From positions 1 to 54,387 of IMG/VR virus record IMGVR_UViG_3300047550_003005: a DNA stretch of 54,387 nucleotides; one strand, 5' to 3'. A program made the translations under genes and the position numbers. This document shows, in pieces, positions 1 through 54,387 of the stretch (the stretch's first letter is position 1; each line of letters starts with the position of its first letter). The stretch comes from a virus. The notes below the pieces were generated by a model. It ran no database searches. It was not told the origin of the DNA and was given only the letters and a program-made list of their open reading frames with translations.

Positions 1-29
1 GCAGAAAGCCTGCCCCGGAAAACACCAGT
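1..29. repeat. 29-nt direct repeat, left copy
   Basis: The first 29 bases recur exactly at 54347-54375. The copies are followed by different bases (AGAGGG here, GAGGGGC at the right end), so this is not a simple assembly overlap. If the molecule is circular the two copies lie in tandem, 41 nt apart, next to the iteron region. Confidence 0.85.
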
Positions 30-122
30 AGAGGGTAACTGAAGTTTGAAGAGAAAATTCCTAAAAAAAAAAAAATAAACAGCAGGTATAGGGGGTAGCA
101 GGTGAAGAGGATTTGGATTGAG

Positions 123-266
123 ATGGAAGATCGGATTGAAGGCCCTGGGGCGGATAAGCCGCGCACCAGTAGGCGCGCCACCCGCTTCGCGGGGGGGCCT
201 GACGGCCCCGCTGGCGCTGCCTACAGGCGCTGCGGAAAGCCCTGGGGGGAGATGAATAATGGCTAA
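123..266 (+). CDS. Small Arg/Gly-rich protein (47 aa)
   Basis: An ATG-started frame of 47 codons (MEDRIEGPGADK..., rich in Arg, Gly and Pro, ending GEMNNG) fills the space before the next gene and overlaps its ATG by 8 nt, the usual packing in this genome. A GTG at 102 in the same frame, behind a G-rich stretch, is an alternative start. No family is recognised. It could be a chance frame in a GC-rich leader; the overlap and the lack of any other content here favour a real gene. Confidence 0.4.
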   Translation: MEDRIEGPGADKPRTSRRATRFAGGPDGPAGAAYRRCGKPWGEMNNG

Positions 267-711
267 GACCGGAAGCCGCCCAGGAGGCAGCAAAGGCGCA
301 GGAAATCGGTATCAGAAGAAACCGCCGGGCCTGGGCCATCTGGCTCAGGTGAAGGTAACGCCCCGGCAGGTGGCCGCGTGGCGTAGAGCATGGGAGATCG
401 GTATTGAGATGACATACGTTGGCTGGGCAGACCCGCTGCCCATGCCGCCAGTAGAGGCGTGTAAGCCTTGCCTGGGCGGCGTCAGGTTTTGGACCGAGGC
501 AGAGATGCCTCACCACGGCTGGAGGTGCTGCAACTGCCACCCAGCACCAGACAACATCAGAATTCGGCACTGGACCATCGATGACCCTGTGGATGCCGCA
601 GAGCGCGATGCCATTGCCGATGAAGCCCCTGAACGTCACCAGCCATCCAGGGGGGAAGGGGTATGGCTGGATGAACCCGAAACTGAACAGAAAGAGGATG
701 ATTGGACATGA
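259..711 (+). CDS. Hypothetical protein with Cys-rich zinc-binding-like patch
   Basis: A 150-aa protein with a basic Gly/Lys/Arg-rich N-terminus (MAKTGSRPGGSKGAG) and a central cluster CKPC...CCNCH at roughly residues 69-94 that could bind a metal. The C-terminal third is acidic. GGGGGAGATGA at 244-254 can serve as ribosome binding site. Its TGA overlaps the ATG of the GapR-like gene (ATGA at 708-711), so the two are probably translationally coupled. The start of the basic tail resembles DNA- or RNA-binding proteins, but no family is recognised. Confidence 0.7.
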   Translation: MAKTGSRPGGSKGAGNRYQKKPPGLGHLAQVKVTPRQVAAWRRAWEIGIEMTYVGWADPLPMPPVEACKPCLGGVRFWTEAEMPHHGWRCCNCHPAPDNIRIRHWTIDDPVDAAERDAIADEAPERHQPSRGEGVWLDEPETEQKEDDWT

Positions 712-995
712 GTAAGATTGGACACAACGTGGCCGCTGAACGCCTGATGAGCATCGTTGAGCGGATCGAAAAGCTGGAGGATGAACGCAAAAACCTCCAG
801 GCCGATATCAAGGACATCTACACGGAAGCCAAATCGGCTGGCTTCGATACCAAGGTGCTGCGCATGCTGATTGCCAGCCGGAAGAAGGATCAGGCCGAGT
901 GGGAAGAGCAGCAGGCCCTGCTCGAAACCTACATGCGGGCGCTGGGGCAGCTTGCCGACACCCCGCTGGGCCAAGCCGCCCTGGAGGCGCGCTGA
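708..995 (+). CDS. GapR-like DNA-binding domain protein (DUF2312)
   Basis: A 95-aa protein matching the DUF2312/GapR family in length and layout: IGHNVAAERL near the N-terminus, then a long charged helix (IEKLEDERKNLQADIKDIY), then AKSAGFD.KVLR.LI and a terminal helix. GapR is a nucleoid-associated protein of alphaproteobacteria that binds overtwisted DNA ahead of moving polymerases. Phage copies are common in alphaproteobacterial phages, which supports the host guess. ATG at 708 is preferred to a TTG at 702 because AAGAGG lies 10 nt upstream. It overlaps both neighbours by ATGA. Confidence 0.85.
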   Translation: MSKIGHNVAAERLMSIVERIEKLEDERKNLQADIKDIYTEAKSAGFDTKVLRMLIASRKKDQAEWEEQQALLETYMRALGQLADTPLGQAALEAR

Positions 996-1273
996 TGGCC
1001 CAGAGAGGCGCACAGAAGGCCAGCGTGGGGCTTCCCCCACGCGGCCCCATGATCACTACCCAGATCGAAGCTATCAGCGTTGAGCAGGTCGGCACAGAAT
1101 GGATCATCGTGGCCACCAGGAAGGCTGGCACAGGCGATTGGAAGCCCACCATGCCATACGAGGAATGGCGGGTCTTCCGCGCCATGGTGGATGATGGCGC
1201 TGCCACCACCACGCAGCGCCGCGATCCCACACAGACGGTGCTGCTGGCACGGTTGAAGGAGGAAGCAGCATGA
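995..1273 (+). CDS. Hypothetical protein (92 aa)
   Basis: The ATG at 995 shares a base with the TGA of the GapR-like gene, and the frame ends in an ATGA overlap with the next gene. The protein begins with a short basic segment, then a soluble alpha/beta-looking part (EWIIVATRKAGTGDW, MPYEEWRVFRAMVDD) and a helical end (LLARLKEEA). There is no signal peptide or membrane segment. No family is recognised; its place in the early run suggests a small accessory or host-modifying role. Confidence 0.7.
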   Translation: MAQRGAQKASVGLPPRGPMITTQIEAISVEQVGTEWIIVATRKAGTGDWKPTMPYEEWRVFRAMVDDGAATTTQRRDPTQTVLLARLKEEAA

Positions 1274-1680
1274 CACAAACCACCGTTGGTGCCTTGAAAA
1301 GGCCCATCCAAATAAACATCAAAACAATTTTTGATTTGTCCCCAGGGGCAGAGGCTAACCTTTTAATATTAAAAGGGAAAACGCTTCTGAAAAAATCAAA
1401 AATACCGCCCTTGGGATTTGGAAGGCCGATTAAGACGGATAAATTCATCATACAGCTCGGTGAGTTAGACAGCGAGAAATGGGGAGTAATCGCGGTAAAA
1501 TCACTTGTAGAAAATAGGTGGCGGGTGCGAACTACAAGGCCATTTGAGTGGCATTTTTGGATCAGCCGCTGTGAACAGGCCGAATTTGAAAGTCTGCGCT
1601 GGAACAACAAAGCGATCACAGTGCAGCGAGTGATGTTCGACCGCGCGTACTTGTTAGCCAAATTGAGGAAAGAAACATGA
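1270..1680 (+). CDS. Hypothetical protein in an AT-rich segment
   Basis: A 136-aa basic protein (about pI 10 by eye) with many Lys, Ile and Trp residues and no recognised domain. Its DNA is clearly richer in A and T (AAAACAATTTTTGATTTG, TTTTAATATTAAAAGGG) than the genes on either side, which suggests recent acquisition from another genome. Both ends overlap neighbours by four bases (ATGA), so it is fully integrated in the early operon. Confidence 0.7.
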   Translation: MTQTTVGALKRPIQINIKTIFDLSPGAEANLLILKGKTLLKKSKIPPLGFGRPIKTDKFIIQLGELDSEKWGVIAVKSLVENRWRVRTTRPFEWHFWISRCEQAEFESLRWNNKAITVQRVMFDRAYLLAKLRKET

Positions 1681-2138
1681 TCATCGGGATCGACCCAGGT
1701 TTGAACGGGGCCATCGCCTTCATGTCTGATGAGGGGTATCTGATTGGTGTCGCCGATATGCCAACCGTTGAGGTAAACGGGAAAAAGAAGGTCAGCCCGC
1801 AGATGCTGGTAAGCCTGTTGGAAGATTATGATGATGTGAAAATGGTGGTGATTGAAGAGGTCGGGGCCATGCCCGGCCAAGGCGTTACCAGCATGTTCAA
1901 TTTTGGATATTCGGCAGGCATCCTGGCCGGGGTCTGCGCTGGCCTTCGCATGCCAATGGCCTTCTATCGACCAGCAGTGTGGAAAAGGCAGGCAGGCGTT
2001 CCTGCCGACAAGGGGGCAGCCCGGCAGATGGCGCAACGCCTCTGGCCCGGCTCCAGGGATTTCGACCGCGTGAAGGATGATGGTAGGGCTGAAGCAGCGC
2101 TGCTGGCCCGGTGGGTAGCATTGAAGGAGAAGGCATGA
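1677..2138 (+). CDS. RuvC-like Holliday junction resolvase
   Basis: A 153-aa RNase H-fold nuclease of the RuvC type. GIDPG at residues 4-8 supplies the first catalytic Asp (D6), VVIEEVG near 57-63 the Glu, and KDDGRAEAALLA near 133-144 the C-terminal acidic pair. FNFGYSAGILAG around 75-84 matches the conserved FGYSAG helix. Such phage enzymes resolve branched DNA produced in replication and recombination, clearing the concatemer for packaging. The length is near that of bacterial RuvC. It overlaps its upstream neighbour by ATGA. Confidence 0.88.
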   Translation: MIIGIDPGLNGAIAFMSDEGYLIGVADMPTVEVNGKKKVSPQMLVSLLEDYDDVKMVVIEEVGAMPGQGVTSMFNFGYSAGILAGVCAGLRMPMAFYRPAVWKRQAGVPADKGAARQMAQRLWPGSRDFDRVKDDGRAEAALLARWVALKEKA

Positions 2139-2254
2139 TGAACAAACGCAAAGACTGGGGATCAGCCGTCCTGGCCCTCCTGCTGATCATGGGATGCAGC
2201 TTTTTCGGCACCCTGGCCGCAGGGGTCTTGCTTCTGCTGCTTTTCGCTGGATAA
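2135..2254 (+). CDS. Small single-pass membrane protein (39 aa)
   Basis: The ATG at 2135 (or the adjacent one at 2138) overlaps the RuvC-like stop. The 39-aa product has a short basic N-terminus (MMNKRKDWG) followed by almost continuous hydrophobic residues to the C-terminus, with one Cys (LLIMGCSFF). This predicts one membrane-spanning helix, or a lipoprotein-like Cys with an imperfect lipobox. GAAGGAGAAGGC just upstream is a strong ribosome binding site. Function is unknown; small inner-membrane proteins of this kind are frequent in phage early regions. Confidence 0.65.
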   Translation: MMNKRKDWGSAVLALLLIMGCSFFGTLAAGVLLLLLFAG

Positions 2255-2302
2255 ATACCAGAACAGGGGTCATCCCGACCCCTGATTGATATGGAGATGA
2301 AG

Positions 2303-2455
2303 ATGAATGTTGTTCAAAATCACAATGATCCTGTGGAACATAATGGCGCTGACCGCGACAATCGCGGGCCTGGGCTATTTCACGGCCAGCCTGATATGGA
2401 GCGGATATTGGCCCGCGCCATGAAGCTCTTTCTGCCCAACCAGAAGGAGGGCTGA
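2303..2455 (+). CDS. Small soluble protein (50 aa), overlaps another frame
   Basis: A 50-codon frame from ATG 2303, with GGAGATGA 6-9 nt upstream and a stop 2 nt before the next gene. The product starts Asn/Asp-rich (NVVQNHNDPVEHNGADRDN) and ends in a likely helix (MERILARAMKLFLPNQKEG). The AAGGAGG for the next gene lies in its last codons. A second, hydrophobic frame (2307-2423) is nested inside it. Either or both may be expressed; this one is favoured by its contact with the downstream gene. Confidence 0.5.
   Translation: MNVVQNHNDPVEHNGADRDNRGPGLFHGQPDMERILARAMKLFLPNQKEG
2307..2423 (+). CDS. Nested small membrane protein (38 aa)
   Basis: An ATG at 2307, in the next frame inside the 2303 gene, opens 38 codons encoding MLFKITMILWNIMALT followed by more hydrophobic residues and the polar end WSGYWPAP. 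This is a convincing single transmembrane helix and would be odd as a chance out-of-frame product. It can use the same GGAGATGA ribosome binding site. It may be the real gene with the 2303 frame as its shadow, or a true overlapping pair. Confidence 0.45.
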   Translation: MLFKITMILWNIMALTATIAGLGYFTASLIWSGYWPAP

Positions 2456-2457
2456 CC

Positions 2458-2694
2458 ATGGGTTTGCTGACCAAACACATTCCGCCAGCATACATCAATC
2501 GGCTGCTGAATAGCCCAAAGGCCCTGCGTTACAGCATCCCGCACCTGAAAGAGCGGGCCAAGCAAGACCTACAATGGGGCGATACCCTGGCCTACCAGAG
2601 AACCATGATCAGACTCACCATGGTGGAACAGGAAGTGGACCGATATGACTACATGCTCGAAAAATTGTTGGAGCAAGAACAAAAAAAGCAGTAG
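2458..2694 (+). CDS. Hypothetical helical protein (78 aa)
   Basis: A 78-aa soluble protein, almost wholly helical by composition and ending in a charged coiled-coil-like stretch (MLEKLLEQEQKKQ). AAGGAGGGCTGACC gives a near-consensus ribosome binding site 5-10 nt before the ATG. It is the last gene of the first early run and is followed by a rho-independent terminator at 2746-2790. No family is recognised. Confidence 0.7.
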   Translation: MGLLTKHIPPAYINRLLNSPKALRYSIPHLKERAKQDLQWGDTLAYQRTMIRLTMVEQEVDRYDYMLEKLLEQEQKKQ

Positions 2695-2745
2695 GTTACC
2701 GCACCCTCCCGACTGTCCACGGAGAGGGCCTCCCAAAGACAACTA

Positions 2746-2790
2746 CCCCGGCGCTCCCTGCCATTCCCCAAAACAGCGCCGGGGGATTTT
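2746..2790 (+). terminator. Rho-independent terminator
   Basis: CCCCGGCGCT at 2746-2755 pairs with AGCGCCGGGG at 2775-2784, followed by GATTTT. It closes the first early gene run and lies just upstream of the next promoter. Confidence 0.75.
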
Positions 2791-2824
2791 CCCCGCAAAT
2801 ATAAAAAGTGGTTAAGTATCTAAT

Positions 2825-2853
2825 TTAGGGGTTGTCGCAGTATGCGATAACAT
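2825..2853 (+). promoter_or_regulatory. Putative promoter with operator in spacer
   Basis: TTAGGG (weak -35) and TAACAT (-10) are separated by exactly 17 nt. The spacer holds the inverted repeat TCGCA-GTA-TGCGA (2835-2847). The promoters at 5491-5519 and 49020-49048 have the same design with a related sequence, so a common regulator is likely. Confidence 0.55.
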
Positions 2854-2897
2854 GCCATAAACATCTCACGGCAATGACGCCGATGGAGATGACTCAG

Positions 2898-3176
2898 ATG
2901 CTTGATAACCTCACCCTCGCCGACCGCTTCCACACCCTGAACGAGCGCCTGAAGGAGCTTGAAGCCGAAGTGAAGTCCGTGCGCGACCAGATCGTTGCCA
3001 CCGGCCAGGAAAAGCTCTGCGGCGAATTCGCCAACGTGGTCGTCAGCCTCTCCGAGCGCAGCACCTTCGACGGCAAGCTGGCCCAGTCCTACCTGACCGC
3101 CGAGCAAATCGCCGCATGCACCAAAAAGAGCGTGATCACCACCGTGCGCGCCAAAGCCAAGACTGCGGAGGGCTGA
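2898..3176 (+). CDS. Hypothetical coiled-coil protein
   Basis: A 92-aa protein starting MLDNLTLADRF, with a heptad-like helix (LNERLKELEAEVKSVRDQIV) and a second half with a compact, possibly DNA-binding look (SYLTAEQIAACTKKSVITTVRAKAKT). ATG 2898 has GGAGATGA 8-9 nt upstream. In-frame ATGs at 2874, 2883 and 2889 lie in a leader segment that is also found before the gene at 5561, where it is not in frame, so it is read as leader rather than protein. This is the first gene after the promoter at 2825. Confidence 0.7.
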   Translation: MLDNLTLADRFHTLNERLKELEAEVKSVRDQIVATGQEKLCGEFANVVVSLSERSTFDGKLAQSYLTAEQIAACTKKSVITTVRAKAKTAEG

Positions 3177-3179
3177 GAG

Positions 3180-3470
3180 ATGACCTGGAACGTCTATGAA
3201 GTGGCCGCCGATCACGAATTCCGCATCGGCGACAAAAATGTGGCCTACTTCCGTGTCCTGTCCACCGGCAGGCGCGGAGAAGACAAGGCCCGCGCCACCC
3301 TGGCCGCAGCAGCGCCAGAGCTTTTGGAAGCCCTAGAAATCCTCTGGACGCTGTGGGAAGCGCAGAAATTCACGGGCAATCCACCATCCCCCGAAGGGTG
3401 GAAATATATTTCAGAAAAATGCGAAAAAGCCGCAGCAATCATCGCCAAGGCAAAGGGAGAAACCCCATGA
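3180..3470 (+). CDS. Hypothetical phage protein (96 aa)
   Basis: A 96-aa protein with an N-terminal beta-like part (WNVYEVAADHEFRIGDKNVAYF), the pattern ARATLAAAAPELLEALEIL common in small phage proteins of unknown function, and a helical end. The frame follows the previous stop by 3 nt, with GGAGGG upstream. The ATGA overlap with the next gene suggests coupled translation. No function can be assigned. Confidence 0.7.
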   Translation: MTWNVYEVAADHEFRIGDKNVAYFRVLSTGRRGEDKARATLAAAAPELLEALEILWTLWEAQKFTGNPPSPEGWKYISEKCEKAAAIIAKAKGETP

Positions 3471-3811
3471 ACAAGTCCAACAAAAAAGCGCGCCTTGGGT
3501 TCGCGGGTGATCCCCGCGTACCTTTCGCCTGGGCAGGCTGGAATGATGCCCGCGAAGGCAAGCCCATGGATTACTACCTCATAGACCGCGCACCCCACCC
3601 GGCATGCGCTGCTGCATACGAGACAGCCCGCTACCGTGTCATGGCGTTGCGCAAGGCCGGGCTGCCCATCCCAGCATGGAAAAGCATGAAGTCCGTACCG
3701 CCTATGATCCACAGCGCTTACACCTTGAGCAACAGCTTAAATAAAATGTCGCGGGATGAAGGCGCCGGATATTGGCCCATAGGCACTTCTGGCTGGAGGG
3801 AAGCAGCATGA
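3467..3811 (+). CDS. Hypothetical protein (114 aa)
   Basis: The ATG at 3467 overlaps the upstream stop, with AAGGGAGAAA as ribosome binding site. The product begins with a basic segment (MNKSNKKARLGF) and then carries WAGWNDARE, YLIDRAPHPACAAAYETARYR and a Trp-rich C-terminus. It is soluble and has no recognised domain. Its place between other short coupled genes suggests an early accessory function. Confidence 0.65.
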   Translation: MNKSNKKARLGFAGDPRVPFAWAGWNDAREGKPMDYYLIDRAPHPACAAAYETARYRVMALRKAGLPIPAWKSMKSVPPMIHSAYTLSNSLNKMSRDEGAGYWPIGTSGWREAA

Positions 3812-4023
3812 AAGAGCCCCACCCCGCCGATGCCCTGACGGAAGCCCTGCTGGCCTACGCCAAGGCAAAAAATATGGGCCAGGATTATGTCGCAGGATAT
3901 CTCAACCATGTCCTGCGCCGGGTCGTGGATCGCCTCCCCGGCTATCACCGGAACATCGCCCTGGCCGATCTCAAAATGTCCCTACGCCTCACCGAAGATG
4001 CGTTAAAGGAAATTCAAAAATGA
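3808..4023 (+). CDS. Hypothetical helical protein (71 aa)
   Basis: The ATG at 3808 overlaps the preceding stop (ATGA) and is preferred to an in-frame ATG further up inside that gene because GGAGGGAAG lies just ahead of it. The 71-aa product is helical throughout (ALTEALLAYAKAKNMG, YLNHVLRRVVDRL, DALKEIQK). No family is recognised. The last codons overlap the HTH gene that follows. Confidence 0.65.
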   Translation: MKEPHPADALTEALLAYAKAKNMGQDYVAGYLNHVLRRVVDRLPGYHRNIALADLKMSLRLTEDALKEIQK

Positions 4024-4226
4024 TCACTACCCGGATCGACACCACCGCCAAAAACCTTGTCAGGCTGCTGGACGCCCTCGACCTGCACACCGAGGATTTC
4101 GCCCACATAGCGGGCGTACATCGCGCCACAGCATTCCGCTGGATCGGCGCGCAGAGCCCCGTACCCGTGTCAGTCATCCGCATGCTGGAGCTGATGCTGA
4201 AAGAGAAAAAGGAAAAAGCAGCATGA
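4020..4226 (+). CDS. Small helix-turn-helix DNA-binding protein
   Basis: A 68-aa protein built round a helix-turn-helix: LVRLLDALDLHTEDFAHIAG forms helices 1-2, and VHRATAFRWIGAQ (about residues 39-51) fits a recognition helix. The length and single-domain form resemble Cro-type repressors or plasmid-like regulators. It is a candidate regulator for the TCGCA-type operators at 2835 and 5502, though nothing in the sequence ties it to them directly. It overlaps both neighbours by ATGA. Confidence 0.7.
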   Translation: MITTRIDTTAKNLVRLLDALDLHTEDFAHIAGVHRATAFRWIGAQSPVPVSVIRMLELMLKEKKEKAA

Positions 4227-4480
4227 GCGAAAATGAAAAATCTGCTGAAGAAATTTATCTGTTCGCAATAGCCGTCACTGAACTGGTGGCGCGCATAGCC
4301 GACAACAGAGGCTTCGACCCCGCCGAAACCACCCTGGTGATGGCACAGGCCCTGGCCATGACAATTGAGAAAAACGGTAAGACTGGATACCGAAAAAATA
4401 TCGCCACCGACATGGCTGCCGTGGTGGCAGCCTATCCACCCATCAGCGATGATCAACCTATGAGCGAGGCCATACACTAA
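4223..4480 (+). CDS. Hypothetical protein (85 aa)
   Basis: An 85-aa acidic, mainly helical protein (SAEEIYLFAIAVTELVARIAD, TTLVMAQALAMTIEKNG) without signal peptide or clear membrane span. It is coupled to the HTH gene by ATGA at its start and to the next small gene by a TAATG overlap at its end. Function unknown. Confidence 0.65.
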   Translation: MSENEKSAEEIYLFAIAVTELVARIADNRGFDPAETTLVMAQALAMTIEKNGKTGYRKNIATDMAAVVAAYPPISDDQPMSEAIH

Positions 4481-4641
4481 TGACTACAGAACCAGAATGG
4501 GGCTATTGGCTGGATCAGCCGGGTGGCACATGGATCATGCTGCCCAAGCTGCCGCTGACCCGCGCAGGATACACGCAGCCACCCTTCACCGTCACCCGGC
4601 CTGACGGCAAGGTGCTGCATGTGGTGGAGCGCCAGCCGTGA
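4480..4641 (+). CDS. Small hypothetical protein (53 aa)
   Basis: The TAATG overlap at 4478-4482 starts a 53-codon frame (MTTEPEWGYWLDQPGG...), rich in Trp, Pro and Thr with a beta-strand-like pattern (YTQPPFTVTRPDGKVLHVV). It ends in a GTGA overlap with the glycosyltransferase gene, so its translation may deliver ribosomes to the weak GTG start downstream. No known family. Confidence 0.65.
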   Translation: MTTEPEWGYWLDQPGGTWIMLPKLPLTRAGYTQPPFTVTRPDGKVLHVVERQP

Positions 4642-5357
4642 TCCCCAACATCGTTCATTTCATCTACCCGGTAAACAGCAAAACGCGCCCCTTCAGCAGC
4701 CTGAACATTCAGGCCGTGAAGCGGGCAGCCACAATCCAGAAGCCCGACACCATCCGCTTCTGGACCAACGCCAAGCCCGGCGACATCGCAGGATGGGGCG
4801 AGATCGCCAGCATGGTCGATCTGATCCCCACCATTATGCCCGAGCATGAATGGCCCCAATACCAGTCAGACACGCTGCGCCTGAACATCCTGTATGACCA
4901 GGGTGGCATCTACATGGACACCGACCTGCTGACGCTGCGCCCCATGCCGATGTTTGAAGACAGCCTGACCATCTCGTGGGAAAGCGAAAAGCGCGAATCA
5001 GTCTCAAACGCCCTGATGATCTCGGCCCCCAAAATGCCATTCATTGCAGAATGGATGCGCCGCCTTCCCCAGGCCCAAGGTTCATCCACCTGGGCCTATG
5101 GCGGTGTCGTGCTGCCCGCCGAAATGATGTTTGATCCCACCGTCGATATGGACCATGTGGTCAACATGCCCCCAGGCTTCTGCTGCCCCCTGGACCTCTC
5201 CAAGGCATGGCTGACCGAGCCTGAGCTGAAAGACCAAGCCCGGCAAAAGGTAGAAGACGCCGAGTCCTACGGCATCCACTGCTTTGAAACCTTCTGGCGC
5301 CACCGGCTGCCAGGATGGGAGCAGCGCGACTGCCTGCTGCGCGATCTGGCGATCTGA
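4638..5357 (+). CDS. GT32-type (DXD) glycosyltransferase
   Basis: A 239-aa protein beginning IPNIVHFIYP, the N-terminal strand of the glycosyltransferase DXD-sugar / GT32 (Och1/capsular synthesis) family. YDQGGIYMDTDLL at residues 86-98 contains the metal- and nucleotide-sugar-binding DTD. DTLRLNILY before it is the family's conserved helix. Such enzymes transfer a hexose from a nucleotide sugar to a sugar or protein acceptor. In a phage this could alter host surface glycans or decorate virion proteins or DNA. The GTG start is fixed by the GTGA overlap at 4638. It is the last gene before a terminator. Confidence 0.85.
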   Translation: MIPNIVHFIYPVNSKTRPFSSLNIQAVKRAATIQKPDTIRFWTNAKPGDIAGWGEIASMVDLIPTIMPEHEWPQYQSDTLRLNILYDQGGIYMDTDLLTLRPMPMFEDSLTISWESEKRESVSNALMISAPKMPFIAEWMRRLPQAQGSSTWAYGGVVLPAEMMFDPTVDMDHVVNMPPGFCCPLDLSKAWLTEPELKDQARQKVEDAESYGIHCFETFWRHRLPGWEQRDCLLRDLAI

Positions 5358-5385
5358 ACCCTCAAAATAGACCCCCAAAAACAGC

Positions 5386-5422
5386 ATAGCGCACACATTT
5401 CAGGGGTTTTTGTGTGCGCTAT
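5386..5422. terminator. Strong hairpin terminator
   Basis: ATAGCGCACACA (5386-5397) and TGTGTGCGCTAT (5411-5422) form a perfect 12-bp stem with a 13-nt loop, followed by ATTT. It ends the second early gene run. Confidence 0.7.
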
Positions 5423-5490
5423 ATTTCCCAATCAAATCAACCACATAAAAAATAGATGCACTTTTTTTGAAGATTTTTCCAAAATTGTAC

Positions 5491-5519
5491 TTGCGTTGTT
5501 TGTCGCATATCGCTACAAG
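5491..5519 (+). promoter_or_regulatory. Putative promoter with operator-like spacer
   Basis: TTGCGT and TACAAG are 17 nt apart. The spacer holds TGTCGCATATCGC, an imperfect relative of the TCGCA inverted repeats in the promoters at 2825 and 49020. AT-rich DNA upstream (5440-5490) may act as an UP element. Confidence 0.55.
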
Positions 5520-5531
5520 ATGTCTCAGGCA

Positions 5532-5564
5532 ATGACGCCGATTGAGATGGAGATACGGAAATGA
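5532..5564 (+). CDS. Possible 10-aa leader peptide
   Basis: ATG 5532 opens MTPIEMEIRK and stops at a TGA overlapping the ATG of the next gene (5561-5564). The same DNA segment (GGCAATGACGCCGAT, then GAGATG) precedes the gene at 2898, there in frame with it. The upstream ribosome binding site is weak, so this may be a conserved leader element rather than a translated peptide. Confidence 0.3.
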   Translation: MTPIEMEIRK

Positions 5565-5881
5565 CCTTCAACTTCGCAAACCACATCGGCTACAGCGACA
5601 TCAACCCCTTCGAAATCGTGCGCCGCGTCAGCGACCGCACCATTGAAATCCGCGCCATGGACGCCGTGCGCTCCAATCCCAGCGCAGACATGGGCTTTAA
5701 GGCCGGTGGCTTCGTGGGCCACTTCAGCGACCAGGACAAGCAGGAATGGACCATCACCAGCAACCCAGAAGCCCGCGTGATCCGTATCCGCCTGCAAAAG
5801 GATGGCCGGTGGCGCTGCAAGCACGGTGAGCGTTACGTCCTGGCCGTGAAGCCCATCAAGTTTTACGATTACAACTTCTGA
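5561..5881 (+). CDS. Hypothetical protein (106 aa)
   Basis: A 106-aa soluble protein with a beta-rich pattern: FEIVRRVSDRTIEIRAMDA, GGFVGHFSDQDKQEWTI, VIRIRLQKDGRW, then a basic stretch and YVLAVKPIKFYDYNF. Conserved small phage proteins with an EVR-type opening strand and an H.Q..W pattern look similar, but no named family can be given. It stands alone between a promoter and a hairpin, so it is probably expressed as a monocistron, perhaps as an early regulator or inhibitor. Confidence 0.7.
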   Translation: MTFNFANHIGYSDINPFEIVRRVSDRTIEIRAMDAVRSNPSADMGFKAGGFVGHFSDQDKQEWTITSNPEARVIRIRLQKDGRWRCKHGERYVLAVKPIKFYDYNF

Positions 5882-5892
5882 GCCTTCCCAAA

Positions 5893-5920
5893 GAACCTGC
5901 TGGAACCGCCCAGCAGGTTC
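5893..5920 (+). terminator. Hairpin after the 5561 gene
   Basis: GAACCTGCTGG (5893-5903) and CCAGCAGGTTC (5910-5920) form a perfect 11-bp stem with a 6-nt loop. The tail is TACTATATTT rather than a clean T-run, so termination may be partial and allow read-through into the packaging genes. Confidence 0.6.
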
Positions 5921-5949
5921 TACTATATTTGGGGCAGGAGGCCATGAGC

Positions 5950-6228
5950 ATGCCGCGCCCTCACAGGATTGATTATTTTACTATCGTTGATGTGTTCCGC
6001 GACTTAGACTTCGAGCCCGTCCCCGAAGACACCTGGGAAGCAGGAGCCATGATGCGCAACATCTACACCGAAGTGGTCGATGAACCGCCAGCCCTGGAGC
6101 TGCGCCCAAAGACAAACGCCCCAGGCACACACTGCTTCGCCGTTTACCCGCCAGGATGGCGCGAGAAAGCCGAGGAAGTAGTGCGCAAGGTAGCCTCTCA
6201 CCGCCTGCGCCAGATGAGGTTGATCTGA
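5950..6228 (+). CDS. Hypothetical protein before terminase (92 aa)
   Basis: ATG 5950 is 8 nt after AGGAGG (5936-5941); the ATG at 5944 would be too close. The 92-aa protein (MPRPHRIDYF...) has VPEDTWEAGAMMRNIY, which recalls endonuclease-like or accessory proteins, and a helical basic C-terminus (VRKVASHRLRQMRLI). No family is firmly recognised. It overlaps the small terminase gene by one base and is probably the first gene of the packaging operon. Confidence 0.65.
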   Translation: MPRPHRIDYFTIVDVFRDLDFEPVPEDTWEAGAMMRNIYTEVVDEPPALELRPKTNAPGTHCFAVYPPGWREKAEEVVRKVASHRLRQMRLI

Positions 6229-6788
6229 TGCCACGCCCCAAGAAGATACAGCCTGAAGCCGAAGCCGCGCCCGTATCCAAATACCGGCGCAAAGGCGTTG
6301 ACGCTCTCGGCAACCCGATCAAGCCGCAGCCTGTTGGCAGGCCGACATTGTACACCCCAGAGATTGCCCAGGAGATCGTTGACCGCCTGTTGAGCGGCGA
6401 AAGCTTGGTGCGCATCGCCGAAGATGAGCGGATGCCAAGCCGCGTGACCATATACCGATGGTTCGATGAATACCCAGATTTTGGTACAAAGTGCGCGCGG
6501 GGTCGCGAGGGGCTTGCCGACTATCTCGTTGATGAGATTGAGAAATTAGCCCGCAGCGCGACCAAAGACAACATCGAAGTGGTCAAGCTCCAGATCAGCG
6601 TGGCCCAGTGGCGGGCCATGAAGATGGCGCCCAGGCAATACGGCGACCGCCGCACAACTGAGCTGACCGGCAAGGATGGCGGCCCGATCCAGACCGAAGC
6701 CAAGGTCGCTATTGATGCCTCCAAGCTTGATCCTGACGCCCGTGAGGCCCTGCGCGCGGCAGCCCTGGCGGTTTTGGATAAGGGCTGA
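6228..6788 (+). CDS. terS: Terminase small subunit
   Basis: A 186-aa protein with a Pro/Lys-rich N-terminus, then the terminase-small-subunit HTH region: GRPTLYTPEIAQEIVDRLL, GESLVRIAEDE and SRVTIYRWFDEYPDFG at about residues 40-90, followed by a central helix (LADYLVDEIEKLARS) and MAPRQYGDRR. This is the DNA-recognition subunit that binds the packaging site and loads the motor. The position directly upstream of the large subunit supports the call. Confidence 0.85.
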   Translation: MPRPKKIQPEAEAAPVSKYRRKGVDALGNPIKPQPVGRPTLYTPEIAQEIVDRLLSGESLVRIAEDERMPSRVTIYRWFDEYPDFGTKCARGREGLADYLVDEIEKLARSATKDNIEVVKLQISVAQWRAMKMAPRQYGDRRTTELTGKDGGPIQTEAKVAIDASKLDPDAREALRAAALAVLDKG

Positions 6789-6791
6789 TCA

Positions 6792-8399
6792 GTGTCCCTG
6801 ATCCGGTTGAATGGGGGCGTCATCGGCGCCCAGGACATCTTGAACGAGCTTGACCGGGTTGAGTGTGAAGAGAACCTGTACGACTTCCTGATGAGCGGGT
6901 GGCAGTACATCGACCCCTCGCCCTTCACTCCTGGCTGGGTGATCGAGGCCGTTGCAGAGCATCTCCAGGCCGTCTGTGACGGCGAGATTAGGCGCCTGCT
7001 GGTGAACATCCCACCGCGCTGCTCCAAGTCTTCCTTGACCTCTGTAGCCTTCCCTGCGTGGGTCTGGGCGCAGCGCCATCGCACCCCCACCAGTGGCCCT
7101 GGCGTTCAATTCCTGCATGCATCCTATGCCCAGAGCCTGAGCCTTCGCGACAGCGTGAAGTGCCGCCGCCTGATCGAGTCGCCTTGGTATCAGCGCCTCT
7201 GGGGCGACCGCTTCAGCCTGACCGGCGACCAGAACACCAAGACCCGGTTTGACAACAGCGTGGGTGGCTCGCGCCTTTCCACCTCTGTGGGATCAGCGCT
7301 GACCGGCGAAGGCGGGTCAATCATCGTGGTGGATGATCCCAACGCTGCCCAGGAAGCCTTCAGCGAGGCAACCATTGAAGCCACCATTGAATGGTGGGAC
7401 GGCGCCCTCAGCACCCGCCTCAATGACCCCAAAACTGGGGCCTTCATCGTGATCCAGCAGCGTCTGTCCGAGGAAGACCTGACCGGCCACATCCTCTCCA
7501 AGGATGCCGACAACTGGACGCACCTGTGCCTGCCCATGCGGTATGAGCCTGACCGCAGCTTCGTCACCAGCATTGGCTGGCAAGACCCGCGTGAGGAAGC
7601 CGGTGAGCTTTTGTGGCCTGAGCGCTTTGGCGAGCCTGAAGTGGCCACCCTTGAAAAGCAGATGGGTCCATGGACCGCAGCCGGGCAGCTTCAGCAGCGC
7701 CCTGAGCCCAAGGGCGGCGGGATCATCAAACGCGACTGGTGGCAGCTTTGGGCCGAGGATGCCTACCCGGCCATGGACTATATCGTGGCCTCATTGGACA
7801 CGGCCTACACCACCAAGACCGAAAACGATTTCAGCGCCATGACCGTCTGGGGCGTGTTCTCCGGCGATGTCGTGGCCCAGGCCGCCAAGACCGAGGATGG
7901 CGTTGAGCGCAGCTACAGCCAGCAGCACCCGCGCGTGATGCTGATGAATGCCTGGGCCGAGCGCCTGGAGCTGCATGATCTGGTTGAGAAGGTGGCCGCC
8001 ACCTGCCGCCGCATGCGCGTGGATAAGCTGATCATCGAAAATAAGGCTGCCGGGCATTCCGTGGCCCAGGAGCTGCGCCGCCTGTTTGGGCATGAGGACT
8101 GGGGCGTTCAGCTTCTGGACCCCAAGGGTCAGGACAAGCTGGCGCGGCTGTATTCGGTTCAGCACCTCTTTGCCGAAGGCATGGTCTATGCCCCTGACCG
8201 ATCCTGGGCCGATCAGGTGATCACCCAGGTCGGCACCTTCCCCAAGGGCAAGAACGATGACCTTGTGGATACGGTGAGCCAAGCCATCAGGCACATGCGT
8301 GACCTGGGCCTGCTGACCCGTGGCCCCGAATGGACCGCTGCTGTGCAGGAGAGTATGCAGCATCAGGGCGCAGGCCCTGGGCCTTTATATCCTGTCTAA
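6792..8399 (+). CDS. terL: Terminase large subunit
   Basis: A 535-aa packaging motor. The N-terminal ATPase carries a Walker A variant (NIPPRCSKSS, about residues 72-81) and Walker B (IIVVDDPN, about 177-184). The C-terminal RNase H-like nuclease shows VASLDTAYT (about 331-339), LIIENKAAG (about 412) and GKNDDLVDT (about 486), which supply the acidic metal ligands. It packages DNA into the prohead and cuts the concatemer. The start is GTG at 6792, three nt after the small-subunit stop. No sign of truncation or an inserted intein. Confidence 0.95.
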   Translation: MSLIRLNGGVIGAQDILNELDRVECEENLYDFLMSGWQYIDPSPFTPGWVIEAVAEHLQAVCDGEIRRLLVNIPPRCSKSSLTSVAFPAWVWAQRHRTPTSGPGVQFLHASYAQSLSLRDSVKCRRLIESPWYQRLWGDRFSLTGDQNTKTRFDNSVGGSRLSTSVGSALTGEGGSIIVVDDPNAAQEAFSEATIEATIEWWDGALSTRLNDPKTGAFIVIQQRLSEEDLTGHILSKDADNWTHLCLPMRYEPDRSFVTSIGWQDPREEAGELLWPERFGEPEVATLEKQMGPWTAAGQLQQRPEPKGGGIIKRDWWQLWAEDAYPAMDYIVASLDTAYTTKTENDFSAMTVWGVFSGDVVAQAAKTEDGVERSYSQQHPRVMLMNAWAERLELHDLVEKVAATCRRMRVDKLIIENKAAGHSVAQELRRLFGHEDWGVQLLDPKGQDKLARLYSVQHLFAEGMVYAPDRSWADQVITQVGTFPKGKNDDLVDTVSQAIRHMRDLGLLTRGPEWTAAVQESMQHQGAGPGPLYPV

Positions 8400-8453
8400 T
8401 CTGTTGCGACTGCGTGGCCACATGTGCAATATGGCCCGCGAGAGGGAGTGACC

Positions 8454-10790
8454 ATGCCACTTGTCCCTGGCCTTAGCCCGTCCATTCGTGAGCCCGCCCC
8501 CGAGGCGCCTGAGCTGCCGCCCGGTGAAGAGGTTGTGATCATGGAGGCCGATGAGGCCGCCGATCAGCCCCAGACCGATGACAGCGGCAACATCCTCTCC
8601 ATTGAGCATCCCGATGGCAGCATCACGGTGCGGATTGATGGCCAGCCCCTGGAGCCTGCCGGTGGCAAAAAAGAAACCGGCTGGTTTGATAACCTCGTTG
8701 ATCAAATCCCGCAGGCAGAGCTTTCACGCATTAGCGAAGACCTGTTGCGCGGCATCCGCGATGATCTGCAAAGCCGCAGCGAATGGATTGAAGATCGCGC
8801 CACCGGCTTGAAACTGCTTGGCCTGAAGATCGAAATCCCCAGCCTTGCTGGCGCTGCTGACGGTGCGCCGGTCGAAGGCATGTCGAAGGTGCGGCACCCG
8901 TTGCTGCTGGAAGCCGTGCTGCGCTTTCAGGCTAATGCGCGGTCTGAGCTGCTGCCGACCGATGGCCCGGTGAAAATCCGCAACGACGATAACGACCCCA
9001 GCCTGCAAGAAGATGAGCTGGCGAATGCATTGGAGCGCGACCTCAACCACTACCTGACGGCGGTGGCGACCGAGTATTACCCCGACACTGACCGCATGCT
9101 GCTGATGCTTGGCTTCGGCGGCTCTGCGTTCAAGAAGGTGTACTACTGCCCGCTGCGCAATCGTCCCGTTTCCGAAACGGTTGATGCCGATGATCTGATC
9201 GTGAATAACGGCGCGACTGATTTGCAGAACGCCAAGCGCATCACGCACCGCACGTTCCTGAAGCCCAGCGTGGTGAAGCGCCTGCAAATCTTGGGCGTGT
9301 ATCAAGACACTGATCTCAGCACACCAAACCCGCACAGCCTTGATAGCCTTCAGCGTGAAGAGAAGACGCAGGAAGGCATCTCGCCGGATGTCATGAACCC
9401 TGATGACCGGGATCGTGAAATCTATGAATGCTACTGCGAGCTGAACATTCAGGGCTTCGAGCATACCTACAAAGGCAAAGAGACTGGCCTGGAAATTCCG
9501 TATCGCGTGACCATTGATGCATCTTCGAAGAAGATACTTTCGGTGGTGCGCAACTATGACGAAGACACTGCCGAGCTTCCTGAAGCCCGCAGCAATTTCG
9601 TCAAGTACACCTTCATGCCCGGCTTTGGGTTTTACGATATTGGGCTGCTTCATATCCTTGGCAACACGACAAACGCGGTGACGGCTGCATGGCGCGAGCT
9701 TTTGGACGCTGGGATGTACGCAAACTTTCCGGGTTTCCTGTTCGCAGACGCAGGCGCGAGGCAAAACACAAACATCTTCCGTGTGCCTCCGGGCGGCGGC
9801 GCCCTGGTGAAGACCAATGGCATGCCGATCCAGCAGGCGATCATGCCGCTGCCGTACAAGGAGCCCAGCCAAGCCCTGATGGGGTTGGTGCAGAACATCG
9901 TTGAGACTGGGCAGCGCATTGGCGGCGTGAGCGAGATGATGGTTGGCGAGGGGCGCGCTGATGCGCCGGTTGGCACCACGCTGGCGATGATTGAACAGGC
10001 GCAGAAGATTCTGAATTCTGTCCATAAGCGCATGCATGCTGCCCAGGCGCAGGAATTCCAATTGCTGGCCGAATGCTTCCGCGAGAACCCTGAGAGCTTC
10101 TGGCAGCGCAAGCGCAAGAATGCCTATCCGTGGGATGAGCAGCGCTTCCTGCAAGCCCTGGACAATGCAGAGCTGGTGCCGCAGGCTGATCCCAACACCG
10201 CCAGCCACACGCAGCGCCTGATGAAGATCATGGCGCTGAAGCAGCTTCAGCAGGCGCAGCCGGGGCTGTACGACCCGATTGCGATTGATACGGCGGCCTT
10301 GCAGGCTATTGGCTGGAATAACCCTGAGCAATTCTTTGCGCCGCCTGACGCACAGGGCAAGCCGCCGCCTGAGCTGATGAAGGCGCAGGCCGAGCTTCAG
10401 ATCAGGAAGCAGGAAGCCGACATTAAGGGCATGGAAGCCCAGGCGCGGGCGCAGAAGATGCAGGCTGACACGGCGCTGGAGGCCCAGCAGTTTGAGGCCA
10501 ATCAGGCCATGCATGAGCAGCGCATGGGCTTGGATGTGTCTAAATTCCAAGTGCAGACTGGCCTTGAAGAGCGGGCCATGGGGGCAAAGACCGATGAAGC
10601 TATCGCCCGTGAACGCCTCCAGCTCATTGATCTGGCGCAGAACCTTGCAGTGCATCCAGAGAGCGCGCCGGTTGTGGCGCCGCTTGTGCGTCCTGCCTTC
10701 CAGGCTGTCACGGAGCGCGAGCTAGAGGAGAGGGCGCGGCGCGGTAATCTGCCGCCGCTGCCAGGGCTTGGGGGAGCGTTGCCGCAATGA
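8454..10790 (+). CDS. Portal protein
   Basis: A 778-aa portal. The large size and the N-terminal acidic tail fit podovirus portals. The core has FQANARSELLPTDGPVKI, LLMLGFGGSAFKKVYY and VTAAWRELLDAGMYANFPG. A C-terminal helical, Gln/Ala-rich barrel-like region (about residues 650-720) precedes a Pro-rich end. It forms the dodecameric gate for DNA packaging and ejection and the base for gp4-like connectors encoded downstream. ATG 8454 has GAGGGAG upstream and is preferred over a GTG at 8424. Confidence 0.9.
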   Translation: MPLVPGLSPSIREPAPEAPELPPGEEVVIMEADEAADQPQTDDSGNILSIEHPDGSITVRIDGQPLEPAGGKKETGWFDNLVDQIPQAELSRISEDLLRGIRDDLQSRSEWIEDRATGLKLLGLKIEIPSLAGAADGAPVEGMSKVRHPLLLEAVLRFQANARSELLPTDGPVKIRNDDNDPSLQEDELANALERDLNHYLTAVATEYYPDTDRMLLMLGFGGSAFKKVYYCPLRNRPVSETVDADDLIVNNGATDLQNAKRITHRTFLKPSVVKRLQILGVYQDTDLSTPNPHSLDSLQREEKTQEGISPDVMNPDDRDREIYECYCELNIQGFEHTYKGKETGLEIPYRVTIDASSKKILSVVRNYDEDTAELPEARSNFVKYTFMPGFGFYDIGLLHILGNTTNAVTAAWRELLDAGMYANFPGFLFADAGARQNTNIFRVPPGGGALVKTNGMPIQQAIMPLPYKEPSQALMGLVQNIVETGQRIGGVSEMMVGEGRADAPVGTTLAMIEQAQKILNSVHKRMHAAQAQEFQLLAECFRENPESFWQRKRKNAYPWDEQRFLQALDNAELVPQADPNTASHTQRLMKIMALKQLQQAQPGLYDPIAIDTAALQAIGWNNPEQFFAPPDAQGKPPPELMKAQAELQIRKQEADIKGMEAQARAQKMQADTALEAQQFEANQAMHEQRMGLDVSKFQVQTGLEERAMGAKTDEAIARERLQLIDLAQNLAVHPESAPVVAPLVRPAFQAVTERELEERARRGNLPPLPGLGGALPQ

Positions 10791-13700
10791 ACCACGATCC
10801 GCGCAAGGCTATTCGTCAAGCCATGATGATTGCGCGGCGCGAGGTGACTGCGCCGAATAAGGCTTCAATTGGTGGTCAGCGGCATATGCTGGCTTACATC
10901 ACGCCTTATGAGGCAGAGCTTCTGATGCGGCGAGGTGGCTCTGGCCGCCTGACTGAATATGGTGTGCCTGCGTTTGATGATGGTAATGGCAATGGCCCTG
11001 GCGGTGGTCCTGGTAATGACTCCAATACAGACACTGCGATGTCTGATCCAAATACGCAAACAGCTACATCAGGAAATGAAGGCACTGGCGCGGGACCTAC
11101 AGGGGCTGGTGCTGGGGGTATTGGAGAGACTGGCCCTGACGAAACTGACGCCAATTTAAGTGGGCCTGTTGCCGCACCTGTGCCTACTGCGCCGACCGCT
11201 ACTGTGCCATTTGGCACTCCTCCTTTTGGCCAAGCGCCTTCAGCTTTAGGTCTGGGCCTTATTGGCGGTCTTGCCGGGCTTGGTTTTGGTGTGCCGGGTC
11301 TTGGTACTGCGGCAGCAGGGATTGGCGCGGCTATTGATGCCAACAACCTGAATGAGCAGCTTGGCATGATGGGCTTGGAACAAAATATTGATGCTCAGTT
11401 GGCCGCAGTAAATGCTATGACCATGGGCGCATTTGGCAGGGGTGCAGCGGAACAATTTGGGCAAACGCTGGGCTTTGATGCGCTTGCAGAAGCGCCGATG
11501 TCTGCGTTTAGCCCGCCACAAGACCTTCCTGGCCCTCCTGCTGATACGAGTAACCCGCCCCCTTATTATGTTGATGTGAAGGCTCCGAAACAGCCGGTTA
11601 TGCAAGCGGATGAAGAAGCGCAACGTGATTTGCTTGCCGCGCGCAATCCGATGCAGCAGCCTTTGATGTATGCTGATGGCGGTGCTGCAACAGGTGGCCG
11701 CATGGACCCGCGCATGCTGCCGGGCATTCATGTGCGTGTTCCTCATGATCGTGTTGGCCGTGCTGACGGTGGCCCGGTGCAGCAGCCGCAGGATGAGGAT
11801 GTGCGGATTGATGACCCGATCATTGGGTATCATGGCACCCCGCATGAATTTGAGCGCTTTGATCCGAGCAAGATTGGCACGGGTGAAGGCGAGCAAATGT
11901 ATGGGCATGGGCTGTATTTTGGCGAACAAGAAAATACTGCAAAATATTACAAAGATAGAATTTCAACTGAAGCTGGCAAGGCTAGGTTACTTGATGCCCG
12001 TGGCAACGAAATTGCCTTAAGTAATCCTGCAAATGCAGAATTTAAAAAATTTCTAAAAACTTATAGTGGTGGTTTTAGGTGGGGTGATGTTAATCACCAT
12101 GTTGAGGCACTAAAAAGAAAATCAGCGACTTTAGATGACGACATCAATTCTATTGATGAAATGCTTCGCACCCATAATTGGGCAGGCATTGAAGACACAC
12201 AAAAATATTGGCAAAACGAATTAGAAAAAAAGATACAGCAAAAACCTACAATTTTAGAATTCACAAATGCTTTAGAGAAAGCTCAAAGGATAGAGCCTAT
12301 TGGTCATATGTATGAAGTGGCTATCCATGCGCGTCCTGAAGAGTTTATGGATTGGGATAAACCGTTAAGCCAGCAAAACCAGCGTGTTCGTGATTTTTTC
12401 AAGCAGCGCGGATTTGATAAGGATTTCACAACTCCGCGCGGTTATACTCAAATTGGGGGTGATGTTTATATTGATGCAGCCGTCCGTGCTTCAGGCTCAA
12501 AAAGCGGTTTTGCCCTTCCTGCCGACAGAAAAAAGCTATCAGAAGATATGTTGGCAGCGGGCATTCCTGGCATCAAATACCTTGATGCTGGCAGCCGTGA
12601 TGCTGGTCAAGGCACCCGCAACTACGTTGTGTTTCATCCCAAGCACCTGGAAATCAAGCGCCGCTATGCCGATGGCGGTGAGATCACGCCGCCGCGCGAT
12701 CTGGGGGCTGATCCCACGGTGCAGCAGGCGCTGCGCCTATCCAGCCGGGTCACTGATAAGCGCACCCCGCAGCTTCAGGATGCCGCTGATCTGATTGCTG
12801 CTGGTCAGATGGGGCCGGAAGAATATCATGCCCTGGTGGGCCAGTATAAGCCTGTGCAGCCCTATACCAACGTGCCACCGATGGCTTCAGAGGCTGACTT
12901 GTTCCGTGGCTTGAGCGAAGATAAGCACGGCAAGGTTGGAGCAGAAAAGAATATTCCAGAAGGCCATCCGGTTGGTTTGCGGCTTGATATCCCCGCCTAT
13001 GATCGGCATGGCGTCTGGGCGCCTACCATCCATGATGGGCATGGCGATAAAGCCAAAGCAATTGCCCACGCACCCTTTGCCCATGTTTCTGATCCCGTCT
13101 TCAGCGTGTCCGAAAACAAGGCGCTGAATGTTGCTAGAGGCACAGCCAAATCGCCATTTGCCAAGATCAATGGCTTTTGGAAGCCAACATCTCCCGAAGA
13201 TGCCCAGGCGATGGCGCAGGAATATCTATACCATCCTGAATGGCGACAGGTCGGCATGGACCCGGAGCGGCATAGCTTCTTCTATGACCGTGAAACCCGC
13301 CAGCCGATTGTAAGCGCGGATGAGGCTTTGCAGGTAGGCCCGTTGGTGCTGGCGAAGAACCCTAAATACGGCAAGGTGACTGATTACAAGTACGCCATTG
13401 GCGGCGGTGTTGATGATGATCCCACGGTGCAGCAAGCGCTTTCCTATACCAGGAAAGTGACCCCGATGGGGTTTTACAGTCATGCTGCTGATGTTGCGGC
13501 CAATCTGCCGCAGCAAAAAGGCACACCGCAGCAGATGCTTTCAATGCTGACTGCGCGTGGCGTTAAGCCGGATGAAATCAATAATTCCGGCGCGCAAGAC
13601 ACATTTGGAAATCAAAAGACCGTGGCCAAGCAGGATTTAGCCGCGCATTTCCAGCAAAACATGCCTGACATTCAGGAACAGAAACGCATACCCAAGCCGT

Positions 13701-16129
13701 CATGGGAGCGTTTAGAGGCATCAAATCATGACCCCGAAATTTATGCGGCTGCTGCTTTTCCAGCTAAATTTTTTGAATGGACAATGGCTTATATGGAGGA
13801 TAAAAATCCAGAAGATATTGATTATCGTGAAATATTACTTCATTCGCAGCCCCATTGGAATGAAAATGCAATAAATGATTGGCTTGAAACTCAAGCTTAC
13901 AATAAAGCGTCTGATTTTGGCGCCATAAGCTCAACAGACGATTGGAATAATCTTCCTGAAAATGAAAAAAATAAATTCACAAAGGACGCAGAACAAAGAC
14001 TTAATTATCTAAAAACTACACTAGACTTCAAAAATAGGAGCGAAAGAAGTGCGCTTTTAGACCCGGATAAAAATTTCTTCAGCACCCATTGGGCTGTGCC
14101 AAATGTAATTGGCCACATTCGCATGCATGACAGGGATGGTGAGGATACGCTGCACGTTGAAGAATTGCAGAGTGATTGGGGGCAGGCCAAGCGTAATGGT
14201 GAGGATGTTCCTGAGCATCCGTTGATCAACAACACAAACACCTGGACCGATCTTTTGCTGAAGCGCGTTTTGCGTGAGGCGGCTCGTCGTGGATATAAGC
14301 GCATTGCTTGGACACCAGGGCAGGAGCAGGCGGAAAGGTACGACCTGAGCCAGCAAATTCATCAATTAAATTATGATCCAGAAGATAAAGTGCTTTCCTA
14401 TTATCATAAGGATCGCGGATGGGATGATCTTCCATATCGCGTTAATCCTGATGAAATACAAAAATATGTTGGGAAAGAGATTGCTAAAAATCTGCTTTCA
14501 CAACCACCAAGCCCATTGAATGGAAGCCATTCCCTAGAAATAAACACGCAAGTCGGCGGCGAAGGCATGAGGGCCTATTACGACAAAATCGTTCCCGCGC
14601 GCATGACGGAAATAACAAAAAAGCTTGGCGCCCCCGTTAAGGTAGAGCCGTACAAAATAAATACCCGAGATGGCGAAAAAACATTACATTCAATTGTGGT
14701 GACGCCGGAGCTAAAATCTGCGGTGTTGAAAGGAATGCCAGTGTACAAAGATGGCGGCAGAATTGGCTACGCTGATGGCGGCATGCCGGGCGATGATCCC
14801 ACGGTGCAGCGGGCGCTGGACATTACGCGGCAGGCGCAACCTGAGCAGTCTCCCATTCCTGGGGCCATGCAGGTGGCTCAGACGGTGGCAGCTCCAGGCC
14901 GCAGGCGCTTTGAGATCGCCCCGGCGCGTGTAGCGCCGATGACAATTGATCAGAAGGACCGCGATCTTCCAGAGGAAGGCAGCGTCACCATCAAACGCCT
15001 CACCGATGCCTTTAAGAAGGCGATTGATAACCACCTGTCACTGCCGCCTGCGCAGCAGATCGCTAATGCCCGGCAGGCTGAAAACAATGTGGCGCAATAT
15101 GTAGGGCGCGGGAAAACCGGCAAGATCAATTCCGTTCTGACCGCCAACAAGAAGCTGATGAAGGCGCAGACGGCTGGGGAAGATGACACCCCACTGATGC
15201 TGCCTGATGGCCGTACACTTGAGATGACCGGGCTGGCGTTGATGCCAGATTACCGGGAAGGCCAGTTTAAGATGTGCGGCAACTCTGATGTCTGCCGTGA
15301 TTCTTGTCTGGGTAAAGAATCAGGACAGTATCGGTATGATCCGACTGAAACCCAAGCCCAGATGCCGATGACGCAAGAAGAATTGGCTGCTGCTGGTGGC
15401 AAGCCCCGCATGGCTGCTTTTCGCCGCACTCAGGCGATGATGCGTGATCCTGAAAGCTTTGCCGTCTATCTGCATGAATTGATTGATGGTGCGAAGATCA
15501 TGGCGGAAAAGCGCGGCGCGCATCTTGGGGTGCGCCTCAATGTGCTTTCTGATTTGTCGCCAAAGATCATGGAGCCGATTATCAAGGCCCATCCAGAAGT
15601 TTCTTTCTATGACTACACCAAGATGAATTATGACCCGGTGGCGCCAAACCACCATTATACCTATTCATCCACGGGGTTGTCGCAGCCGGATCGTGGGGTT
15701 GAAAACCCCTACTCAAACTGGCGCAAGATGCGGGATCGTTTGGATCAAGGGCATAATGTCGCGATGGCATTTGCTCATGGGAAAAGTGATGCCTTCCCAG
15801 AGTATTTGCATGATGAAGAAACTGGGAAGAAGTATCGTGTTGTTTCTGGTGATGAGCATGACTTCCGCCCCTTGGACATGGTGCCAGAGGGGGAAGACGG
15901 CGTGATCATTGCGCTGAAGAACATGGCTGCCAGCAATTCCGAATACAAATATGAGAATGCCGCGCGCAATTCTCACGGTTTTTTTGTTCACCATGAGCCC
16001 GATTTTGAGCGCACCCCCGAAGGGACTTTTTCCCGAAATGAAAATGGGAATCGCATTTCCCGCAATAAAGTTTATACTGTTCGTACCCAACCTATGAAGC
16101 GTGGCGCCGTGCGCCAGCAGGAGAATTGA
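10787..16129 (+). CDS. Giant mosaic polyvalent-type protein with ART-like domain
   Basis: A 1780-aa protein in clear blocks: a Gly/Pro/Ala-rich region (about residues 60-300); an ADP-ribosyltransferase-like domain (YHGTPHEFERF near 346, YGHGLYFGE near 371, GTRNYVVFHPKHLEI near 610); a second module (about 640-885, with HSFFYDRETRQPIV); a third (about 885-1320) with FYSHAADVA, HVEELQSDWGQA, YKRIAWTPG and GEGMRAYYDKIVP, typical of phage large polyvalent proteins; and a C-terminal module (about 1345-1780) with a C-x5-C-x3-C cluster, recalling gp88-like phage proteins. Y-A-D-G-G linkers join blocks. Probably carried in the virion and injected to modify host proteins; that is inference. Its ATG overlaps the portal stop. 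Confidence 0.8.
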   Translation: MNHDPRKAIRQAMMIARREVTAPNKASIGGQRHMLAYITPYEAELLMRRGGSGRLTEYGVPAFDDGNGNGPGGGPGNDSNTDTAMSDPNTQTATSGNEGTGAGPTGAGAGGIGETGPDETDANLSGPVAAPVPTAPTATVPFGTPPFGQAPSALGLGLIGGLAGLGFGVPGLGTAAAGIGAAIDANNLNEQLGMMGLEQNIDAQLAAVNAMTMGAFGRGAAEQFGQTLGFDALAEAPMSAFSPPQDLPGPPADTSNPPPYYVDVKAPKQPVMQADEEAQRDLLAARNPMQQPLMYADGGAATGGRMDPRMLPGIHVRVPHDRVGRADGGPVQQPQDEDVRIDDPIIGYHGTPHEFERFDPSKIGTGEGEQMYGHGLYFGEQENTAKYYKDRISTEAGKARLLDARGNEIALSNPANAEFKKFLKTYSGGFRWGDVNHHVEALKRKSATLDDDINSIDEMLRTHNWAGIEDTQKYWQNELEKKIQQKPTILEFTNALEKAQRIEPIGHMYEVAIHARPEEFMDWDKPLSQQNQRVRDFFKQRGFDKDFTTPRGYTQIGGDVYIDAAVRASGSKSGFALPADRKKLSEDMLAAGIPGIKYLDAGSRDAGQGTRNYVVFHPKHLEIKRRYADGGEITPPRDLGADPTVQQALRLSSRVTDKRTPQLQDAADLIAAGQMGPEEYHALVGQYKPVQPYTNVPPMASEADLFRGLSEDKHGKVGAEKNIPEGHPVGLRLDIPAYDRHGVWAPTIHDGHGDKAKAIAHAPFAHVSDPVFSVSENKALNVARGTAKSPFAKINGFWKPTSPEDAQAMAQEYLYHPEWRQVGMDPERHSFFYDRETRQPIVSADEALQVGPLVLAKNPKYGKVTDYKYAIGGGVDDDPTVQQALSYTRKVTPMGFYSHAADVAANLPQQKGTPQQMLSMLTARGVKPDEINNSGAQDTFGNQKTVAKQDLAAHFQQNMPDIQEQKRIPKPSWERLEASNHDPEIYAAAAFPAKFFEWTMAYMEDKNPEDIDYREILLHSQPHWNENAINDWLETQAYNKASDFGAISSTDDWNNLPENEKNKFTKDAEQRLNYLKTTLDFKNRSERSALLDPDKNFFSTHWAVPNVIGHIRMHDRDGEDTLHVEELQSDWGQAKRNGEDVPEHPLINNTNTWTDLLLKRVLREAARRGYKRIAWTPGQEQAERYDLSQQIHQLNYDPEDKVLSYYHKDRGWDDLPYRVNPDEIQKYVGKEIAKNLLSQPPSPLNGSHSLEINTQVGGEGMRAYYDKIVPARMTEITKKLGAPVKVEPYKINTRDGEKTLHSIVVTPELKSAVLKGMPVYKDGGRIGYADGGMPGDDPTVQRALDITRQAQPEQSPIPGAMQVAQTVAAPGRRRFEIAPARVAPMTIDQKDRDLPEEGSVTIKRLTDAFKKAIDNHLSLPPAQQIANARQAENNVAQYVGRGKTGKINSVLTANKKLMKAQTAGEDDTPLMLPDGRTLEMTGLALMPDYREGQFKMCGNSDVCRDSCLGKESGQYRYDPTETQAQMPMTQEELAAAGGKPRMAAFRRTQAMMRDPESFAVYLHELIDGAKIMAEKRGAHLGVRLNVLSDLSPKIMEPIIKAHPEVSFYDYTKMNYDPVAPNHHYTYSSTGLSQPDRGVENPYSNWRKMRDRLDQGHNVAMAFAHGKSDAFPEYLHDEETGKKYRVVSGDEHDFRPLDMVPEGEDGVIIALKNMAASNSEYKYENAARNSHGFFVHHEPDFERTPEGTFSRNENGNRISRNKVYTVRTQPMKRGAVRQQEN

Positions 16130-16130
16130 G

Positions 16131-16391
16131 ATGAAGAAGCCGCCGCCGATCAATCAGCTTCACCCTGAAGATCACATTCAGCAGTTTCACAATGCCCATA
16201 TGTTTGAAGATAATGGGGATCACCCCACCGCATTGGGGTCTGTGCTGCGTCATGGCCATTTGCTGGCTTCTGGCGGCACGGTGACATCCCCTGTTGTAGA
16301 TCGGGCTTTGAAGAAGACCGCACCAGACCGGCCTATGGTTGCCTTGGCCGACCTCTTCCAAAGGCAACTGCGGGGACGCCCGCCCTCCTAG
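16131..16391 (+). CDS. Hypothetical protein (86 aa)
   Basis: An 86-aa protein ([10 protein letters not shown]...) with several His residues ([26 protein letters not shown]) and a helical basic end ([15 protein letters not shown]). CAGGAGAATTGAG is the ribosome binding site and the gene follows the giant gene by a single base. No family is recognised; its place between two virion-associated genes suggests a small structural or chaperone role. Confidence 0.65.
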
Positions 16392-16404
16392 GAGATCAAG
16401 TGCT

Positions 16405-18486
16405 ATGAGTGAAACCAGCGCAAAGTCCATCAGGGCAGCACGGGAGGCCAAGGCAAAGCGCTTGGGCTCTGCGGGCGATCCGAAGCAGAAGGTGGATGCT
16501 TCCACCTGGACGCCGCCTGAGATGATGAACACGAATGCCAAGACCGGGCTTCGGCCTGTGTCCCGGCGCGCGTTCAAGCGTGGCGGCAAGGTGGGCATGG
16601 AGGCTGAAGGCTCCTGCGGCCCTACCCGAGCTGACCGCAAGCCGCGCAAGAGCGGCGGCGAGGCCAAGGCTTGGATGGCTGCCAAGATTAACCGTGATGT
16701 GAAGGAAGCCAATGCAGAGCTTGGCAAGCCGCATGTCGGGGGTATGAAGAAGGGTGGCCGGGCGAAGCGTCAGACTGGTGGCATGCTGCCGGAAGGTGCG
16801 CGCCAGGGCATTCAGCGCACTTCTGCCTTGATGGCGCGTGATGCCGCTGATGAGATGGCCCGCCGCCAGCTTCAGCGTGAAAATCCGCCACCGCCGCCCC
16901 CGTCTGAGCGTGAAGCGCCGCTTGATAACCGTTCAACGCGCGAATTGATGGACCGCATGCAGGACGGCATGAAGAAGGGTGGCCGCGCCAAGAAGCAGAT
17001 GGGTGGCATATCCGGTGATCCGCGCCAGGGCGCCGCTGCGATGATGCAGAAGGCCGCTGCCATGGGTAACGTGCCTGCTGACCGCATGGCCTTCAGCCGC
17101 CTTCAGAAAGGCCGCGCTGCCACGATGGCGGGGCTGAAGAAGGGCGGTAAGGTCAGCCACCAGGAGTGGGAGCATTCCAAGGCTGATTTGAAGCAGGACA
17201 AGAAGCTGGCCAAAAAGCATGGCATGAGCATGGAGCAGTGGGAGGAATCCGCTCTTGATGCGAAGCATGACAAGCAGCAATCCACCGAAGGACTGAAGAA
17301 GGGTGGCCGGATTGCGAAGCGGGGCGGCGGCGAGCTTTCTGTAACAACGCCATCCTCTTCTGGTCTGTCTGCATCGCGCCCCCGGTACACGATTGCGCCT
17401 CGTGTCCCTGGCCCTCGCGCTGCCATGGACCCGCGCGTTTTGGCTGGTGAAGTCCTTGTTTTGGGCATGCAGCCATCTGCGGCCAATGCTGGCGAACAAG
17501 AGGCATTGCGGGACTATCTGCGCACCGCGACTTTGCCTGATTACAGTGAACAGGCTGCCGCTGCGCCGCGTTTAAGCCGTGGTTCTGAGCCTTTTTATGC
17601 TGAGGATGCGGCAGGCGGGCAGTATTACAATCCCAGCCCACGGGCTTCATACGCTGAAGAAATGGCAGCGGCGGCTCCTGCGCCTCGCCCGCGCCCGGCA
17701 CCTCGGGCTGCTGCACCTCAAGCTGATGCTGCCAGCAGGCAGAGCGAGCTTGAGAAAATTGCGATGGGCGCTGTTTTGAGCGACATGATGAAGGGCGGCT
17801 ATGAACAGCCTGAGCGCGGGTTCTTTGACCGCCTTGGCCTGCGCCGCACCTATGAGACTGGTGAAGGCCGCCCCAGCACCGGCAGCCTGTCTGGTGATCT
17901 TCGCGAATTGGGTCGCACCCTTGGCTTCAAGAAGGGCGGCAAGGTGATGGAAGGCAACTACACGGGCGGCACCCGCCCGACTGGTGGCCGGATTGCGAAG
18001 AAGGGCGGTGGTCGCGCCAAGGGCAAGACCAACATCATCATCTCGATCAATCCTGGCGCTGGCGCTGCTGGTGGCCCAGGCATGATGCCTCCGGGCAACT
18101 TGCCGCCGGGTGCTGGTGCGCGTCCTGGCGCTGGTGGTTTGCCGGTGCCGGTTGCTGGCCCTCCTGGGGCCGGTGCGCCGCCTCCGATGCCGATGCCTGT
18201 TCCTGTGCCTATGCCGATGGGCGCAGGCGCTGGCGGGCCTCCTATGCCGCCTCCTGGCGCGATGCCGCGCAAGGCCGGTGGCCGTGCGTATCGTTCCTAT
18301 AAGGACATGGATGCGGGCGCTGGTAGTGGTCTGGGGCGGTTGGAGAAGACCGAAATCCAAGAACACAAGCGCGGTGAGCGTAAGGCCGGTGGCCGCACCT
18401 ACCGTTCTTACAAAGATATGGATGCCGGTGCTGGCAGCGGGCTTGGGCGGTTAGAGAAAACCGAAATCCAAGCGCGCAAGAGGTGA
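16405..18486 (+). CDS. Basic KKGGR-repeat virion protein
   Basis: A 693-aa very basic, low-complexity protein. Its main feature is a short motif repeated about nine times, K-K-G-G-(R/K) or close variants, spread from residue 54 to the C-terminus and separated by Ala/Pro/Gly-rich spacers. A Met/Pro/Gly-rich stretch lies at about 560-620. The last about 70 residues are two 33-aa tandem repeats ([18 protein letters not shown]) matching at 30 of 33 positions, although the DNA differs mainly at third positions. It could condense DNA or act as an internal head protein. AGGAGATC precedes ATG 16405. Confidence 0.7.
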
Positions 18487-18527
18487 GGTAGGTAGGGTCA
18501 GCGCGGCGAAGTCTGAATGCCTATCTC

Positions 18528-18561
18528 GGGCGGCAGTGTCACCCCTCTGACGCTGCCGCCC
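18528..18561. terminator. Long GC-rich hairpin
   Basis: A 14-bp stem (GGGCGGCAGTGTCA with TGACGCTGCCGCCC, one T-G wobble) with a 6-nt loop in the 109-bp gap after the KKGGR gene. There is no T-run, so it may be a processing site, a mRNA-stabilising structure or a weak terminator. Confidence 0.5.
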
Positions 18562-18595
18562 TCCTATCCACAAGAGGGGCAGACGAGGGGGTCTG

Positions 18596-18805
18596 ATGTT
18601 GACGAATGCAGCGCTCTTTGAGCGCGAATTGAAGATATTGATCGCTGAAGAAATTGAGCGATTGAAAGAGAATTTGACTACCACGCCAAGAAACATGGAA
18701 GGCGCCGGTAGCATCACCTACCTCCAGGGGGGAATCGCTTCCCTGCGAGGGTTAGATGATCTGATGGAAATCGCAAAGACCAAATCAGATCAGCGTTCAC
18801 GGTAA
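18596..18805 (+). CDS. Small helical protein (69 aa)
   Basis: A 69-aa charged helical protein (FERELKILIAEEIERLKENL), then Gly-rich and again helical (LRGLDDLMEIAKT). GAGGGGGTCTG precedes the ATG. This size and composition are common for a small protein in front of the co-chaperonin and scaffold in related phages; the role is unknown. Confidence 0.65.
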   Translation: MLTNAALFERELKILIAEEIERLKENLTTTPRNMEGAGSITYLQGGIASLRGLDDLMEIAKTKSDQRSR

Positions 18806-18823
18806 AAGAGAGGGGAAAACTCA

Positions 18824-19216
18824 ATGCCGTTTATGATTATGGAACACGACAAAGACCCAAAGCAGAAATTGCTTGATGAAATCGGCGATATCTCTGCCTT
18901 TGACATTTTCAACAATCAAATCCTGGTCGCGGTCTATATCCGCCCCAACAAAACCAAGTCCGGCATCTATCTTAGCGATCAATCGCGTGAAGAAGACAAG
19001 GTGCAAGGCAAGGTTGGGCTTGTGGTGAAGAAAGGCCCGGCTGCTTTTGTTGATGAAACCAGTGAATGGTTCAAAGACATCTCGGTTGAGGTGAATGATT
19101 GGGTTGTTTTCCGGCCATCTGATGGCTGGAGCATCACGGTCAACAATGTCCTGTGCCGGATCATTGATGACACGGCAGTGCGGGGCAAGGTTGATGTCCC
19201 AGATCGCGTTTGGTGA
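18824..19216 (+). CDS. GroES-like co-chaperonin (Cpn10)
   Basis: A 130-aa protein with the Cpn10 beta-barrel pattern: QILVAVYIRPNKTKSGIYLS at about residues 32-51, a charged loop where GroES has its mobile GroEL-binding loop, then VQGKVGLVVKKGPAAF, VEVNDWVVFRPSDGW and NNVLCRIIDD. As with T4 gp31, it may replace host GroES so that GroEL can fold the capsid protein. Its place just before scaffold and capsid genes supports this. It is longer than bacterial GroES (about 97 aa) through an N-terminal extension and insertions. Confidence 0.8.
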   Translation: MPFMIMEHDKDPKQKLLDEIGDISAFDIFNNQILVAVYIRPNKTKSGIYLSDQSREEDKVQGKVGLVVKKGPAAFVDETSEWFKDISVEVNDWVVFRPSDGWSITVNNVLCRIIDDTAVRGKVDVPDRVW

Positions 19217-19227
19217 GGTGAAAAATC

Positions 19228-20139
19228 ATGTCTGAAACTGAAAAAGAGATCGAAATCGACTTTGATGCAGTAGAAAAAGCTGCAAAAGAGCCTGAAATCA
19301 AGATTGAGGAGGCGAAAGAAGCGCCTCCAGCCGAAATTTCTCCTGAAGATGGCATTGAAACGCTGAAAAAACGCTTTGAAGAGGAGCGTTTGGCGCGGAT
19401 TGAGGCAGAAAGGAGGGCTGAAACGGCTGCGCGTATGGCCCATGAAGCCCGTGGGCAGGTGGATGAAGGCAATTTGCAGCTTGTAACCAGCGCAATTGAC
19501 ACGCTGAAGCGCGAAACCGACATCCTGAAAGCCAATTTGCGGGCTGCAATGGCTACCGGAGACTATTCTGCTGCGGCAGATGCTCAGGAAGCCATGGCGG
19601 ATGCCAAGGCCAAGCTGCTTCAGCTTGAAAATGGCCGCGCAGCCTTGCAGGAGCAGGCCAAAAACCCGCGAATTCATCCACAGCAAATCCCGGCTTACGA
19701 TCCTGTGGAAACGCTGGCTTCCCAGCTCTCCCCCAGGTCTGCTGCGTGGGTTCGCGCCCATCCTGAGTTTGCCCGCAATGAGCGGCTGACCCAGAAGATG
19801 GTTGCGGCGCACAATCTGGTCACGGCGGATGGCGTACAACCGGATACCGATGAGTATTTTGAGTCGGTGGAGCGTATCCTGGGGGTGCAGGCCCCTGCGG
19901 CCTCTGTGGCTGCCGCTGAGGCCCCTATGTCTGCTGCCTCGGCGCCTACCCAGCGTCGATCTTCCCCGGCTGCTGCGCCCGTCAGCAGGTCTGGGACAGG
20001 CACTGGCGGCGGCAGCCCCAATGTGGTGCGGCTTTCTGCCCAAGAGCGTGAAATGGCCCAGATGATGGGCATGACTGCTGAAGAGTATGCGCGCAACAAG
20101 CTTGCCCTGATCAAAGACGGCAAGCTGACCAAGCATTGA
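19228..20139 (+). CDS. Scaffolding protein
   Basis: A 303-aa acidic, highly charged protein with an extended coiled coil (ETLKKRFEEERLARIEAERR to about residue 150), a helical middle containing SAAWVRAHPEFARNERLTQK, a Pro/Ala/Ser-rich linker, and a C-terminal helix pair (SAQEREMAQMMGMTAEEYAR). This layout and the position upstream of the capsid gene are typical of phage scaffolds that direct procapsid assembly and then leave. The call rests on composition and synteny, not on a sharp motif. Confidence 0.75.
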   Translation: MSETEKEIEIDFDAVEKAAKEPEIKIEEAKEAPPAEISPEDGIETLKKRFEEERLARIEAERRAETAARMAHEARGQVDEGNLQLVTSAIDTLKRETDILKANLRAAMATGDYSAAADAQEAMADAKAKLLQLENGRAALQEQAKNPRIHPQQIPAYDPVETLASQLSPRSAAWVRAHPEFARNERLTQKMVAAHNLVTADGVQPDTDEYFESVERILGVQAPAASVAAAEAPMSAASAPTQRRSSPAAAPVSRSGTGTGGGSPNVVRLSAQEREMAQMMGMTAEEYARNKLALIKDGKLTKH

Positions 20140-20147
20140 GAAACGCC

Positions 20148-20462
20148 ATGACCAATCAAGAACCCGGCCTTTCTTTGGAACAGGCAAAAGCTATTGTTGC
20201 GAGCAAGGTTGCCCCCAAGGTGACTGAGGAAAGCATCAAAGCAAAAATTGCAAAAGTTTCGTATCTTGGTCAAGAAACCACAACCATTTGCATAATTGAA
20301 ATGCTGAATGGGTTTAAGGTTATTGGCCATTCAACCCCGGCATCTGTTGCGAATTATGATGGCGCGGTTGGAGAGCGATATGCCTATGACAATGCTTTCA
20401 AGCAGCTTTGGCAGCTTGAAGGTTATTTGCTCCGTGAAATGCTTCATATTGAAGGGAAATGA
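20148..20462 (+). CDS. Gp49-like (N4 gp49 / Sf6 gp66) family protein
   Basis: A 104-aa protein matching the small family named after N4 gp49 and Sf6 gene 66: VTEESIKAKIAKVSYLG, then a beta stretch (TTICIIEMLNGFKVIGHSTPA), VANYDGAVGERYAYDNAF and the closing QLWQLEGYLLREML. The family is widespread in tailed phages and its function is not established. ATG 20148 is preferred to a TTG at 20136 that lies within the scaffold stop region. It overlaps the next gene by ATGA. Confidence 0.8.
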   Translation: MTNQEPGLSLEQAKAIVASKVAPKVTEESIKAKIAKVSYLGQETTTICIIEMLNGFKVIGHSTPASVANYDGAVGERYAYDNAFKQLWQLEGYLLREMLHIEGK

Positions 20463-21079
20463 AGATGGAAAATGTACCGATGCGCCGTGGTCGGCGCCCC
20501 CGCATGGCGAAACCTGAGCTTGCTGCCCAGGTTGAAGGTGAAACGCCGGAAGTGGATGCCGTGGCTGAAGCCCCGGTAACGCCTGCTAGGGTGCTGCGCC
20601 CGCCCATGCGTAAGGATTACTCCCTGGCCTCTGCGGAAAGCCGCACGGCTGAAATCCTGGGCCATGTTGGCACGGTGGCTGAAGGGGTTGATGAATTCTA
20701 CATTGACCGCTCCAGGCTGCCGCCGGGCTGGGATGCCGAATGGAAGACCAAGACCGTGCTGGGGGCTGAAGACCCGGCCCAGATGGTTTCCTATGCCCGC
20801 ATGGGCTGGGAGCCAGCGCCATTAGATATGTTCCCTGAGATGATGCCGCAGGGCTGGAAGGGTAACACCATTGAGCGCAAGGGCATGATCCTGATGATCC
20901 GCCCCAAGAAGATCACCGACATGGTGCGGCAGGCTGATGCGCGGAAGGCGCGGGAGCAGATCAGGGCCAAGGAAGCGCAGCTTTCCTCGGCACCGGATGG
21001 GCAGTTCACTCGCGACCATGCCCAGGTGAAGCCGAAGATCAACAAGGGCTTTGAGCCCATGCCGATCCCGCAGGATTGA
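20459..21079 (+). CDS. Conserved virion-region protein (206 aa)
   Basis: A 206-aa basic protein. After a disordered N-terminus it has FYIDRSRLPPGWDAEWKTKT, a conserved-looking block with YARMGWEPAPLDMFPEM and IERKGMILMIRPKKITDM, and then a helical tail. The block with PPGWDAEWK and LM.RP is familiar from capsid-region proteins of other podovirus-like phages, but no function is attached to it. It is the last gene before the hairpins that separate this set from the capsid genes. Confidence 0.7.
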   Translation: MKMENVPMRRGRRPRMAKPELAAQVEGETPEVDAVAEAPVTPARVLRPPMRKDYSLASAESRTAEILGHVGTVAEGVDEFYIDRSRLPPGWDAEWKTKTVLGAEDPAQMVSYARMGWEPAPLDMFPEMMPQGWKGNTIERKGMILMIRPKKITDMVRQADARKAREQIRAKEAQLSSAPDGQFTRDHAQVKPKINKGFEPMPIPQD

Positions 21080-21084
21080 TCCTG

Positions 21085-21112
21085 ACCATTTTTCTGATGT
21101 CAGAAAAATGGT
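21085..21112. repeat. 28-bp near-perfect palindrome
   Basis: ACCATTTTTCTGA and TCAGAAAAATGGT are 13-bp complementary arms round a central TG, directly followed by a TTGACA and then the UUCG-loop terminator. It could be an operator, a recombination site or an RNA hairpin. Confidence 0.6.
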
Positions 21113-21124
21113 TGACACAAACTG

Positions 21125-21145
21125 AAGGGGGCTTCGGCCCCCTTT
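21125..21145. terminator. UUCG tetraloop hairpin terminator
   Basis: AAGGGGGC-TTCG-GCCCCCTT: an 8-bp stem on the very stable UUCG tetraloop, then TTA. The core GGGGGC-TTCG-GCCCCC recurs at 23681. It separates the packaging/scaffold run from the capsid run. Confidence 0.65.
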
Positions 21146-21161
21146 ACCCCCACAAAATGTG

Positions 21162-21191
21162 TTGATATTTTTGGGGGTGTGGGCGTATGGT
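21162..21191 (+). promoter_or_regulatory. Putative capsid-operon promoter
   Basis: TTGATA and TATGGT are 18 nt apart, downstream of the UUCG hairpin and about 100 nt before the decoration-like gene. The capsid genes need high output, so a dedicated promoter here is plausible. It is read by eye only. Confidence 0.45.
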
Positions 21192-21289
21192 CCACATTGC
21201 CTTCCCCCGGTGTGGAAGGTTTGAGCCTCTTTCTGCTCCCTAGCCGCCCCGGTGCGCGGTAACGGCGCTTTCAATCGGAGGACCGATTC

Positions 21290-21919
21290 GTGGCAAACAC
21301 GAATACCCCCTTCGGCTTTGCGCAGTACCAAGGCGGCGCTGGTGGGGCTCCCACCTTCGCTCAGACGGCACGGCGCATTGCCTCTTCCAATACTACGCCG
21401 ATCTATTTCGGCGATCCGGTCATGCCGGTGGTCAGCACGGCCAACGGTTACATCACCCAGGCTTCTCCTGGCACCACGACCCTCGCGGGCATTTTCGTGG
21501 GCTGTCAGTATGTGTCCGTTTCTCAGAAAAGGACCGTGTGGTCCAATTTCTGGCCGGGCTCTGACGCCAACGGCGATGTGATTGCCTATGTCATTGACGA
21601 TCCGAATGCTCGCTTCGTCGTGATGGGCAACAGCACGACTTTCAACATTTCTGGCACCCTTTCCGCGTATGGCTCTTCGCCTATTGGCAAGTATGCTCAA
21701 TTCGCGATTGGTTCTGGCAACAGCACCAGCGGGATTTCCGGCGCGTATCTCAACTCTGTTGGTACGACCGTGACGTTCCCGTTCATTGTTGTTGACCTGA
21801 TCACCGCCCCTCCGGGCGCGAATGGTGCCGATCCGACGACCGCCTATAACCATGTGGTTGTTGGGTTCAACAATGAGTGGCTCCGCACCAATGGTGCTGG
21901 CCCGACCGGCATCTCGTAA
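21290..21919 (+). CDS. Capsid decoration-like structural protein
   Basis: A 209-aa Gly/Thr/Ser-rich beta protein beginning ANTNTPFGFAQYQGGAG, with IYFGDPVMPV, GYITQASPGTTTLAGIFVG and a C-terminal VVGFNNEWLRTN. Proteins that open with PFGF.P and carry a FGDPV strand occur next to major capsid genes in podovirus-like phages and are thought to be head-decorating or minor head proteins. The GTG start at 21290 has GGAGGACCG upstream. Codon choice is more GC-biased and restricted than in most genes here, as expected for an abundant protein. Confidence 0.7.
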   Translation: MANTNTPFGFAQYQGGAGGAPTFAQTARRIASSNTTPIYFGDPVMPVVSTANGYITQASPGTTTLAGIFVGCQYVSVSQKRTVWSNFWPGSDANGDVIAYVIDDPNARFVVMGNSTTFNISGTLSAYGSSPIGKYAQFAIGSGNSTSGISGAYLNSVGTTVTFPFIVVDLITAPPGANGADPTTAYNHVVVGFNNEWLRTNGAGPTGIS

Positions 21920-21933
21920 GGAGGGCATGAACC

Positions 21934-22848
21934 ATGGCTGTGAATCTTTCGGCTATTAAAGACCTGCTCCTCCCCGGTCTGCGTGGTGTTGAAGGCAAGT
22001 ACGAGATGATCCCATCTCAGTACGACAAAATCTTCACCAAGCATGACTCCAAGATGGCGCTCGAGCGTACCGCTGAAATGCGTTACCTCGGCCTTGCCCA
22101 GCTCAAGACCGAAGGCGGCCAGACCGCTTTTGATAATGGCGCGGGTGAGCGTTTCGTCTATAACCAGGAGCATACGGAAATTGCGCTTGGCTATGCCATC
22201 ACTCGCAAGGCGATTGATGACAACCTGTACAAGACGCAGTTCCATCCGTCGAACCTCGGCCTGATTGAATCCTTTCAGCAGACCAAGGAAATCTACGGCG
22301 CGAACATCCTGAACACGGCGACGACCTACAATTCCGCCATCGGTGGTGACGGCGTGGCGCTTTGCTCCACCTCTCACCCGATTGATGGTGGCACTGTGGC
22401 GAACCGTCCGACCACGGATGTGGGCTTGAACGAAGCCACGCTGCTGAACGCGATGATTGCGGTGCGTACCAACTTCAAGGACCAAGCGGGCCTGAAGGTG
22501 TTTGCGCGGGCTCGCAAGCTGATCGTTCCGCCGCAGCTTGAACCGACCGCGATCCGTCTGACGAAGACTGAGCTGCGGCCCGGCACTGCTGACAACGATG
22601 TCAATGCCATTATGATGACGGCGGGTGGTCTGCCGGAATCCTATATGGTCAACGACTTCTTGACCTCGCAGTATGCTTGGTTCCTGCTGACGAACATTGA
22701 TGGCCTTTCCTACATGGAGCGCATCAAGTTTGAAACGGATATGCAGGTCGATTTCGTGACCGACAACCTCCTGGTCAAGGGCTATGAGCGGTACTCTTTC
22801 GGGTACTACAACTGGCGCTCGATCTATGGGTCGTTCCCGACTTCGTAA
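21934..22848 (+). CDS. Major capsid protein
   Basis: A 304-aa protein with an HK97-fold-like layout related to Mu-type head major subunits: an N-terminal helix (LSAIKDLLLPGLR), GAGERFVYNQEHTEIALGYAITRKAIDDNLY, a P-domain-like helix region with QTKEIYGANILNTA, and a C-terminal strand-rich part (KLIVPPQLEPTAIRLTKTEL, VDFVTDNLLVKGYERYSFGY). The position after a scaffold and next to a decoration-like gene, a strong AAGGAGGGC ribosome binding site, and highly biased codons all fit the main head subunit. Confidence 0.85.
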   Translation: MAVNLSAIKDLLLPGLRGVEGKYEMIPSQYDKIFTKHDSKMALERTAEMRYLGLAQLKTEGGQTAFDNGAGERFVYNQEHTEIALGYAITRKAIDDNLYKTQFHPSNLGLIESFQQTKEIYGANILNTATTYNSAIGGDGVALCSTSHPIDGGTVANRPTTDVGLNEATLLNAMIAVRTNFKDQAGLKVFARARKLIVPPQLEPTAIRLTKTELRPGTADNDVNAIMMTAGGLPESYMVNDFLTSQYAWFLLTNIDGLSYMERIKFETDMQVDFVTDNLLVKGYERYSFGYYNWRSIYGSFPTS

Positions 22849-22859
22849 TCCCCGTAACG

Positions 22860-22884
22860 GCCCCCTGGCATTGTGTCAGGGGGC
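22860..22884. terminator. Hairpin after capsid gene
   Basis: GCCCCCTG (22860-22867) pairs with CAGGGGGC (22877-22884) across a 9-nt loop. No T-run follows, so it may set mRNA ends or partial termination to keep capsid expression above that of downstream genes. Confidence 0.55.
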
Positions 22885-22905
22885 TAACTCAGGAAAGGGC
22901 TAAAA

Positions 22906-23358
22906 ATGGGTGCTACTCACTTTAGCGGTCCTGTTGTTTCGGGCGATTTGCAGCAGGGTGAAACCAATGGCCCCAACCAGGGCTTTGCGGTTCTGTCCCA
23001 GTCCACTTCGATCACCCAAAACAGCACGACTGCTGTTTCTTCCACGCTGTACATCCCGGCTGGCTCTCGGATCGTTGATTTCAACATTGACGTTCTGACG
23101 GCGTACAACTCTGCCACTTCTGCGACCCTGACCATCGGCACTGCTGCCGCTGGTACGCAGTATGTTGGCAGCATTGACGCCAAGACTGCCGGGCGCGCTG
23201 CGATTACCTACACGGCGGCGCAGCTTGCAGCAATGAATGGCGTCAGCGTCCTTGGTGTCGCTGCGCCTACCACTGCTCCGGTAGTGGTCACTGTAACCCC
23301 GGTCGGCGCGACATCTGCTGGATATGTCGTGGTGACTGTTCTTTATGTCCAGCAGTAA
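22906..23358 (+). CDS. Structural protein, beta-rich (150 aa)
   Basis: A 150-aa Thr/Val/Ala-rich protein with an alternating beta pattern (SSTLYIPAGSRIVDFNIDVL, ATLTIGTAAAGTQYVG, VVVTVTPVGATSAGYVVV). It contains no Cys and only a few Lys. This composition and the place right after the capsid gene fit a head-decoration or head-completion protein found in podovirus-like phages. The exact role is not shown by any motif. Confidence 0.7.
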   Translation: MGATHFSGPVVSGDLQQGETNGPNQGFAVLSQSTSITQNSTTAVSSTLYIPAGSRIVDFNIDVLTAYNSATSATLTIGTAAAGTQYVGSIDAKTAGRAAITYTAAQLAAMNGVSVLGVAAPTTAPVVVTVTPVGATSAGYVVVTVLYVQQ

Positions 23359-23369
23359 GGAGGACCGCT

Positions 23370-23675
23370 ATGAAGGGTCGTAAGGGTCGCGCGGCTGGTG
23401 GTGAGTCCCCGGCTGCTGGTTCCAAAGAATGGGAACAGGACTTGGCTTCCAAGCCGGAACGCCGCGTCAATGCTGCCACCATCATGAATGCCGCTGAAGA
23501 GCGCAAGCGTGGTGGTAAGGCTGTTGGTAAGGTGCATGGCGTTGCTGCCAAGATGCATGCTGGCCGCAAGGCTCGCAAGGCTGGTGGCAAGGTGGGTTCC
23601 AACATGAACCCGCTCTCCAGCGCGCATGCTGGCACCCCTGCCAAGGGCCGCAAGCTCGATAGCATGGGTCAGTGA
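23370..23675 (+). CDS. Small very basic Gly/Lys-rich protein
   Basis: A 101-aa protein (MKGRKGRAAGGESPAAG...) with about a quarter Lys plus Arg and repeated G-G-K/G-R elements (ERKRGGKAVGK, HAGRKARKAGGKVG) like those in the large protein at 16405. It looks disordered and suited to bind nucleic acid or pack inside the head. A strong AAGGAGGACC ribosome binding site precedes the ATG. Similar short basic proteins sit after capsid genes in other environmental phages. Confidence 0.7.
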   Translation: MKGRKGRAAGGESPAAGSKEWEQDLASKPERRVNAATIMNAAEERKRGGKAVGKVHGVAAKMHAGRKARKAGGKVGSNMNPLSSAHAGTPAKGRKLDSMGQ

Positions 23676-23680
23676 TTGGT

Positions 23681-23696
23681 GGGGGCTTCGGCCCCC
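23681..23696. terminator. Second UUCG tetraloop hairpin
   Basis: GGGGGC-TTCG-GCCCCC, identical at its 16-nt core to 21127-21142, followed by ATCTTTCCTTT. Likely a second partial terminator or mRNA-protecting structure in the capsid run. Confidence 0.6.
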
Positions 23697-23717
23697 ATCT
23701 TTCCTTTGGAGGGGATC

Positions 23718-23981
23718 ATGGCTGGAGCTTGGACGCGCAAGGAAGGGAAGAACCCTGAAGGCGGCCTGAATGCAAAGGGTCGTGCGTCACTGCGCGCAGA
23801 AGGTCGTGATATCAAGCCGCCTGTTTCACGGGAAACAGCGCAGAAGAGTGAAATGGCTGCCGCACGGCGCCGCAGTTTTTGTAGCCGGATGGAAGGTATG
23901 AAGGCCAAGCTGACCTCTGCCGCCACCGCGCGCGATCCTGACAGCAGGATCAATAAATCGCTTCGGAAGTGGGATTGCTGA
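23718..23981 (+). CDS. DUF6321-like small basic protein
   Basis: An 87-aa protein beginning AGAWTRKEGKNPEGGLNAKG and ending ARDPDSRINKSLRKWDC, with RRRSFCSRMEGMKAKLTSA between. This start-and-end pattern (WxRKEGKNPxGGLNxKGR ... SRINKxLRKWxC) is a well-known conserved phage family, which I recall as DUF6321; the number is from memory. Its function is unknown. ATG 23718 follows TGGAGGGGATC. It precedes two more small conserved basic proteins. Confidence 0.75.
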   Translation: MAGAWTRKEGKNPEGGLNAKGRASLRAEGRDIKPPVSRETAQKSEMAAARRRSFCSRMEGMKAKLTSAATARDPDSRINKSLRKWDC

Positions 23982-23982
23982 C

Positions 23983-24153
23983 ATGAGCAAAGCCATTCCC
24001 GAAAATCCGCGCCTCTGGGCTTCGGTGAAAACCCAGGCCAAGAAGAAATTTGATGTGTATCCCTCTGCCTATGCGAATGCCTGGGCATCGAAGGAATACA
24101 AGGCCAAGGGCGGCAAGTGGAGCGGTTCTGACAATAGGGTTGCCAAGAAATGA
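23983..24153 (+). CDS. Small conserved basic protein (56 aa)
   Basis: A 56-aa protein MSKAIPENPRLWASVKTQAK..., with the phrase FDVYPSAYANAWASKEYKAK and a Gly/Lys tail. The Y-P-S-A-Y-A-N-A-W core is a recurrent conserved element of small phage proteins encoded beside DUF6321-like genes. Its stop overlaps the ATG of the next gene (ATGA at 24150). Function unknown, probably a virion or assembly component. Confidence 0.75.
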   Translation: MSKAIPENPRLWASVKTQAKKKFDVYPSAYANAWASKEYKAKGGKWSGSDNRVAKK

Positions 24154-24386
24154 AGGGCGGCCTGGGCAAGTGGTTTGGCGAGAATTGGCGCGACATCAAG
24201 ACCGGCGAGGAATGTGGCCGCAGCGGGTCTGAGAAAGCCAAGCGCGCCTATCCTGCATGCCGCCCTGCTGCTGCCGCATCGCGAATGACATCTTCCCAAA
24301 AGGTTATGATGGCGGCTAAGAAGACAGGCTCAAATCGTGAAAGCTGGCCTGTTTCTCCGTCAGGCGCAAAGAAGGAGCATCGGTAA
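24150..24386 (+). CDS. Small conserved basic protein (78 aa)
   Basis: A 78-aa protein opening MKGGLGKWFGENWRDI and carrying ECGRSGSEKAKRAYPACRP and a Ser/Lys-rich end. The GLGKWF..W.DI plus CGRS...YP.C pattern is a recognised small phage family (DUF5872-like by memory). The two Cys could bind metal. It forms a tight trio with the two preceding genes, coupled by ATGA and TAATG overlaps. Confidence 0.7.
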   Translation: MKGGLGKWFGENWRDIKTGEECGRSGSEKAKRAYPACRPAAAASRMTSSQKVMMAAKKTGSNRESWPVSPSGAKKEHR

Positions 24387-24733
24387 TGCAACCGACCACT
24401 GTTTCCACCACTGATGCAAGCGGCGGCACGACCTACAGCAGCCTTGTGCGCATGGACACTTGGGCTGCTGCGCAGTCTGTTCTTCAGGTGACTGTGACCG
24501 GCACTGCGACCTATACGGTTGAAACCAGCATGGATGATCCGAATAGCCCGACCAATCCGGTGGCTGAAGGCAGCATGACTTGGGTTGATGCCACTGATGC
24601 TGCTGTTGTTGGCAAGAGCGCGAAAGCCACTGGCATTTTGACTGCAACGCCAGTTTTTGTGCGGCTGAAGCAGACTGCTGGCAATGGTTCATGCAGCATG
24701 ACCATCGCGCAGTTTGGCAACGCAACCTACTGA
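24386..24733 (+). CDS. Structural protein, beta-rich (115 aa)
   Basis: A 115-aa Thr/Ala/Val-rich protein with a beta-sandwich-like alternation (VLQVTVTGTATYTVETSMDD, TPVFVRLKQTAGNGSCSM). Such small proteins usually act as head fibres or decoration proteins. The TAATG overlap couples it to the previous gene. No specific family is recognised. Confidence 0.65.
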   Translation: MQPTTVSTTDASGGTTYSSLVRMDTWAAAQSVLQVTVTGTATYTVETSMDDPNSPTNPVAEGSMTWVDATDAAVVGKSAKATGILTATPVFVRLKQTAGNGSCSMTIAQFGNATY

Positions 24734-24741
24734 GGTAAGCC

Positions 24742-25437
24742 ATGACCACGAGCGGGACATATGCGTTTGATCCATCGCTCGGCGAGATTGTTTTGTATGC
24801 CTACAATCTGATTGGCATACGCAACACCTCACTAACGCAGGAACACATGGAAGCCGCTCGCATGGCTTCCAACATGGTACTTGCGAATTGGTCAAACAAA
24901 GGTGTGAACCTCTGGACCGTTGATTTGCAGACGGTGACGCTGATTGCCGGGCAGGCCACTTATACCGTGCCTGAAAACACGGTGATCATGCTGGATGCTT
25001 ACATCCGCATTGACAATGGCAGCTCACCGCCGATTGATCGCCTGATCTTGCCGATCAGCCGCACGGAATACGCCAGCTACCCCAATAAGGAGCAGGAAGG
25101 CTTCCCAACGGTTTTCTGGCAGGATCGCCTCATCAATGGCAATGTGACGCTGTGGCCTGTTCCTGATGGCACCAGCGCGCAGTATCTGCGCTACTACCGC
25201 GCCCGGCAGCTTCAGGATTCGGAATTCACTGGCGGCCAGACGGTTGAAATCCCCTACCTGTGGCTTGATGCTTTTGCTGATGCTTTGTCATATCGGTTGG
25301 CGCGGGTGTGGAACCCGCCCATGGCGCCAGCGCTGAAGCTGGTTGCTGATGAAAGCTACAACGTGGCTGACGCTCAGAACGTGGAGCAGGCTGCGCAATA
25401 CATCACTCCAATGGTCAGTGGTTACTTCAGGCCGTGA
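24742..25437 (+). CDS. Head-tail connector, P22 gp4-like
   Basis: A 231-aa helical protein resembling packaged-DNA stabilisation proteins of the P22 gp4 type: IVLYAYNLIGIRNTSLTQEHMEAARMASNMVLANWSNKG split over two helices, NLWTVDLQTVTLIAGQATY, ISRTEYASYPNKEQEG, then FPTVFWQDRLINGNVTLWPVP and PYLWLDAFADALSYRLA. Such adaptors bind below the portal, keep packaged DNA in and receive the tail hub. It fits with the gp10-like gene at 31383 and supports a short-tailed virion. Confidence 0.8.
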   Translation: MTTSGTYAFDPSLGEIVLYAYNLIGIRNTSLTQEHMEAARMASNMVLANWSNKGVNLWTVDLQTVTLIAGQATYTVPENTVIMLDAYIRIDNGSSPPIDRLILPISRTEYASYPNKEQEGFPTVFWQDRLINGNVTLWPVPDGTSAQYLRYYRARQLQDSEFTGGQTVEIPYLWLDAFADALSYRLARVWNPPMAPALKLVADESYNVADAQNVEQAAQYITPMVSGYFRP

Positions 25438-25448
25438 TGGGGTAATTG

Positions 25449-25955
25449 ATGGCATACGCATCACAAGCAGGCCGGGCGAGAACGAGTGCAAGGAGCCCGC
25501 AGGCACACGCAATATGTGACCGCTGCGGTTTCCGGTACAATCACGTTGATTTGCGCTGGCAGTTTGATTTTGCGGGTGCATCGCTGATCAACAAGCGGAT
25601 TTTGGTTTGCAGGCCCTGTTATGACAGGCCGCAGGAGCAGCTTCGGGCTATTGTGGTGCCTGCTGATCCGATGCCGATCATCAATCCGCGTGTGCAGGAT
25701 TTCGTGACTGCGGAAACCAGCACCAGATTTACCTCTGGGCAAAACACGGTTGATCCTGATACAAACATCCCTGTGATTGGTGGCAATGTTCGCATTACCC
25801 AGGATGATAAGGATCGTGTGACGCAGCAGACTGGTGAAGCCCCTGGCGGGCTTAATCAGGAACCGGGTACTGATCCTAATGCTCCTGGCAATAATGATCC
25901 GGGCCTGCCGTACAATGACACTGAAGTGCCGAAGACGGGGCCAAATACACCATGA
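25449..25955 (+). CDS. Zinc-ribbon virion protein
   Basis: A 168-aa protein with one N-terminal zinc ribbon: CDRC at about residues 22-25 and CRPC at about 53-56, round the conserved phrase [15 protein letters not shown]. The rest is extended and rich in Pro, Asn, Gly and Asp, likely disordered. This ribbon protein is often found between a gp4-like adaptor and the fibres in podovirus-like phages. ATG 25449 is preferred to the TTG immediately before it. Confidence 0.75.
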
Positions 25956-27793
25956 GCAATATCCAGATTCCGAATCTTCCCCCGGCTATTGCGCTCAATG
26001 GTTCTGAGCAGCTTGAGATCGTGCAGGCTGGCACTTCGCGCCGCACGACTGCCGCTGCTATTGCTGCCCTTCAAGGAGGCCCAACTGGCCCGACAGGCTC
26101 CACGGGAAATACCGGGCCTACGGGACCTACAGGGCCTACTGGCCCTACGGGTGCAACGGGGGCCGCTGGCTCCACGGGGGATACTGGGCCTACTGGCGCG
26201 TCAGGCCCTACTGGCCCTACCGGGCCTACTGGGCCTCAAGGGATTGATGGCCCTGTTGGCCCGCAAGGCAACACCGGCCCTCAAGGCCCTACCGGCCCCA
26301 CAGGGCCTACAGGGGCGCAGGGGGATGTTGGCCCCACTGGCTCTACAGGGGCTACTGGCCCGACCGGCCCCACGGGGCCTACGGGCGCCACAGGGGCTGC
26401 TTCAACGGTTGCTGGGCCAACTGGCCCGACTGGCCCCACAGGCCCGACAGGGCCTACAGGAGCGGCATCTACGGTTGCTGGGCCAACAGGCCCCACGGGT
26501 CCGACTGGACCAACAGGGCCTACTGGTGCGGCTTCAACGGTTGCTGGGCCAACAGGCCCGACTGGCCCCACGGGGCCTACTGGCGCAACTGGCTCCACAG
26601 GTGCTGGCGGAGCTTTGGGGTATTATGGTTCTTTCTTTGATACCACAACGCAAACGACGACAGCCAATACGGCGACTTCAATCAATCTGAACAGCACTGC
26701 TGAATCCAATGGCGTTTCAATTGTAAGTAATTCCCGGATTACTGTTGCGTATGCTGGGACGTATAACCTGCAATTTTCCGCGCAGCTTGATCACATTGGC
26801 GGCGGCGGATCGGGCGAAACGGTAAACATTTGGCTGCGCAAAAATGGCACCAACGTAGCTGATACTGACACCAAAATTACCGTGACATCTTCGACTAAGT
26901 ATGTGGTGCCTGCTTGGAATTTTGTGCTTACTTTGGCAGCCAATGATTATCTTGAGTTAATTTGGCTGACTGATAATGCAAATATTCAATTGACTTATGG
27001 TGCAGCGGCATCTCCTGCGCCTGCAATTCCGTCCGTGATCGCAACGCTCACGCAGGTGATGTACACCCAGGTAGGGCCTACTGGGCCTACGGGTCCAACT
27101 GGCCCAACTGGTCCAACCGGGCCTACTGGCTCTACTGGTGCGCAAGGTCCAACCGGGCCTACCGGCCCCACAGGGCCTACGGGTCCAACTGGGCCTACAG
27201 GCGCTCAAGGCGCAGCATCTACGGTTGCTGGCCCTACTGGGCCTACTGGACCTCAAGGCACTGTTGGGGATTCTGGGCCTACTGGACCTACGGGTCCAAC
27301 TGGAACAACTGGTACTGGCGGTCCTACTGGCCCAACTGGCGCGCAAGGCACGGTTGCTGCTGGCACTGCGATGTTGTTTGTGCAGACAACAGCCCCTACC
27401 GGATGGACCAAAAGTACAACGCATGATAATAAAGCTTTGCGTGTTGTAACTGGTACAGCAAGCAGTGGCGGTTCCGTTGGATTTACTACGGCTTTTGCTT
27501 CTCAGGGCGTATCTGGCACCATTGGTAATACGACCACCACAGGCACAGTGGGAAGTACAACGCTATCAACTGCTCAAATTCCAAGTCACACTCACCCTAA
27601 TGGGTCGGTCGGAGCCAGTGCTGGTTCTGATGTTGGGAATGGCACTCTATCAGGCAACCCTACAGGTGCAACAGGTGGCGGCGGTTCGCACAATCACTCA
27701 TTATCAATGAATGCTCATAATCACACTTTTACTGGGACTGCGATTAATCTGGCGGTTCAGTATGTAGATGTGATTGTAGCCACCAAGGACTAA
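25952..27793 (+). CDS. Collagen-like tail fibre
   Basis: A 613-aa fibre. Residues 1-42 are a virion-anchor type N-terminus ([20 protein letters not shown]). Collagen-like G-P-T repeats run at about 43-217 and 373-466, with a globular, C1q/TNF-like beta domain between them. The C-terminal 140 residues ([28 protein letters not shown]) look like a receptor-binding collar-type domain. That domain is duplicated in the fibre at 42018. Four copies of A-A-S-T-V-A-G-P-T punctuate the collagen runs. Trimeric and surface-exposed by inference; collagen repeats also invite length change by slippage. Confidence 0.85.
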
Positions 27794-27796
27794 AAT

Positions 27797-28027
27797 ATGT
27801 CTCAAGACTTTTACAACATCATTGTCGGTGTCGCAGGGGCAGCCATTGGATGGTTGTTAAAGGTTGTTTGGGATAGTGTGCGCGCGCTTCAGGCTGATAT
27901 GAAGGAAATTGAGCGCGAGCTTCACACCGAATACGTCAGCAAAAATGATTATAGGCAGGATATTCTTGAGATGAAGGATATCCTGAAGCAAATTTTCGAG
28001 AAGCTTGATCGTAAAGCCGACAAGTAA
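27797..28027 (+). CDS. Small membrane-anchored coiled-coil protein
   Basis: A 76-aa protein with one N-terminal membrane helix (FYNIIVGVAGAAIGWLLKVVW) and a charged coiled-coil tail (MKEIERELHTEYVSK, ILKQIFEKLDRKADK). This layout is common in phages near lysis genes and is often described as holin-like or as a spacer protein; it could also be an accessory to the three-helix holin at 30094. AAGGACTAAAAT precedes the ATG. The lysis role is an inference. Confidence 0.65.
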   Translation: MSQDFYNIIVGVAGAAIGWLLKVVWDSVRALQADMKEIERELHTEYVSKNDYRQDILEMKDILKQIFEKLDRKADK

Positions 28028-28050
28028 CATTGGCATGAAAGAGGGGAAAA

Positions 28051-29628
28051 ATGCCATTCAGTTCAGAGGCTGGCAAAGCCAGCATAGCATGGGCGTTGTC
28101 ACATATCCCGGTTCCTAAAACAGCATTGGATATTGGCTGCGGCCAAGGCACATACGCCAAGATGTTTCCAAAGCTCCAGTGGACTGGAGTGGAAATTTGG
28201 GAACCATACGTTGAAAAATATGGTCTAAAAGACCTCTACCCAAGCCTTCAAATTGCCGATGCCCGTGAATGGGATACGGATGAGCATTTTGATGTGTGCT
28301 TCCTTGGCGATGTGCTGGAGCATATGCCAGCGGATCATGCCATGGAATTGGTGGAAAGGGCCAAGCAGTGGGCTGACACGGTGGTGATCAGCATCCCGCT
28401 GGGGCATTATCCGCAGGGCGAGTATGACGGAAACCCATATGAAGCCCATGTGGTGGACCATTGGACTGACGCTCAGGTAAGGCAGGCATTTGGTGAGCCC
28501 ACTTGGTCTGACATTGACCGCGAAATTGGTGTCTATGTCTATTCCAAGCATGAGATTCGGTTGCGAATTGCCGTCTATGCCATCAGCAAGAACGAAAAGC
28601 AGTTTGTTGAGCGCTTTTGCAAATCAGCCGAAGGTGCCGATTGTATCCTGATTGCAGATACCGGCAGTGATGATGGCACGGTTGAGGAGGCCCAGCGCTG
28701 CGGGGCTGCCGTGACCAGCATTTACATTAATCCATGGCGGTTTGATCATGCCAGGAATGCTGCCCTGGCCGTGATCCCGCGCGATATTGATGTCTGCATC
28801 AGCCTTGATCTTGATGAAATGCTTGAACCCGGCTGGCGGGAAGAGATTGAGCGCGTTTGGACACCCAGAACCACCCGTTTGCGCTATTATTTCGATTGGG
28901 GTGCTGGCATCCGGTTCAAATATGAGAAGATTCATGCCCGGAAAGGGTACTTCTGGCATCATCCGTGCCACGAATACCCGGTTGCTGATGGTCGGATCGT
29001 GGAAAACTGGGCCAATTCAGAGATGCTGCTGGTCAGCCATCATCCAGACCCCACCAAAAGCCGTGGCCAGTACCTGGATTTGTTGGCTTTGTCGGTTAAG
29101 GAAGACCCGCACTGCCCACGCAATGCCTTCTATTACGCCCGCGAGCTGACCTTCAATTACCGCTGGCATGATGCCATCAAAGAATTGCACAGGTATCTGG
29201 ATTTGCCGCATGCCAACTGGCCGAATGAGCGGTGCTATGCCTACCGGCTGCTTGGGAAAGCCCATGGCGAGCTTGGTGATCAGGTTCAATCCGAAAAATT
29301 CTACCAACTTGCCGCCAGTGAAGCGCCAGGAACCCGTGAGCCATGGTGTGAGCTTGCGATGCTCTATTACCGGCAGCACCGCTGGCCAGACTGCTATGCG
29401 GCCTCCATGCGGGCTTTAGAAATCAAAGACAAGCAACTGGTCTATACCTGTGATCCCGCTGTCTGGGGCCATTGGGCGCATGATCTGGCGTCAATTTCGG
29501 CCTGGAATATGGGCATGAAAGAGGTTGCCTTGGAGCAGGGTAAATTGGCTTTAATGCATTCGCCTGAAGATGCTAGGCTGCAAGCCAATTTGGCTTTCAT
29601 GGCAGGAATTCAGCAAGAGGCCGCCTGA
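28051..29628 (+). CDS. Methyltransferase-glycosyltransferase-TPR fusion
   Basis: A 525-aa three-part protein. Residues 1-165 are a class I SAM methyltransferase (ALDIGCGQGTYA near 24-35, DVCFLGDVLEHMPADH near 80-95). Residues about 170-320 are a GT-A glycosyltransferase of the GT2 kind (IAVYAISKNEKQFVERF, ADTGSDDGTVEEA, and SLDLDEML as DXD-like metal site near 250-257). The remainder is TPR-like helical repeats (YAYRLLGKAHGELGDQVQSE, PWCELAMLYYRQHRW). It probably builds or caps a sugar on a glycan, lipid or virion protein. It lies among tail and holin genes, so modification of fibres or of the host surface is possible. Confidence 0.85.
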   Translation: MPFSSEAGKASIAWALSHIPVPKTALDIGCGQGTYAKMFPKLQWTGVEIWEPYVEKYGLKDLYPSLQIADAREWDTDEHFDVCFLGDVLEHMPADHAMELVERAKQWADTVVISIPLGHYPQGEYDGNPYEAHVVDHWTDAQVRQAFGEPTWSDIDREIGVYVYSKHEIRLRIAVYAISKNEKQFVERFCKSAEGADCILIADTGSDDGTVEEAQRCGAAVTSIYINPWRFDHARNAALAVIPRDIDVCISLDLDEMLEPGWREEIERVWTPRTTRLRYYFDWGAGIRFKYEKIHARKGYFWHHPCHEYPVADGRIVENWANSEMLLVSHHPDPTKSRGQYLDLLALSVKEDPHCPRNAFYYARELTFNYRWHDAIKELHRYLDLPHANWPNERCYAYRLLGKAHGELGDQVQSEKFYQLAASEAPGTREPWCELAMLYYRQHRWPDCYAASMRALEIKDKQLVYTCDPAVWGHWAHDLASISAWNMGMKEVALEQGKLALMHSPEDARLQANLAFMAGIQQEAA

Positions 29629-30092
29629 TGGAAATACCCAAGCTCACGCCGGTCATTCAGTTTGCCACAGCCAGCTTCGCGCTGGCTGTCGGCGGCTATA
29701 CGGCTGGCGAGAAGTTTGGGTGGTTCAAGAATGAGATCATTGCCTGGGCGCCGGAACATTTCAAAATTGAGCCCGCCAAGATTGGGCAGCCAATTACTGT
29801 CACGGTGGCCAGGATCAAAAAGCGTGATGATTGTTCTGTAGAGGGTTTCAATGTGACGGTGCGTGATGGCGGCGGCATGATCCATGAGGCCACGCCCAGC
29901 ATGACACGTTTTACCGGCCCTGCCGGGCCTGAGATCGACACGTTTACCTATTTGTTGACCCTTTCCGAGAAAGAGCCTGTGACGGCTGGCAGGGCCACCT
30001 TGCTTGCCACCATCAAATATAAATGCCCGGAAGGTGAACGGACTGTAACCTACCCCAGGCATCAGAACCTAATCTTTATGCTGGAGAAGTGA
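29628..30092 (+). CDS. Membrane-anchored protein with beta domain
   Basis: A 154-aa protein with a weakly hydrophobic N-terminal segment (VIQFATASFALAVGGYTAG), which may be a signal anchor, followed by an Ig-like beta domain (PITVTVARIKKRDDCSVEGF, DTFTYLLTLSEKEP, TLLATIKYKCPEGERTVTY) with two Cys that could pair in the periplasm. The next gene is a holin, so a role in lysis timing or as a spanin-like part is possible but not shown. The start overlaps the upstream stop by one base. Confidence 0.6.
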   Translation: MEIPKLTPVIQFATASFALAVGGYTAGEKFGWFKNEIIAWAPEHFKIEPAKIGQPITVTVARIKKRDDCSVEGFNVTVRDGGGMIHEATPSMTRFTGPAGPEIDTFTYLLTLSEKEPVTAGRATLLATIKYKCPEGERTVTYPRHQNLIFMLEK

Positions 30093-30093
30093 C

Positions 30094-30609
30094 ATGGAAA
30101 GCCTGCTGAACCTTGTGCGTACAGTCGCTCCCAGCATCGCCAGCGCCGTAGGCGGCCCCTTGGCTGGCATGGCCACTAGGGCGATCTCAGAAGCCCTCCT
30201 GGGCAAGCCTGATGGCTCTGAGCAGGAATTGACGGAAGCAGCGGCCAGAGCGACCCCGGAACAGCTCCTGGCGCTGAAGCAGGCCGAGCAAGACTTCGCT
30301 GTGAAGATGCGCGAATTGGACATTGACTTGGAGCGGATCGCCAATGCGGATCGCGATAGTGCGCGCAATCGTGAGGTTGCCACCAGGGATTGGACGCCAC
30401 GCATTTTGGCGGGGCTGATTACGGCTGGCTATTTCGGTGTGCTGTTTTACATGCTCAGGAATGGCTTGCCGCAGCATGGTGGGTCTGAGGCCATGCTTGT
30501 AATGCTTGGCACCCTGGGAACCGCCTGGGGCGGCGTGGTGGCCTATTATTTCGGCTCCTCGGCTGGCTCCAAAGCCAAGGATGAAGCTATGCGTAGAAAT
30601 TCCAAATGA
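30094..30609 (+). CDS. Three-helix holin (GTA-type holin_3TM)
   Basis: A 171-aa protein with the pattern of the three-membrane-helix holins found in alphaproteobacterial gene transfer agents and phages: VAPSIASAVGGPLAGMATRAI, then a charged helix whose ELDIDLERIANADRDSARNR is the family's signature, then two membrane helices (WTPRILAGLITAGYFGVLFY and MLVMLGTLGTAWGGVVAYYF) and a basic tail. Holins make the membrane lesions that end infection. It lies far from the endolysin at 43766. Confidence 0.85.
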   Translation: MESLLNLVRTVAPSIASAVGGPLAGMATRAISEALLGKPDGSEQELTEAAARATPEQLLALKQAEQDFAVKMRELDIDLERIANADRDSARNREVATRDWTPRILAGLITAGYFGVLFYMLRNGLPQHGGSEAMLVMLGTLGTAWGGVVAYYFGSSAGSKAKDEAMRRNSK

Positions 30610-30659
30610 CTTGGGCTACAAAGCTGGTTTAATATCCCTCCCGGCAAGGGGTTTCGCCT

Positions 30660-31379
30660 ATGACCACAGGTTTGACGTATAGCCAGTATGTGAGCGAGAT
30701 CGCCACCCTTGCGGTTGTGCCTTCTGACGACCCCAATTTCGTGGAAATCCTGCCGCAGATGATCACCTATGCGGAAAACAGGATTTACCGCGATTTGGAC
30801 CTGCTGGAGACTGTCACCGCGATAAGCTCCTACACAACCGCCCTAAATGGCCGCACGGTCACTTTCCCGATTGCTGACTTCATCACGGTGCAGGAGGTGA
30901 ATGTCATCACCCCTGCTGGCACCACCATCCCTGACAATGGCACCAGGACGGCCCTGCTGCCCGTGACCAAGGAATGGATGAATTACAACTACGTCAGCAG
31001 CGCATCGGCGGCGGTGCCGTACTATTTCGCGATGTTCAACCAGAACACGATCATCCTTGGCCCCTGGGCGGATGACACCTACACCATCGAAATTGTGGGG
31101 ACGTTCCGCCCGGATTCGCTGTCTGCGTCCAACACTTCTACCTTTGTGTCGCTCTATCTGCCTGATCTGATGATCATGGCTTCCATGATTTATATCAGCG
31201 CCTTCCAGCGCAACTTCATCTCGGCGGCAGCCAATGACCCGCAGATGCCGGTCAACTATGAGACTCAGTATCAGACTTTGCTGAAGGGGGCGATGGTTGA
31301 AGAGGCGCGTAAGAAGTTCCAATCGGCTGGCTGGACTTCCATGTCGCCTGCTCCTGTGGCTTCGCCGACCAGAGGATAA
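30660..31379 (+). CDS. Phage adaptor (head-tail connector) protein
   Basis: A 239-aa protein with the common adaptor pattern: TYSQYVSEIATLAVVPSDDPNFVEILPQMI in two helices, then AENRIYRDLDLLETV, a beta region (GRTVTFPIADFITVQEV), and a helical end (PQMPVNYETQYQTLLKGAMVEEARKK). Such proteins sit between portal and nozzle in SU10- and Cobavirus-like podoviruses and are often annotated as phage adaptor. Placement beside the gp10-like hub fits. AAGGGG lies before the ATG. Confidence 0.75.
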   Translation: MTTGLTYSQYVSEIATLAVVPSDDPNFVEILPQMITYAENRIYRDLDLLETVTAISSYTTALNGRTVTFPIADFITVQEVNVITPAGTTIPDNGTRTALLPVTKEWMNYNYVSSASAAVPYYFAMFNQNTIILGPWADDTYTIEIVGTFRPDSLSASNTSTFVSLYLPDLMIMASMIYISAFQRNFISAAANDPQMPVNYETQYQTLLKGAMVEEARKKFQSAGWTSMSPAPVASPTRG

Positions 31380-31382
31380 GGT

Positions 31383-33497
31383 ATGCCTCACGCCACGCTC
31401 AAGCTGATCCCAGGGGTTGATCAAAACCGGACACCGGCTTTGAACGAGGCTGCTTTGTCTGAAAGCCAGCTCATTCGGTTTGTGCAGGATCGTCAGGGTT
31501 TGGGATTGCCTCAAAAGCTTGGCGGTTGGACACGGTATTACCCAAATGCTTTGGCTGCCACGCCTAGGGCTATGTTGGCTTGGCAGGACAACAATGGTCA
31601 GCAGTATCTAGCGGTTGGGTGCGAAGCCCCTGCATCTATTGCTGTGCCACCGCCCGGCGCCCCTATTTATGTCATCAATAATGGCACGGCCAGAAACCTT
31701 GTGCCTCAAGTTGATCGGCATGATGTCGCGGTAGATGTCACGACAACAACGACATCAAACAGCGTCATAATTGAAGACACCGCCAGTAATATGACTGACT
31801 ATAATGCGGTTTTTGTTTTGACGCACATTTCGGTTGGGGGCGTCATTATTTTTGGTTTTTACAGAACCTATCAGGTCAGCGCCAATACTTATGAGATTTT
31901 TTTGACTGATGCTTTAGGCAATCCATTGATACCTACCACGGCTGTCGCAAATGGTGGTTCTGTTGCCGAATTTGATGTGACCAGCGGTTCTTCAGTGGTG
32001 ACTGTGACCTTAAATGATCATGGGTATAATGTCGGGGATACTTATCCAATTTTGGTGTCAACCACTCTTGGTGGTGTGACTTTATTTGGCAATTACACCG
32101 TTACAAGCATTGTCAGTGCTAATGAATTTACCATCAATGCACCGCAGCAAGCCACCTCCACCACAAGCGCGTTCATAAATAGCGGCGATGCTGCTTATGA
32201 TTATTATTATGGGTTTGGCTCTTTAACTGCTGGCAGCGGCTATGGTGTTGGTGGTTATGGCACAGGCGGTTATGGTTCTGGCGTTTCTATTGTTCCTGCC
32301 GGTGGTGATGAATTGGTTGCCACGGATTGGACGCTTGATAATTGGGGGGACACCTTAATTGCCTGCCCAAATGGCTTAACCTTTGGCCCTGCTGTTTCAA
32401 ACCCCCTTGGTGGGCCTATCTACCAATGGTCGCCGCAGGTCAATTCGCCAACACTAGATGTCATCCCTGAAGCTCCTGTCGCTAATGCAGGCATTTTTGT
32501 CGCGATGCCGCAGCGGCAGATTATTGCATGGGGATCAACCTTCAATGGCGTCCAAGACCCACTGTTGATCCGTTGGTGCGATATTGAAAATTATCAGCAG
32601 TGGATTGCTCTGCCGACCAATCAGGCTGGCTCATATCGCATCCCCAAGGGGTCGCAGATTGTTGGATGTATCCAGGGGCCACAACAGGGGCTTGTTTGGA
32701 CCGATCTGGCTCTCTGGGCCATGCAGTATGTTGGCGCCCCTTATGTGTACTCATTTAATGAAATTGGCACTGGCTGCGGCTTGATTGCGCCCAAGGCTGC
32801 TGCATCTTTGAATGGCGTCATTTATTGGATGTCCCAGAGCCAGTTCTTTATGTATGCCAATGGCGGTGTGCAGGGTATTCAATGCCCGATCTGGGATGTG
32901 ATCTTCCAAGACCTTGATACAACCAACCTTGATAAGATCAGGATTGCGGTGAATTCACGATTTAATGAGGTGGCTTGGTTTTATCCCACCATGAGCAATG
33001 GCGGTGAAATCAACGCATATGTGAAGTACAATGTTGGCTTGAACCAGTGGGATTTTGGGACGCTCTCGCGCACGGCATGGATCAACCAGTCAGTGCTTGG
33101 GCCGCCCATTGGCGCGACACCGGAAGGCTTGATCTATCAGCATGAGACTTCTCAAAATGCTGATGGCTTCCCTATGACATCCTACTTTCAGACGGGGTAT
33201 TTCACGCTCTCAGACGGCGATGTTTTGACTTACATTGATCAGTTCTGGCCGGATGCTAAGTGGGGTTATTATGAGGGTGTGCAGGACGCCAACCTGCTTT
33301 TGACGTTTTATGTGCTGAATTACCCCGGCGACACGCCAAAGGTTTATGGGCCTTATGATGTCGTCAAAACCACGCAGTATATTGTGCCGCGCTTCCGTGG
33401 TCGCTTAGTGTCGATCAGGATTGAGAGCAACGACATTGATTCGTTCTGGCGCATGGGTGCAATGCGTTACCGCTTCTCGCCTGATGGGAAATTCTGA
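31383..33497 (+). CDS. Tail hub / DNA stabilisation protein, P22 gp10-like
   Basis: A 704-aa beta-propeller-like protein. It opens LKLIPGVDQNRTPALNEA, a recurrent start in gp10-like and tail tubular-B-like proteins, then carries Thr/Val-rich insertions at about 110-260, a Gly/Tyr-rich loop (GVGGYGTGGYGSG), and the propeller blades (ATDWTLDNWGDTLIACPNG, GIFVAMPQRQIIAWGS, DPLLIRWCDIENYQQW, GVIYWMSQSQFFMYANGG). It should form the nozzle or hub under the adaptors and carry the fibres. The inserted beta repeats may be recent additions. Confidence 0.8.
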   Translation: MPHATLKLIPGVDQNRTPALNEAALSESQLIRFVQDRQGLGLPQKLGGWTRYYPNALAATPRAMLAWQDNNGQQYLAVGCEAPASIAVPPPGAPIYVINNGTARNLVPQVDRHDVAVDVTTTTTSNSVIIEDTASNMTDYNAVFVLTHISVGGVIIFGFYRTYQVSANTYEIFLTDALGNPLIPTTAVANGGSVAEFDVTSGSSVVTVTLNDHGYNVGDTYPILVSTTLGGVTLFGNYTVTSIVSANEFTINAPQQATSTTSAFINSGDAAYDYYYGFGSLTAGSGYGVGGYGTGGYGSGVSIVPAGGDELVATDWTLDNWGDTLIACPNGLTFGPAVSNPLGGPIYQWSPQVNSPTLDVIPEAPVANAGIFVAMPQRQIIAWGSTFNGVQDPLLIRWCDIENYQQWIALPTNQAGSYRIPKGSQIVGCIQGPQQGLVWTDLALWAMQYVGAPYVYSFNEIGTGCGLIAPKAAASLNGVIYWMSQSQFFMYANGGVQGIQCPIWDVIFQDLDTTNLDKIRIAVNSRFNEVAWFYPTMSNGGEINAYVKYNVGLNQWDFGTLSRTAWINQSVLGPPIGATPEGLIYQHETSQNADGFPMTSYFQTGYFTLSDGDVLTYIDQFWPDAKWGYYEGVQDANLLLTFYVLNYPGDTPKVYGPYDVVKTTQYIVPRFRGRLVSIRIESNDIDSFWRMGAMRYRFSPDGKF

Positions 33498-33853
33498 TGG
33501 CAAGTTTAGACGATATCGCAACGATCCAGAAGAACGGTGTCATTGCTGTTAATACGCTGAACCAGACACTTCAGCGCATTTATGGGTCCAATACTTCAGC
33601 GACAGCCTCTGCTGACACCTTAGTGCTTACGGGGCCTGGACGGTTGATCAATGTTTCGGTGACGGTGGCTGGCTCTACTGCCGGGGCCATTCATAATTCT
33701 TCCACCGTGGCGGGGGTTTCAGCGAGCAATATGCTTGCGACAATTGATTCGACTGTTGGGGTTTATCCAATGAACCTGTTGTTTACCAATGGTTTGGTGA
33801 TCGTTGTTGGTACAGGGCAAGAGATGAACGTCACCTATTCGGTGGGGGCATAA
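33497..33853 (+). CDS. Small structural protein (118 aa)
   Basis: A 118-aa Thr/Val/Ala-rich beta protein: MASLDDIATIQKNGVIAVNTLNQ at the start, then LVLTGPGRLINVSVTVAG and a VVVGTGQEMNVTYSVGA end. Such short proteins directly behind a gp10-like hub are frequent in podovirus-like phages and are probably virion components. It shares one base with the hub gene's stop region (TGATG). Confidence 0.65.
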   Translation: MASLDDIATIQKNGVIAVNTLNQTLQRIYGSNTSATASADTLVLTGPGRLINVSVTVAGSTAGAIHNSSTVAGVSASNMLATIDSTVGVYPMNLLFTNGLVIVVGTGQEMNVTYSVGA

Positions 33854-33854
33854 G

Positions 33855-34412
33855 ATGCCATTGAAGCGCGGCAAATCGCAGAAGACGATTTCTTCTAATA
33901 TCAGGGAGATGATCCATGCCGGGCATCCGCGTGATCAGGCCATTGCTGCCGCGCTGAATATTGCCAGGAAGAAGGCTGCCGAAGGCGGCATGCGCCTTGG
34001 TGTGGACAACCCACAGCCTGAGAAAATCCATGTGGGGCCGATCCACAGCGCGGTGGCCGGGCGTACTGATCACCTGCCGGTGCATGTGGCGTCTGGCTCT
34101 TATGTGATCCCGGCAGACATCATTTCGGCCATGGGCGAAGGCAATTCCATGGCTGGCTTTAAGGTTTCAGACCGTATTTTTCGCGATCCAGAGGGGGATC
34201 GTGAGCCTCACAAGAACCCTGCTTTTGCTGACGTAGAAACGGTTCCTGTGGTTGTAGCGGGTGGGGAATATATCATCAGCCCGCAAGATGTAATTCACCT
34301 GGGTGGTGGCTCGATGGAGGACGGGCATCGGATGCTGGATGAATTCGTGAAACAATACCGGCAGAAGACCATTAAGACCCTCCAGGCTTTGCCGGGACCA
34401 AAGAAGGATTGA
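33855..34412 (+). CDS. Conserved virion-associated protein with internal duplication
   Basis: A 185-aa protein. Residues 1-45 are basic and helical (IREMIHAGHPRDQAIAAALN), a pattern typical of small DUF6496-like segments. The body has two related blocks: HVASGSYVIPADIISAMGEG with SMAGFKV, and VVAGGEYIISPQDVIHLGGG with SMEDGHRM. Phrases such as HVGPIHSAVAGRTDHLPVHV are conserved in many environmental phages next to a GNAT gene, as here. Function unknown. Confidence 0.7.
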   Translation: MPLKRGKSQKTISSNIREMIHAGHPRDQAIAAALNIARKKAAEGGMRLGVDNPQPEKIHVGPIHSAVAGRTDHLPVHVASGSYVIPADIISAMGEGNSMAGFKVSDRIFRDPEGDREPHKNPAFADVETVPVVVAGGEYIISPQDVIHLGGGSMEDGHRMLDEFVKQYRQKTIKTLQALPGPKKD

Positions 34413-34418
34413 GGACTG

Positions 34419-34907
34419 ATGTCCGAAGATATTAGGGTCCGAATTGCCACGCCTGATGATGTCCATGATCTCATGGAATTGGCGATGCTTGCTTGTGATG
34501 AAAACGGGTTTGTGAACCCAAACCCGGTGAAGCTTTTGAACGAGATTTACCCGGCTTTAACCCTGCAATCTGGTATTGTGGGGGTTATTGGGAAGGCGGG
34601 TGAAAAGCCCGAAGCGGCCATTCTGCTTCGGGTCGGGAATGTCTGGTACTCAGATAATCCCGTCCTTGAGGAGCGGGCGATCTTCGTCCATCCTGATTTC
34701 CGTAGCGCGAAGGGTGGCAGGGCTGCCAAGCTCTGCAAGTTCGCCAAGGAAACGTCTGATAAATTGGGTTTGCCCCTGATGATTGGTGTGTTAAGTAATG
34801 ACCGTACTGCGGCCAAAATCCGCATGTATGAACGTCAATTTGGCTCGCCTTCGGGGGTGTACTTCCTGTATCAAGCCCAAACAGGGGGCTGGAAAGAGGC
34901 ATCATGA
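34419..34907 (+). CDS. GNAT-family N-acetyltransferase
   Basis: A 162-aa acyltransferase of the GNAT fold: VRIATPDDVHDLMELAM is the opening strand-helix, LEERAIFVHPDFRSAKGGRAAKL (in two parts) is the strand and acetyl-CoA pyrophosphate-binding loop (motif A, R/Q-x-x-G-x-A-like), and PLMIGVLSNDRTAAKIRMYER is the terminal N-x-x-x-x-x-x-Y-like helix. It transfers an acetyl group to an amine. Phages often carry one beside tail genes, and the target is unknown. It overlaps the next gene by ATGA. Confidence 0.85.
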   Translation: MSEDIRVRIATPDDVHDLMELAMLACDENGFVNPNPVKLLNEIYPALTLQSGIVGVIGKAGEKPEAAILLRVGNVWYSDNPVLEERAIFVHPDFRSAKGGRAAKLCKFAKETSDKLGLPLMIGVLSNDRTAAKIRMYERQFGSPSGVYFLYQAQTGGWKEAS

Positions 34908-37900
34908 GCGGTGGTGGTAAGAGCAGCACAAGTACCTCCTCGGTATCCATCCCGCCAGAGGTTTTGGCCCGGTATAATGCGGTAAATGCTCGCGCCGAGC
35001 AGGTCGCGCAGCAACCTTTCACGCCGTATGGCGGGCAGTTTGTCGCTCCTCTTACCCAAACGCAGCAGGCTGGCATTTCCAATGTCAGCCAAGCCGCTGG
35101 CGCCGCGCAGCCCTATTATCAGGCTGCCGGTACGGCGTTGCTTGGCGGTGCAGCGCAGGCCCAGCCTTATTATCAGGCGGCTACCCAAGACATCTATGGC
35201 GGTCAGGCGGCTGCCGCGCCGTTGCAGGCTGCGGCGGCCCAGAACATCGCTGGCGCCCAGGCTGCTGCCCAGCCTTATCAGGGCATGGCCACCGGATTTG
35301 GCCTTGCTGGTGCGCGGCAGATCGCGCCGGGCGGCTTGAATGTCGGCGCCTATATGTCGCCCTATACCGAGGCTGTGGCGCAGCCCACCTATCAGGCTTT
35401 GCGGCAGCAGCAGGAGCAAGAGCGCCAGCGGATGCTTGGTGAGCAAATCCGTGGCGGTGCCTTTGGTGGTGATCGCGGGCGGATTGCCCAGGCTAATTTG
35501 GCCCAGCAGCAAAACCTTGCCACCGCCCAGGCGTTGGGGAACATTTACCAGCAAGGCTATGGGCAGGCGCTTGGCGCGGCCCAGCAGCAGCAGGGCGTGG
35601 CTTTGCAGGCCGAGCAGGCCAACCGGCAGGCGCAGCAGCAGGCCGCCCAACAGTTCCTCGGCATTGGCCAGCAGGCATTTGGCCAGGGGGCGCAGACTGC
35701 CCAGCAGCAGGCGGCATTGGGCCAGCAGCTATTTGGCCAGGGCGCCCAGGCTGCCCAGGCGCAGCAGGCGCTTGGGCAGGGGCTGTATGGCATTGGGGCT
35801 GGCGTCAGCCAGGGGCTGGCCGGGCTTGGCACTGGCGCGCAGCAGGCAGCCTTGCAGGGCGGTCAGGCGCAGCTTGCGGCTGGTACGGTGGAGCAGCAGA
35901 CCCAGCAGGCGCAGAATCAGGCGCTGTACAACCAGTTCTTGCAGCAGCAGGGCTACCCGTTCCAAGTGGCGCAGTTCCTGGCGAACATCGCCATGGGTAC
36001 GGGCGCGCTGTCTGGATCGACCACGACCACCACGCAGCCTTCATCGTTCTTCTCGGATGAGCGATTGAAGCATGATATTGAGCCCATCGGTAAGACCTTT
36101 GATGGTCAGGACATCGTGCGGTTCAAATACAAGGGCGAGCCCGGCACCCGGATCGGCCTTGTGGCGCAGGATGTTGAGAAGAAGCATCCAGAGGCCGTGG
36201 GGCTGGCTGGCGGCTACAAGACGGTAGATTATGACGCCGCGACCGATGAGGCCGCCGCACGGGCTCCTAAAGCCTATGGTGGCGGTCTGAATCCGTGGGA
36301 TGGCAATTCCATGGGTGGTGGCGTGTTCCGTGAGGATGCTGGTCAGGGGTTTGCTGCTGGCGGTGCGCCGGGTGGTGATGATGTCCTGGCGCAGATCAAT
36401 GCGCTGGTGAATGCCCATCAGGGCATGTTCCCGTATGGCAAGGCGGGCCTGTACGGCGGCGGCATGGGGAAGGCTGGGCCTTATGGTTCCACGCTGATGC
36501 AGGCGCCTAGCCGTAATTTACTGACAGCACCAGCACCTCGGCAGCAGGCTCCTTATGATGTGCGGCAGGCCATGCGCGATGTTGGTGATATCGCAGGCAT
36601 GCCTGAGCGTATCCAGAAGGGTTATGCCGGTGCCAAGGCAGGTTTGGTTGGTTCTCCTGGACAGACCACCACGACGACCAGCCCTTCCGGCCAAACCACC
36701 ACACAGACAACGCCATCCTCTGGCGGATTGGCTGGCGAGGGCGGCAGATTGCAATGGCAGGGAAGCTGGGGGCAGCAGTTTGTTGAGGGCGCCCGCGAAG
36801 CTGCGCAGGATGTTGCTGCTGCTTTCGGTTATGCTCATGGCGGCACTATTCGTCCAGGCTTTTCTGTTGGTGGTTTGCCGTATAGCCAAGCAACTGACGA
36901 ATATGTCCCCGAAGATATCAGCAAACCTATTACTCCTGGTAAACTTGAAGCCCCAAAACCGGGTGGGCAACAATCTAATGATGGCAAACAGCTTTTGGAT
37001 TTTGCAAAAACTGCTGCGGCAATTTATGGCGCTGGCGCGGCCACCGGAGGCGCAATTCGGCGCCATTATGAAGATGGCGGATTTGCCGACATAGGCAATT
37101 ATGGTGGTTTTGGTGGTGATAATTATGAGGGTGGTTTAAGCCCGCAAAAATTTGAAACGCCAGATTCTCGTCCCTCTTCAATTCTTGATCAAAAGGATGG
37201 CAAAAACGACAAAAACAATACCTCATCCGCACAAATTAATCCGGGTGTGCTGTCGCCAAGCGCGGGTGGTCATTATGATCCCAGTAAAGATGATGCGCAA
37301 ACTGCGGCATCATTGGCAGCTATAGCTGCTGCGGTTATGCTTTCTGATCGCGGGTTGAAAGAAAACATTGAGCCTATCGGCAAACTTTTTGATGGACAAA
37401 ATGTGTATCGCTACAATTTCAAGGGTGACGACAAAAAGCAAATTGGCTTGATGGCGCAGGAGGTTGAGAAGAAATACCCTGATGCTGTTGGGCTTGCGCC
37501 GCGCAAGGGGTATCAGCAGGGCGGTGGCCCGAATGTTCCTGAAGCGTATCAATCCATTGTTGAAGAGGTGGCGCGCGAAAGGGGCGTTCCGCCGCATATT
37601 CTTGGCGCTGTTCTGCGTCATGAATCTGGCTTCAATCCTGAAGCGCGTGGGCAGGCTGGAGAAATCGGCCTGGGGCAGATTTTGCCCAGCACAGCGCGCA
37701 GGCCAGGGTTTGGCCTTAATCCTGCGACCGAAGAAGAATTGCGCGATCCTCGGCGCAATATTGATTTCTCTGCCTCTTATATTGCGGCCCGCAATCCGAA
37801 TGTTGATTGGTCCAATCCAGTCGCGGCGGCGCGGGCTTTGGCTACCAATTACAATGCCGGTGGTGATCCCAATTATGCTGAAAAGGTCATCCGCTATTTC

Positions 37901-39700
37901 CCTGGTGTGACTGAAGAGCAGATCGCTGAAGTGCGCGCTCGCGCTCCTCAAGGTGCTGCTGCATCTGCCGATGATTTGACGCGGCTTGCTGGGCCGCCGC
38001 GCCAGCAGCGCGGTCTTGTGAGGATGGAACGCCCGGCGCCGGATTGGATGCAACGCAATCAATCCTGGTTTGTCCCGGCATTGGCCGGTCTTGCAGGCAT
38101 GGCGTCTTCTCCAAGCAGGTATCTAGGCTCTGCTGTCTTGCAGGGGCTTGGGACGGCTGCTGAAACCTATGGCGGCATGCAGGCGCGCTTTGAAGAGCAA
38201 CAGCGCGCCCGTGAGCAGACTGGCATCCAGGCGCAGCAAGCAGCCACCGCAGAGCGGCGTGTGGATGTTGAAGAGTCCTTGCGGAACCTTCAGCTCTTGC
38301 AGCGCTTTGAAGCCATGTATGAACGGCGCCTTGGTCCCGACAATCGTGTCTTCTACCTTGACAAGGCAACTGGCCAGCAGATCAGCCTTGAGGAATACAA
38401 CAGGCGGTATCGGCAAATGCTTGGCGCGCTTACTGGCGGCGGGTCAGGTGTTGGCGCTGTTGCTGCCAGTCGGGCTCCTGGCGCCTCTGAAGCCCCTGCT
38501 GCTGGGCGTCCTGGTGAAGTGCCTGTCCCTGGTGCCGCACCTGCTGAACAGCCCGCAACGCCGCCAGCAGAGGGGGCTACCGAAGGTAGGCGTGAAGCTC
38601 CTGCTGCCCCTACAACGCAGCCTCAGACGCCGCCGCCTGCTCCTGGGCAACGTGCTGAACCGGCATCACCATATGCAAGTTCAACAGCGCAGCGCAGGCT
38701 TGAGGGGTTTGATTATTCTGTGCTTCGGAATGAAGACAATCCTCAATGGATTGATGAGCAAATCCGCGCGAAGCGCGCCAGGATTGCCGCGCTTCGGACT
38801 GAAGGAACGCAGCAGGCGCTTAATGAAATCCCTGGCTTGGAAAGCGAAGTTAAGGATTACCAGCAGCGCGCAGATAGGATCATTGGTGGTGAAATTGTTC
38901 CTCGCAACAGGGACAACACGCTGAATGAGCAGTTCCGTCAGCTTGCTGTTGAACGTGCGCAGGATGCCAAGTTTGTTGAGAGCTTGGCTGAATCTCGCAC
39001 CAATCAATACAACCGAGCCAATTCTTTTGTTTCGACGGAATATCCTGTTGCGCGCGGGCTGATAGATCAATTGACGCAGATTTATCAGAATGTGCAAACA
39101 AACCGTGGTTCTGAGGCGCTCGCGCAATTGGTCGGGCTTGGTAGCCAACTGCCTTGGCTTGGTCCTGTGATCCAAGAGCGGTTTGGTGATTTGCAGGCTG
39201 CTGTTGATGCGGGCAATAAAACTGCAATTGAGCAGGCATTCTCAAAGATTGCTGAGTCTGGCGCGCAGCGCGCTCCTGGTACGGCATTAAGAGAAGCGCT
39301 TTTGACAGTGGCGCAGCCTGGGATGTCGCCAGACGCTCGGTACATTGTCATCACCAACACGCTCGCCAATTTGGAGCGTGAGAATAAGCAATACCGCGAT
39401 TGGCTTGATGCCGGTATGCCGGAACCGGCGGCATTTAATGCTCGCTGGACGGCTTCAGGTGATAACGATCTTTCTGTCTTCCAGCGGCAGGCTGTTTCTC
39501 GGACCCCGCGTTTCGCTGGCATGACGGAAGGCGCACGACCGCTGATCCGTGGTGGTGAGCCTGCTGCTGCACCTGCTGCGCCTAGGCGGGTAGCGACAGA
39601 AGCAGACATCAACGCAACCTTGGCGGCAAACCCAGGAATGACACGCGAACAGGTAATTCAGCGCGCACGTTCCATGGGATATGAAGTGGGAGGCGAATAA
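34904..39700 (+). CDS. Giant virion protein with two S74 domains and lytic transglycosylase
   Basis: A 1598-aa protein. Residues about 1-360 are Ala/Gln/Gly-rich and helical. Two intramolecular chaperone/peptidase S74-like domains follow: SDERLKHDIEPIG from S384 and SDRGLKENIEPIG from S814, each with FDGQ, Y/F-x-F/Y-K-G and IGL(V/M)AQ(D/E)VEKK. A goose-type or SLT lytic transglycosylase then shows ILGAVLRHESGFNP with likely catalytic E907 and GEIGLGQILPSTA. The C-terminus (about 1040-1598) is helical with a Pro/Ala-rich linker. S74 domains normally trim tail fibres by autocleavage. If both act, the chain would become about 383 + 430 + 785 residues. The enzyme probably opens peptidoglycan at DNA ejection. 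Confidence 0.85.
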   Translation: MSGGGKSSTSTSSVSIPPEVLARYNAVNARAEQVAQQPFTPYGGQFVAPLTQTQQAGISNVSQAAGAAQPYYQAAGTALLGGAAQAQPYYQAATQDIYGGQAAAAPLQAAAAQNIAGAQAAAQPYQGMATGFGLAGARQIAPGGLNVGAYMSPYTEAVAQPTYQALRQQQEQERQRMLGEQIRGGAFGGDRGRIAQANLAQQQNLATAQALGNIYQQGYGQALGAAQQQQGVALQAEQANRQAQQQAAQQFLGIGQQAFGQGAQTAQQQAALGQQLFGQGAQAAQAQQALGQGLYGIGAGVSQGLAGLGTGAQQAALQGGQAQLAAGTVEQQTQQAQNQALYNQFLQQQGYPFQVAQFLANIAMGTGALSGSTTTTTQPSSFFSDERLKHDIEPIGKTFDGQDIVRFKYKGEPGTRIGLVAQDVEKKHPEAVGLAGGYKTVDYDAATDEAAARAPKAYGGGLNPWDGNSMGGGVFREDAGQGFAAGGAPGGDDVLAQINALVNAHQGMFPYGKAGLYGGGMGKAGPYGSTLMQAPSRNLLTAPAPRQQAPYDVRQAMRDVGDIAGMPERIQKGYAGAKAGLVGSPGQTTTTTSPSGQTTTQTTPSSGGLAGEGGRLQWQGSWGQQFVEGAREAAQDVAAAFGYAHGGTIRPGFSVGGLPYSQATDEYVPEDISKPITPGKLEAPKPGGQQSNDGKQLLDFAKTAAAIYGAGAATGGAIRRHYEDGGFADIGNYGGFGGDNYEGGLSPQKFETPDSRPSSILDQKDGKNDKNNTSSAQINPGVLSPSAGGHYDPSKDDAQTAASLAAIAAAVMLSDRGLKENIEPIGKLFDGQNVYRYNFKGDDKKQIGLMAQEVEKKYPDAVGLAPRKGYQQGGGPNVPEAYQSIVEEVARERGVPPHILGAVLRHESGFNPEARGQAGEIGLGQILPSTARRPGFGLNPATEEELRDPRRNIDFSASYIAARNPNVDWSNPVAAARALATNYNAGGDPNYAEKVIRYFPGVTEEQIAEVRARAPQGAAASADDLTRLAGPPRQQRGLVRMERPAPDWMQRNQSWFVPALAGLAGMASSPSRYLGSAVLQGLGTAAETYGGMQARFEEQQRAREQTGIQAQQAATAERRVDVEESLRNLQLLQRFEAMYERRLGPDNRVFYLDKATGQQISLEEYNRRYRQMLGALTGGGSGVGAVAASRAPGASEAPAAGRPGEVPVPGAAPAEQPATPPAEGATEGRREAPAAPTTQPQTPPPAPGQRAEPASPYASSTAQRRLEGFDYSVLRNEDNPQWIDEQIRAKRARIAALRTEGTQQALNEIPGLESEVKDYQQRADRIIGGEIVPRNRDNTLNEQFRQLAVERAQDAKFVESLAESRTNQYNRANSFVSTEYPVARGLIDQLTQIYQNVQTNRGSEALAQLVGLGSQLPWLGPVIQERFGDLQAAVDAGNKTAIEQAFSKIAESGAQRAPGTALREALLTVAQPGMSPDARYIVITNTLANLERENKQYRDWLDAGMPEPAAFNARWTASGDNDLSVFQRQAVSRTPRFAGMTEGARPLIRGGEPAAAPAAPRRVATEADINATLAANPGMTREQVIQRARSMGYEVGGE

Positions 39701-42006
39701 TGTCTGGGCGCAATTTGTTTGCCGAAGAGCTTCCTGCTGCTGAATCTCCCCCCGCTGATGGGCGTAATTTATTTGCTGACACAACCCCGGCGCAAAGGTT
39801 TGAGCAGCAAATTCAGGAGCGCATGCCTGCTGCAAGACAGCGCCAGGAAACCATGGGATATCGGCTGCCGGATGTCGAAATCCCAGTTCTCACCCCGCTT
39901 ATGGAGCGTGGCACATCTGCCATTTTGGCTGCTGCAAGAGGCCCTGAAGGCACCACTTTTGGGGAGCGGTATTCTTCTGAGCTTGCCGCCAGGGAAGCTC
40001 AAAAGCGCGCCTATCAGGAAGCAAACCCGGCACTTGCAGCGGCGGGCCAAGTGGGCGGCGCCCTGGCGACATTGCCGATCTTCCCCACGTTGGCCGCTCC
40101 GCGTGTTGCGGCGGCAGTGCAGCCTGCATTGAATGTTGCCAGTCGATATGTGCCACAGGCTGTTGCTGATGCGGCATCAGCGGCTGCCCGGTATGTCCCA
40201 GGTTTCATTTCCAGGCCCACTCAGGCGGTGGGGCGCGCGGCGGTTCCTGTTGGGCTTGCGGCGGCAGAAAGTGGCCTTTACGGTGCTGCTGAAGAGGCTG
40301 CGAAGCTTGTTCCTGGGGAGAGCCTGGGTGATATTGCTGAACGTGCAAAAGAAGGCGGCGAATTCGGTGCTTTGCTTGGTGGCGGATTGCGCGCTGGTTT
40401 AGGCGCCCTGGGTGCCGGTTATGGCGCGGTCAGGAATTACATCAATCCGCAGCGTGAAATTGCCCAAAGGGCTCAAACTTCTGCCTTGGGTAAAGGGCAG
40501 ATGACAATGGAAGAATTTGAACAGGCGGCGGCTCGCGGGCTTCCTGTTTCTATTGCTGATCTTCCTGGTGGCCGCGCCATGGTGGAAGGCGCCTTGGGGC
40601 GCGTTGAAAGGTCTGAAGCTCCGACAGCGCAAAAGCTGCAAGAATTCTTTCAGACCCGGCAGGCAGAAGCCACAAATACCACTCGGCAGCAGATCGACAA
40701 TATTTTTGGCCGCCCCATTGAGCCTGCTGCTTTGGTGCGGGAAGCTGAAGATGTTGCCCGCGCCGCAAATGCTCCTGCATATCGTGCTGCCTATTCTCAA
40801 CCTATTGCCCAGCATGTTTGGAATGATGAGCTTGCGCAATTTTTGCAGCATCCAGAAGGGCAAAAAGCAGCACGAAAAGCTATTGATGCCTTGTCATTGA
40901 GAAGCCAAACGCCGGGTGGATTTACAAATCCTTTCATCAGGCAAAATGGTCAGATTGTTTTTAGTGGTCAAGGTAATGTGCCGCTAGAATTCTGGGATCG
41001 GTTCCGCCGCTCTTTGCGGGATGAAGCTGAAGAATTGTATCGGCGCGGTCGATCTACTGATGCTGGAGATTTGACCAATTTCAAAAATCAATTGCAGGGG
41101 TATTTGACGACTAATTTTGTGCCTTATCGGCAAGCTGTTGAAGGCGCCGGGAAGTACCTGCGCGCAGATAATGCCTTTACTGCTGGTGAAGAATTTTTCA
41201 GAGAAGCATCAAAAGGGAGGCAGGCCGACACTCGGTATGTTGGCAATCAGATGTATCAATTTGCCAATAAGTTTTCTCCTGAAGAGCAAAATATGTTCAG
41301 AACGGGGCTTGCTGCTTATATCAGGACAAATCCTGATGATGCGGCGAAGGTATTTGCCTCCCGTGATGCCGGTATTTTGAACCAATACAGGGCAATTCTT
41401 GGCGCTGATAAATTCAAAGACATTCAATCGGCCATGCTCGCCCATGGTGCGGCGAGGAATATTCGTGGGATTGTGGCCGATCCAAGCAGGGTCACGCAAT
41501 TTGCTGAAAAGGTCGGCCAATTTGGTGGCCTTGGTTCTCTTGGTTATGCAATTGCGAGTGGATCACCAGTCAGTGTGTTTCATGTCCTTGCTTCTTTGGG
41601 TGTAAGCGGTGGTGCCGCGCTTTCGAACATGATGGGCAATGCCCGCGCCCGGCAGATATTGCGGCTGGCTATGTCTGATGATCCGCAAGATGCGGCGCGG
41701 TTGGTCAGTATGGCCAGAAGCCAGCCTGCCGTGGCCAACATTCTTGATGAGATCAATTCAGCATCATCTCGTGCTGTCATGGCGTTAAATGATCAAAGTG
41801 CGCCGCCACCTCGCCGTGCCGGTGGCCGCGTGGGCCGGGCATCCGGTGGGCGTCTGATGCGGAATGATCATTCTGCCAGGGCTGCCGCGCTGATAAGGGC
41901 TGCGGAAGCCGCCAAGAAGGCGCATAATGCCACCACGGAGGGCATCCTTGAGCAGCCGGATGAGGCTGTGGCCAAGGCGCTTTCTATCGCAAACAAAGCT
42001 ATTTAA
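39700..42006 (+). CDS. Internal virion / ejection-type protein
   Basis: A 768-aa protein. GRNLFA appears twice in the first 26 residues. An Ala/Gly/Val-rich membrane-active stretch spans about 100-250 (VGGALATLPIFPTLAAPRVA), then a long helical body, another Gly/Ala-rich segment at about 600-640, and a basic end (RRAGGRVGRASGGRLMRNDH) followed by helix QPDEAVAKALSIANKAI. That ending is typical of large internal or ejected proteins in environmental podoviruses. Following the transglycosylase gene, it may form part of the channel for DNA delivery. Start overlaps the upstream stop (TAATG). Confidence 0.7.
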   Translation: MSGRNLFAEELPAAESPPADGRNLFADTTPAQRFEQQIQERMPAARQRQETMGYRLPDVEIPVLTPLMERGTSAILAAARGPEGTTFGERYSSELAAREAQKRAYQEANPALAAAGQVGGALATLPIFPTLAAPRVAAAVQPALNVASRYVPQAVADAASAAARYVPGFISRPTQAVGRAAVPVGLAAAESGLYGAAEEAAKLVPGESLGDIAERAKEGGEFGALLGGGLRAGLGALGAGYGAVRNYINPQREIAQRAQTSALGKGQMTMEEFEQAAARGLPVSIADLPGGRAMVEGALGRVERSEAPTAQKLQEFFQTRQAEATNTTRQQIDNIFGRPIEPAALVREAEDVARAANAPAYRAAYSQPIAQHVWNDELAQFLQHPEGQKAARKAIDALSLRSQTPGGFTNPFIRQNGQIVFSGQGNVPLEFWDRFRRSLRDEAEELYRRGRSTDAGDLTNFKNQLQGYLTTNFVPYRQAVEGAGKYLRADNAFTAGEEFFREASKGRQADTRYVGNQMYQFANKFSPEEQNMFRTGLAAYIRTNPDDAAKVFASRDAGILNQYRAILGADKFKDIQSAMLAHGAARNIRGIVADPSRVTQFAEKVGQFGGLGSLGYAIASGSPVSVFHVLASLGVSGGAALSNMMGNARARQILRLAMSDDPQDAARLVSMARSQPAVANILDEINSASSRAVMALNDQSAPPPRRAGGRVGRASGGRLMRNDHSARAAALIRAAEAAKKAHNATTEGILEQPDEAVAKALSIANKAI

Positions 42007-42017
42007 CGGGGTATGCC

Positions 42018-43121
42018 ATGACTTCGACGTTCACGCCCAACAAAAACCTAGAGCTGCCAGGGTACAACGATTACGTCGATAGCTGGAACACGCCGGTAAA
42101 TGCGGATTTTACGGCGGTTGATACTGCGCTTGGCGGCGTCACTAACCTGAATGCTACTGCGACTTCTGGTGATGTTACCCTAACATCCACGCAGTATCGC
42201 CCGATCCAGATTGTTGTTACAGGCACTTTAACTGCCAATGTACGGTACTTGATTCCGGCCAGCGTGGGCGGCCAGTGGACCGTCACCAACAGTACAACAG
42301 GCGCTTTCACCCTGAAGATCGCATCTGCTGCTGGCGGATCGGATATCACGCTGCCGAGTGGCACCACGATGGTGTCCTGCGATGGCACGGCCACCGGCAT
42401 GCGGCTTTCCATTACCTCCACGGGTGTTGCGCGGGTGGACAGCTTCTCCGGTGGCACTACCGGCCTGACGCCTGCTGTGGCCACCACAGGGGCTGTGACG
42501 CTGGCAGGCACCTTGGGTGTGGCAAATGGCGGCACTGGCCTCACAGCGGCTCCTGTGAGCGGCCAGCTGCCGATTGGAAATGGTGCCGGGTACACGCTAA
42601 ACCAAATCACAGCGGGTTCTGGGATTACGATCACCAATGGCGCCGGGTCAATTACAATTACCGCGACAGCACAGCAGCCTTTTGCTGCTGGGACAGTAAT
42701 TGTTTTTGGGCAAACTGCCGCGCCAACTGGATGGACGAAAATTACCACCAACAATAATGCCGCTTTGCGAATAGTAAGTGGGGCTGCAAGCAGTGGTGGG
42801 ACGGTTGATTTTACCACAGCTTTTGCATCTCAAGCTGTTTCTGGCACCATCGGTAACACGACTGACACAGGAACAGTCGGAAATACAACACTATCAACCG
42901 CTCAAATTCCGAGCCACACTCACGCTTTTGGATCACAGGCTTCTAGTGCTGGTTCTGATGTTGGAAATGGTACTGCCGTAGGTGCAGACACAGGTGCAAC
43001 AGGTGGTGGTGGTTCGCACAATCACTCATTGACCATGAATGCGCATACGCATAGTTTTACTGGGACCGCCATCAATCTGGCAGTTAAATATGTAGATGTA
43101 ATTTTTGCTTCAAAGGATTGA
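42018..43121 (+). CDS. Second tail fibre/tip protein with shared C-terminus
   Basis: A 367-aa fibre. The N-terminus (FTPNKNLELPGYNDYVDSWN) is a common anchor motif of podovirus fibres. A beta-helical Thr/Gly-rich middle (LTSTQYRPIQIVVTGTLTAN, GTLGVANGGTGLTAAP) follows. The last about 140 residues repeat the C-terminal domain of the collagen-like fibre ([27 protein letters not shown]). DNA is also similar there, so the two genes share a recently exchanged or duplicated receptor-binding module. Confidence 0.8.
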   Translation: MTSTFTPNKNLELPGYNDYVDSWNTPVNADFTAVDTALGGVTNLNATATSGDVTLTSTQYRPIQIVVTGTLTANVRYLIPASVGGQWTVTNSTTGAFTLKIASAAGGSDITLPSGTTMVSCDGTATGMRLSITSTGVARVDSFSGGTTGLTPAVATTGAVTLAGTLGVANGGTGLTAAPVSGQLPIGNGAGYTLNQITAGSGITITNGAGSITITATAQQPFAAGTVIVFGQTAAPTGWTKITTNNNAALRIVSGAASSGGTVDFTTAFASQAVSGTIGNTTDTGTVGNTTLSTAQIPSHTHAFGSQASSAGSDVGNGTAVGADTGATGGGGSHNHSLTMNAHTHSFTGTAINLAVKYVDVIFASKD

Positions 43122-43125
43122 TAGG

Positions 43126-43428
43126 ATGAAGTTTGAAGTTGAATCCAATTGCCCGCTCAATAATTTTGAGCCATGCAAGCAATTAAAGTGCGCATGGTTT
43201 ATTCAGGTACGAGGGCATAATCCAAATACAGGTCAAGAGGTTGATGAATGGGCTTGTGCTATGGCATGGCTGCCAACTCTCATGATCGAAAACAGTCAGC
43301 AGCAAAGACAAACTGGCGCTGCCGTTGAATCATTTAGAAATGAGATGGTTCGCGCAAATGAAACCAGCCAACAGGTTTTGTTGGCAACTGCTGGCATAAC
43401 CACACCCAAGCTTATTGGAGGCATCTGA
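43126..43428 (+). CDS. Conserved Cys-containing phage protein (100 aa)
   Basis: A 100-aa protein with CPLNNFEPCKQLKCAWF near the N-terminus and WACAMAWLPTLMIEN, then QQQRQTGAAVESFRNEM. The Cys-x6-Cys-x4-Cys plus later Cys arrangement may bind a metal or an iron-sulfur cluster. This block is a familiar conserved phage protein without known function, often beside endolysin genes. ATG 43126 follows GATAGG; an in-frame start further up would lie inside the fibre gene. Confidence 0.75.
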   Translation: MKFEVESNCPLNNFEPCKQLKCAWFIQVRGHNPNTGQEVDEWACAMAWLPTLMIENSQQQRQTGAAVESFRNEMVRANETSQQVLLATAGITTPKLIGGI

Positions 43429-43682
43429 TGAAATTCACCCTTATTGTTCCTGATGGAACCATGGCGATTGATGGTGAGGGCTATTCAATTGATGTATCCC
43501 CAGCGCCTGCTGGCCTTCATGCCGTGCAATGGTATGAAACCTGGGGTGAAGAGGAATGGGCAGATGATCGTGGACGTTTAATTCGCAATCAAGAAATTTC
43601 CTCATACACCGCTTATCAGTGGGCTATTGATGCTTGGAATGTAGCAAAAGCTGCTGCCGAAGCTGAAAAAGCGGCGAAGTAA
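43428..43682 (+). CDS. Conserved small phage protein (84 aa)
   Basis: An 84-aa protein with an N-terminal beta part (FTLIVPDGTMAIDGEGYSID), VQWYETWGEEEWADDRGR and a C-terminal Ala/Glu/Lys helix. Proteins with the V.W....G..E..DGR pattern occur near the lysis genes of many tailed phages, with unknown role. It overlaps the preceding gene by one base (TGATG). Confidence 0.7.
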   Translation: MKFTLIVPDGTMAIDGEGYSIDVSPAPAGLHAVQWYETWGEEEWADDRGRLIRNQEISSYTAYQWAIDAWNVAKAAAEAEKAAK

Positions 43683-43765
43683 CAGGCTAATCAATCTGAC
43701 GGCAGTAATGATGTCCCTACGGTTATTTAATACCCACCAGACCCCGAATCGTTAAGGGTTGATCC

Positions 43766-44293
43766 ATGTCCTTCTTCCCCAAAATCCTGACCGAAACCCT
43801 GCACCACGAGGGGTTGTGGAGCGACCACAGGGATGATCCCGGCGGCGCGACAATGAAGGGCGTGACGCTCAAGACCTATTCGGATTTCCTGGGTCGCCCA
43901 GCCACCAAAGATGAGCTGCGCAAAATTCCCGATGATCACCTCCTGGCGATCTACCGCAAGGGGTACTGGGACAAGGTGAAGGGCGATGAGCTTGCCGCGA
44001 TCTCGCCGGGGCTTGCTGCATGCGTCTTTGACTTCGCGGTGAACAGTGGTCCAGGGCGGGCTGCCAAGGCTCTTCAAAGCCTCTGTGGGGCCGTTACGGA
44101 CGGCGCCATAGGCCCCAATAGCCTGAAGCAGGTGAAAGCTTGGGTGGACATGCTAGGCCCCCAGAAGGCGGTTGATGCGTATCAGGCTTACCGGCAGCAC
44201 TACCTGGAAAGCCTGGATACGTTTGCCACTTTTGGCAAAGGCTGGACCCGGCGCATCACCGAAATGACCGCCTTTGGTAAGGATAACGCCTAA
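43766..44293 (+). CDS. GH108-family endolysin (lysozyme)
   Basis: A 175-aa muramidase of glycosyl hydrolase family 108: ETLHHEGLWSDHRDDPGGAT contains the catalytic Glu (E15) and the family's DDPGG(A/P)T element, followed by KGVTLKTYSDFLGR, YRKGYWDKVKGDELP-like sequence, CVFDFAVNSGPGRAAKALQ and the peptidoglycan-binding domain 3-like C-terminus (GAIGPNSLKQVKAWV, RQHYLESLDTFATFGKGW). It cleaves the glycan backbone after holin opening. It has no signal peptide, so export depends on the holin. Its stop overlaps the stop of the leftward operon's last gene. Confidence 0.92.
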   Translation: MSFFPKILTETLHHEGLWSDHRDDPGGATMKGVTLKTYSDFLGRPATKDELRKIPDDHLLAIYRKGYWDKVKGDELAAISPGLAACVFDFAVNSGPGRAAKALQSLCGAVTDGAIGPNSLKQVKAWVDMLGPQKAVDAYQAYRQHYLESLDTFATFGKGWTRRITEMTAFGKDNA

Positions 44294-44493
44294 TCCTTTA
44301 ATAGCGTCCGGCCCAATGTAAGGTTTTGCTGTGCGCGGATGTCGCGGTTGCCCCAGGACCAGCACTGGCCGGTTTCGTCCTGGAAGCAAACCCAGACCAA
44401 ATCGGCTTCTGGCCCGTAATCAATGATCAGGTGCGCCCAGGCGTTACCCTTGGGCGTGATCACCGGGATTGGCGGGTTCAATTGCTTGATCAT
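44290..44493 (-). CDS. Conserved small phage protein (67 aa)
   Basis: A 67-aa protein starting MIKQLNPPIPVITPKGNA, then LIIDYGPEADLVWVCFQDETGQCWSWGN. This LNPPIPV..P.G.A....IDYG.E..L.W......G..W.W block is a well-conserved small phage protein of unknown function. It is the last gene of the leftward run and ends tail-to-tail with the endolysin. Its start lies 50 nt inside the end of the XRE gene. Confidence 0.75.
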   Translation of the reverse strand: MIKQLNPPIPVITPKGNAWAHLIIDYGPEADLVWVCFQDETGQCWSWGNRDIRAQQNLTLGRTLLKD

Positions 44494-44749
44494 GATTTTT
44501 TCCCAATACGGATGCCACGTTTTCCACGGCCCGCATCATGTCTGACAGCTTCACTTGGAAGATGTCGGCGATCTTCAGGATGTTGCCGTAGGTCGGGGCG
44601 CATAGGCCCTTTTCCCAGGCGCCTATGGCAGAGCTTGTGACATGGCACCGCCGCGCCATGCTTTCCTTGGACCAGCCTCTGCGGCGGCGCTCAACCCTGA
44701 GCATCACCGCAAAGGCCCTGGTGTACAGATCATCCCGCTTTTGCGGCAT
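44444..44749 (-). CDS. XRE-family helix-turn-helix regulator
   Basis: A 101-aa Cro/CI-type protein. The HTH spans about residues 18-70: LRVERRRRGWSKESMARRCH as helices 1-2, VTSSAIGAWEKGLCAPTYG as the recognition region, and ILKIADIFQVKLSDMM as helices 4-5. There is no protease-like C-terminal domain, so it is not a LexA/CI-cleavable repressor. It may regulate the leftward operon or late genes. Confidence 0.8.
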   Translation of the reverse strand: MPQKRDDLYTRAFAVMLRVERRRRGWSKESMARRCHVTSSAIGAWEKGLCAPTYGNILKIADIFQVKLSDMMRAVENVASVLGKNHDQAIEPANPGDHAQG

Positions 44750-44751
44750 CG

Positions 44752-45069
44752 TTACCGGGCGCCCACTTGGCGTGAGGTGCCGGTGACGACCTCAAAGGGG
44801 TTGATGCTACGCCCGCTTTTGCAGGGGCCGCACAGGCGGTTGTGGGCGCCTTCGGAATCAAACGTCTTCCGGCAGCACATGCATGGCCTGGGGTTCAGCA
44901 TGGGCTTGGGGGCCACATGCCGGTGATACCACTTCTCGGTAGCCCAGAGGGGGATGCCGAGAGCGTCAGCCATTTGCTGGAAGGTTTCCTTCCGCTTTTT
45001 GGCTTCAATGATGTAGGTGGTGCGCCGTTCCCACTCATCTTCGCTGACGTACATGATGGAATCACCCAT
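44752..45069 (-). CDS. HTH plus zinc-finger-like protein
   Basis: A 105-aa protein combining an HTH-like N-terminus (WERRTTYIIEAKKRKETFQQ, MADALGIPLWATEKWYHRHV) with a Cys4-type ribbon (CMCC...C..C, residues about 63-80, ending CGPCKSG). It may bind DNA, possibly as an antiterminator or transcription cofactor. The ATG at 45069 overlaps the upstream gene; an internal ATG at 45054 is an alternative start. Confidence 0.65.
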   Translation of the reverse strand: MGDSIMYVSEDEWERRTTYIIEAKKRKETFQQMADALGIPLWATEKWYHRHVAPKPMLNPRPCMCCRKTFDSEGAHNRLCGPCKSGRSINPFEVVTGTSRQVGAR

Positions 45070-45586
45070 TTGCTTCTGCCTTTGCCTTTGCTGCTTTCAC
45101 AGCCCTTCTATAGAGCTTTGGAAAAACGGCAGGGGGCAAAAGAATGTGATCTATTTGGACATAGGCACGATTTATCCATTCGCTTATTGCGCCTGGGCTT
45201 CTGTCTAATTCATTGGCCATGGCATTGAATTCTTCCATTGTTTTTATAGTGGGAAGCTTTCGCGCCACATATTCTGTTTCTTCTGGCAATATCTTACGCC
45301 CATTCCTTTTGGCGGTTGAGTTTTTGCGTGTCCGTTTTGGGGCTTTATCCAAAGCCAAGGGCAATTGATTGGGGTCCACATAAAAATCTGGATCATCAAT
45401 CGGTTTACTAAGGATTTCTTTGACTTTTTCTGTGGCTTTCAACAATTCCGGCGTGGGGTTCGCCAATTTGGGCCGAGGCGGGGGGTCTTCATTAAGAAAC
45501 CGCTTCATCCATTCAGCGGCTTCTTTGGCTTCTGCAATGGTTGGAGACTTAGCAAGAGCCAATTTCAAAATTTCTTCGTTATTCAT
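45062..45586 (-). CDS. Hypothetical basic protein (174 aa)
   Basis: A 174-aa protein with a helical N-terminus (EILKLALAKSPTIAEAKEAA), a Pro-rich stretch, a basic linker (KRTRKNSTAKRNGRK) and a C-terminal helical part (IKTMEEFNAMANELDRSPGA, ISEWINRAYVQIDHILLPPA) that resembles a helix-turn-helix used by HTH-type repressors with a GAISEWI recognition helix. DNA-binding is therefore possible. AAGGAGAATTGAG precedes the ATG. It overlaps the next gene by 8 nt. Confidence 0.65.
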   Translation of the reverse strand: MNNEEILKLALAKSPTIAEAKEAAEWMKRFLNEDPPPRPKLANPTPELLKATEKVKEILSKPIDDPDFYVDPNQLPLALDKAPKRTRKNSTAKRNGRKILPEETEYVARKLPTIKTMEEFNAMANELDRSPGAISEWINRAYVQIDHILLPPAVFPKLYRRAVKAAKAKAEANG

Positions 45587-45597
45587 CTCAATTCTCC

Positions 45598-45888
45598 TTA
45601 CGCCAAAGCGCTTTCAACAAATTTGCCACCTTTGTTGGTCATGGTCACATAGACCCGGCGACGATCTTCTTTTTCGTCGCGGATGCGCTTGACGTATCCA
45701 AGCTTTTCAAGCTCATCCACAGAACGTGAAATGGCGGGTGCGCTGACATCAGCAGTTTTGGCCAATTCATGTACCATCAAATCTGAAACCAAATGCAATT
45801 CGAGCATGATGCGCAATTGCAATTTGTTCAAGACATTGGCGGCTGTCATGACATTGACCACCATTTGGGCTTTCTCTTCGCTTGTCAT
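45598..45888 (-). CDS. MarR-like winged-helix regulator (96 aa)
   Basis: A 96-aa winged-helix protein of the MarR/DprA-like kind: LQLRIMLELHLVSDLMVHEL, then the recognition helix ADVSAPAISRSVDELEKLG and the wing VKRIRDEKEDRRRVYVTMT. It lacks the flanking dimer helices of full MarR proteins (about 140 aa), so it is a minimal form. A regulatory role in the leftward run is likely. ATG 45888 has AGGAGATAGAG directly upstream; the frame upstream of this belongs to the SleB gene's other strand phase and is ignored. Confidence 0.8.
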   Translation of the reverse strand: MTSEEKAQMVVNVMTAANVLNKLQLRIMLELHLVSDLMVHELAKTADVSAPAISRSVDELEKLGYVKRIRDEKEDRRRVYVTMTNKGGKFVESALA

Positions 45889-45890
45889 CT

Positions 45891-46322
45891 CTATCTCCTG
45901 TCTGAATAAAAAACGTGTCCATCGACCTCTGCGACTTCCACGAGGTGGTGCCATCGGGCGCGATACCTTTTGGCGTGAAAGAACAGCGCACCATTGGTGA
46001 CGCTGCCAGGGGGCTCTCCTGCGATCCGCCATGCAGCCTGCCAGGATGCGTTCCTGGGCGGTTGTGCGTTTCTGAGGCTGGTGCAGGTCCAACTGAATTG
46101 GCAAGTGGCCCCTGTGCGCTGGAAAACGACCGCGCAGGGGGTCTTGGGGAATGCCGGGTGATTGACCCGGTTCCAGATCACTTCAGCCACCGCGCGCTGG
46201 CCATTCTCTGACAGCCCACGGGCTTCCCAATAGATGGCTTTGGCGATGCATGCGCGCTGATCTGCGGCCTGGGCGGGCGTGATGCAGAGCAGGGCTGTAA
46301 GCGCGATGGCTGTGCGGATCAT
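45891..46322 (-). CDS. Secreted SleB-like cell wall hydrolase
   Basis: A 143-aa protein with a Sec signal peptide (MIRTAIALTALLCITPAQA, cleavage after residue 19) and a Hydrolase_2/SleB domain: AKAIYWEARGLSENGQRAVA with likely catalytic E33, EVIWNRVNHPAFPKTPC, VVFQ and CQFSWTC. Unlike the endolysin it can reach the periplasm without a holin. It lies among regulators in the leftward operon, not in a late lysis cassette. The ATG at 46322 overlaps the stop of a 16-codon frame upstream. Confidence 0.8.
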   Translation of the reverse strand: MIRTAIALTALLCITPAQAADQRACIAKAIYWEARGLSENGQRAVAEVIWNRVNHPAFPKTPCAVVFQRTGATCQFSWTCTSLRNAQPPRNASWQAAWRIAGEPPGSVTNGALFFHAKRYRARWHHLVEVAEVDGHVFYSDRR

Positions 46323-46369
46323 AGGCTGCGGATGATGTTGTAAAGCACTATCAGGACAAGATCGATCAT
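46319..46369 (-). CDS. Possible 16-aa hydrophobic micropeptide
   Basis: MIDLVLIVLYNIIRSL, preceded by GGAGAAAAGGG, the same ribosome binding site used at five other junctions of this operon, and ending in an ATGA overlap with the SleB-like gene. It may be a membrane micropeptide or a translational coupler for the hydrolase. Confidence 0.4.
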   Translation of the reverse strand: MIDLVLIVLYNIIRSL

Positions 46370-46560
46370 CCCTTTTCTCCCCCATCTATCAACCGATACT
46401 GAGCGGGCCTGCGATAAACATTTCCAAGGTCGGTTCGCTCCCAGCTTTTGTCTCTGTATTCCACCCACTCAAGCCAAACCATAGTCTTGCATACGGTTTC
46501 TACCGGAAGCCAAGCAAACACCCTATGCCATTTGGTTTTGTCTAATACCTTCCACCTCAT
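46366..46560 (-). CDS. Small Trp-rich phage protein (64 aa)
   Basis: A 64-aa protein with KTKWHRVFAWLPVETV and MVWLEWVEYRDKSW, a pattern (T-x-W-H-x-x-F-A-W-x-P-V) seen in small conserved proteins of many phages, function unknown. It ends GGEKG, because the ribosome binding site for the next frame lies in its last codons. Confidence 0.7.
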   Translation of the reverse strand: MRWKVLDKTKWHRVFAWLPVETVCKTMVWLEWVEYRDKSWERTDLGNVYRRPAQYRLIDGGEKG

Positions 46561-46766
46561 TGTTTTTCTCCCAGCAACTCGCGTGTTTCCGGCTTCAGCT
46601 TATCCCAATCGCCGCGCCAGATGTGCTTTGCCAAATCCTGCACAGCAGCGCGCAGCTTTTCAATTTCGGCATCAGCTTTATCCCAGCCCTCGCGCAGCTT
46701 CTTGGCATCCTCAAATTTCACATACAGGACGCCATTGATTGCTACGGCGATATGGTCTTCGCTCAT
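46557..46766 (-). CDS. Hypothetical coiled-coil protein (69 aa)
   Basis: A 69-aa protein with an N-terminal strand part (HIAVAINGVLYVKFEDA) and a long charged helix (REGWDKADAEIEKLRAAVQD). It ends LLGEKQ, a version of the shared GEK ending. Overlaps both neighbours by ATGA. No family recognised. Confidence 0.65.
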   Translation of the reverse strand: MSEDHIAVAINGVLYVKFEDAKKLREGWDKADAEIEKLRAAVQDLAKHIWRGDWDKLKPETRELLGEKQ

Positions 46767-47350
46767 TCCTTTTCTCCCAGCGCGCGGATGGCGGCGGCGA
46801 TATCTTCCGCAGTTTCAGCGCAAGTCTCCCACGCCTGTTGCCATTCATGAGGAATGCCTTCGGGGCGATCTTTCCATTTCTCAGGATATTCAACGCGGTT
46901 CGCGCGGGCGACTGCATTGCAGATTGAAATGCACTCTCCCAGCGCAACGCGGGCAACAGCCTGTAGCGATTCGTTTTGATCCCAAACGCACCAATCAGCT
47001 TTTCGCGCGCGATAAGTGCCGTCCCATTGACCTTCGTAGACAGGCAAGCCGCTGAGAATGTCAGCGTCATGGCTGGCAATATGCCAAGAAACTTGCCCGT
47101 TGGGGGTTTCAACATAAACCACGGGCCATTTGGTTTCGTCTGGATCAACGCCCGTTCCAGCTTTGAAGCCTGCCGCCAAAGCCATACGCGCAAAAGCAAC
47201 AGCCAGCCGGTTACGTTCCGAATATATGCTATCAGCTTTCGCCCGCAGCTTTTCGTTTTCGGCTTGGATCAGCCGTTCAATCGCAGCCGCCGCCTCTGCG
47301 TTGAGCGTCAGTCCGGTGGCGGCGTAGATTTTATCTGCGATGTCAATCAT
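46763..47350 (-). CDS. Conserved phage protein (195 aa)
   Basis: A 195-aa protein. The N-terminus is helical (AAAAIERLIQAENEKLRAKA), followed by a basic helix and a beta module with WPVVYVETPNGQVSWHIASH and LPVYEGQWDGTYRARK, where the G-Q-V-S-W-H and W-D-G-x(3-4)-K pattern is known from many phage proteins of unknown function. The C-terminus is helical and ends IRALGEKE. Possibly a nucleotide- or sugar-binding module; not established. Confidence 0.7.
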   Translation of the reverse strand: MIDIADKIYAATGLTLNAEAAAAIERLIQAENEKLRAKADSIYSERNRLAVAFARMALAAGFKAGTGVDPDETKWPVVYVETPNGQVSWHIASHDADILSGLPVYEGQWDGTYRARKADWCVWDQNESLQAVARVALGECISICNAVARANRVEYPEKWKDRPEGIPHEWQQAWETCAETAEDIAAAIRALGEKE

Positions 47351-47550
47351 TCCTTTTCTCCCAGCGCCGCGCGGGCTTTGATGACTATGGTTCCCATGTC
47401 ATTTATCATCCCCACCATAATTTCGTTGTCACGCTTCAGCATATCCCGCTCTTTTTCGAGATCATCATACTTGACGCGCAGGTTGTTCAACTTGTTCACC
47501 GCTTCATTAAGTGCAGCAATCAATTCGCCAATATCATACTTTGGCATCAT
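47347..47550 (-). CDS. Small coiled-coil protein (67 aa)
   Basis: A 67-aa protein, nearly all one coiled coil (ELIAALNEAVNKLNNLRVKY, DDLEKERDMLKRDNEIM). It ends ARAALGEKE like its neighbours. The ATG at 47550 (or the adjacent 47547) follows GGGGGAAAAAGG. It may form a dimer or bind a partner; function unknown. Confidence 0.65.
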   Translation of the reverse strand: MMPKYDIGELIAALNEAVNKLNNLRVKYDDLEKERDMLKRDNEIMVGMINDMGTIVIKARAALGEKE

Positions 47551-47738
47551 CCTTTTTCCCCCAGCGCCGCTGTGATGATTTGGTGCGCGCCAATCACATC
47601 GTCGGCATCAATGCACTGCCGGGCATGCACCAAAGCTTCACGGAGCTTGCCATTCTCTTCCAATAGCAGCCGGGCCTCTGCCTTGGCCTGGACGGCCTCT
47701 GCCGTGGTGCTGGTGGTGGGCTGTGCTTCAATCTGCAT
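47547..47738 (-). CDS. Small helical protein (63 aa)
   Basis: ATG 47738 is 7 nt after the strong GGGAGG at 47751-47746; ATGs at 47744 and 47753 are too close to or upstream of it. The 63-aa product is helical (ARLLLEENGKLREALVHARQ) and ends TAALGEKG. It is similar in layout to the 67-aa neighbour, so the two may come from an old duplication. Confidence 0.6.
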   Translation of the reverse strand: MQIEAQPTTSTTAEAVQAKAEARLLLEENGKLREALVHARQCIDADDVIGAHQIITAALGEKG

Positions 47739-47740
47739 GA

Positions 47741-48094
47741 TCATTCCTCCCATTCAATTTTTACGATATCAATGGCGTGTTTTGTGTCTCCGTGACGTTG
47801 AGCGTCTTCCTTGCTTTCCCAAATTATTCCAGCCCACCTATCTGGGAAAATGCTCACCCACCCTTCGCGCTTGGTTTTGCGGTTGCGGATTTTTACATTG
47901 ATATATCTGTTAGTTCCTTGAACATCATAATAATGCAGGCTACTTTCACCCCTCTTTTCGACTTGCACAATTACCTGACGTTCACCTGATGATAGTAGGT
48001 AATCCCTTGATATAACCCGCGCCGGAAACCCTTCCGTGGTTTCGATAGGCTTATCCCAATCAATTGGTGTGGTGTTGCGTTCTTCAGTATCCAC
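47741..48094 (-). CDS. Hypothetical protein (117 aa)
   Basis: A 117-aa protein from GTG 48094 that overlaps the end of a 44-aa gene. DWDKPIETTEGFPARVISRD at the start is a common opening of small phage proteins, followed by a beta pattern (RQVIVQVEKRGESSLHYYDV, NRYINVKIRNRK) and WVSIFPDRWAGIIWESKEDA. It contains no Cys or membrane segment. Function unknown. Confidence 0.65.
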   Translation of the reverse strand: MDTEERNTTPIDWDKPIETTEGFPARVISRDYLLSSGERQVIVQVEKRGESSLHYYDVQGTNRYINVKIRNRKTKREGWVSIFPDRWAGIIWESKEDAQRHGDTKHAIDIVKIEWEE

Positions 48095-48218
48095 GATGGG
48101 CCTCCATGACCGCTGTTAGGGCTTCTTGGGCATCCTGGCGGGTGGGCCAGGGGTAGCCGTGAAATGCCCCCGAAGGGGCATTAACGATGAACCAGAATTG
48201 ACCAATGAGCTTGATCAC
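48084..48218 (-). CDS. Small hypothetical protein (44 aa)
   Basis: A GTG at 48218 forms a GTGA overlap with the upstream stop and opens 44 codons (MIKLIGQFWFIVNAPSG...), ending EAHRGY across the next gene's GTG. Without it there would be a 120-nt hole in an otherwise gapless operon. The DNA contains a hairpin ATGCCCC-CGAA-GGGGCAT (about 48158-48175) that may pause ribosomes. No family recognised. Confidence 0.6.
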   Translation of the reverse strand: MIKLIGQFWFIVNAPSGAFHGYPWPTRQDAQEALTAVMEAHRGY

Positions 48219-48424
48219 CGCCAGTGGCTCCTGATCTCGCGGGCTTCAGCCCGGAATTCCGCCGCCAGGGCAATGTTGAAATCGCCCAGATCGGGGAAGA
48301 ATTGGCGCAGCTTCATGCCGCCCCGGTGCAGGCCCCAGGCCCGCTGGATCAGCTCCCGGCGCCGGGACAGCGCATCATCGCGCTCCATCTCATAGCGGTG
48401 CCAGTCATCTTGGGTTTGAAGCAT
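48215..48424 (-). CDS. Hypothetical helical protein (69 aa)
   Basis: A 69-aa Arg-rich helical protein (MLQTQDDWHRYEMERDDALS, RRRELIQRAWGLHRGG, NIALAAEFRAEAREI). ATG 48424 overlaps the stop of the upstream gene (TGATG), and a GTG one codon earlier is possible. No family recognised. Confidence 0.65.
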   Translation of the reverse strand: MLQTQDDWHRYEMERDDALSRRRELIQRAWGLHRGGMKLRQFFPDLGDFNIALAAEFRAEAREIRSHWR

Positions 48425-48639
48425 CACACGCCCTCCAAAATATTACGCAGGGACGTACCGAGCGCCATCTCAATGTTTGGCCCGCCCTCTTCATCAATGT
48501 CGGCGCGGTCTTCAAAATATTCGGTGGCCTCCTGAACGGCGCGCTCAAGCTCCTTAATGCGCCGTTCCAGCTTGGTGATCTTGGCTTCCATCACACGGTC
48601 ATCTTCCATGTCGATCAGCATGTTTTTGTAATATCCCAT
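48424..48639 (-). CDS. Hypothetical coiled-coil protein (71 aa)
   Basis: ATG 48639 lies just after the upstream stop behind a GGGGG stretch. The 71-aa product has an amphipathic coiled coil (VMEAKITKLERRIKELERAV) and an acidic middle (EYFEDRADIDEEGG). Likely oligomeric or partner-binding. Function unknown. Confidence 0.65.
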   Translation of the reverse strand: MGYYKNMLIDMEDDRVMEAKITKLERRIKELERAVQEATEYFEDRADIDEEGGPNIEMALGTSLRNILEGV

Positions 48640-48641
48640 GA

Positions 48642-48971
48642 TCAGTACCCCCACTCTTCAGCCCGACGATCTTCAAGGCGATAATCTGCTGCGGCGCAGG
48701 CGCGGTTCCAGTCGGCATTCACGCGATCATCTTCTTCCTTGGCAACCGCATAGCCAACCAAATCAGAGAGCATGTCGCGGGTGCCGTTAATCATGTCGTC
48801 GCATTCGTCGGTGCGGTGGAGTTGGCGGATTTCCATGAGGCGCTCCAAGAAAGCCTGGGTGGCGAACACCACGCGCTCCGCGATGGCAACAGTGGGGTGA
48901 TCACCAGCAGCATCCAGCTTCGCCAGCTTGGCCTTGATTTCACCTTCGAGGTTGAAATTACCAATGCTCAT
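48642..48971 (-). CDS. First gene of the leftward operon (109 aa)
   Basis: A 109-aa acidic helical protein (EGEIKAKLAKLDAAGDHPTV, FLERLMEIRQLHRTDECDDM). TAGGAGACTGAAG is 7 nt before the ATG, and a near-consensus promoter lies about 50 nt upstream (49048-49020). As the first gene of the operon it may be an early anti-host or regulatory protein, but no family is recognised. Confidence 0.7.
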   Translation of the reverse strand: MSIGNFNLEGEIKAKLAKLDAAGDHPTVAIAERVVFATQAFLERLMEIRQLHRTDECDDMINGTRDMLSDLVGYAVAKEEDDRVNADWNRACAAADYRLEDRRAEEWGY

Positions 48972-49019
48972 CTTCAGTCTCCTAAATCAAAACATATTCG
49001 GCATCAGCGCCGTGCCATC

Positions 49020-49048
49020 CTTATATAGTCGCCTTCTGCGACTGTCAA
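49020..49048 (-). promoter_or_regulatory. Leftward operon promoter with internal operator
   Basis: On the minus strand TTGACA (49048-49043), a 17-nt spacer and TATAAG (49025-49020). The spacer holds the inverted repeat AGTCGC-AGAAG-GCGACT (49027-49043). This is the best-looking sigma70-type promoter in the window and drives the genes from 48971 down. Confidence 0.75.
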
Positions 49049-49070
49049 ACAATATTTTGGGAAATTTTGC

Positions 49071-49099
49071 AAAAAAATGGCGGCACCCCTCTGCCGCCA
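49071..49099 (-). terminator. Rho-independent terminator of the 49124 gene
   Basis: Read on the minus strand, TGGCGGCA-GAGGGG-TGCCGCCA is followed by seven T residues. It is a textbook intrinsic terminator and isolates the 49124-49381 gene from the leftward operon promoter. Confidence 0.85.
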
Positions 49100-49123
49100 C
49101 TTAGTTAATTGATATTGTTGGTT

Positions 49124-49381
49124 TTATGCCCCTTCAAAATATACCGCGACCTTTCCGATATGCTCGGTATTGAGGATCAAATCCCCCCGATCCCGCCACC
49201 CACGCTCCCCCGTATTGCGGTTATTCATGAAGTAAAACTGCCGCACCACCACGAAGGCACTGTTGTTCAATTCCTCAGCAAATTCATTGAGATCGGCGGC
49301 GGCATGATCCCCGATAACCTGATGGACCAGATGCTCCGAAGAGCCCGTTGGCATGTGCATGGTGATCAAAAAACGCGCCAT
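49124..49381 (-). CDS. Divergent leftward gene of the control region (85 aa)
   Basis: An 85-aa protein (MARFLITMHMPTGSSEHLVH...) with an alpha/beta pattern (LNEFAEELNNSAFVVVRQFY, GDLILNTEHIGKVAVYFEGA). No HTH is visible. It is monocistronic: its own terminator follows, and its start faces the Cro-like gene across 51 nt that hold the TGTCA palindrome. No clear ribosome binding site precedes the ATG, so the mRNA may be leaderless, as is known for lambda cI from PRM. Function unknown; a lysogeny-type gene is one option. Confidence 0.6.
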   Translation of the reverse strand: MARFLITMHMPTGSSEHLVHQVIGDHAAADLNEFAEELNNSAFVVVRQFYFMNNRNTGERGWRDRGDLILNTEHIGKVAVYFEGA

Positions 49382-49395
49382 CTCAAAATACCCTC

Positions 49396-49424
49396 TTGCA
49401 ATCTGTCAAAATGACAAATACGAT
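49396..49424 (+). promoter_or_regulatory. Rightward promoter with palindromic operator
   Basis: TTGCAA, a 17-nt spacer and TACGAT. The spacer holds the perfect palindrome TGTCA-AAA-TGACA (49404-49416). TSS would fall just before the ATG at 49433. A repressor bound here would block rightward transcription and could also affect the leftward gene at 49381. Confidence 0.65.
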
Positions 49425-49432
49425 CTGCGGCC

Positions 49433-49669
49433 ATGAAACAGCCGACCACCCGCGATATTATTGAGGCCCTCGGTGGCGTCAACCATGTCGCCAACAAAAT
49501 CTGCGTTGAACGCCAGATGGTGGACAACTGGATGAGGCCCACGCGCGGCATCGCAGCCACCTATTGGATCGACATCCTTGAACTTGCCCGGCGTGAAGGC
49601 ATCAATTGGATCACCCCTGTCGTGCTGCGGCGGGCCAAAGGCAGTTACGCAAAGGACATGAAGAAATGA
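49433..49669 (+). CDS. Cro/YdaS-like HTH regulator
   Basis: A 78-aa protein with an HTH near its N-terminus: TTRDIIEALGGVNHVANKIC (helices 1-2) and VERQMVDNWMRPTRGIAATY (recognition helix and following turn), then WIDILELARREGINW. The length, single domain and position as first rightward gene match Cro-type regulators, including YdaS-like proteins. It probably binds the TGTCA palindrome in its own promoter. There is a very short leader before the ATG. Confidence 0.75.
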   Translation: MKQPTTRDIIEALGGVNHVANKICVERQMVDNWMRPTRGIAATYWIDILELARREGINWITPVVLRRAKGSYAKDMKK

Positions 49670-49908
49670 GTGAAAAAGACCCTGTAGATTTGGTCGCCGA
49701 ATCTGTAAAATTGCAAGAAACAGCCCTGAAATTACAGATAAAAAACCAACCGGCATTGCGCGATCTGTTCGCAATGGCGGCGTTGCAGGGCTTGTTGGCA
49801 AACCCTGAGACAAATTTGGACTATGGCAGAAAGACTTACGCTGATCTTGCCTACAATCACGCTGATGACATGCTCGAAGCCCGTAAAAAGAAAAGCTATC
49901 TTGCATGA
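49666..49908 (+). CDS. Hypothetical helical protein (80 aa)
   Basis: ATG 49666 overlaps the Cro-like stop by ATGA, with GACATGAAGAA before it. The 80-aa product is helical (DLVAESVKLQETALKLQIKN, LRDLFAMAALQGLLANPETN) and resembles small phage proteins of unknown function encoded beside recombination genes. It overlaps the nuclease gene by ATGA. Confidence 0.65.
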   Translation: MSEKDPVDLVAESVKLQETALKLQIKNQPALRDLFAMAALQGLLANPETNLDYGRKTYADLAYNHADDMLEARKKKSYLA

Positions 49909-50651
49909 ACCCCTTTGAAACCCACGGCATCAAGCACCTGTCGGCATCCAGCCTAAATTCATGGGTGATGGACCCCGCCCTGTGGGTGATGACACGCCTT
50001 GCCGGTAAACAAATCCCAGTGGGCTATGCCGCCCATCGCGGCACCGCCTCTGAATCCGGTATCGTGGCCGGGCTCCTGGAGCCTGAGCGCCCCATCGTGG
50101 AATGCCAGCAGATTGGCCTGGATGAATTCGATAAGCTCACCTACTCGGTCAAGGAAGCCAAGGCCCTGAAGGAACGCGCGGCCATCCCAGGCATCGTGGA
50201 GCAGGGCATCAAAAAGCTGCGCAAGGCAGGCATCCCCGATGAGGTTCAGTGCCGTATAGAGGTATCACTAAACGGCATTGACGTACCCTTCCTGGGCTTT
50301 GTGGACCTGGGCTGGACCCAGCATGGCATCCGCCTGGACATCAAATCCAAGCTCAAAATGCCAACCGACATTGAAATGCCCCACAAGCGGCAGGTCAGCC
50401 TCTACATCCACGACACCAATTACACTGGTCGGGTGGCCTATTTCACGCCGACACAAGAGATGGTGTTTGTGTTGGAGGACAATGCACGACATCTGGAGGA
50501 GTTGCGCCAGATCGCAATTCGGTTGCAGAATTTCCTGGCCCTGAGCAATGACCGTGAAAAACTCATCGCATCGGTGGTGCCAAATTACGCGAATTGGACC
50601 TGGGCTGACGCTTACACGCGCGGCGTGGGAAAAGAGACTTTCGGGGTCTGA
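49905..50651 (+). CDS. PD-(D/E)XK nuclease, RecB/Cas4-like exonuclease
   Basis: A 248-aa nuclease. The core motifs are in order: H44-R-G-T-A-x-E50 (motif I-type His and Glu), LGFVDLGW with D134, RLDIKSK with D145 and K147, and the conserved helix RQVSLYIHD (Q163, Y167). This is the PDDEXK_1 arrangement shared with RecB C-termini and Cas4. With the ssDNA-binding protein next door it likely processes DNA ends for recombination or replication. It has no Cys cluster, so it is not an iron-sulfur Cas4. Confidence 0.8.
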   Translation: MNPFETHGIKHLSASSLNSWVMDPALWVMTRLAGKQIPVGYAAHRGTASESGIVAGLLEPERPIVECQQIGLDEFDKLTYSVKEAKALKERAAIPGIVEQGIKKLRKAGIPDEVQCRIEVSLNGIDVPFLGFVDLGWTQHGIRLDIKSKLKMPTDIEMPHKRQVSLYIHDTNYTGRVAYFTPTQEMVFVLEDNARHLEELRQIAIRLQNFLALSNDREKLIASVVPNYANWTWADAYTRGVGKETFGV

Positions 50652-50681
50652 TCCCGAAATGCGGTGCAGCGCTTTCTGCAC
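50639..50681 (+). promoter_or_regulatory. Two consecutive hairpins before the ssDNA-binding gene
   Basis: TTTCGGG/CCCGAAA (50639-50645/50653-50659) spans the nuclease stop codon, and GTGCAG/CTGCAC (50664-50669/50676-50681) follows. They may limit read-through or mark a processing site that sets the SSB level apart from the nuclease. Confidence 0.4.
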
Positions 50682-50701
50682 ATGTGAAAACGGAGAATAC
50701 G

Positions 50702-51307
50702 ATGTCTACGCAAGCAACGATCAAAAGTGTCCGTCTGGCCTACATGCACCTCGCACAGCCCCATGCGGCTGCCGAAGGCGCTGAACCCAAGTATAGCGTT
50801 ACGATGATTATCCCGAAGGCCGACAAGGAACAGGTTGATACCCTCAAGAAGGCGATGGTAGCGGCCCGCGATTTGAAGTGGGGCGCCCAGGCACCTAAGG
50901 GGCTGCGCTCCCCGCTGCGTGATGGCGATGAAAAGGACGATGATGGCAATTTCATCCGTCCCGAAGAATTCCGCAACGCCTTCTATGTCAACGCTTCTTC
51001 CAAGCGCCCGGTGGATGTGAAAATCCTGATGGGTGGGAAGATCGTGAGCTGCCCGGAAGAACACATGGTTTCCGGGTATTATGGCAGCGTCCAGATCAAC
51101 CTCTATGGTTATGACGCCGCCGGTAATAAGGGCGTGTCAGCCGGTCTGAATGGGGTGCTGATCACAAAGCGTGGTGAGCCCCTGGGGCGCCGCCTGGAGT
51201 GGGATGAATCCGCCACCAAGGGCGCCGAAGACTTCGGCGGCAGCTTCGGTGCGGCTCCCAAGGGGAATGGGTTCGTTTCTTCTGACGATGAAATCCCTTT
51301 TAATTGA
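50702..51307 (+). CDS. DUF2815 ssDNA-binding protein
   Basis: A 201-aa protein of the DUF2815 family, distant relatives of T7 gp2.5-type single-strand DNA-binding proteins: IKSVRLAYMHLAQPHAAAEG, KYSVTMIIPKADKEQVDTL, SPLRDGDEKDDDGNF, YVNASSKRPVDV, and GYYGSVQINLYGYDAAGNKG, with an acidic C-terminus ending DEIPFN. That ending, like the SSB DDxIPF tail, is used to contact partner proteins. It coats ssDNA in replication and recombination. CGGAGAATACG precedes the ATG. Confidence 0.88.
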   Translation: MSTQATIKSVRLAYMHLAQPHAAAEGAEPKYSVTMIIPKADKEQVDTLKKAMVAARDLKWGAQAPKGLRSPLRDGDEKDDDGNFIRPEEFRNAFYVNASSKRPVDVKILMGGKIVSCPEEHMVSGYYGSVQINLYGYDAAGNKGVSAGLNGVLITKRGEPLGRRLEWDESATKGAEDFGGSFGAAPKGNGFVSSDDEIPFN

Positions 51308-51325
51308 GGCCGTCCTATGATAGCT

Positions 51326-51349
51326 TTGCTCCCACGCAAAAGGGAGCAA
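51326..51349 (+). promoter_or_regulatory. Hairpin sequestering the HNH ribosome binding site
   Basis: TTGCTCCC (51326-51333) pairs perfectly with GGGAGCAA (51342-51349). The 3' arm contains the GGGAG that must serve the GTG at 51354. The fold should hide the ribosome binding site and keep translation low. Confidence 0.65.
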
Positions 51350-51353
51350 CAGC

Positions 51354-51806
51354 GTGGACGGTCTAAAAAAGTGTTTTGCATGTGAAGCCGTTCTGCCGTT
51401 TTCGGATTTTTACAAACATCCGCGAACGGCAGACGGTTATCTCGGAAAATGCAAATCGTGCCAGCGCGAATCAATAAGGCGCAATAGGCTCGCAAATTTG
51501 GAAAGGTTTAGGGAATATGATCGTGAAAGAGCGCAAAATCCTGCGAGGAAAGTTGCTTCTTACAAAATCACACAAAAGTGGCGAACTGCTGATCCGAGGC
51601 GAATGCGCTGCCATAATGCAGTGGCCAGAGCGATCAAATCGGGCAGACTCCAAAAGCAACCCTGCGAATATTGTGGTGCCGTGAGGGCTTATGCGCATCA
51701 TGATAGTTATGACGAGCCATTGAATGTGATTTGGCTTTGTCAGCCCTGTCATAAGCAGCGCCACAAAGAGTTGGATGAGTTAAATCTGGGCGAAAATTGC
51801 CCGTAA
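51354..51806 (+). CDS. HNH homing-type endonuclease
   Basis: A 150-aa protein with two modules. The N-terminal zinc finger uses C7-x2-C10 and C33-x2-C36, with a SDFYKHPRTADGYLGKC phrase typical of such fingers. The HNH domain has C104-x2-C107, HHDSYDEPLNVIWLCQPC (His115/116, Asp117, Asn124, C129-x2-C132) and closing H133/H137. Free-standing HNH genes of this type move by cutting intronless or insert-free alleles. It splits the SSB and primase-helicase genes, is more AT-rich than they are, and starts with GTG behind an RBS-hiding hairpin. Confidence 0.85.
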   Translation: MDGLKKCFACEAVLPFSDFYKHPRTADGYLGKCKSCQRESIRRNRLANLERFREYDRERAQNPARKVASYKITQKWRTADPRRMRCHNAVARAIKSGRLQKQPCEYCGAVRAYAHHDSYDEPLNVIWLCQPCHKQRHKELDELNLGENCP

Positions 51807-51836
51807 CACCATTGATATTGAGATGAGGAGGGTTCC

Positions 51837-54047
51837 ATGGCCGAAATATCTGCATTCCCTGACAAGCTCAGGCCGAATGCTGACGCCATGTATGACGCCC
51901 TCTCTTTCTGGTTCAAGCTCTGCACAGAAGGCCAGTTAGAGATTGGGTGGCGTGATCCACAGACCAAGGCGTTGAATCGCTTTAAGCGCTTTGAGCTGGA
52001 TGAGATTGAAGAGCTTGTGACGTTTGCCACCGAGATCAACGCGATCTCGGGCTGCAATGTCTATTACCGGGTTTGCACCCTGAAAGACCTGCCCGGCCCC
52101 ACCACCGATGAACATTTTCTCCAAGCCCCAGGCGCGCACATCGACCACGACGATGCCGCCAGCGTGTCACGCCTGCGGAGCCATCCCCTGGAATTCAAGC
52201 CAGCCTATCTGGTTATCACCGGGCGCGATCCCGAAGTGCGCGGCCAGACCTTCTGGCCGGTAGCGGAGCCCATCACGGACTCGGCCATCGTGAGGGAGAT
52301 GAACAGCAGGCTGGCGCAGCATTTCGGGGGCGACCCTGCTGTGGTGAACCCCACCCGGCTGATGCGCGTCCCTGGCAGCATTGCGTGGCCGGTTAAGAAG
52401 GGCCGCACGCAAACCGAGATCACCCAGCTCCTGTGGCCTGCCGAACAGCGGTTGCAGCGGGTGGAAGCAGATGCCCTGCTGACCATGCTGCGGGCGCTGG
52501 AACAGCAAAAAACACTCCCTGAAGGCCCCCAAAATACCCCCCAAAATACCCCCGAAATCGTTTTGGGGGATAATTTGCATGAAACCTCCCCCCCAGGTTC
52601 CGATCAGTGGGCGCCGCCAGTGCGCCAGAATGCCCCGGTCAGTCAGCTTATTGACGCCACCAAGCAGGATGGCACTTGGCACAACAGCGTCCTGCGGCTG
52701 GTGGCAAGCTGGATCAATCGGGGGCTTTCAGACAAGGAAATCCACCTCTTCGCGCCAGCCCTGACGCGGCCCGGCTACACGGTCAGGCAGACGCACGAAG
52801 AAATTCAGAAGATGATCGAGGGGGCGCGGCAGAAGTGGAACCTGCCGGATCGTGACCCTTTTGCTGATGCCGCCCCGCCAGCCGAAAAGCAGGGCATCTG
52901 GACCGATGACAGTGACGACCTGGACGATATCCCTGAGCGGCCTTGGCTGGCCCCAGGCATCCTCCTGCGCGGCGCTGTGACCCTTCTGTCGGGCCAGGGC
53001 GCGGGCGGCAAATCCAGCTTCATCGTGGCCTTCACCACCTCCATGGCCGCAGGCGTTCAATTCGGGAAGATCACCCCCAAGCACAAATTCCGCAGCATCA
53101 ATTTCAATGTGGAAGACGACCGGGATGAACAGCGCCGCCGCTACGCAGCCTTCCTGGCGGCTTCCAGCCATATTGAGAGGTCAGCCATCAGGAACGTGAT
53201 CAGGGTAGGCCCAGAGGGCGTAGGAACCCTGTTCCAGCGTGATCCTGACACCGGGGTGGTGACACCCACCCAGGCCATGGAAGACCTGAAGAAGCTTGTC
53301 ATCGAAAACGACATCGACTGCGTGATTTTCGATCCCATGGCAGAGCTGCACAATGCTGAGGAGAACGACAACACCGCCATGCGTTCCATCCTGGCGGCCT
53401 TCCGGGGCTTCGCCAAGGAGACAAACGCCGGGGTGATGGTGCTGCACCATGATCGCAAAGGCGTGGGGGTTGCCGGTGATGTGGATCGCATGCGCGGGGC
53501 TTCGGCCCTCCAGGGTGCGGCCCGCATCGTGCTGACCCTTACCAGGATGACGGAAGAGGAAGCAGACGCCCTGGGCATCCCCCAGGAAGAACGCACCTCA
53601 TACATCCGCATCGACAACGCCAAGGCCAATTACACGAAATTGGGCGAGGCCATGTGGTACAAGCTGACCAGCCAGACCATCAGCAACGGGGAGAGCATTG
53701 GGGCCTGCCTGCCTTGGACCCCACCTGACCGCATCGCCTCCCTGACCGGGGAGATGAAGGTGGAAATCCTGCGGCTGATGTTGGAAGCAGGGCCAGCCAA
53801 ATGCCGGGCGCACCACCTCAGCAACGACTATGCCCCACGCTGGTTAAGCGAGATCGTAGGTGCCGATGAGAAGCTGATCAGGCAATATTTGGACGCTTGC
53901 ATCAAGGGCGGCGCAGTGACAATCGACAAGGATGTGATTGAGCCAGACACCCGCAGGCCCCGCCCTGCGTATGTGGTGAACAGGATCAAATTCTTGGAGA
54001 TGCAGCAGCCCGCGAGGCCCGTGGAGCCTGAAGAGGAGGGGTTTTGA
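51837..54047 (+). CDS. Primase-helicase-like AAA ATPase
   Basis: A 736-aa replication protein. Residues about 65-230 resemble plasmid/phage primase-polymerase domains (CNVYYRVCTL, PGAHIDHDDAAS, YLVITGRDPEVRGQTFWPV, VNPTRLMRVPGSIAWP). The C-terminal half is a RepA/DnaB-type ATPase (AAA_25): Walker A GQGAGGKSS at 386-394, SINFNVEDDRDEQRRR, Walker B CVIFDPMAEL near 495-504, VMVLHHDRKG sensor. The tail has a winged-helix look (EILRLMLEAGPAKCRAHHLS). It should open and prime DNA at the phage origin, perhaps the iteron region just downstream. Confidence 0.85.
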   Translation: MAEISAFPDKLRPNADAMYDALSFWFKLCTEGQLEIGWRDPQTKALNRFKRFELDEIEELVTFATEINAISGCNVYYRVCTLKDLPGPTTDEHFLQAPGAHIDHDDAASVSRLRSHPLEFKPAYLVITGRDPEVRGQTFWPVAEPITDSAIVREMNSRLAQHFGGDPAVVNPTRLMRVPGSIAWPVKKGRTQTEITQLLWPAEQRLQRVEADALLTMLRALEQQKTLPEGPQNTPQNTPEIVLGDNLHETSPPGSDQWAPPVRQNAPVSQLIDATKQDGTWHNSVLRLVASWINRGLSDKEIHLFAPALTRPGYTVRQTHEEIQKMIEGARQKWNLPDRDPFADAAPPAEKQGIWTDDSDDLDDIPERPWLAPGILLRGAVTLLSGQGAGGKSSFIVAFTTSMAAGVQFGKITPKHKFRSINFNVEDDRDEQRRRYAAFLAASSHIERSAIRNVIRVGPEGVGTLFQRDPDTGVVTPTQAMEDLKKLVIENDIDCVIFDPMAELHNAEENDNTAMRSILAAFRGFAKETNAGVMVLHHDRKGVGVAGDVDRMRGASALQGAARIVLTLTRMTEEEADALGIPQEERTSYIRIDNAKANYTKLGEAMWYKLTSQTISNGESIGACLPWTPPDRIASLTGEMKVEILRLMLEAGPAKCRAHHLSNDYAPRWLSEIVGADEKLIRQYLDACIKGGAVTIDKDVIEPDTRRPRPAYVVNRIKFLEMQQPARPVEPEEEGF

Positions 54048-54387
54048 TGCCTGCTCCAGTAACTGCTCCAGTAAATAAAATGGCCAGTTTACTGGAGCAT
54101 TTACTGGAGCAAGGCGAATTGCGTAATAACTGGAAACTGTCAAAAATGCTAAGATGCGGTGTTAAGAATTACTTTCAACCCATTGAAATGTATCATTCTG
54201 CTCCAGTAAATTTACTGGAGCAGGCTAAGTCATTGAAAACATTGGATGCTCCAGTAAAATCGCCCTATAGGGAAATCTGTTTACTGGAGCAAAAGGGGAT
54301 GAGGAGCTGCTCCAGTAAATCTACCTCACGGACTACTGGTTTCCGGGCAGAAAGCCTGCCCCGGAAAACACCAGTGAGGGGCAAAAT
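54047..54387 (+). CDS. Partial reading frame across the iteron region
   Basis: The ATG overlaps the ATPase stop (TGATG), and the frame is open for 113 codons to the window edge. If the molecule closes on itself it would run on to TAG at 29-31 (123 codons). The product (MPAPVTAPVNKMASLLEHLL...) repeats A-P-V and L-L-E-Q because eight of the nine 12-bp repeats are spaced in multiples of three. The middle (RNNWKLSKMLRCGVKNYFQP) is basic and compact. It may be a real gene or just a frame left open by the repeats. Confidence 0.45.
   Translation, partial: MPAPVTAPVNKMASLLEHLLEQGELRNNWKLSKMLRCGVKNYFQPIEMYHSAPVNLLEQAKSLKTLDAPVKSPYREICLLEQKGMRSCSSKSTSRTTGFRAESLPRKTPVRGK
54052..54319. repeat. Nine iteron-like 12-bp repeats in both orientations
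   Basis: TGCTCCAGTAAA occurs forward at 54052 (last base C), 54064, 54199, 54247 and 54308, and as TTTACTGGAGCA at 54088, 54100, 54211 and 54280. The copies at 54052/54064 and 54088/54100 are exactly adjacent in 12-bp steps, and 54199-54222 is a perfect 24-bp palindrome. An iteron origin or a protein-binding array downstream of the replication ATPase is the simplest reading. Confidence 0.85.
54335..54375. repeat. Imperfect long hairpin containing the right 29-nt repeat
   Basis: ACTGGTTTCCGGGCAG (54335-54350) pairs, with small bulges, with CTGCCCCGGAAAACACCAGT (54356-54375) round AAAG. The repeat copy 54347-54375 equals bases 1-29. It may be a terminator, a recombination site or part of an origin. 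Confidence 0.65.

Follow-up and report, generated by a model that had tools for sequence, protein, structure and literature searches.

The nine copies of a 12-bp word, TGCTCCAGTAAA, grouped directly 3' of the gene for a primase-helicase-like replication protein in the 54,387-nt stretch of viral DNA analysed here (the window), can be considered the initiator-binding (iteron) part of the phage replication origin, adjacent to the gene of its own initiator; judging from sequence comparisons, this reading is given a probability of about 0.8. Since the word changes together with the DNA-reading tail of the helicase, the locus very probably holds both the replication start site and its reader. An iteron-like origin had been proposed in an earlier note made from the window alone, and it is favoured by the position of the array, its copy number, its co-variation with a DNA-binding domain, and the presence of the same layout in circular plasmids. 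Both a cluster of words beside a replication gene and repeats diversifying with the DNA-binding domain of the initiator, features that characterise iteron origins, are found.

Eight copies of TGCTCCAGTAAA are exact and one carries a single mismatch, all located at 54052–54319 in both orientations (Table 1); the invariant core of the word comprises 10 bp (GC-NN-CAGTAA). A word search agrees with the earlier note that only the first of the nine copies deviates, in its last base, and it confirms the two tandem pairs (54052/54064, 54088/54100) and the perfect 24-bp palindrome (54199–54222) claimed there. The placement directly 3' of the primase-helicase-like gene also holds, the array starting 5 bp past the stop codon (54045–54047) of the 51837–54047 gene. 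The A+T content amounts to 62–67% at about 54111–54260, versus about 40% in the end of the preceding gene. Beyond the array, the sole match to TGCTCCAGTAAA with up to two mismatches in 54 kb is located at 28311 (two mismatches), and when the window was shuffled 100 times with dinucleotides preserved, its word-match count was never reached. With all nine copies in 268 bp and this one match elsewhere, the dispersal over the phage genome typical of stoperators is not seen. No strict DnaA box (TTWTNCACA) lies near the array, its single match in the window being at 1978; such boxes are common, but not universal, in iteron-type origins. Two other candidate features of the region were rejected. In the small ORF 54047–54385 overlapping the array, 19 of the codon changes relative to L028 are non-synonymous and 2 are synonymous, there is no clear third-position bias, and the frame end shifts among relatives. 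As to a structured RNA, the Rfam matches are miRNA models far under their gathering scores, and are explained by the inverted repeats.

Table 1. Features of the array and of the adjacent replication gene (positions in the window).
Feature	Position	Strand	Remarks
Replication protein, primase-helicase-like, 736 aa (P0001)	51837–54047	+	AAA_25, E 6.9e-31; RSF1010 RepA match
N-terminal region, residues 1–340	51837–52856	+	Probable archaeo-eukaryotic-type primase (AEP), weak assignment; RepB_primase, E 0.028
RepA/RecA-like hexameric helicase ATPase domain, residues 356–542	52902–53462	+	PF13481 AAA_25; 1g8y match
C-terminal winged-helix domain (predicted), residues 631–736	53727–54044	+	Putatively array-binding; AF2, Foldseek, co-variation with the word
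Word copy R1, TGCTCCAGTAAC	54052–54063	+	1 mismatch, last base
Word copy R2	54064–54075	+	Exact; tandem with R1
Word copy R3	54088–54099	-	Exact
Word copy R4	54100–54111	-	Exact; tandem with R3
Spacer R4–R5	54112–54198		Most A+T-rich stretch of the array; candidate unwinding element
Word copies R5 and R6	54199–54222 (R5 at 54199, R6 at 54211)	+ (R5), - (R6)	Exact; 24-bp perfect palindrome
Word copy R7	54247–54258	+	Exact
Central palindrome CCCTATAGGG	54263–54272		Between inverted R7 and R8; apex of potential hairpin
Word copy R8	54280–54291	-	Exact
Word copy R9	54308–54319	+	Exact
Imperfect hairpin ACTGGTTTCCGGGC..GCCTGCCCCGGAAAACACCAGT	54335–54375		Closes the array; 3' arm recurs at window 1–29

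Besides genes for terminase, portal, capsid, tail, and lysis proteins, the window contains a replication block composed of genes for an Enc34-type SSB (50684–51307), an endonuclease VII-like protein (51354–51806), and the 51837 gene. A GapR-like DNA-binding protein is encoded at 702–995 (+; PF10073, E 5e-30), and as the GapR family is known from alphaproteobacteria, it suggests an alphaproteobacterial host. The window also contains a gene for a 1780-aa polyvalent-type protein (10787–16129, +) with GP88 and sub-threshold ADP-ribosyltransferase (ART-PolyVal) matches, a 525-aa protein (28051–29628, +) that matches a methyltransferase at its N-terminus and a beta-1,4-glycosyltransferase family at its C-terminus, and a 1598-aa ORF (34904–39700, +) in which an S74 intramolecular chaperone match is joined to a lytic transglycosylase (SLT) match.

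The closest solved relative of the ATPase of the 51837 protein, and the sole convincing one, is the RSF1010 RepA helicase 1g8y (E 9.9e-12). The RepB_primase match of the N-terminal region is weak, falling short of the curated cut-off, and the AF2 model of this region is unusable (pLDDT 45); the segments GAHIDHDDA, RGQTFWP, and RLMR.PGS.AWPVK, kept in four relatives, may represent AEP motifs. The C-terminal 111 residues were modelled by AF2 with a pLDDT of 82 in the order helix-helix-helix-strand-wing-strand-helix, and the top Foldseek PDB matches of this model are winged-helix proteins almost throughout (best E 8e-3), so the domain is predicted to be a winged helix. Beside the helicase gene no candidate for a separate RepC-like iteron-binding protein was recognised.

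Two viral scans yielded 28 usable loci with a homologous gene, some of them near-duplicates, and in the 280 bp past each stop codon the best 9-mer was counted on both strands with at most one mismatch. An array is present within this distance in 27 of the 28 loci, each count being higher than the maximum of 100 dinucleotide shuffles, and in 23 of the 28 the count is also higher than in any other tile of 280 bp from that locus; the exceptions are L011, L018, L025, L052, and L043, the last having no array at all in the 280 bp after the helicase stop. In L011, L025, and L052, 280-bp tiles elsewhere hold 16–23 repeat copies unrelated to the helicase-adjacent arrays. The layout is common to the family: direct copies right after the stop codon are followed, in most loci, by an inverted pair flanking a CCTATAGG-like palindrome, which stays roughly constant among relatives while the words change. 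The word itself differs by lineage: TGCTCCAGTAAA is shared by the window and L028, TGCGACAGTAAA by L009, L029, and L030, a TGCGTCGGGTC-like word by L012, L014, L016, and L020, ATCGGGGATT by L010 and L011, and GAAGTGCGGG by L023 and L049, GAACTTCGGG being present in L022; words beyond TGCTCCAGTAAA and TGCGACAGTAAA–GAAGTGCGGG occur in other loci. An exact search of the viral contigs for the 24-bp palindrome gave no matches, and a search with a degenerate word pattern returned the known relatives, matches of two or three scattered copies, and L073, a contig with a TGCGACAGTAAA array whose helicase gene would lie beyond the contig end. No near-identical phage was found in the INPHARED collection. 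The earlier note had held that absence of the word from close relatives would speak against an origin. The word is indeed absent from L009, L029, and L030, but the array is kept there with its word concertedly altered, and because the altered array occupies the same locus, the absence does not refute an origin.

This concerted alteration can be followed in an alignment of the window, L028, L029, and L030, in which the nine copies are in register. When the window is compared with L029 or L030, nine of nine copies differ at word positions 4 and 5, most other positions differ in no copy (against L030, in at most one), and the spacers diverge by 47–53% (L030: 47%). The two-base change, TGC-TC-CAGTAAA versus TGC-GA-CAGTAAA, affects all nine sites. 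As the direct copies changed like the inverted ones, a parallel that base pairing would not require, recognition by a protein is favoured. A single-strand hairpin origin, in which the words would act mainly as paired stems, as in the stem-loop of pRN1, and the inverted copies would co-change to keep pairing, is accordingly judged highly unlikely. In many loci, hairpins of inverted copies topped by the central palindrome are indeed predicted (z to about -7 versus mononucleotide shuffles), and the pRN1 origin is likewise a stem-loop 3' of a gene, but the tandem direct copies bear the same substitutions, the hairpin is weak in L013, L016, and L020, with folding near background in L013 and L020, and the co-variation follows the winged-helix domain.

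That co-variation was assessed by a partial Mantel test on 24 loci, with array similarity expressed as shared repeated 7-mers, without hand-chosen words, and with the helicase as the only proxy for phylogeny. Array words correlate with the C-terminal domain when the helicase is controlled for (partial r = 0.65, permutation p = 0.0005), the corresponding value for the helicase ATPase domain, with the C-terminal domain controlled for, being -0.02. DNA identity between the window and L009 is 82% in the helicase, 70% in the C-terminal domain, 62% in the array, and 85% downstream of it; between the window and L028 the pattern is reversed, with 69%, 82%, 84%, and 70%, respectively. L022 and L023, with different words, are 98% identical in the helicase domain and 69% in the C-terminal domain, and their DNA identity drops where the latter begins. 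Thus, in the simplest reading of these sequences, the domain and the array appear to move together as a single cassette, while the backbones around them are conserved. Linkage can mimic co-evolution here, because no other part of the gene is as close to the array as the C-terminal domain; one recombination event can carry both neighbours, and independent word changes are few. Fourteen positions of the C-terminal domain separate the two word classes (TGCTCCAGTAAA versus TGCGACAGTAAA), and among the few residues that would match the two-base change, A658, L661, and R707, which belong to the loop preceding helix 2 and to the wing, are candidates. It can tentatively be proposed, as a broader possibility of somewhat less than even likelihood, that phages and phage-plasmids with RepA-type helicases share a portable initiator-origin cassette, in which the winged-helix domain and the iteron array recombine as a unit. 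Around a nearly invariant CCTATAGG core, such cassettes would have split into numerous word specificities that exclude one another, the probable driving force being incompatibility of origins or else origin-targeting satellites or nucleases, and the two-base change in nine sites would be matched by few domain residues.

The main rival of the origin reading is an operator array, in which the words would be bound by the same protein or by another regulator, a promoter inside the array would drive the genes past the contig junction, and replication would start elsewhere. A sigma-70-like match, TTGAAA-16-TAAAAT, is present inside the array at 54233–54260, its second hexamer overlapping copy R7, the spacer around it is conserved in L028, L029, and L030, and Rep proteins often also autoregulate. 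However, L009 lacks this promoter-like spacer, and nothing evidently equivalent occurs in the wider family, where the array and the central palindrome persist; most first copies are located right after a gene end and not before a gene, and the word specificity follows a helicase-fused domain rather than a free repressor. An operator role instead of an origin is therefore considered unlikely, although both roles may coexist.

The 29-mer at 54347–54375 is repeated at window 1–29, marking the join of the contig ends, and in L009 the helicase gene, the array, the hairpin, and sequence homologous to the first bases of the window follow one another unbroken. Because of this end repeat and the continuity in L009, the array is placed inside a circular or circularly permuted map, which bears out the earlier description of the array as preceding the joined ends of the molecule. 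Soon past the junction, at window 59–80, there is an A-tract, CCTAAAAAAAAAAAAATAAA, conserved in L009, L028, L029, L030, and L073 (reversed), which could be a further A+T-rich origin element. The vicinity of the join is also compatible with a packaging (pac/cos-type) or partition site bound by a small terminase or a ParB-like protein, the more so as small terminase sites can be repeat arrays and some relatives are phage-plasmids with a ParA gene. Such a role is nevertheless extremely improbable: the word tracks, and is swapped with, the C-terminal domain of the helicase, in the relatives examined, among them plasmids without an annotated terminase, it is the RepA-type gene that the array follows, and the small terminase gene of the window is 6 kb away.

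GC skew did not single out the array. The cumulative minimum, expected near 54.1 kb by the earlier note, lies, once the curve is detrended, at about 9.9 kb, and the maximum is reached at about 43.7 kb. In the window no extremum coincides with the array, and the same holds for two of the three plasmid relatives tested; a turning point of GC skew at an origin is supporting, not defining.

If the array is an iteron origin, the winged-helix C-terminal domain of the 51837 protein would bind the 12-bp words, i.e., many asymmetric sites in both orientations, as their co-variation suggests. The clustered subunits would then load the fused RepA-type helicase ring and open the DNA, possibly in the A+T-rich spacer 54112–54198 or at the central dyad. 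In what is the weakest step, the near-constant palindrome CCTATAGG, at the apex of the hairpin of inverted words, might mark the start point, e.g., as the place where the fused primase begins, like the ssi hairpins in RSF1010. Extension by the phage SSB and replication enzymes would come last. Being adjacent, the protein and its site would evolve and recombine as one cassette, each lineage having its own origin specificity.

The array layout is also present after the RepA-type helicase genes of circular plasmids and phage-plasmids of alphaproteobacteria: five copies in Microvirga pR24_3, six in an M. lotononidis plasmid, nine in Methylobacterium indicum pVL1_6 and in a phage-like plasmid of Rhodoplanes serenus, and 12 in the phage-like plasmid p1 of Caenibius sp. 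WL. No other replication initiator is named for pVL1_6 and pR24_3 in the PLSDB gene tables, which are themselves incomplete. A scan of genome contigs gave no relatives, and accordingly no chromosomal prophage of this kind is known. No array directly follows the gene in Rhizobium phage RHph_X2_26, Yersinia phage vB_YenM_281, Escherichia phage BUCT618, and ctfPj964, and a recognisable adjacent array is lacking in the RepA-type relatives L043, L056, L067, L069, and L070. In Rhodoferax phage P26218 (L068), the RepA gene is followed by a small separate gene (2369–2662), perhaps encoding a separate RepC-like DNA reader, and the array, composed of CTGCTACAA/TTGTAGCAG with CCCCTTTAGG, comes after it at 2866–3000, about 500 bp further on than an array directly following the RepA gene would.

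Should the origin reading be correct, sequence alone would suffice to locate the cis-acting origin in a wide range of uncultivated phages and of plasmids from alphaproteobacteria, a single recognisable gene being at most about 300 bp away. Naturally occurring pairs whose words differ although their helicases are nearly the same offer a ready test of an evolutionary question, namely how an initiator and some nine dispersed sites change specificity jointly. They would also allow predictions of which elements are able to coexist in one cell or to be exploited by satellites.

Precedents exist for iteron origins, for winged helices that bind an origin (P4 alpha), and for origins located 3' of the gene (pRN1); a search of the open-access literature gave no account of the present arrays, their constant core, or their cassette-like co-diversification. 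The helicase of P4 alpha belongs to SF3, whereas the ATPase of the 51837 protein is of the AAA_25, RSF1010 RepA-like type, so that the protein may work like P4 alpha without being a member of its family. In P4 alpha, a primase, a helicase, and a C-terminal winged helix binding short origin repeats are combined in one polypeptide (PMC4234260); a C-terminal winged helix is predicted for the 51837 protein as well, but the primase of P4 alpha is of the Toprim type (PMC4234260) and the N-terminus of the 51837 protein is probably AEP-type. The origin of pRN1 is located at most 166 bp 3' of the ORF904 gene, which encodes a primase-helicase with a C-terminal winged helix (PMC4234260); in contrast to the iteron array and RepA-type helicase described here, it is a 100-nt stem-loop without iterons, served by an SF3 helicase. 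The RepA iterons/Odn of PLE resemble this locus in that iteron-initiator specificity diversifies and replication modules are exchanged, but PLE is a satellite with three semi-palindromic iterons of roughly 30 bp, unlike the nine 12-bp words of the window (PMC8263062).

By analogy, the closest model for the mechanism of the array would be RSF1010 (IncQ), in which RepC acts on the iterons, RepA unwinds, hairpins are exposed, and RepB' primes (PMC4234260). A RepA-type hexameric helicase, iterons, and a hairpin-like origin element are common to both, and owing to the relatedness of the ATPase to RSF1010 RepA, the locus looks like RSF1010-type initiation condensed to one protein and an adjacent origin: the helicase, the probable primase, and the DNA-reading domain are fused here, as opposed to the three separate proteins RepA, RepB', and RepC, and, unlike in RSF1010, the 12-bp words occur in both orientations and the array lies 3' of the gene. 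A very similar domain order, AEP-PriCT-RepA-winged helix, is known from PrimQH, whose winged helix was suggested to recognise the origin (Kazlauskas 2018, PMC5862659). The RepA helicase and the C-terminal winged helix are shared with the 51837 protein, whose N-terminus, set against the AEP domain of PrimQH, has a RepB_primase match below the cut-off (E 0.028) and an unusable AF2 model. The term iteron is absent from the main text of that paper, to which the sequences compared here add the candidate site and its co-variation with the winged-helix domain.
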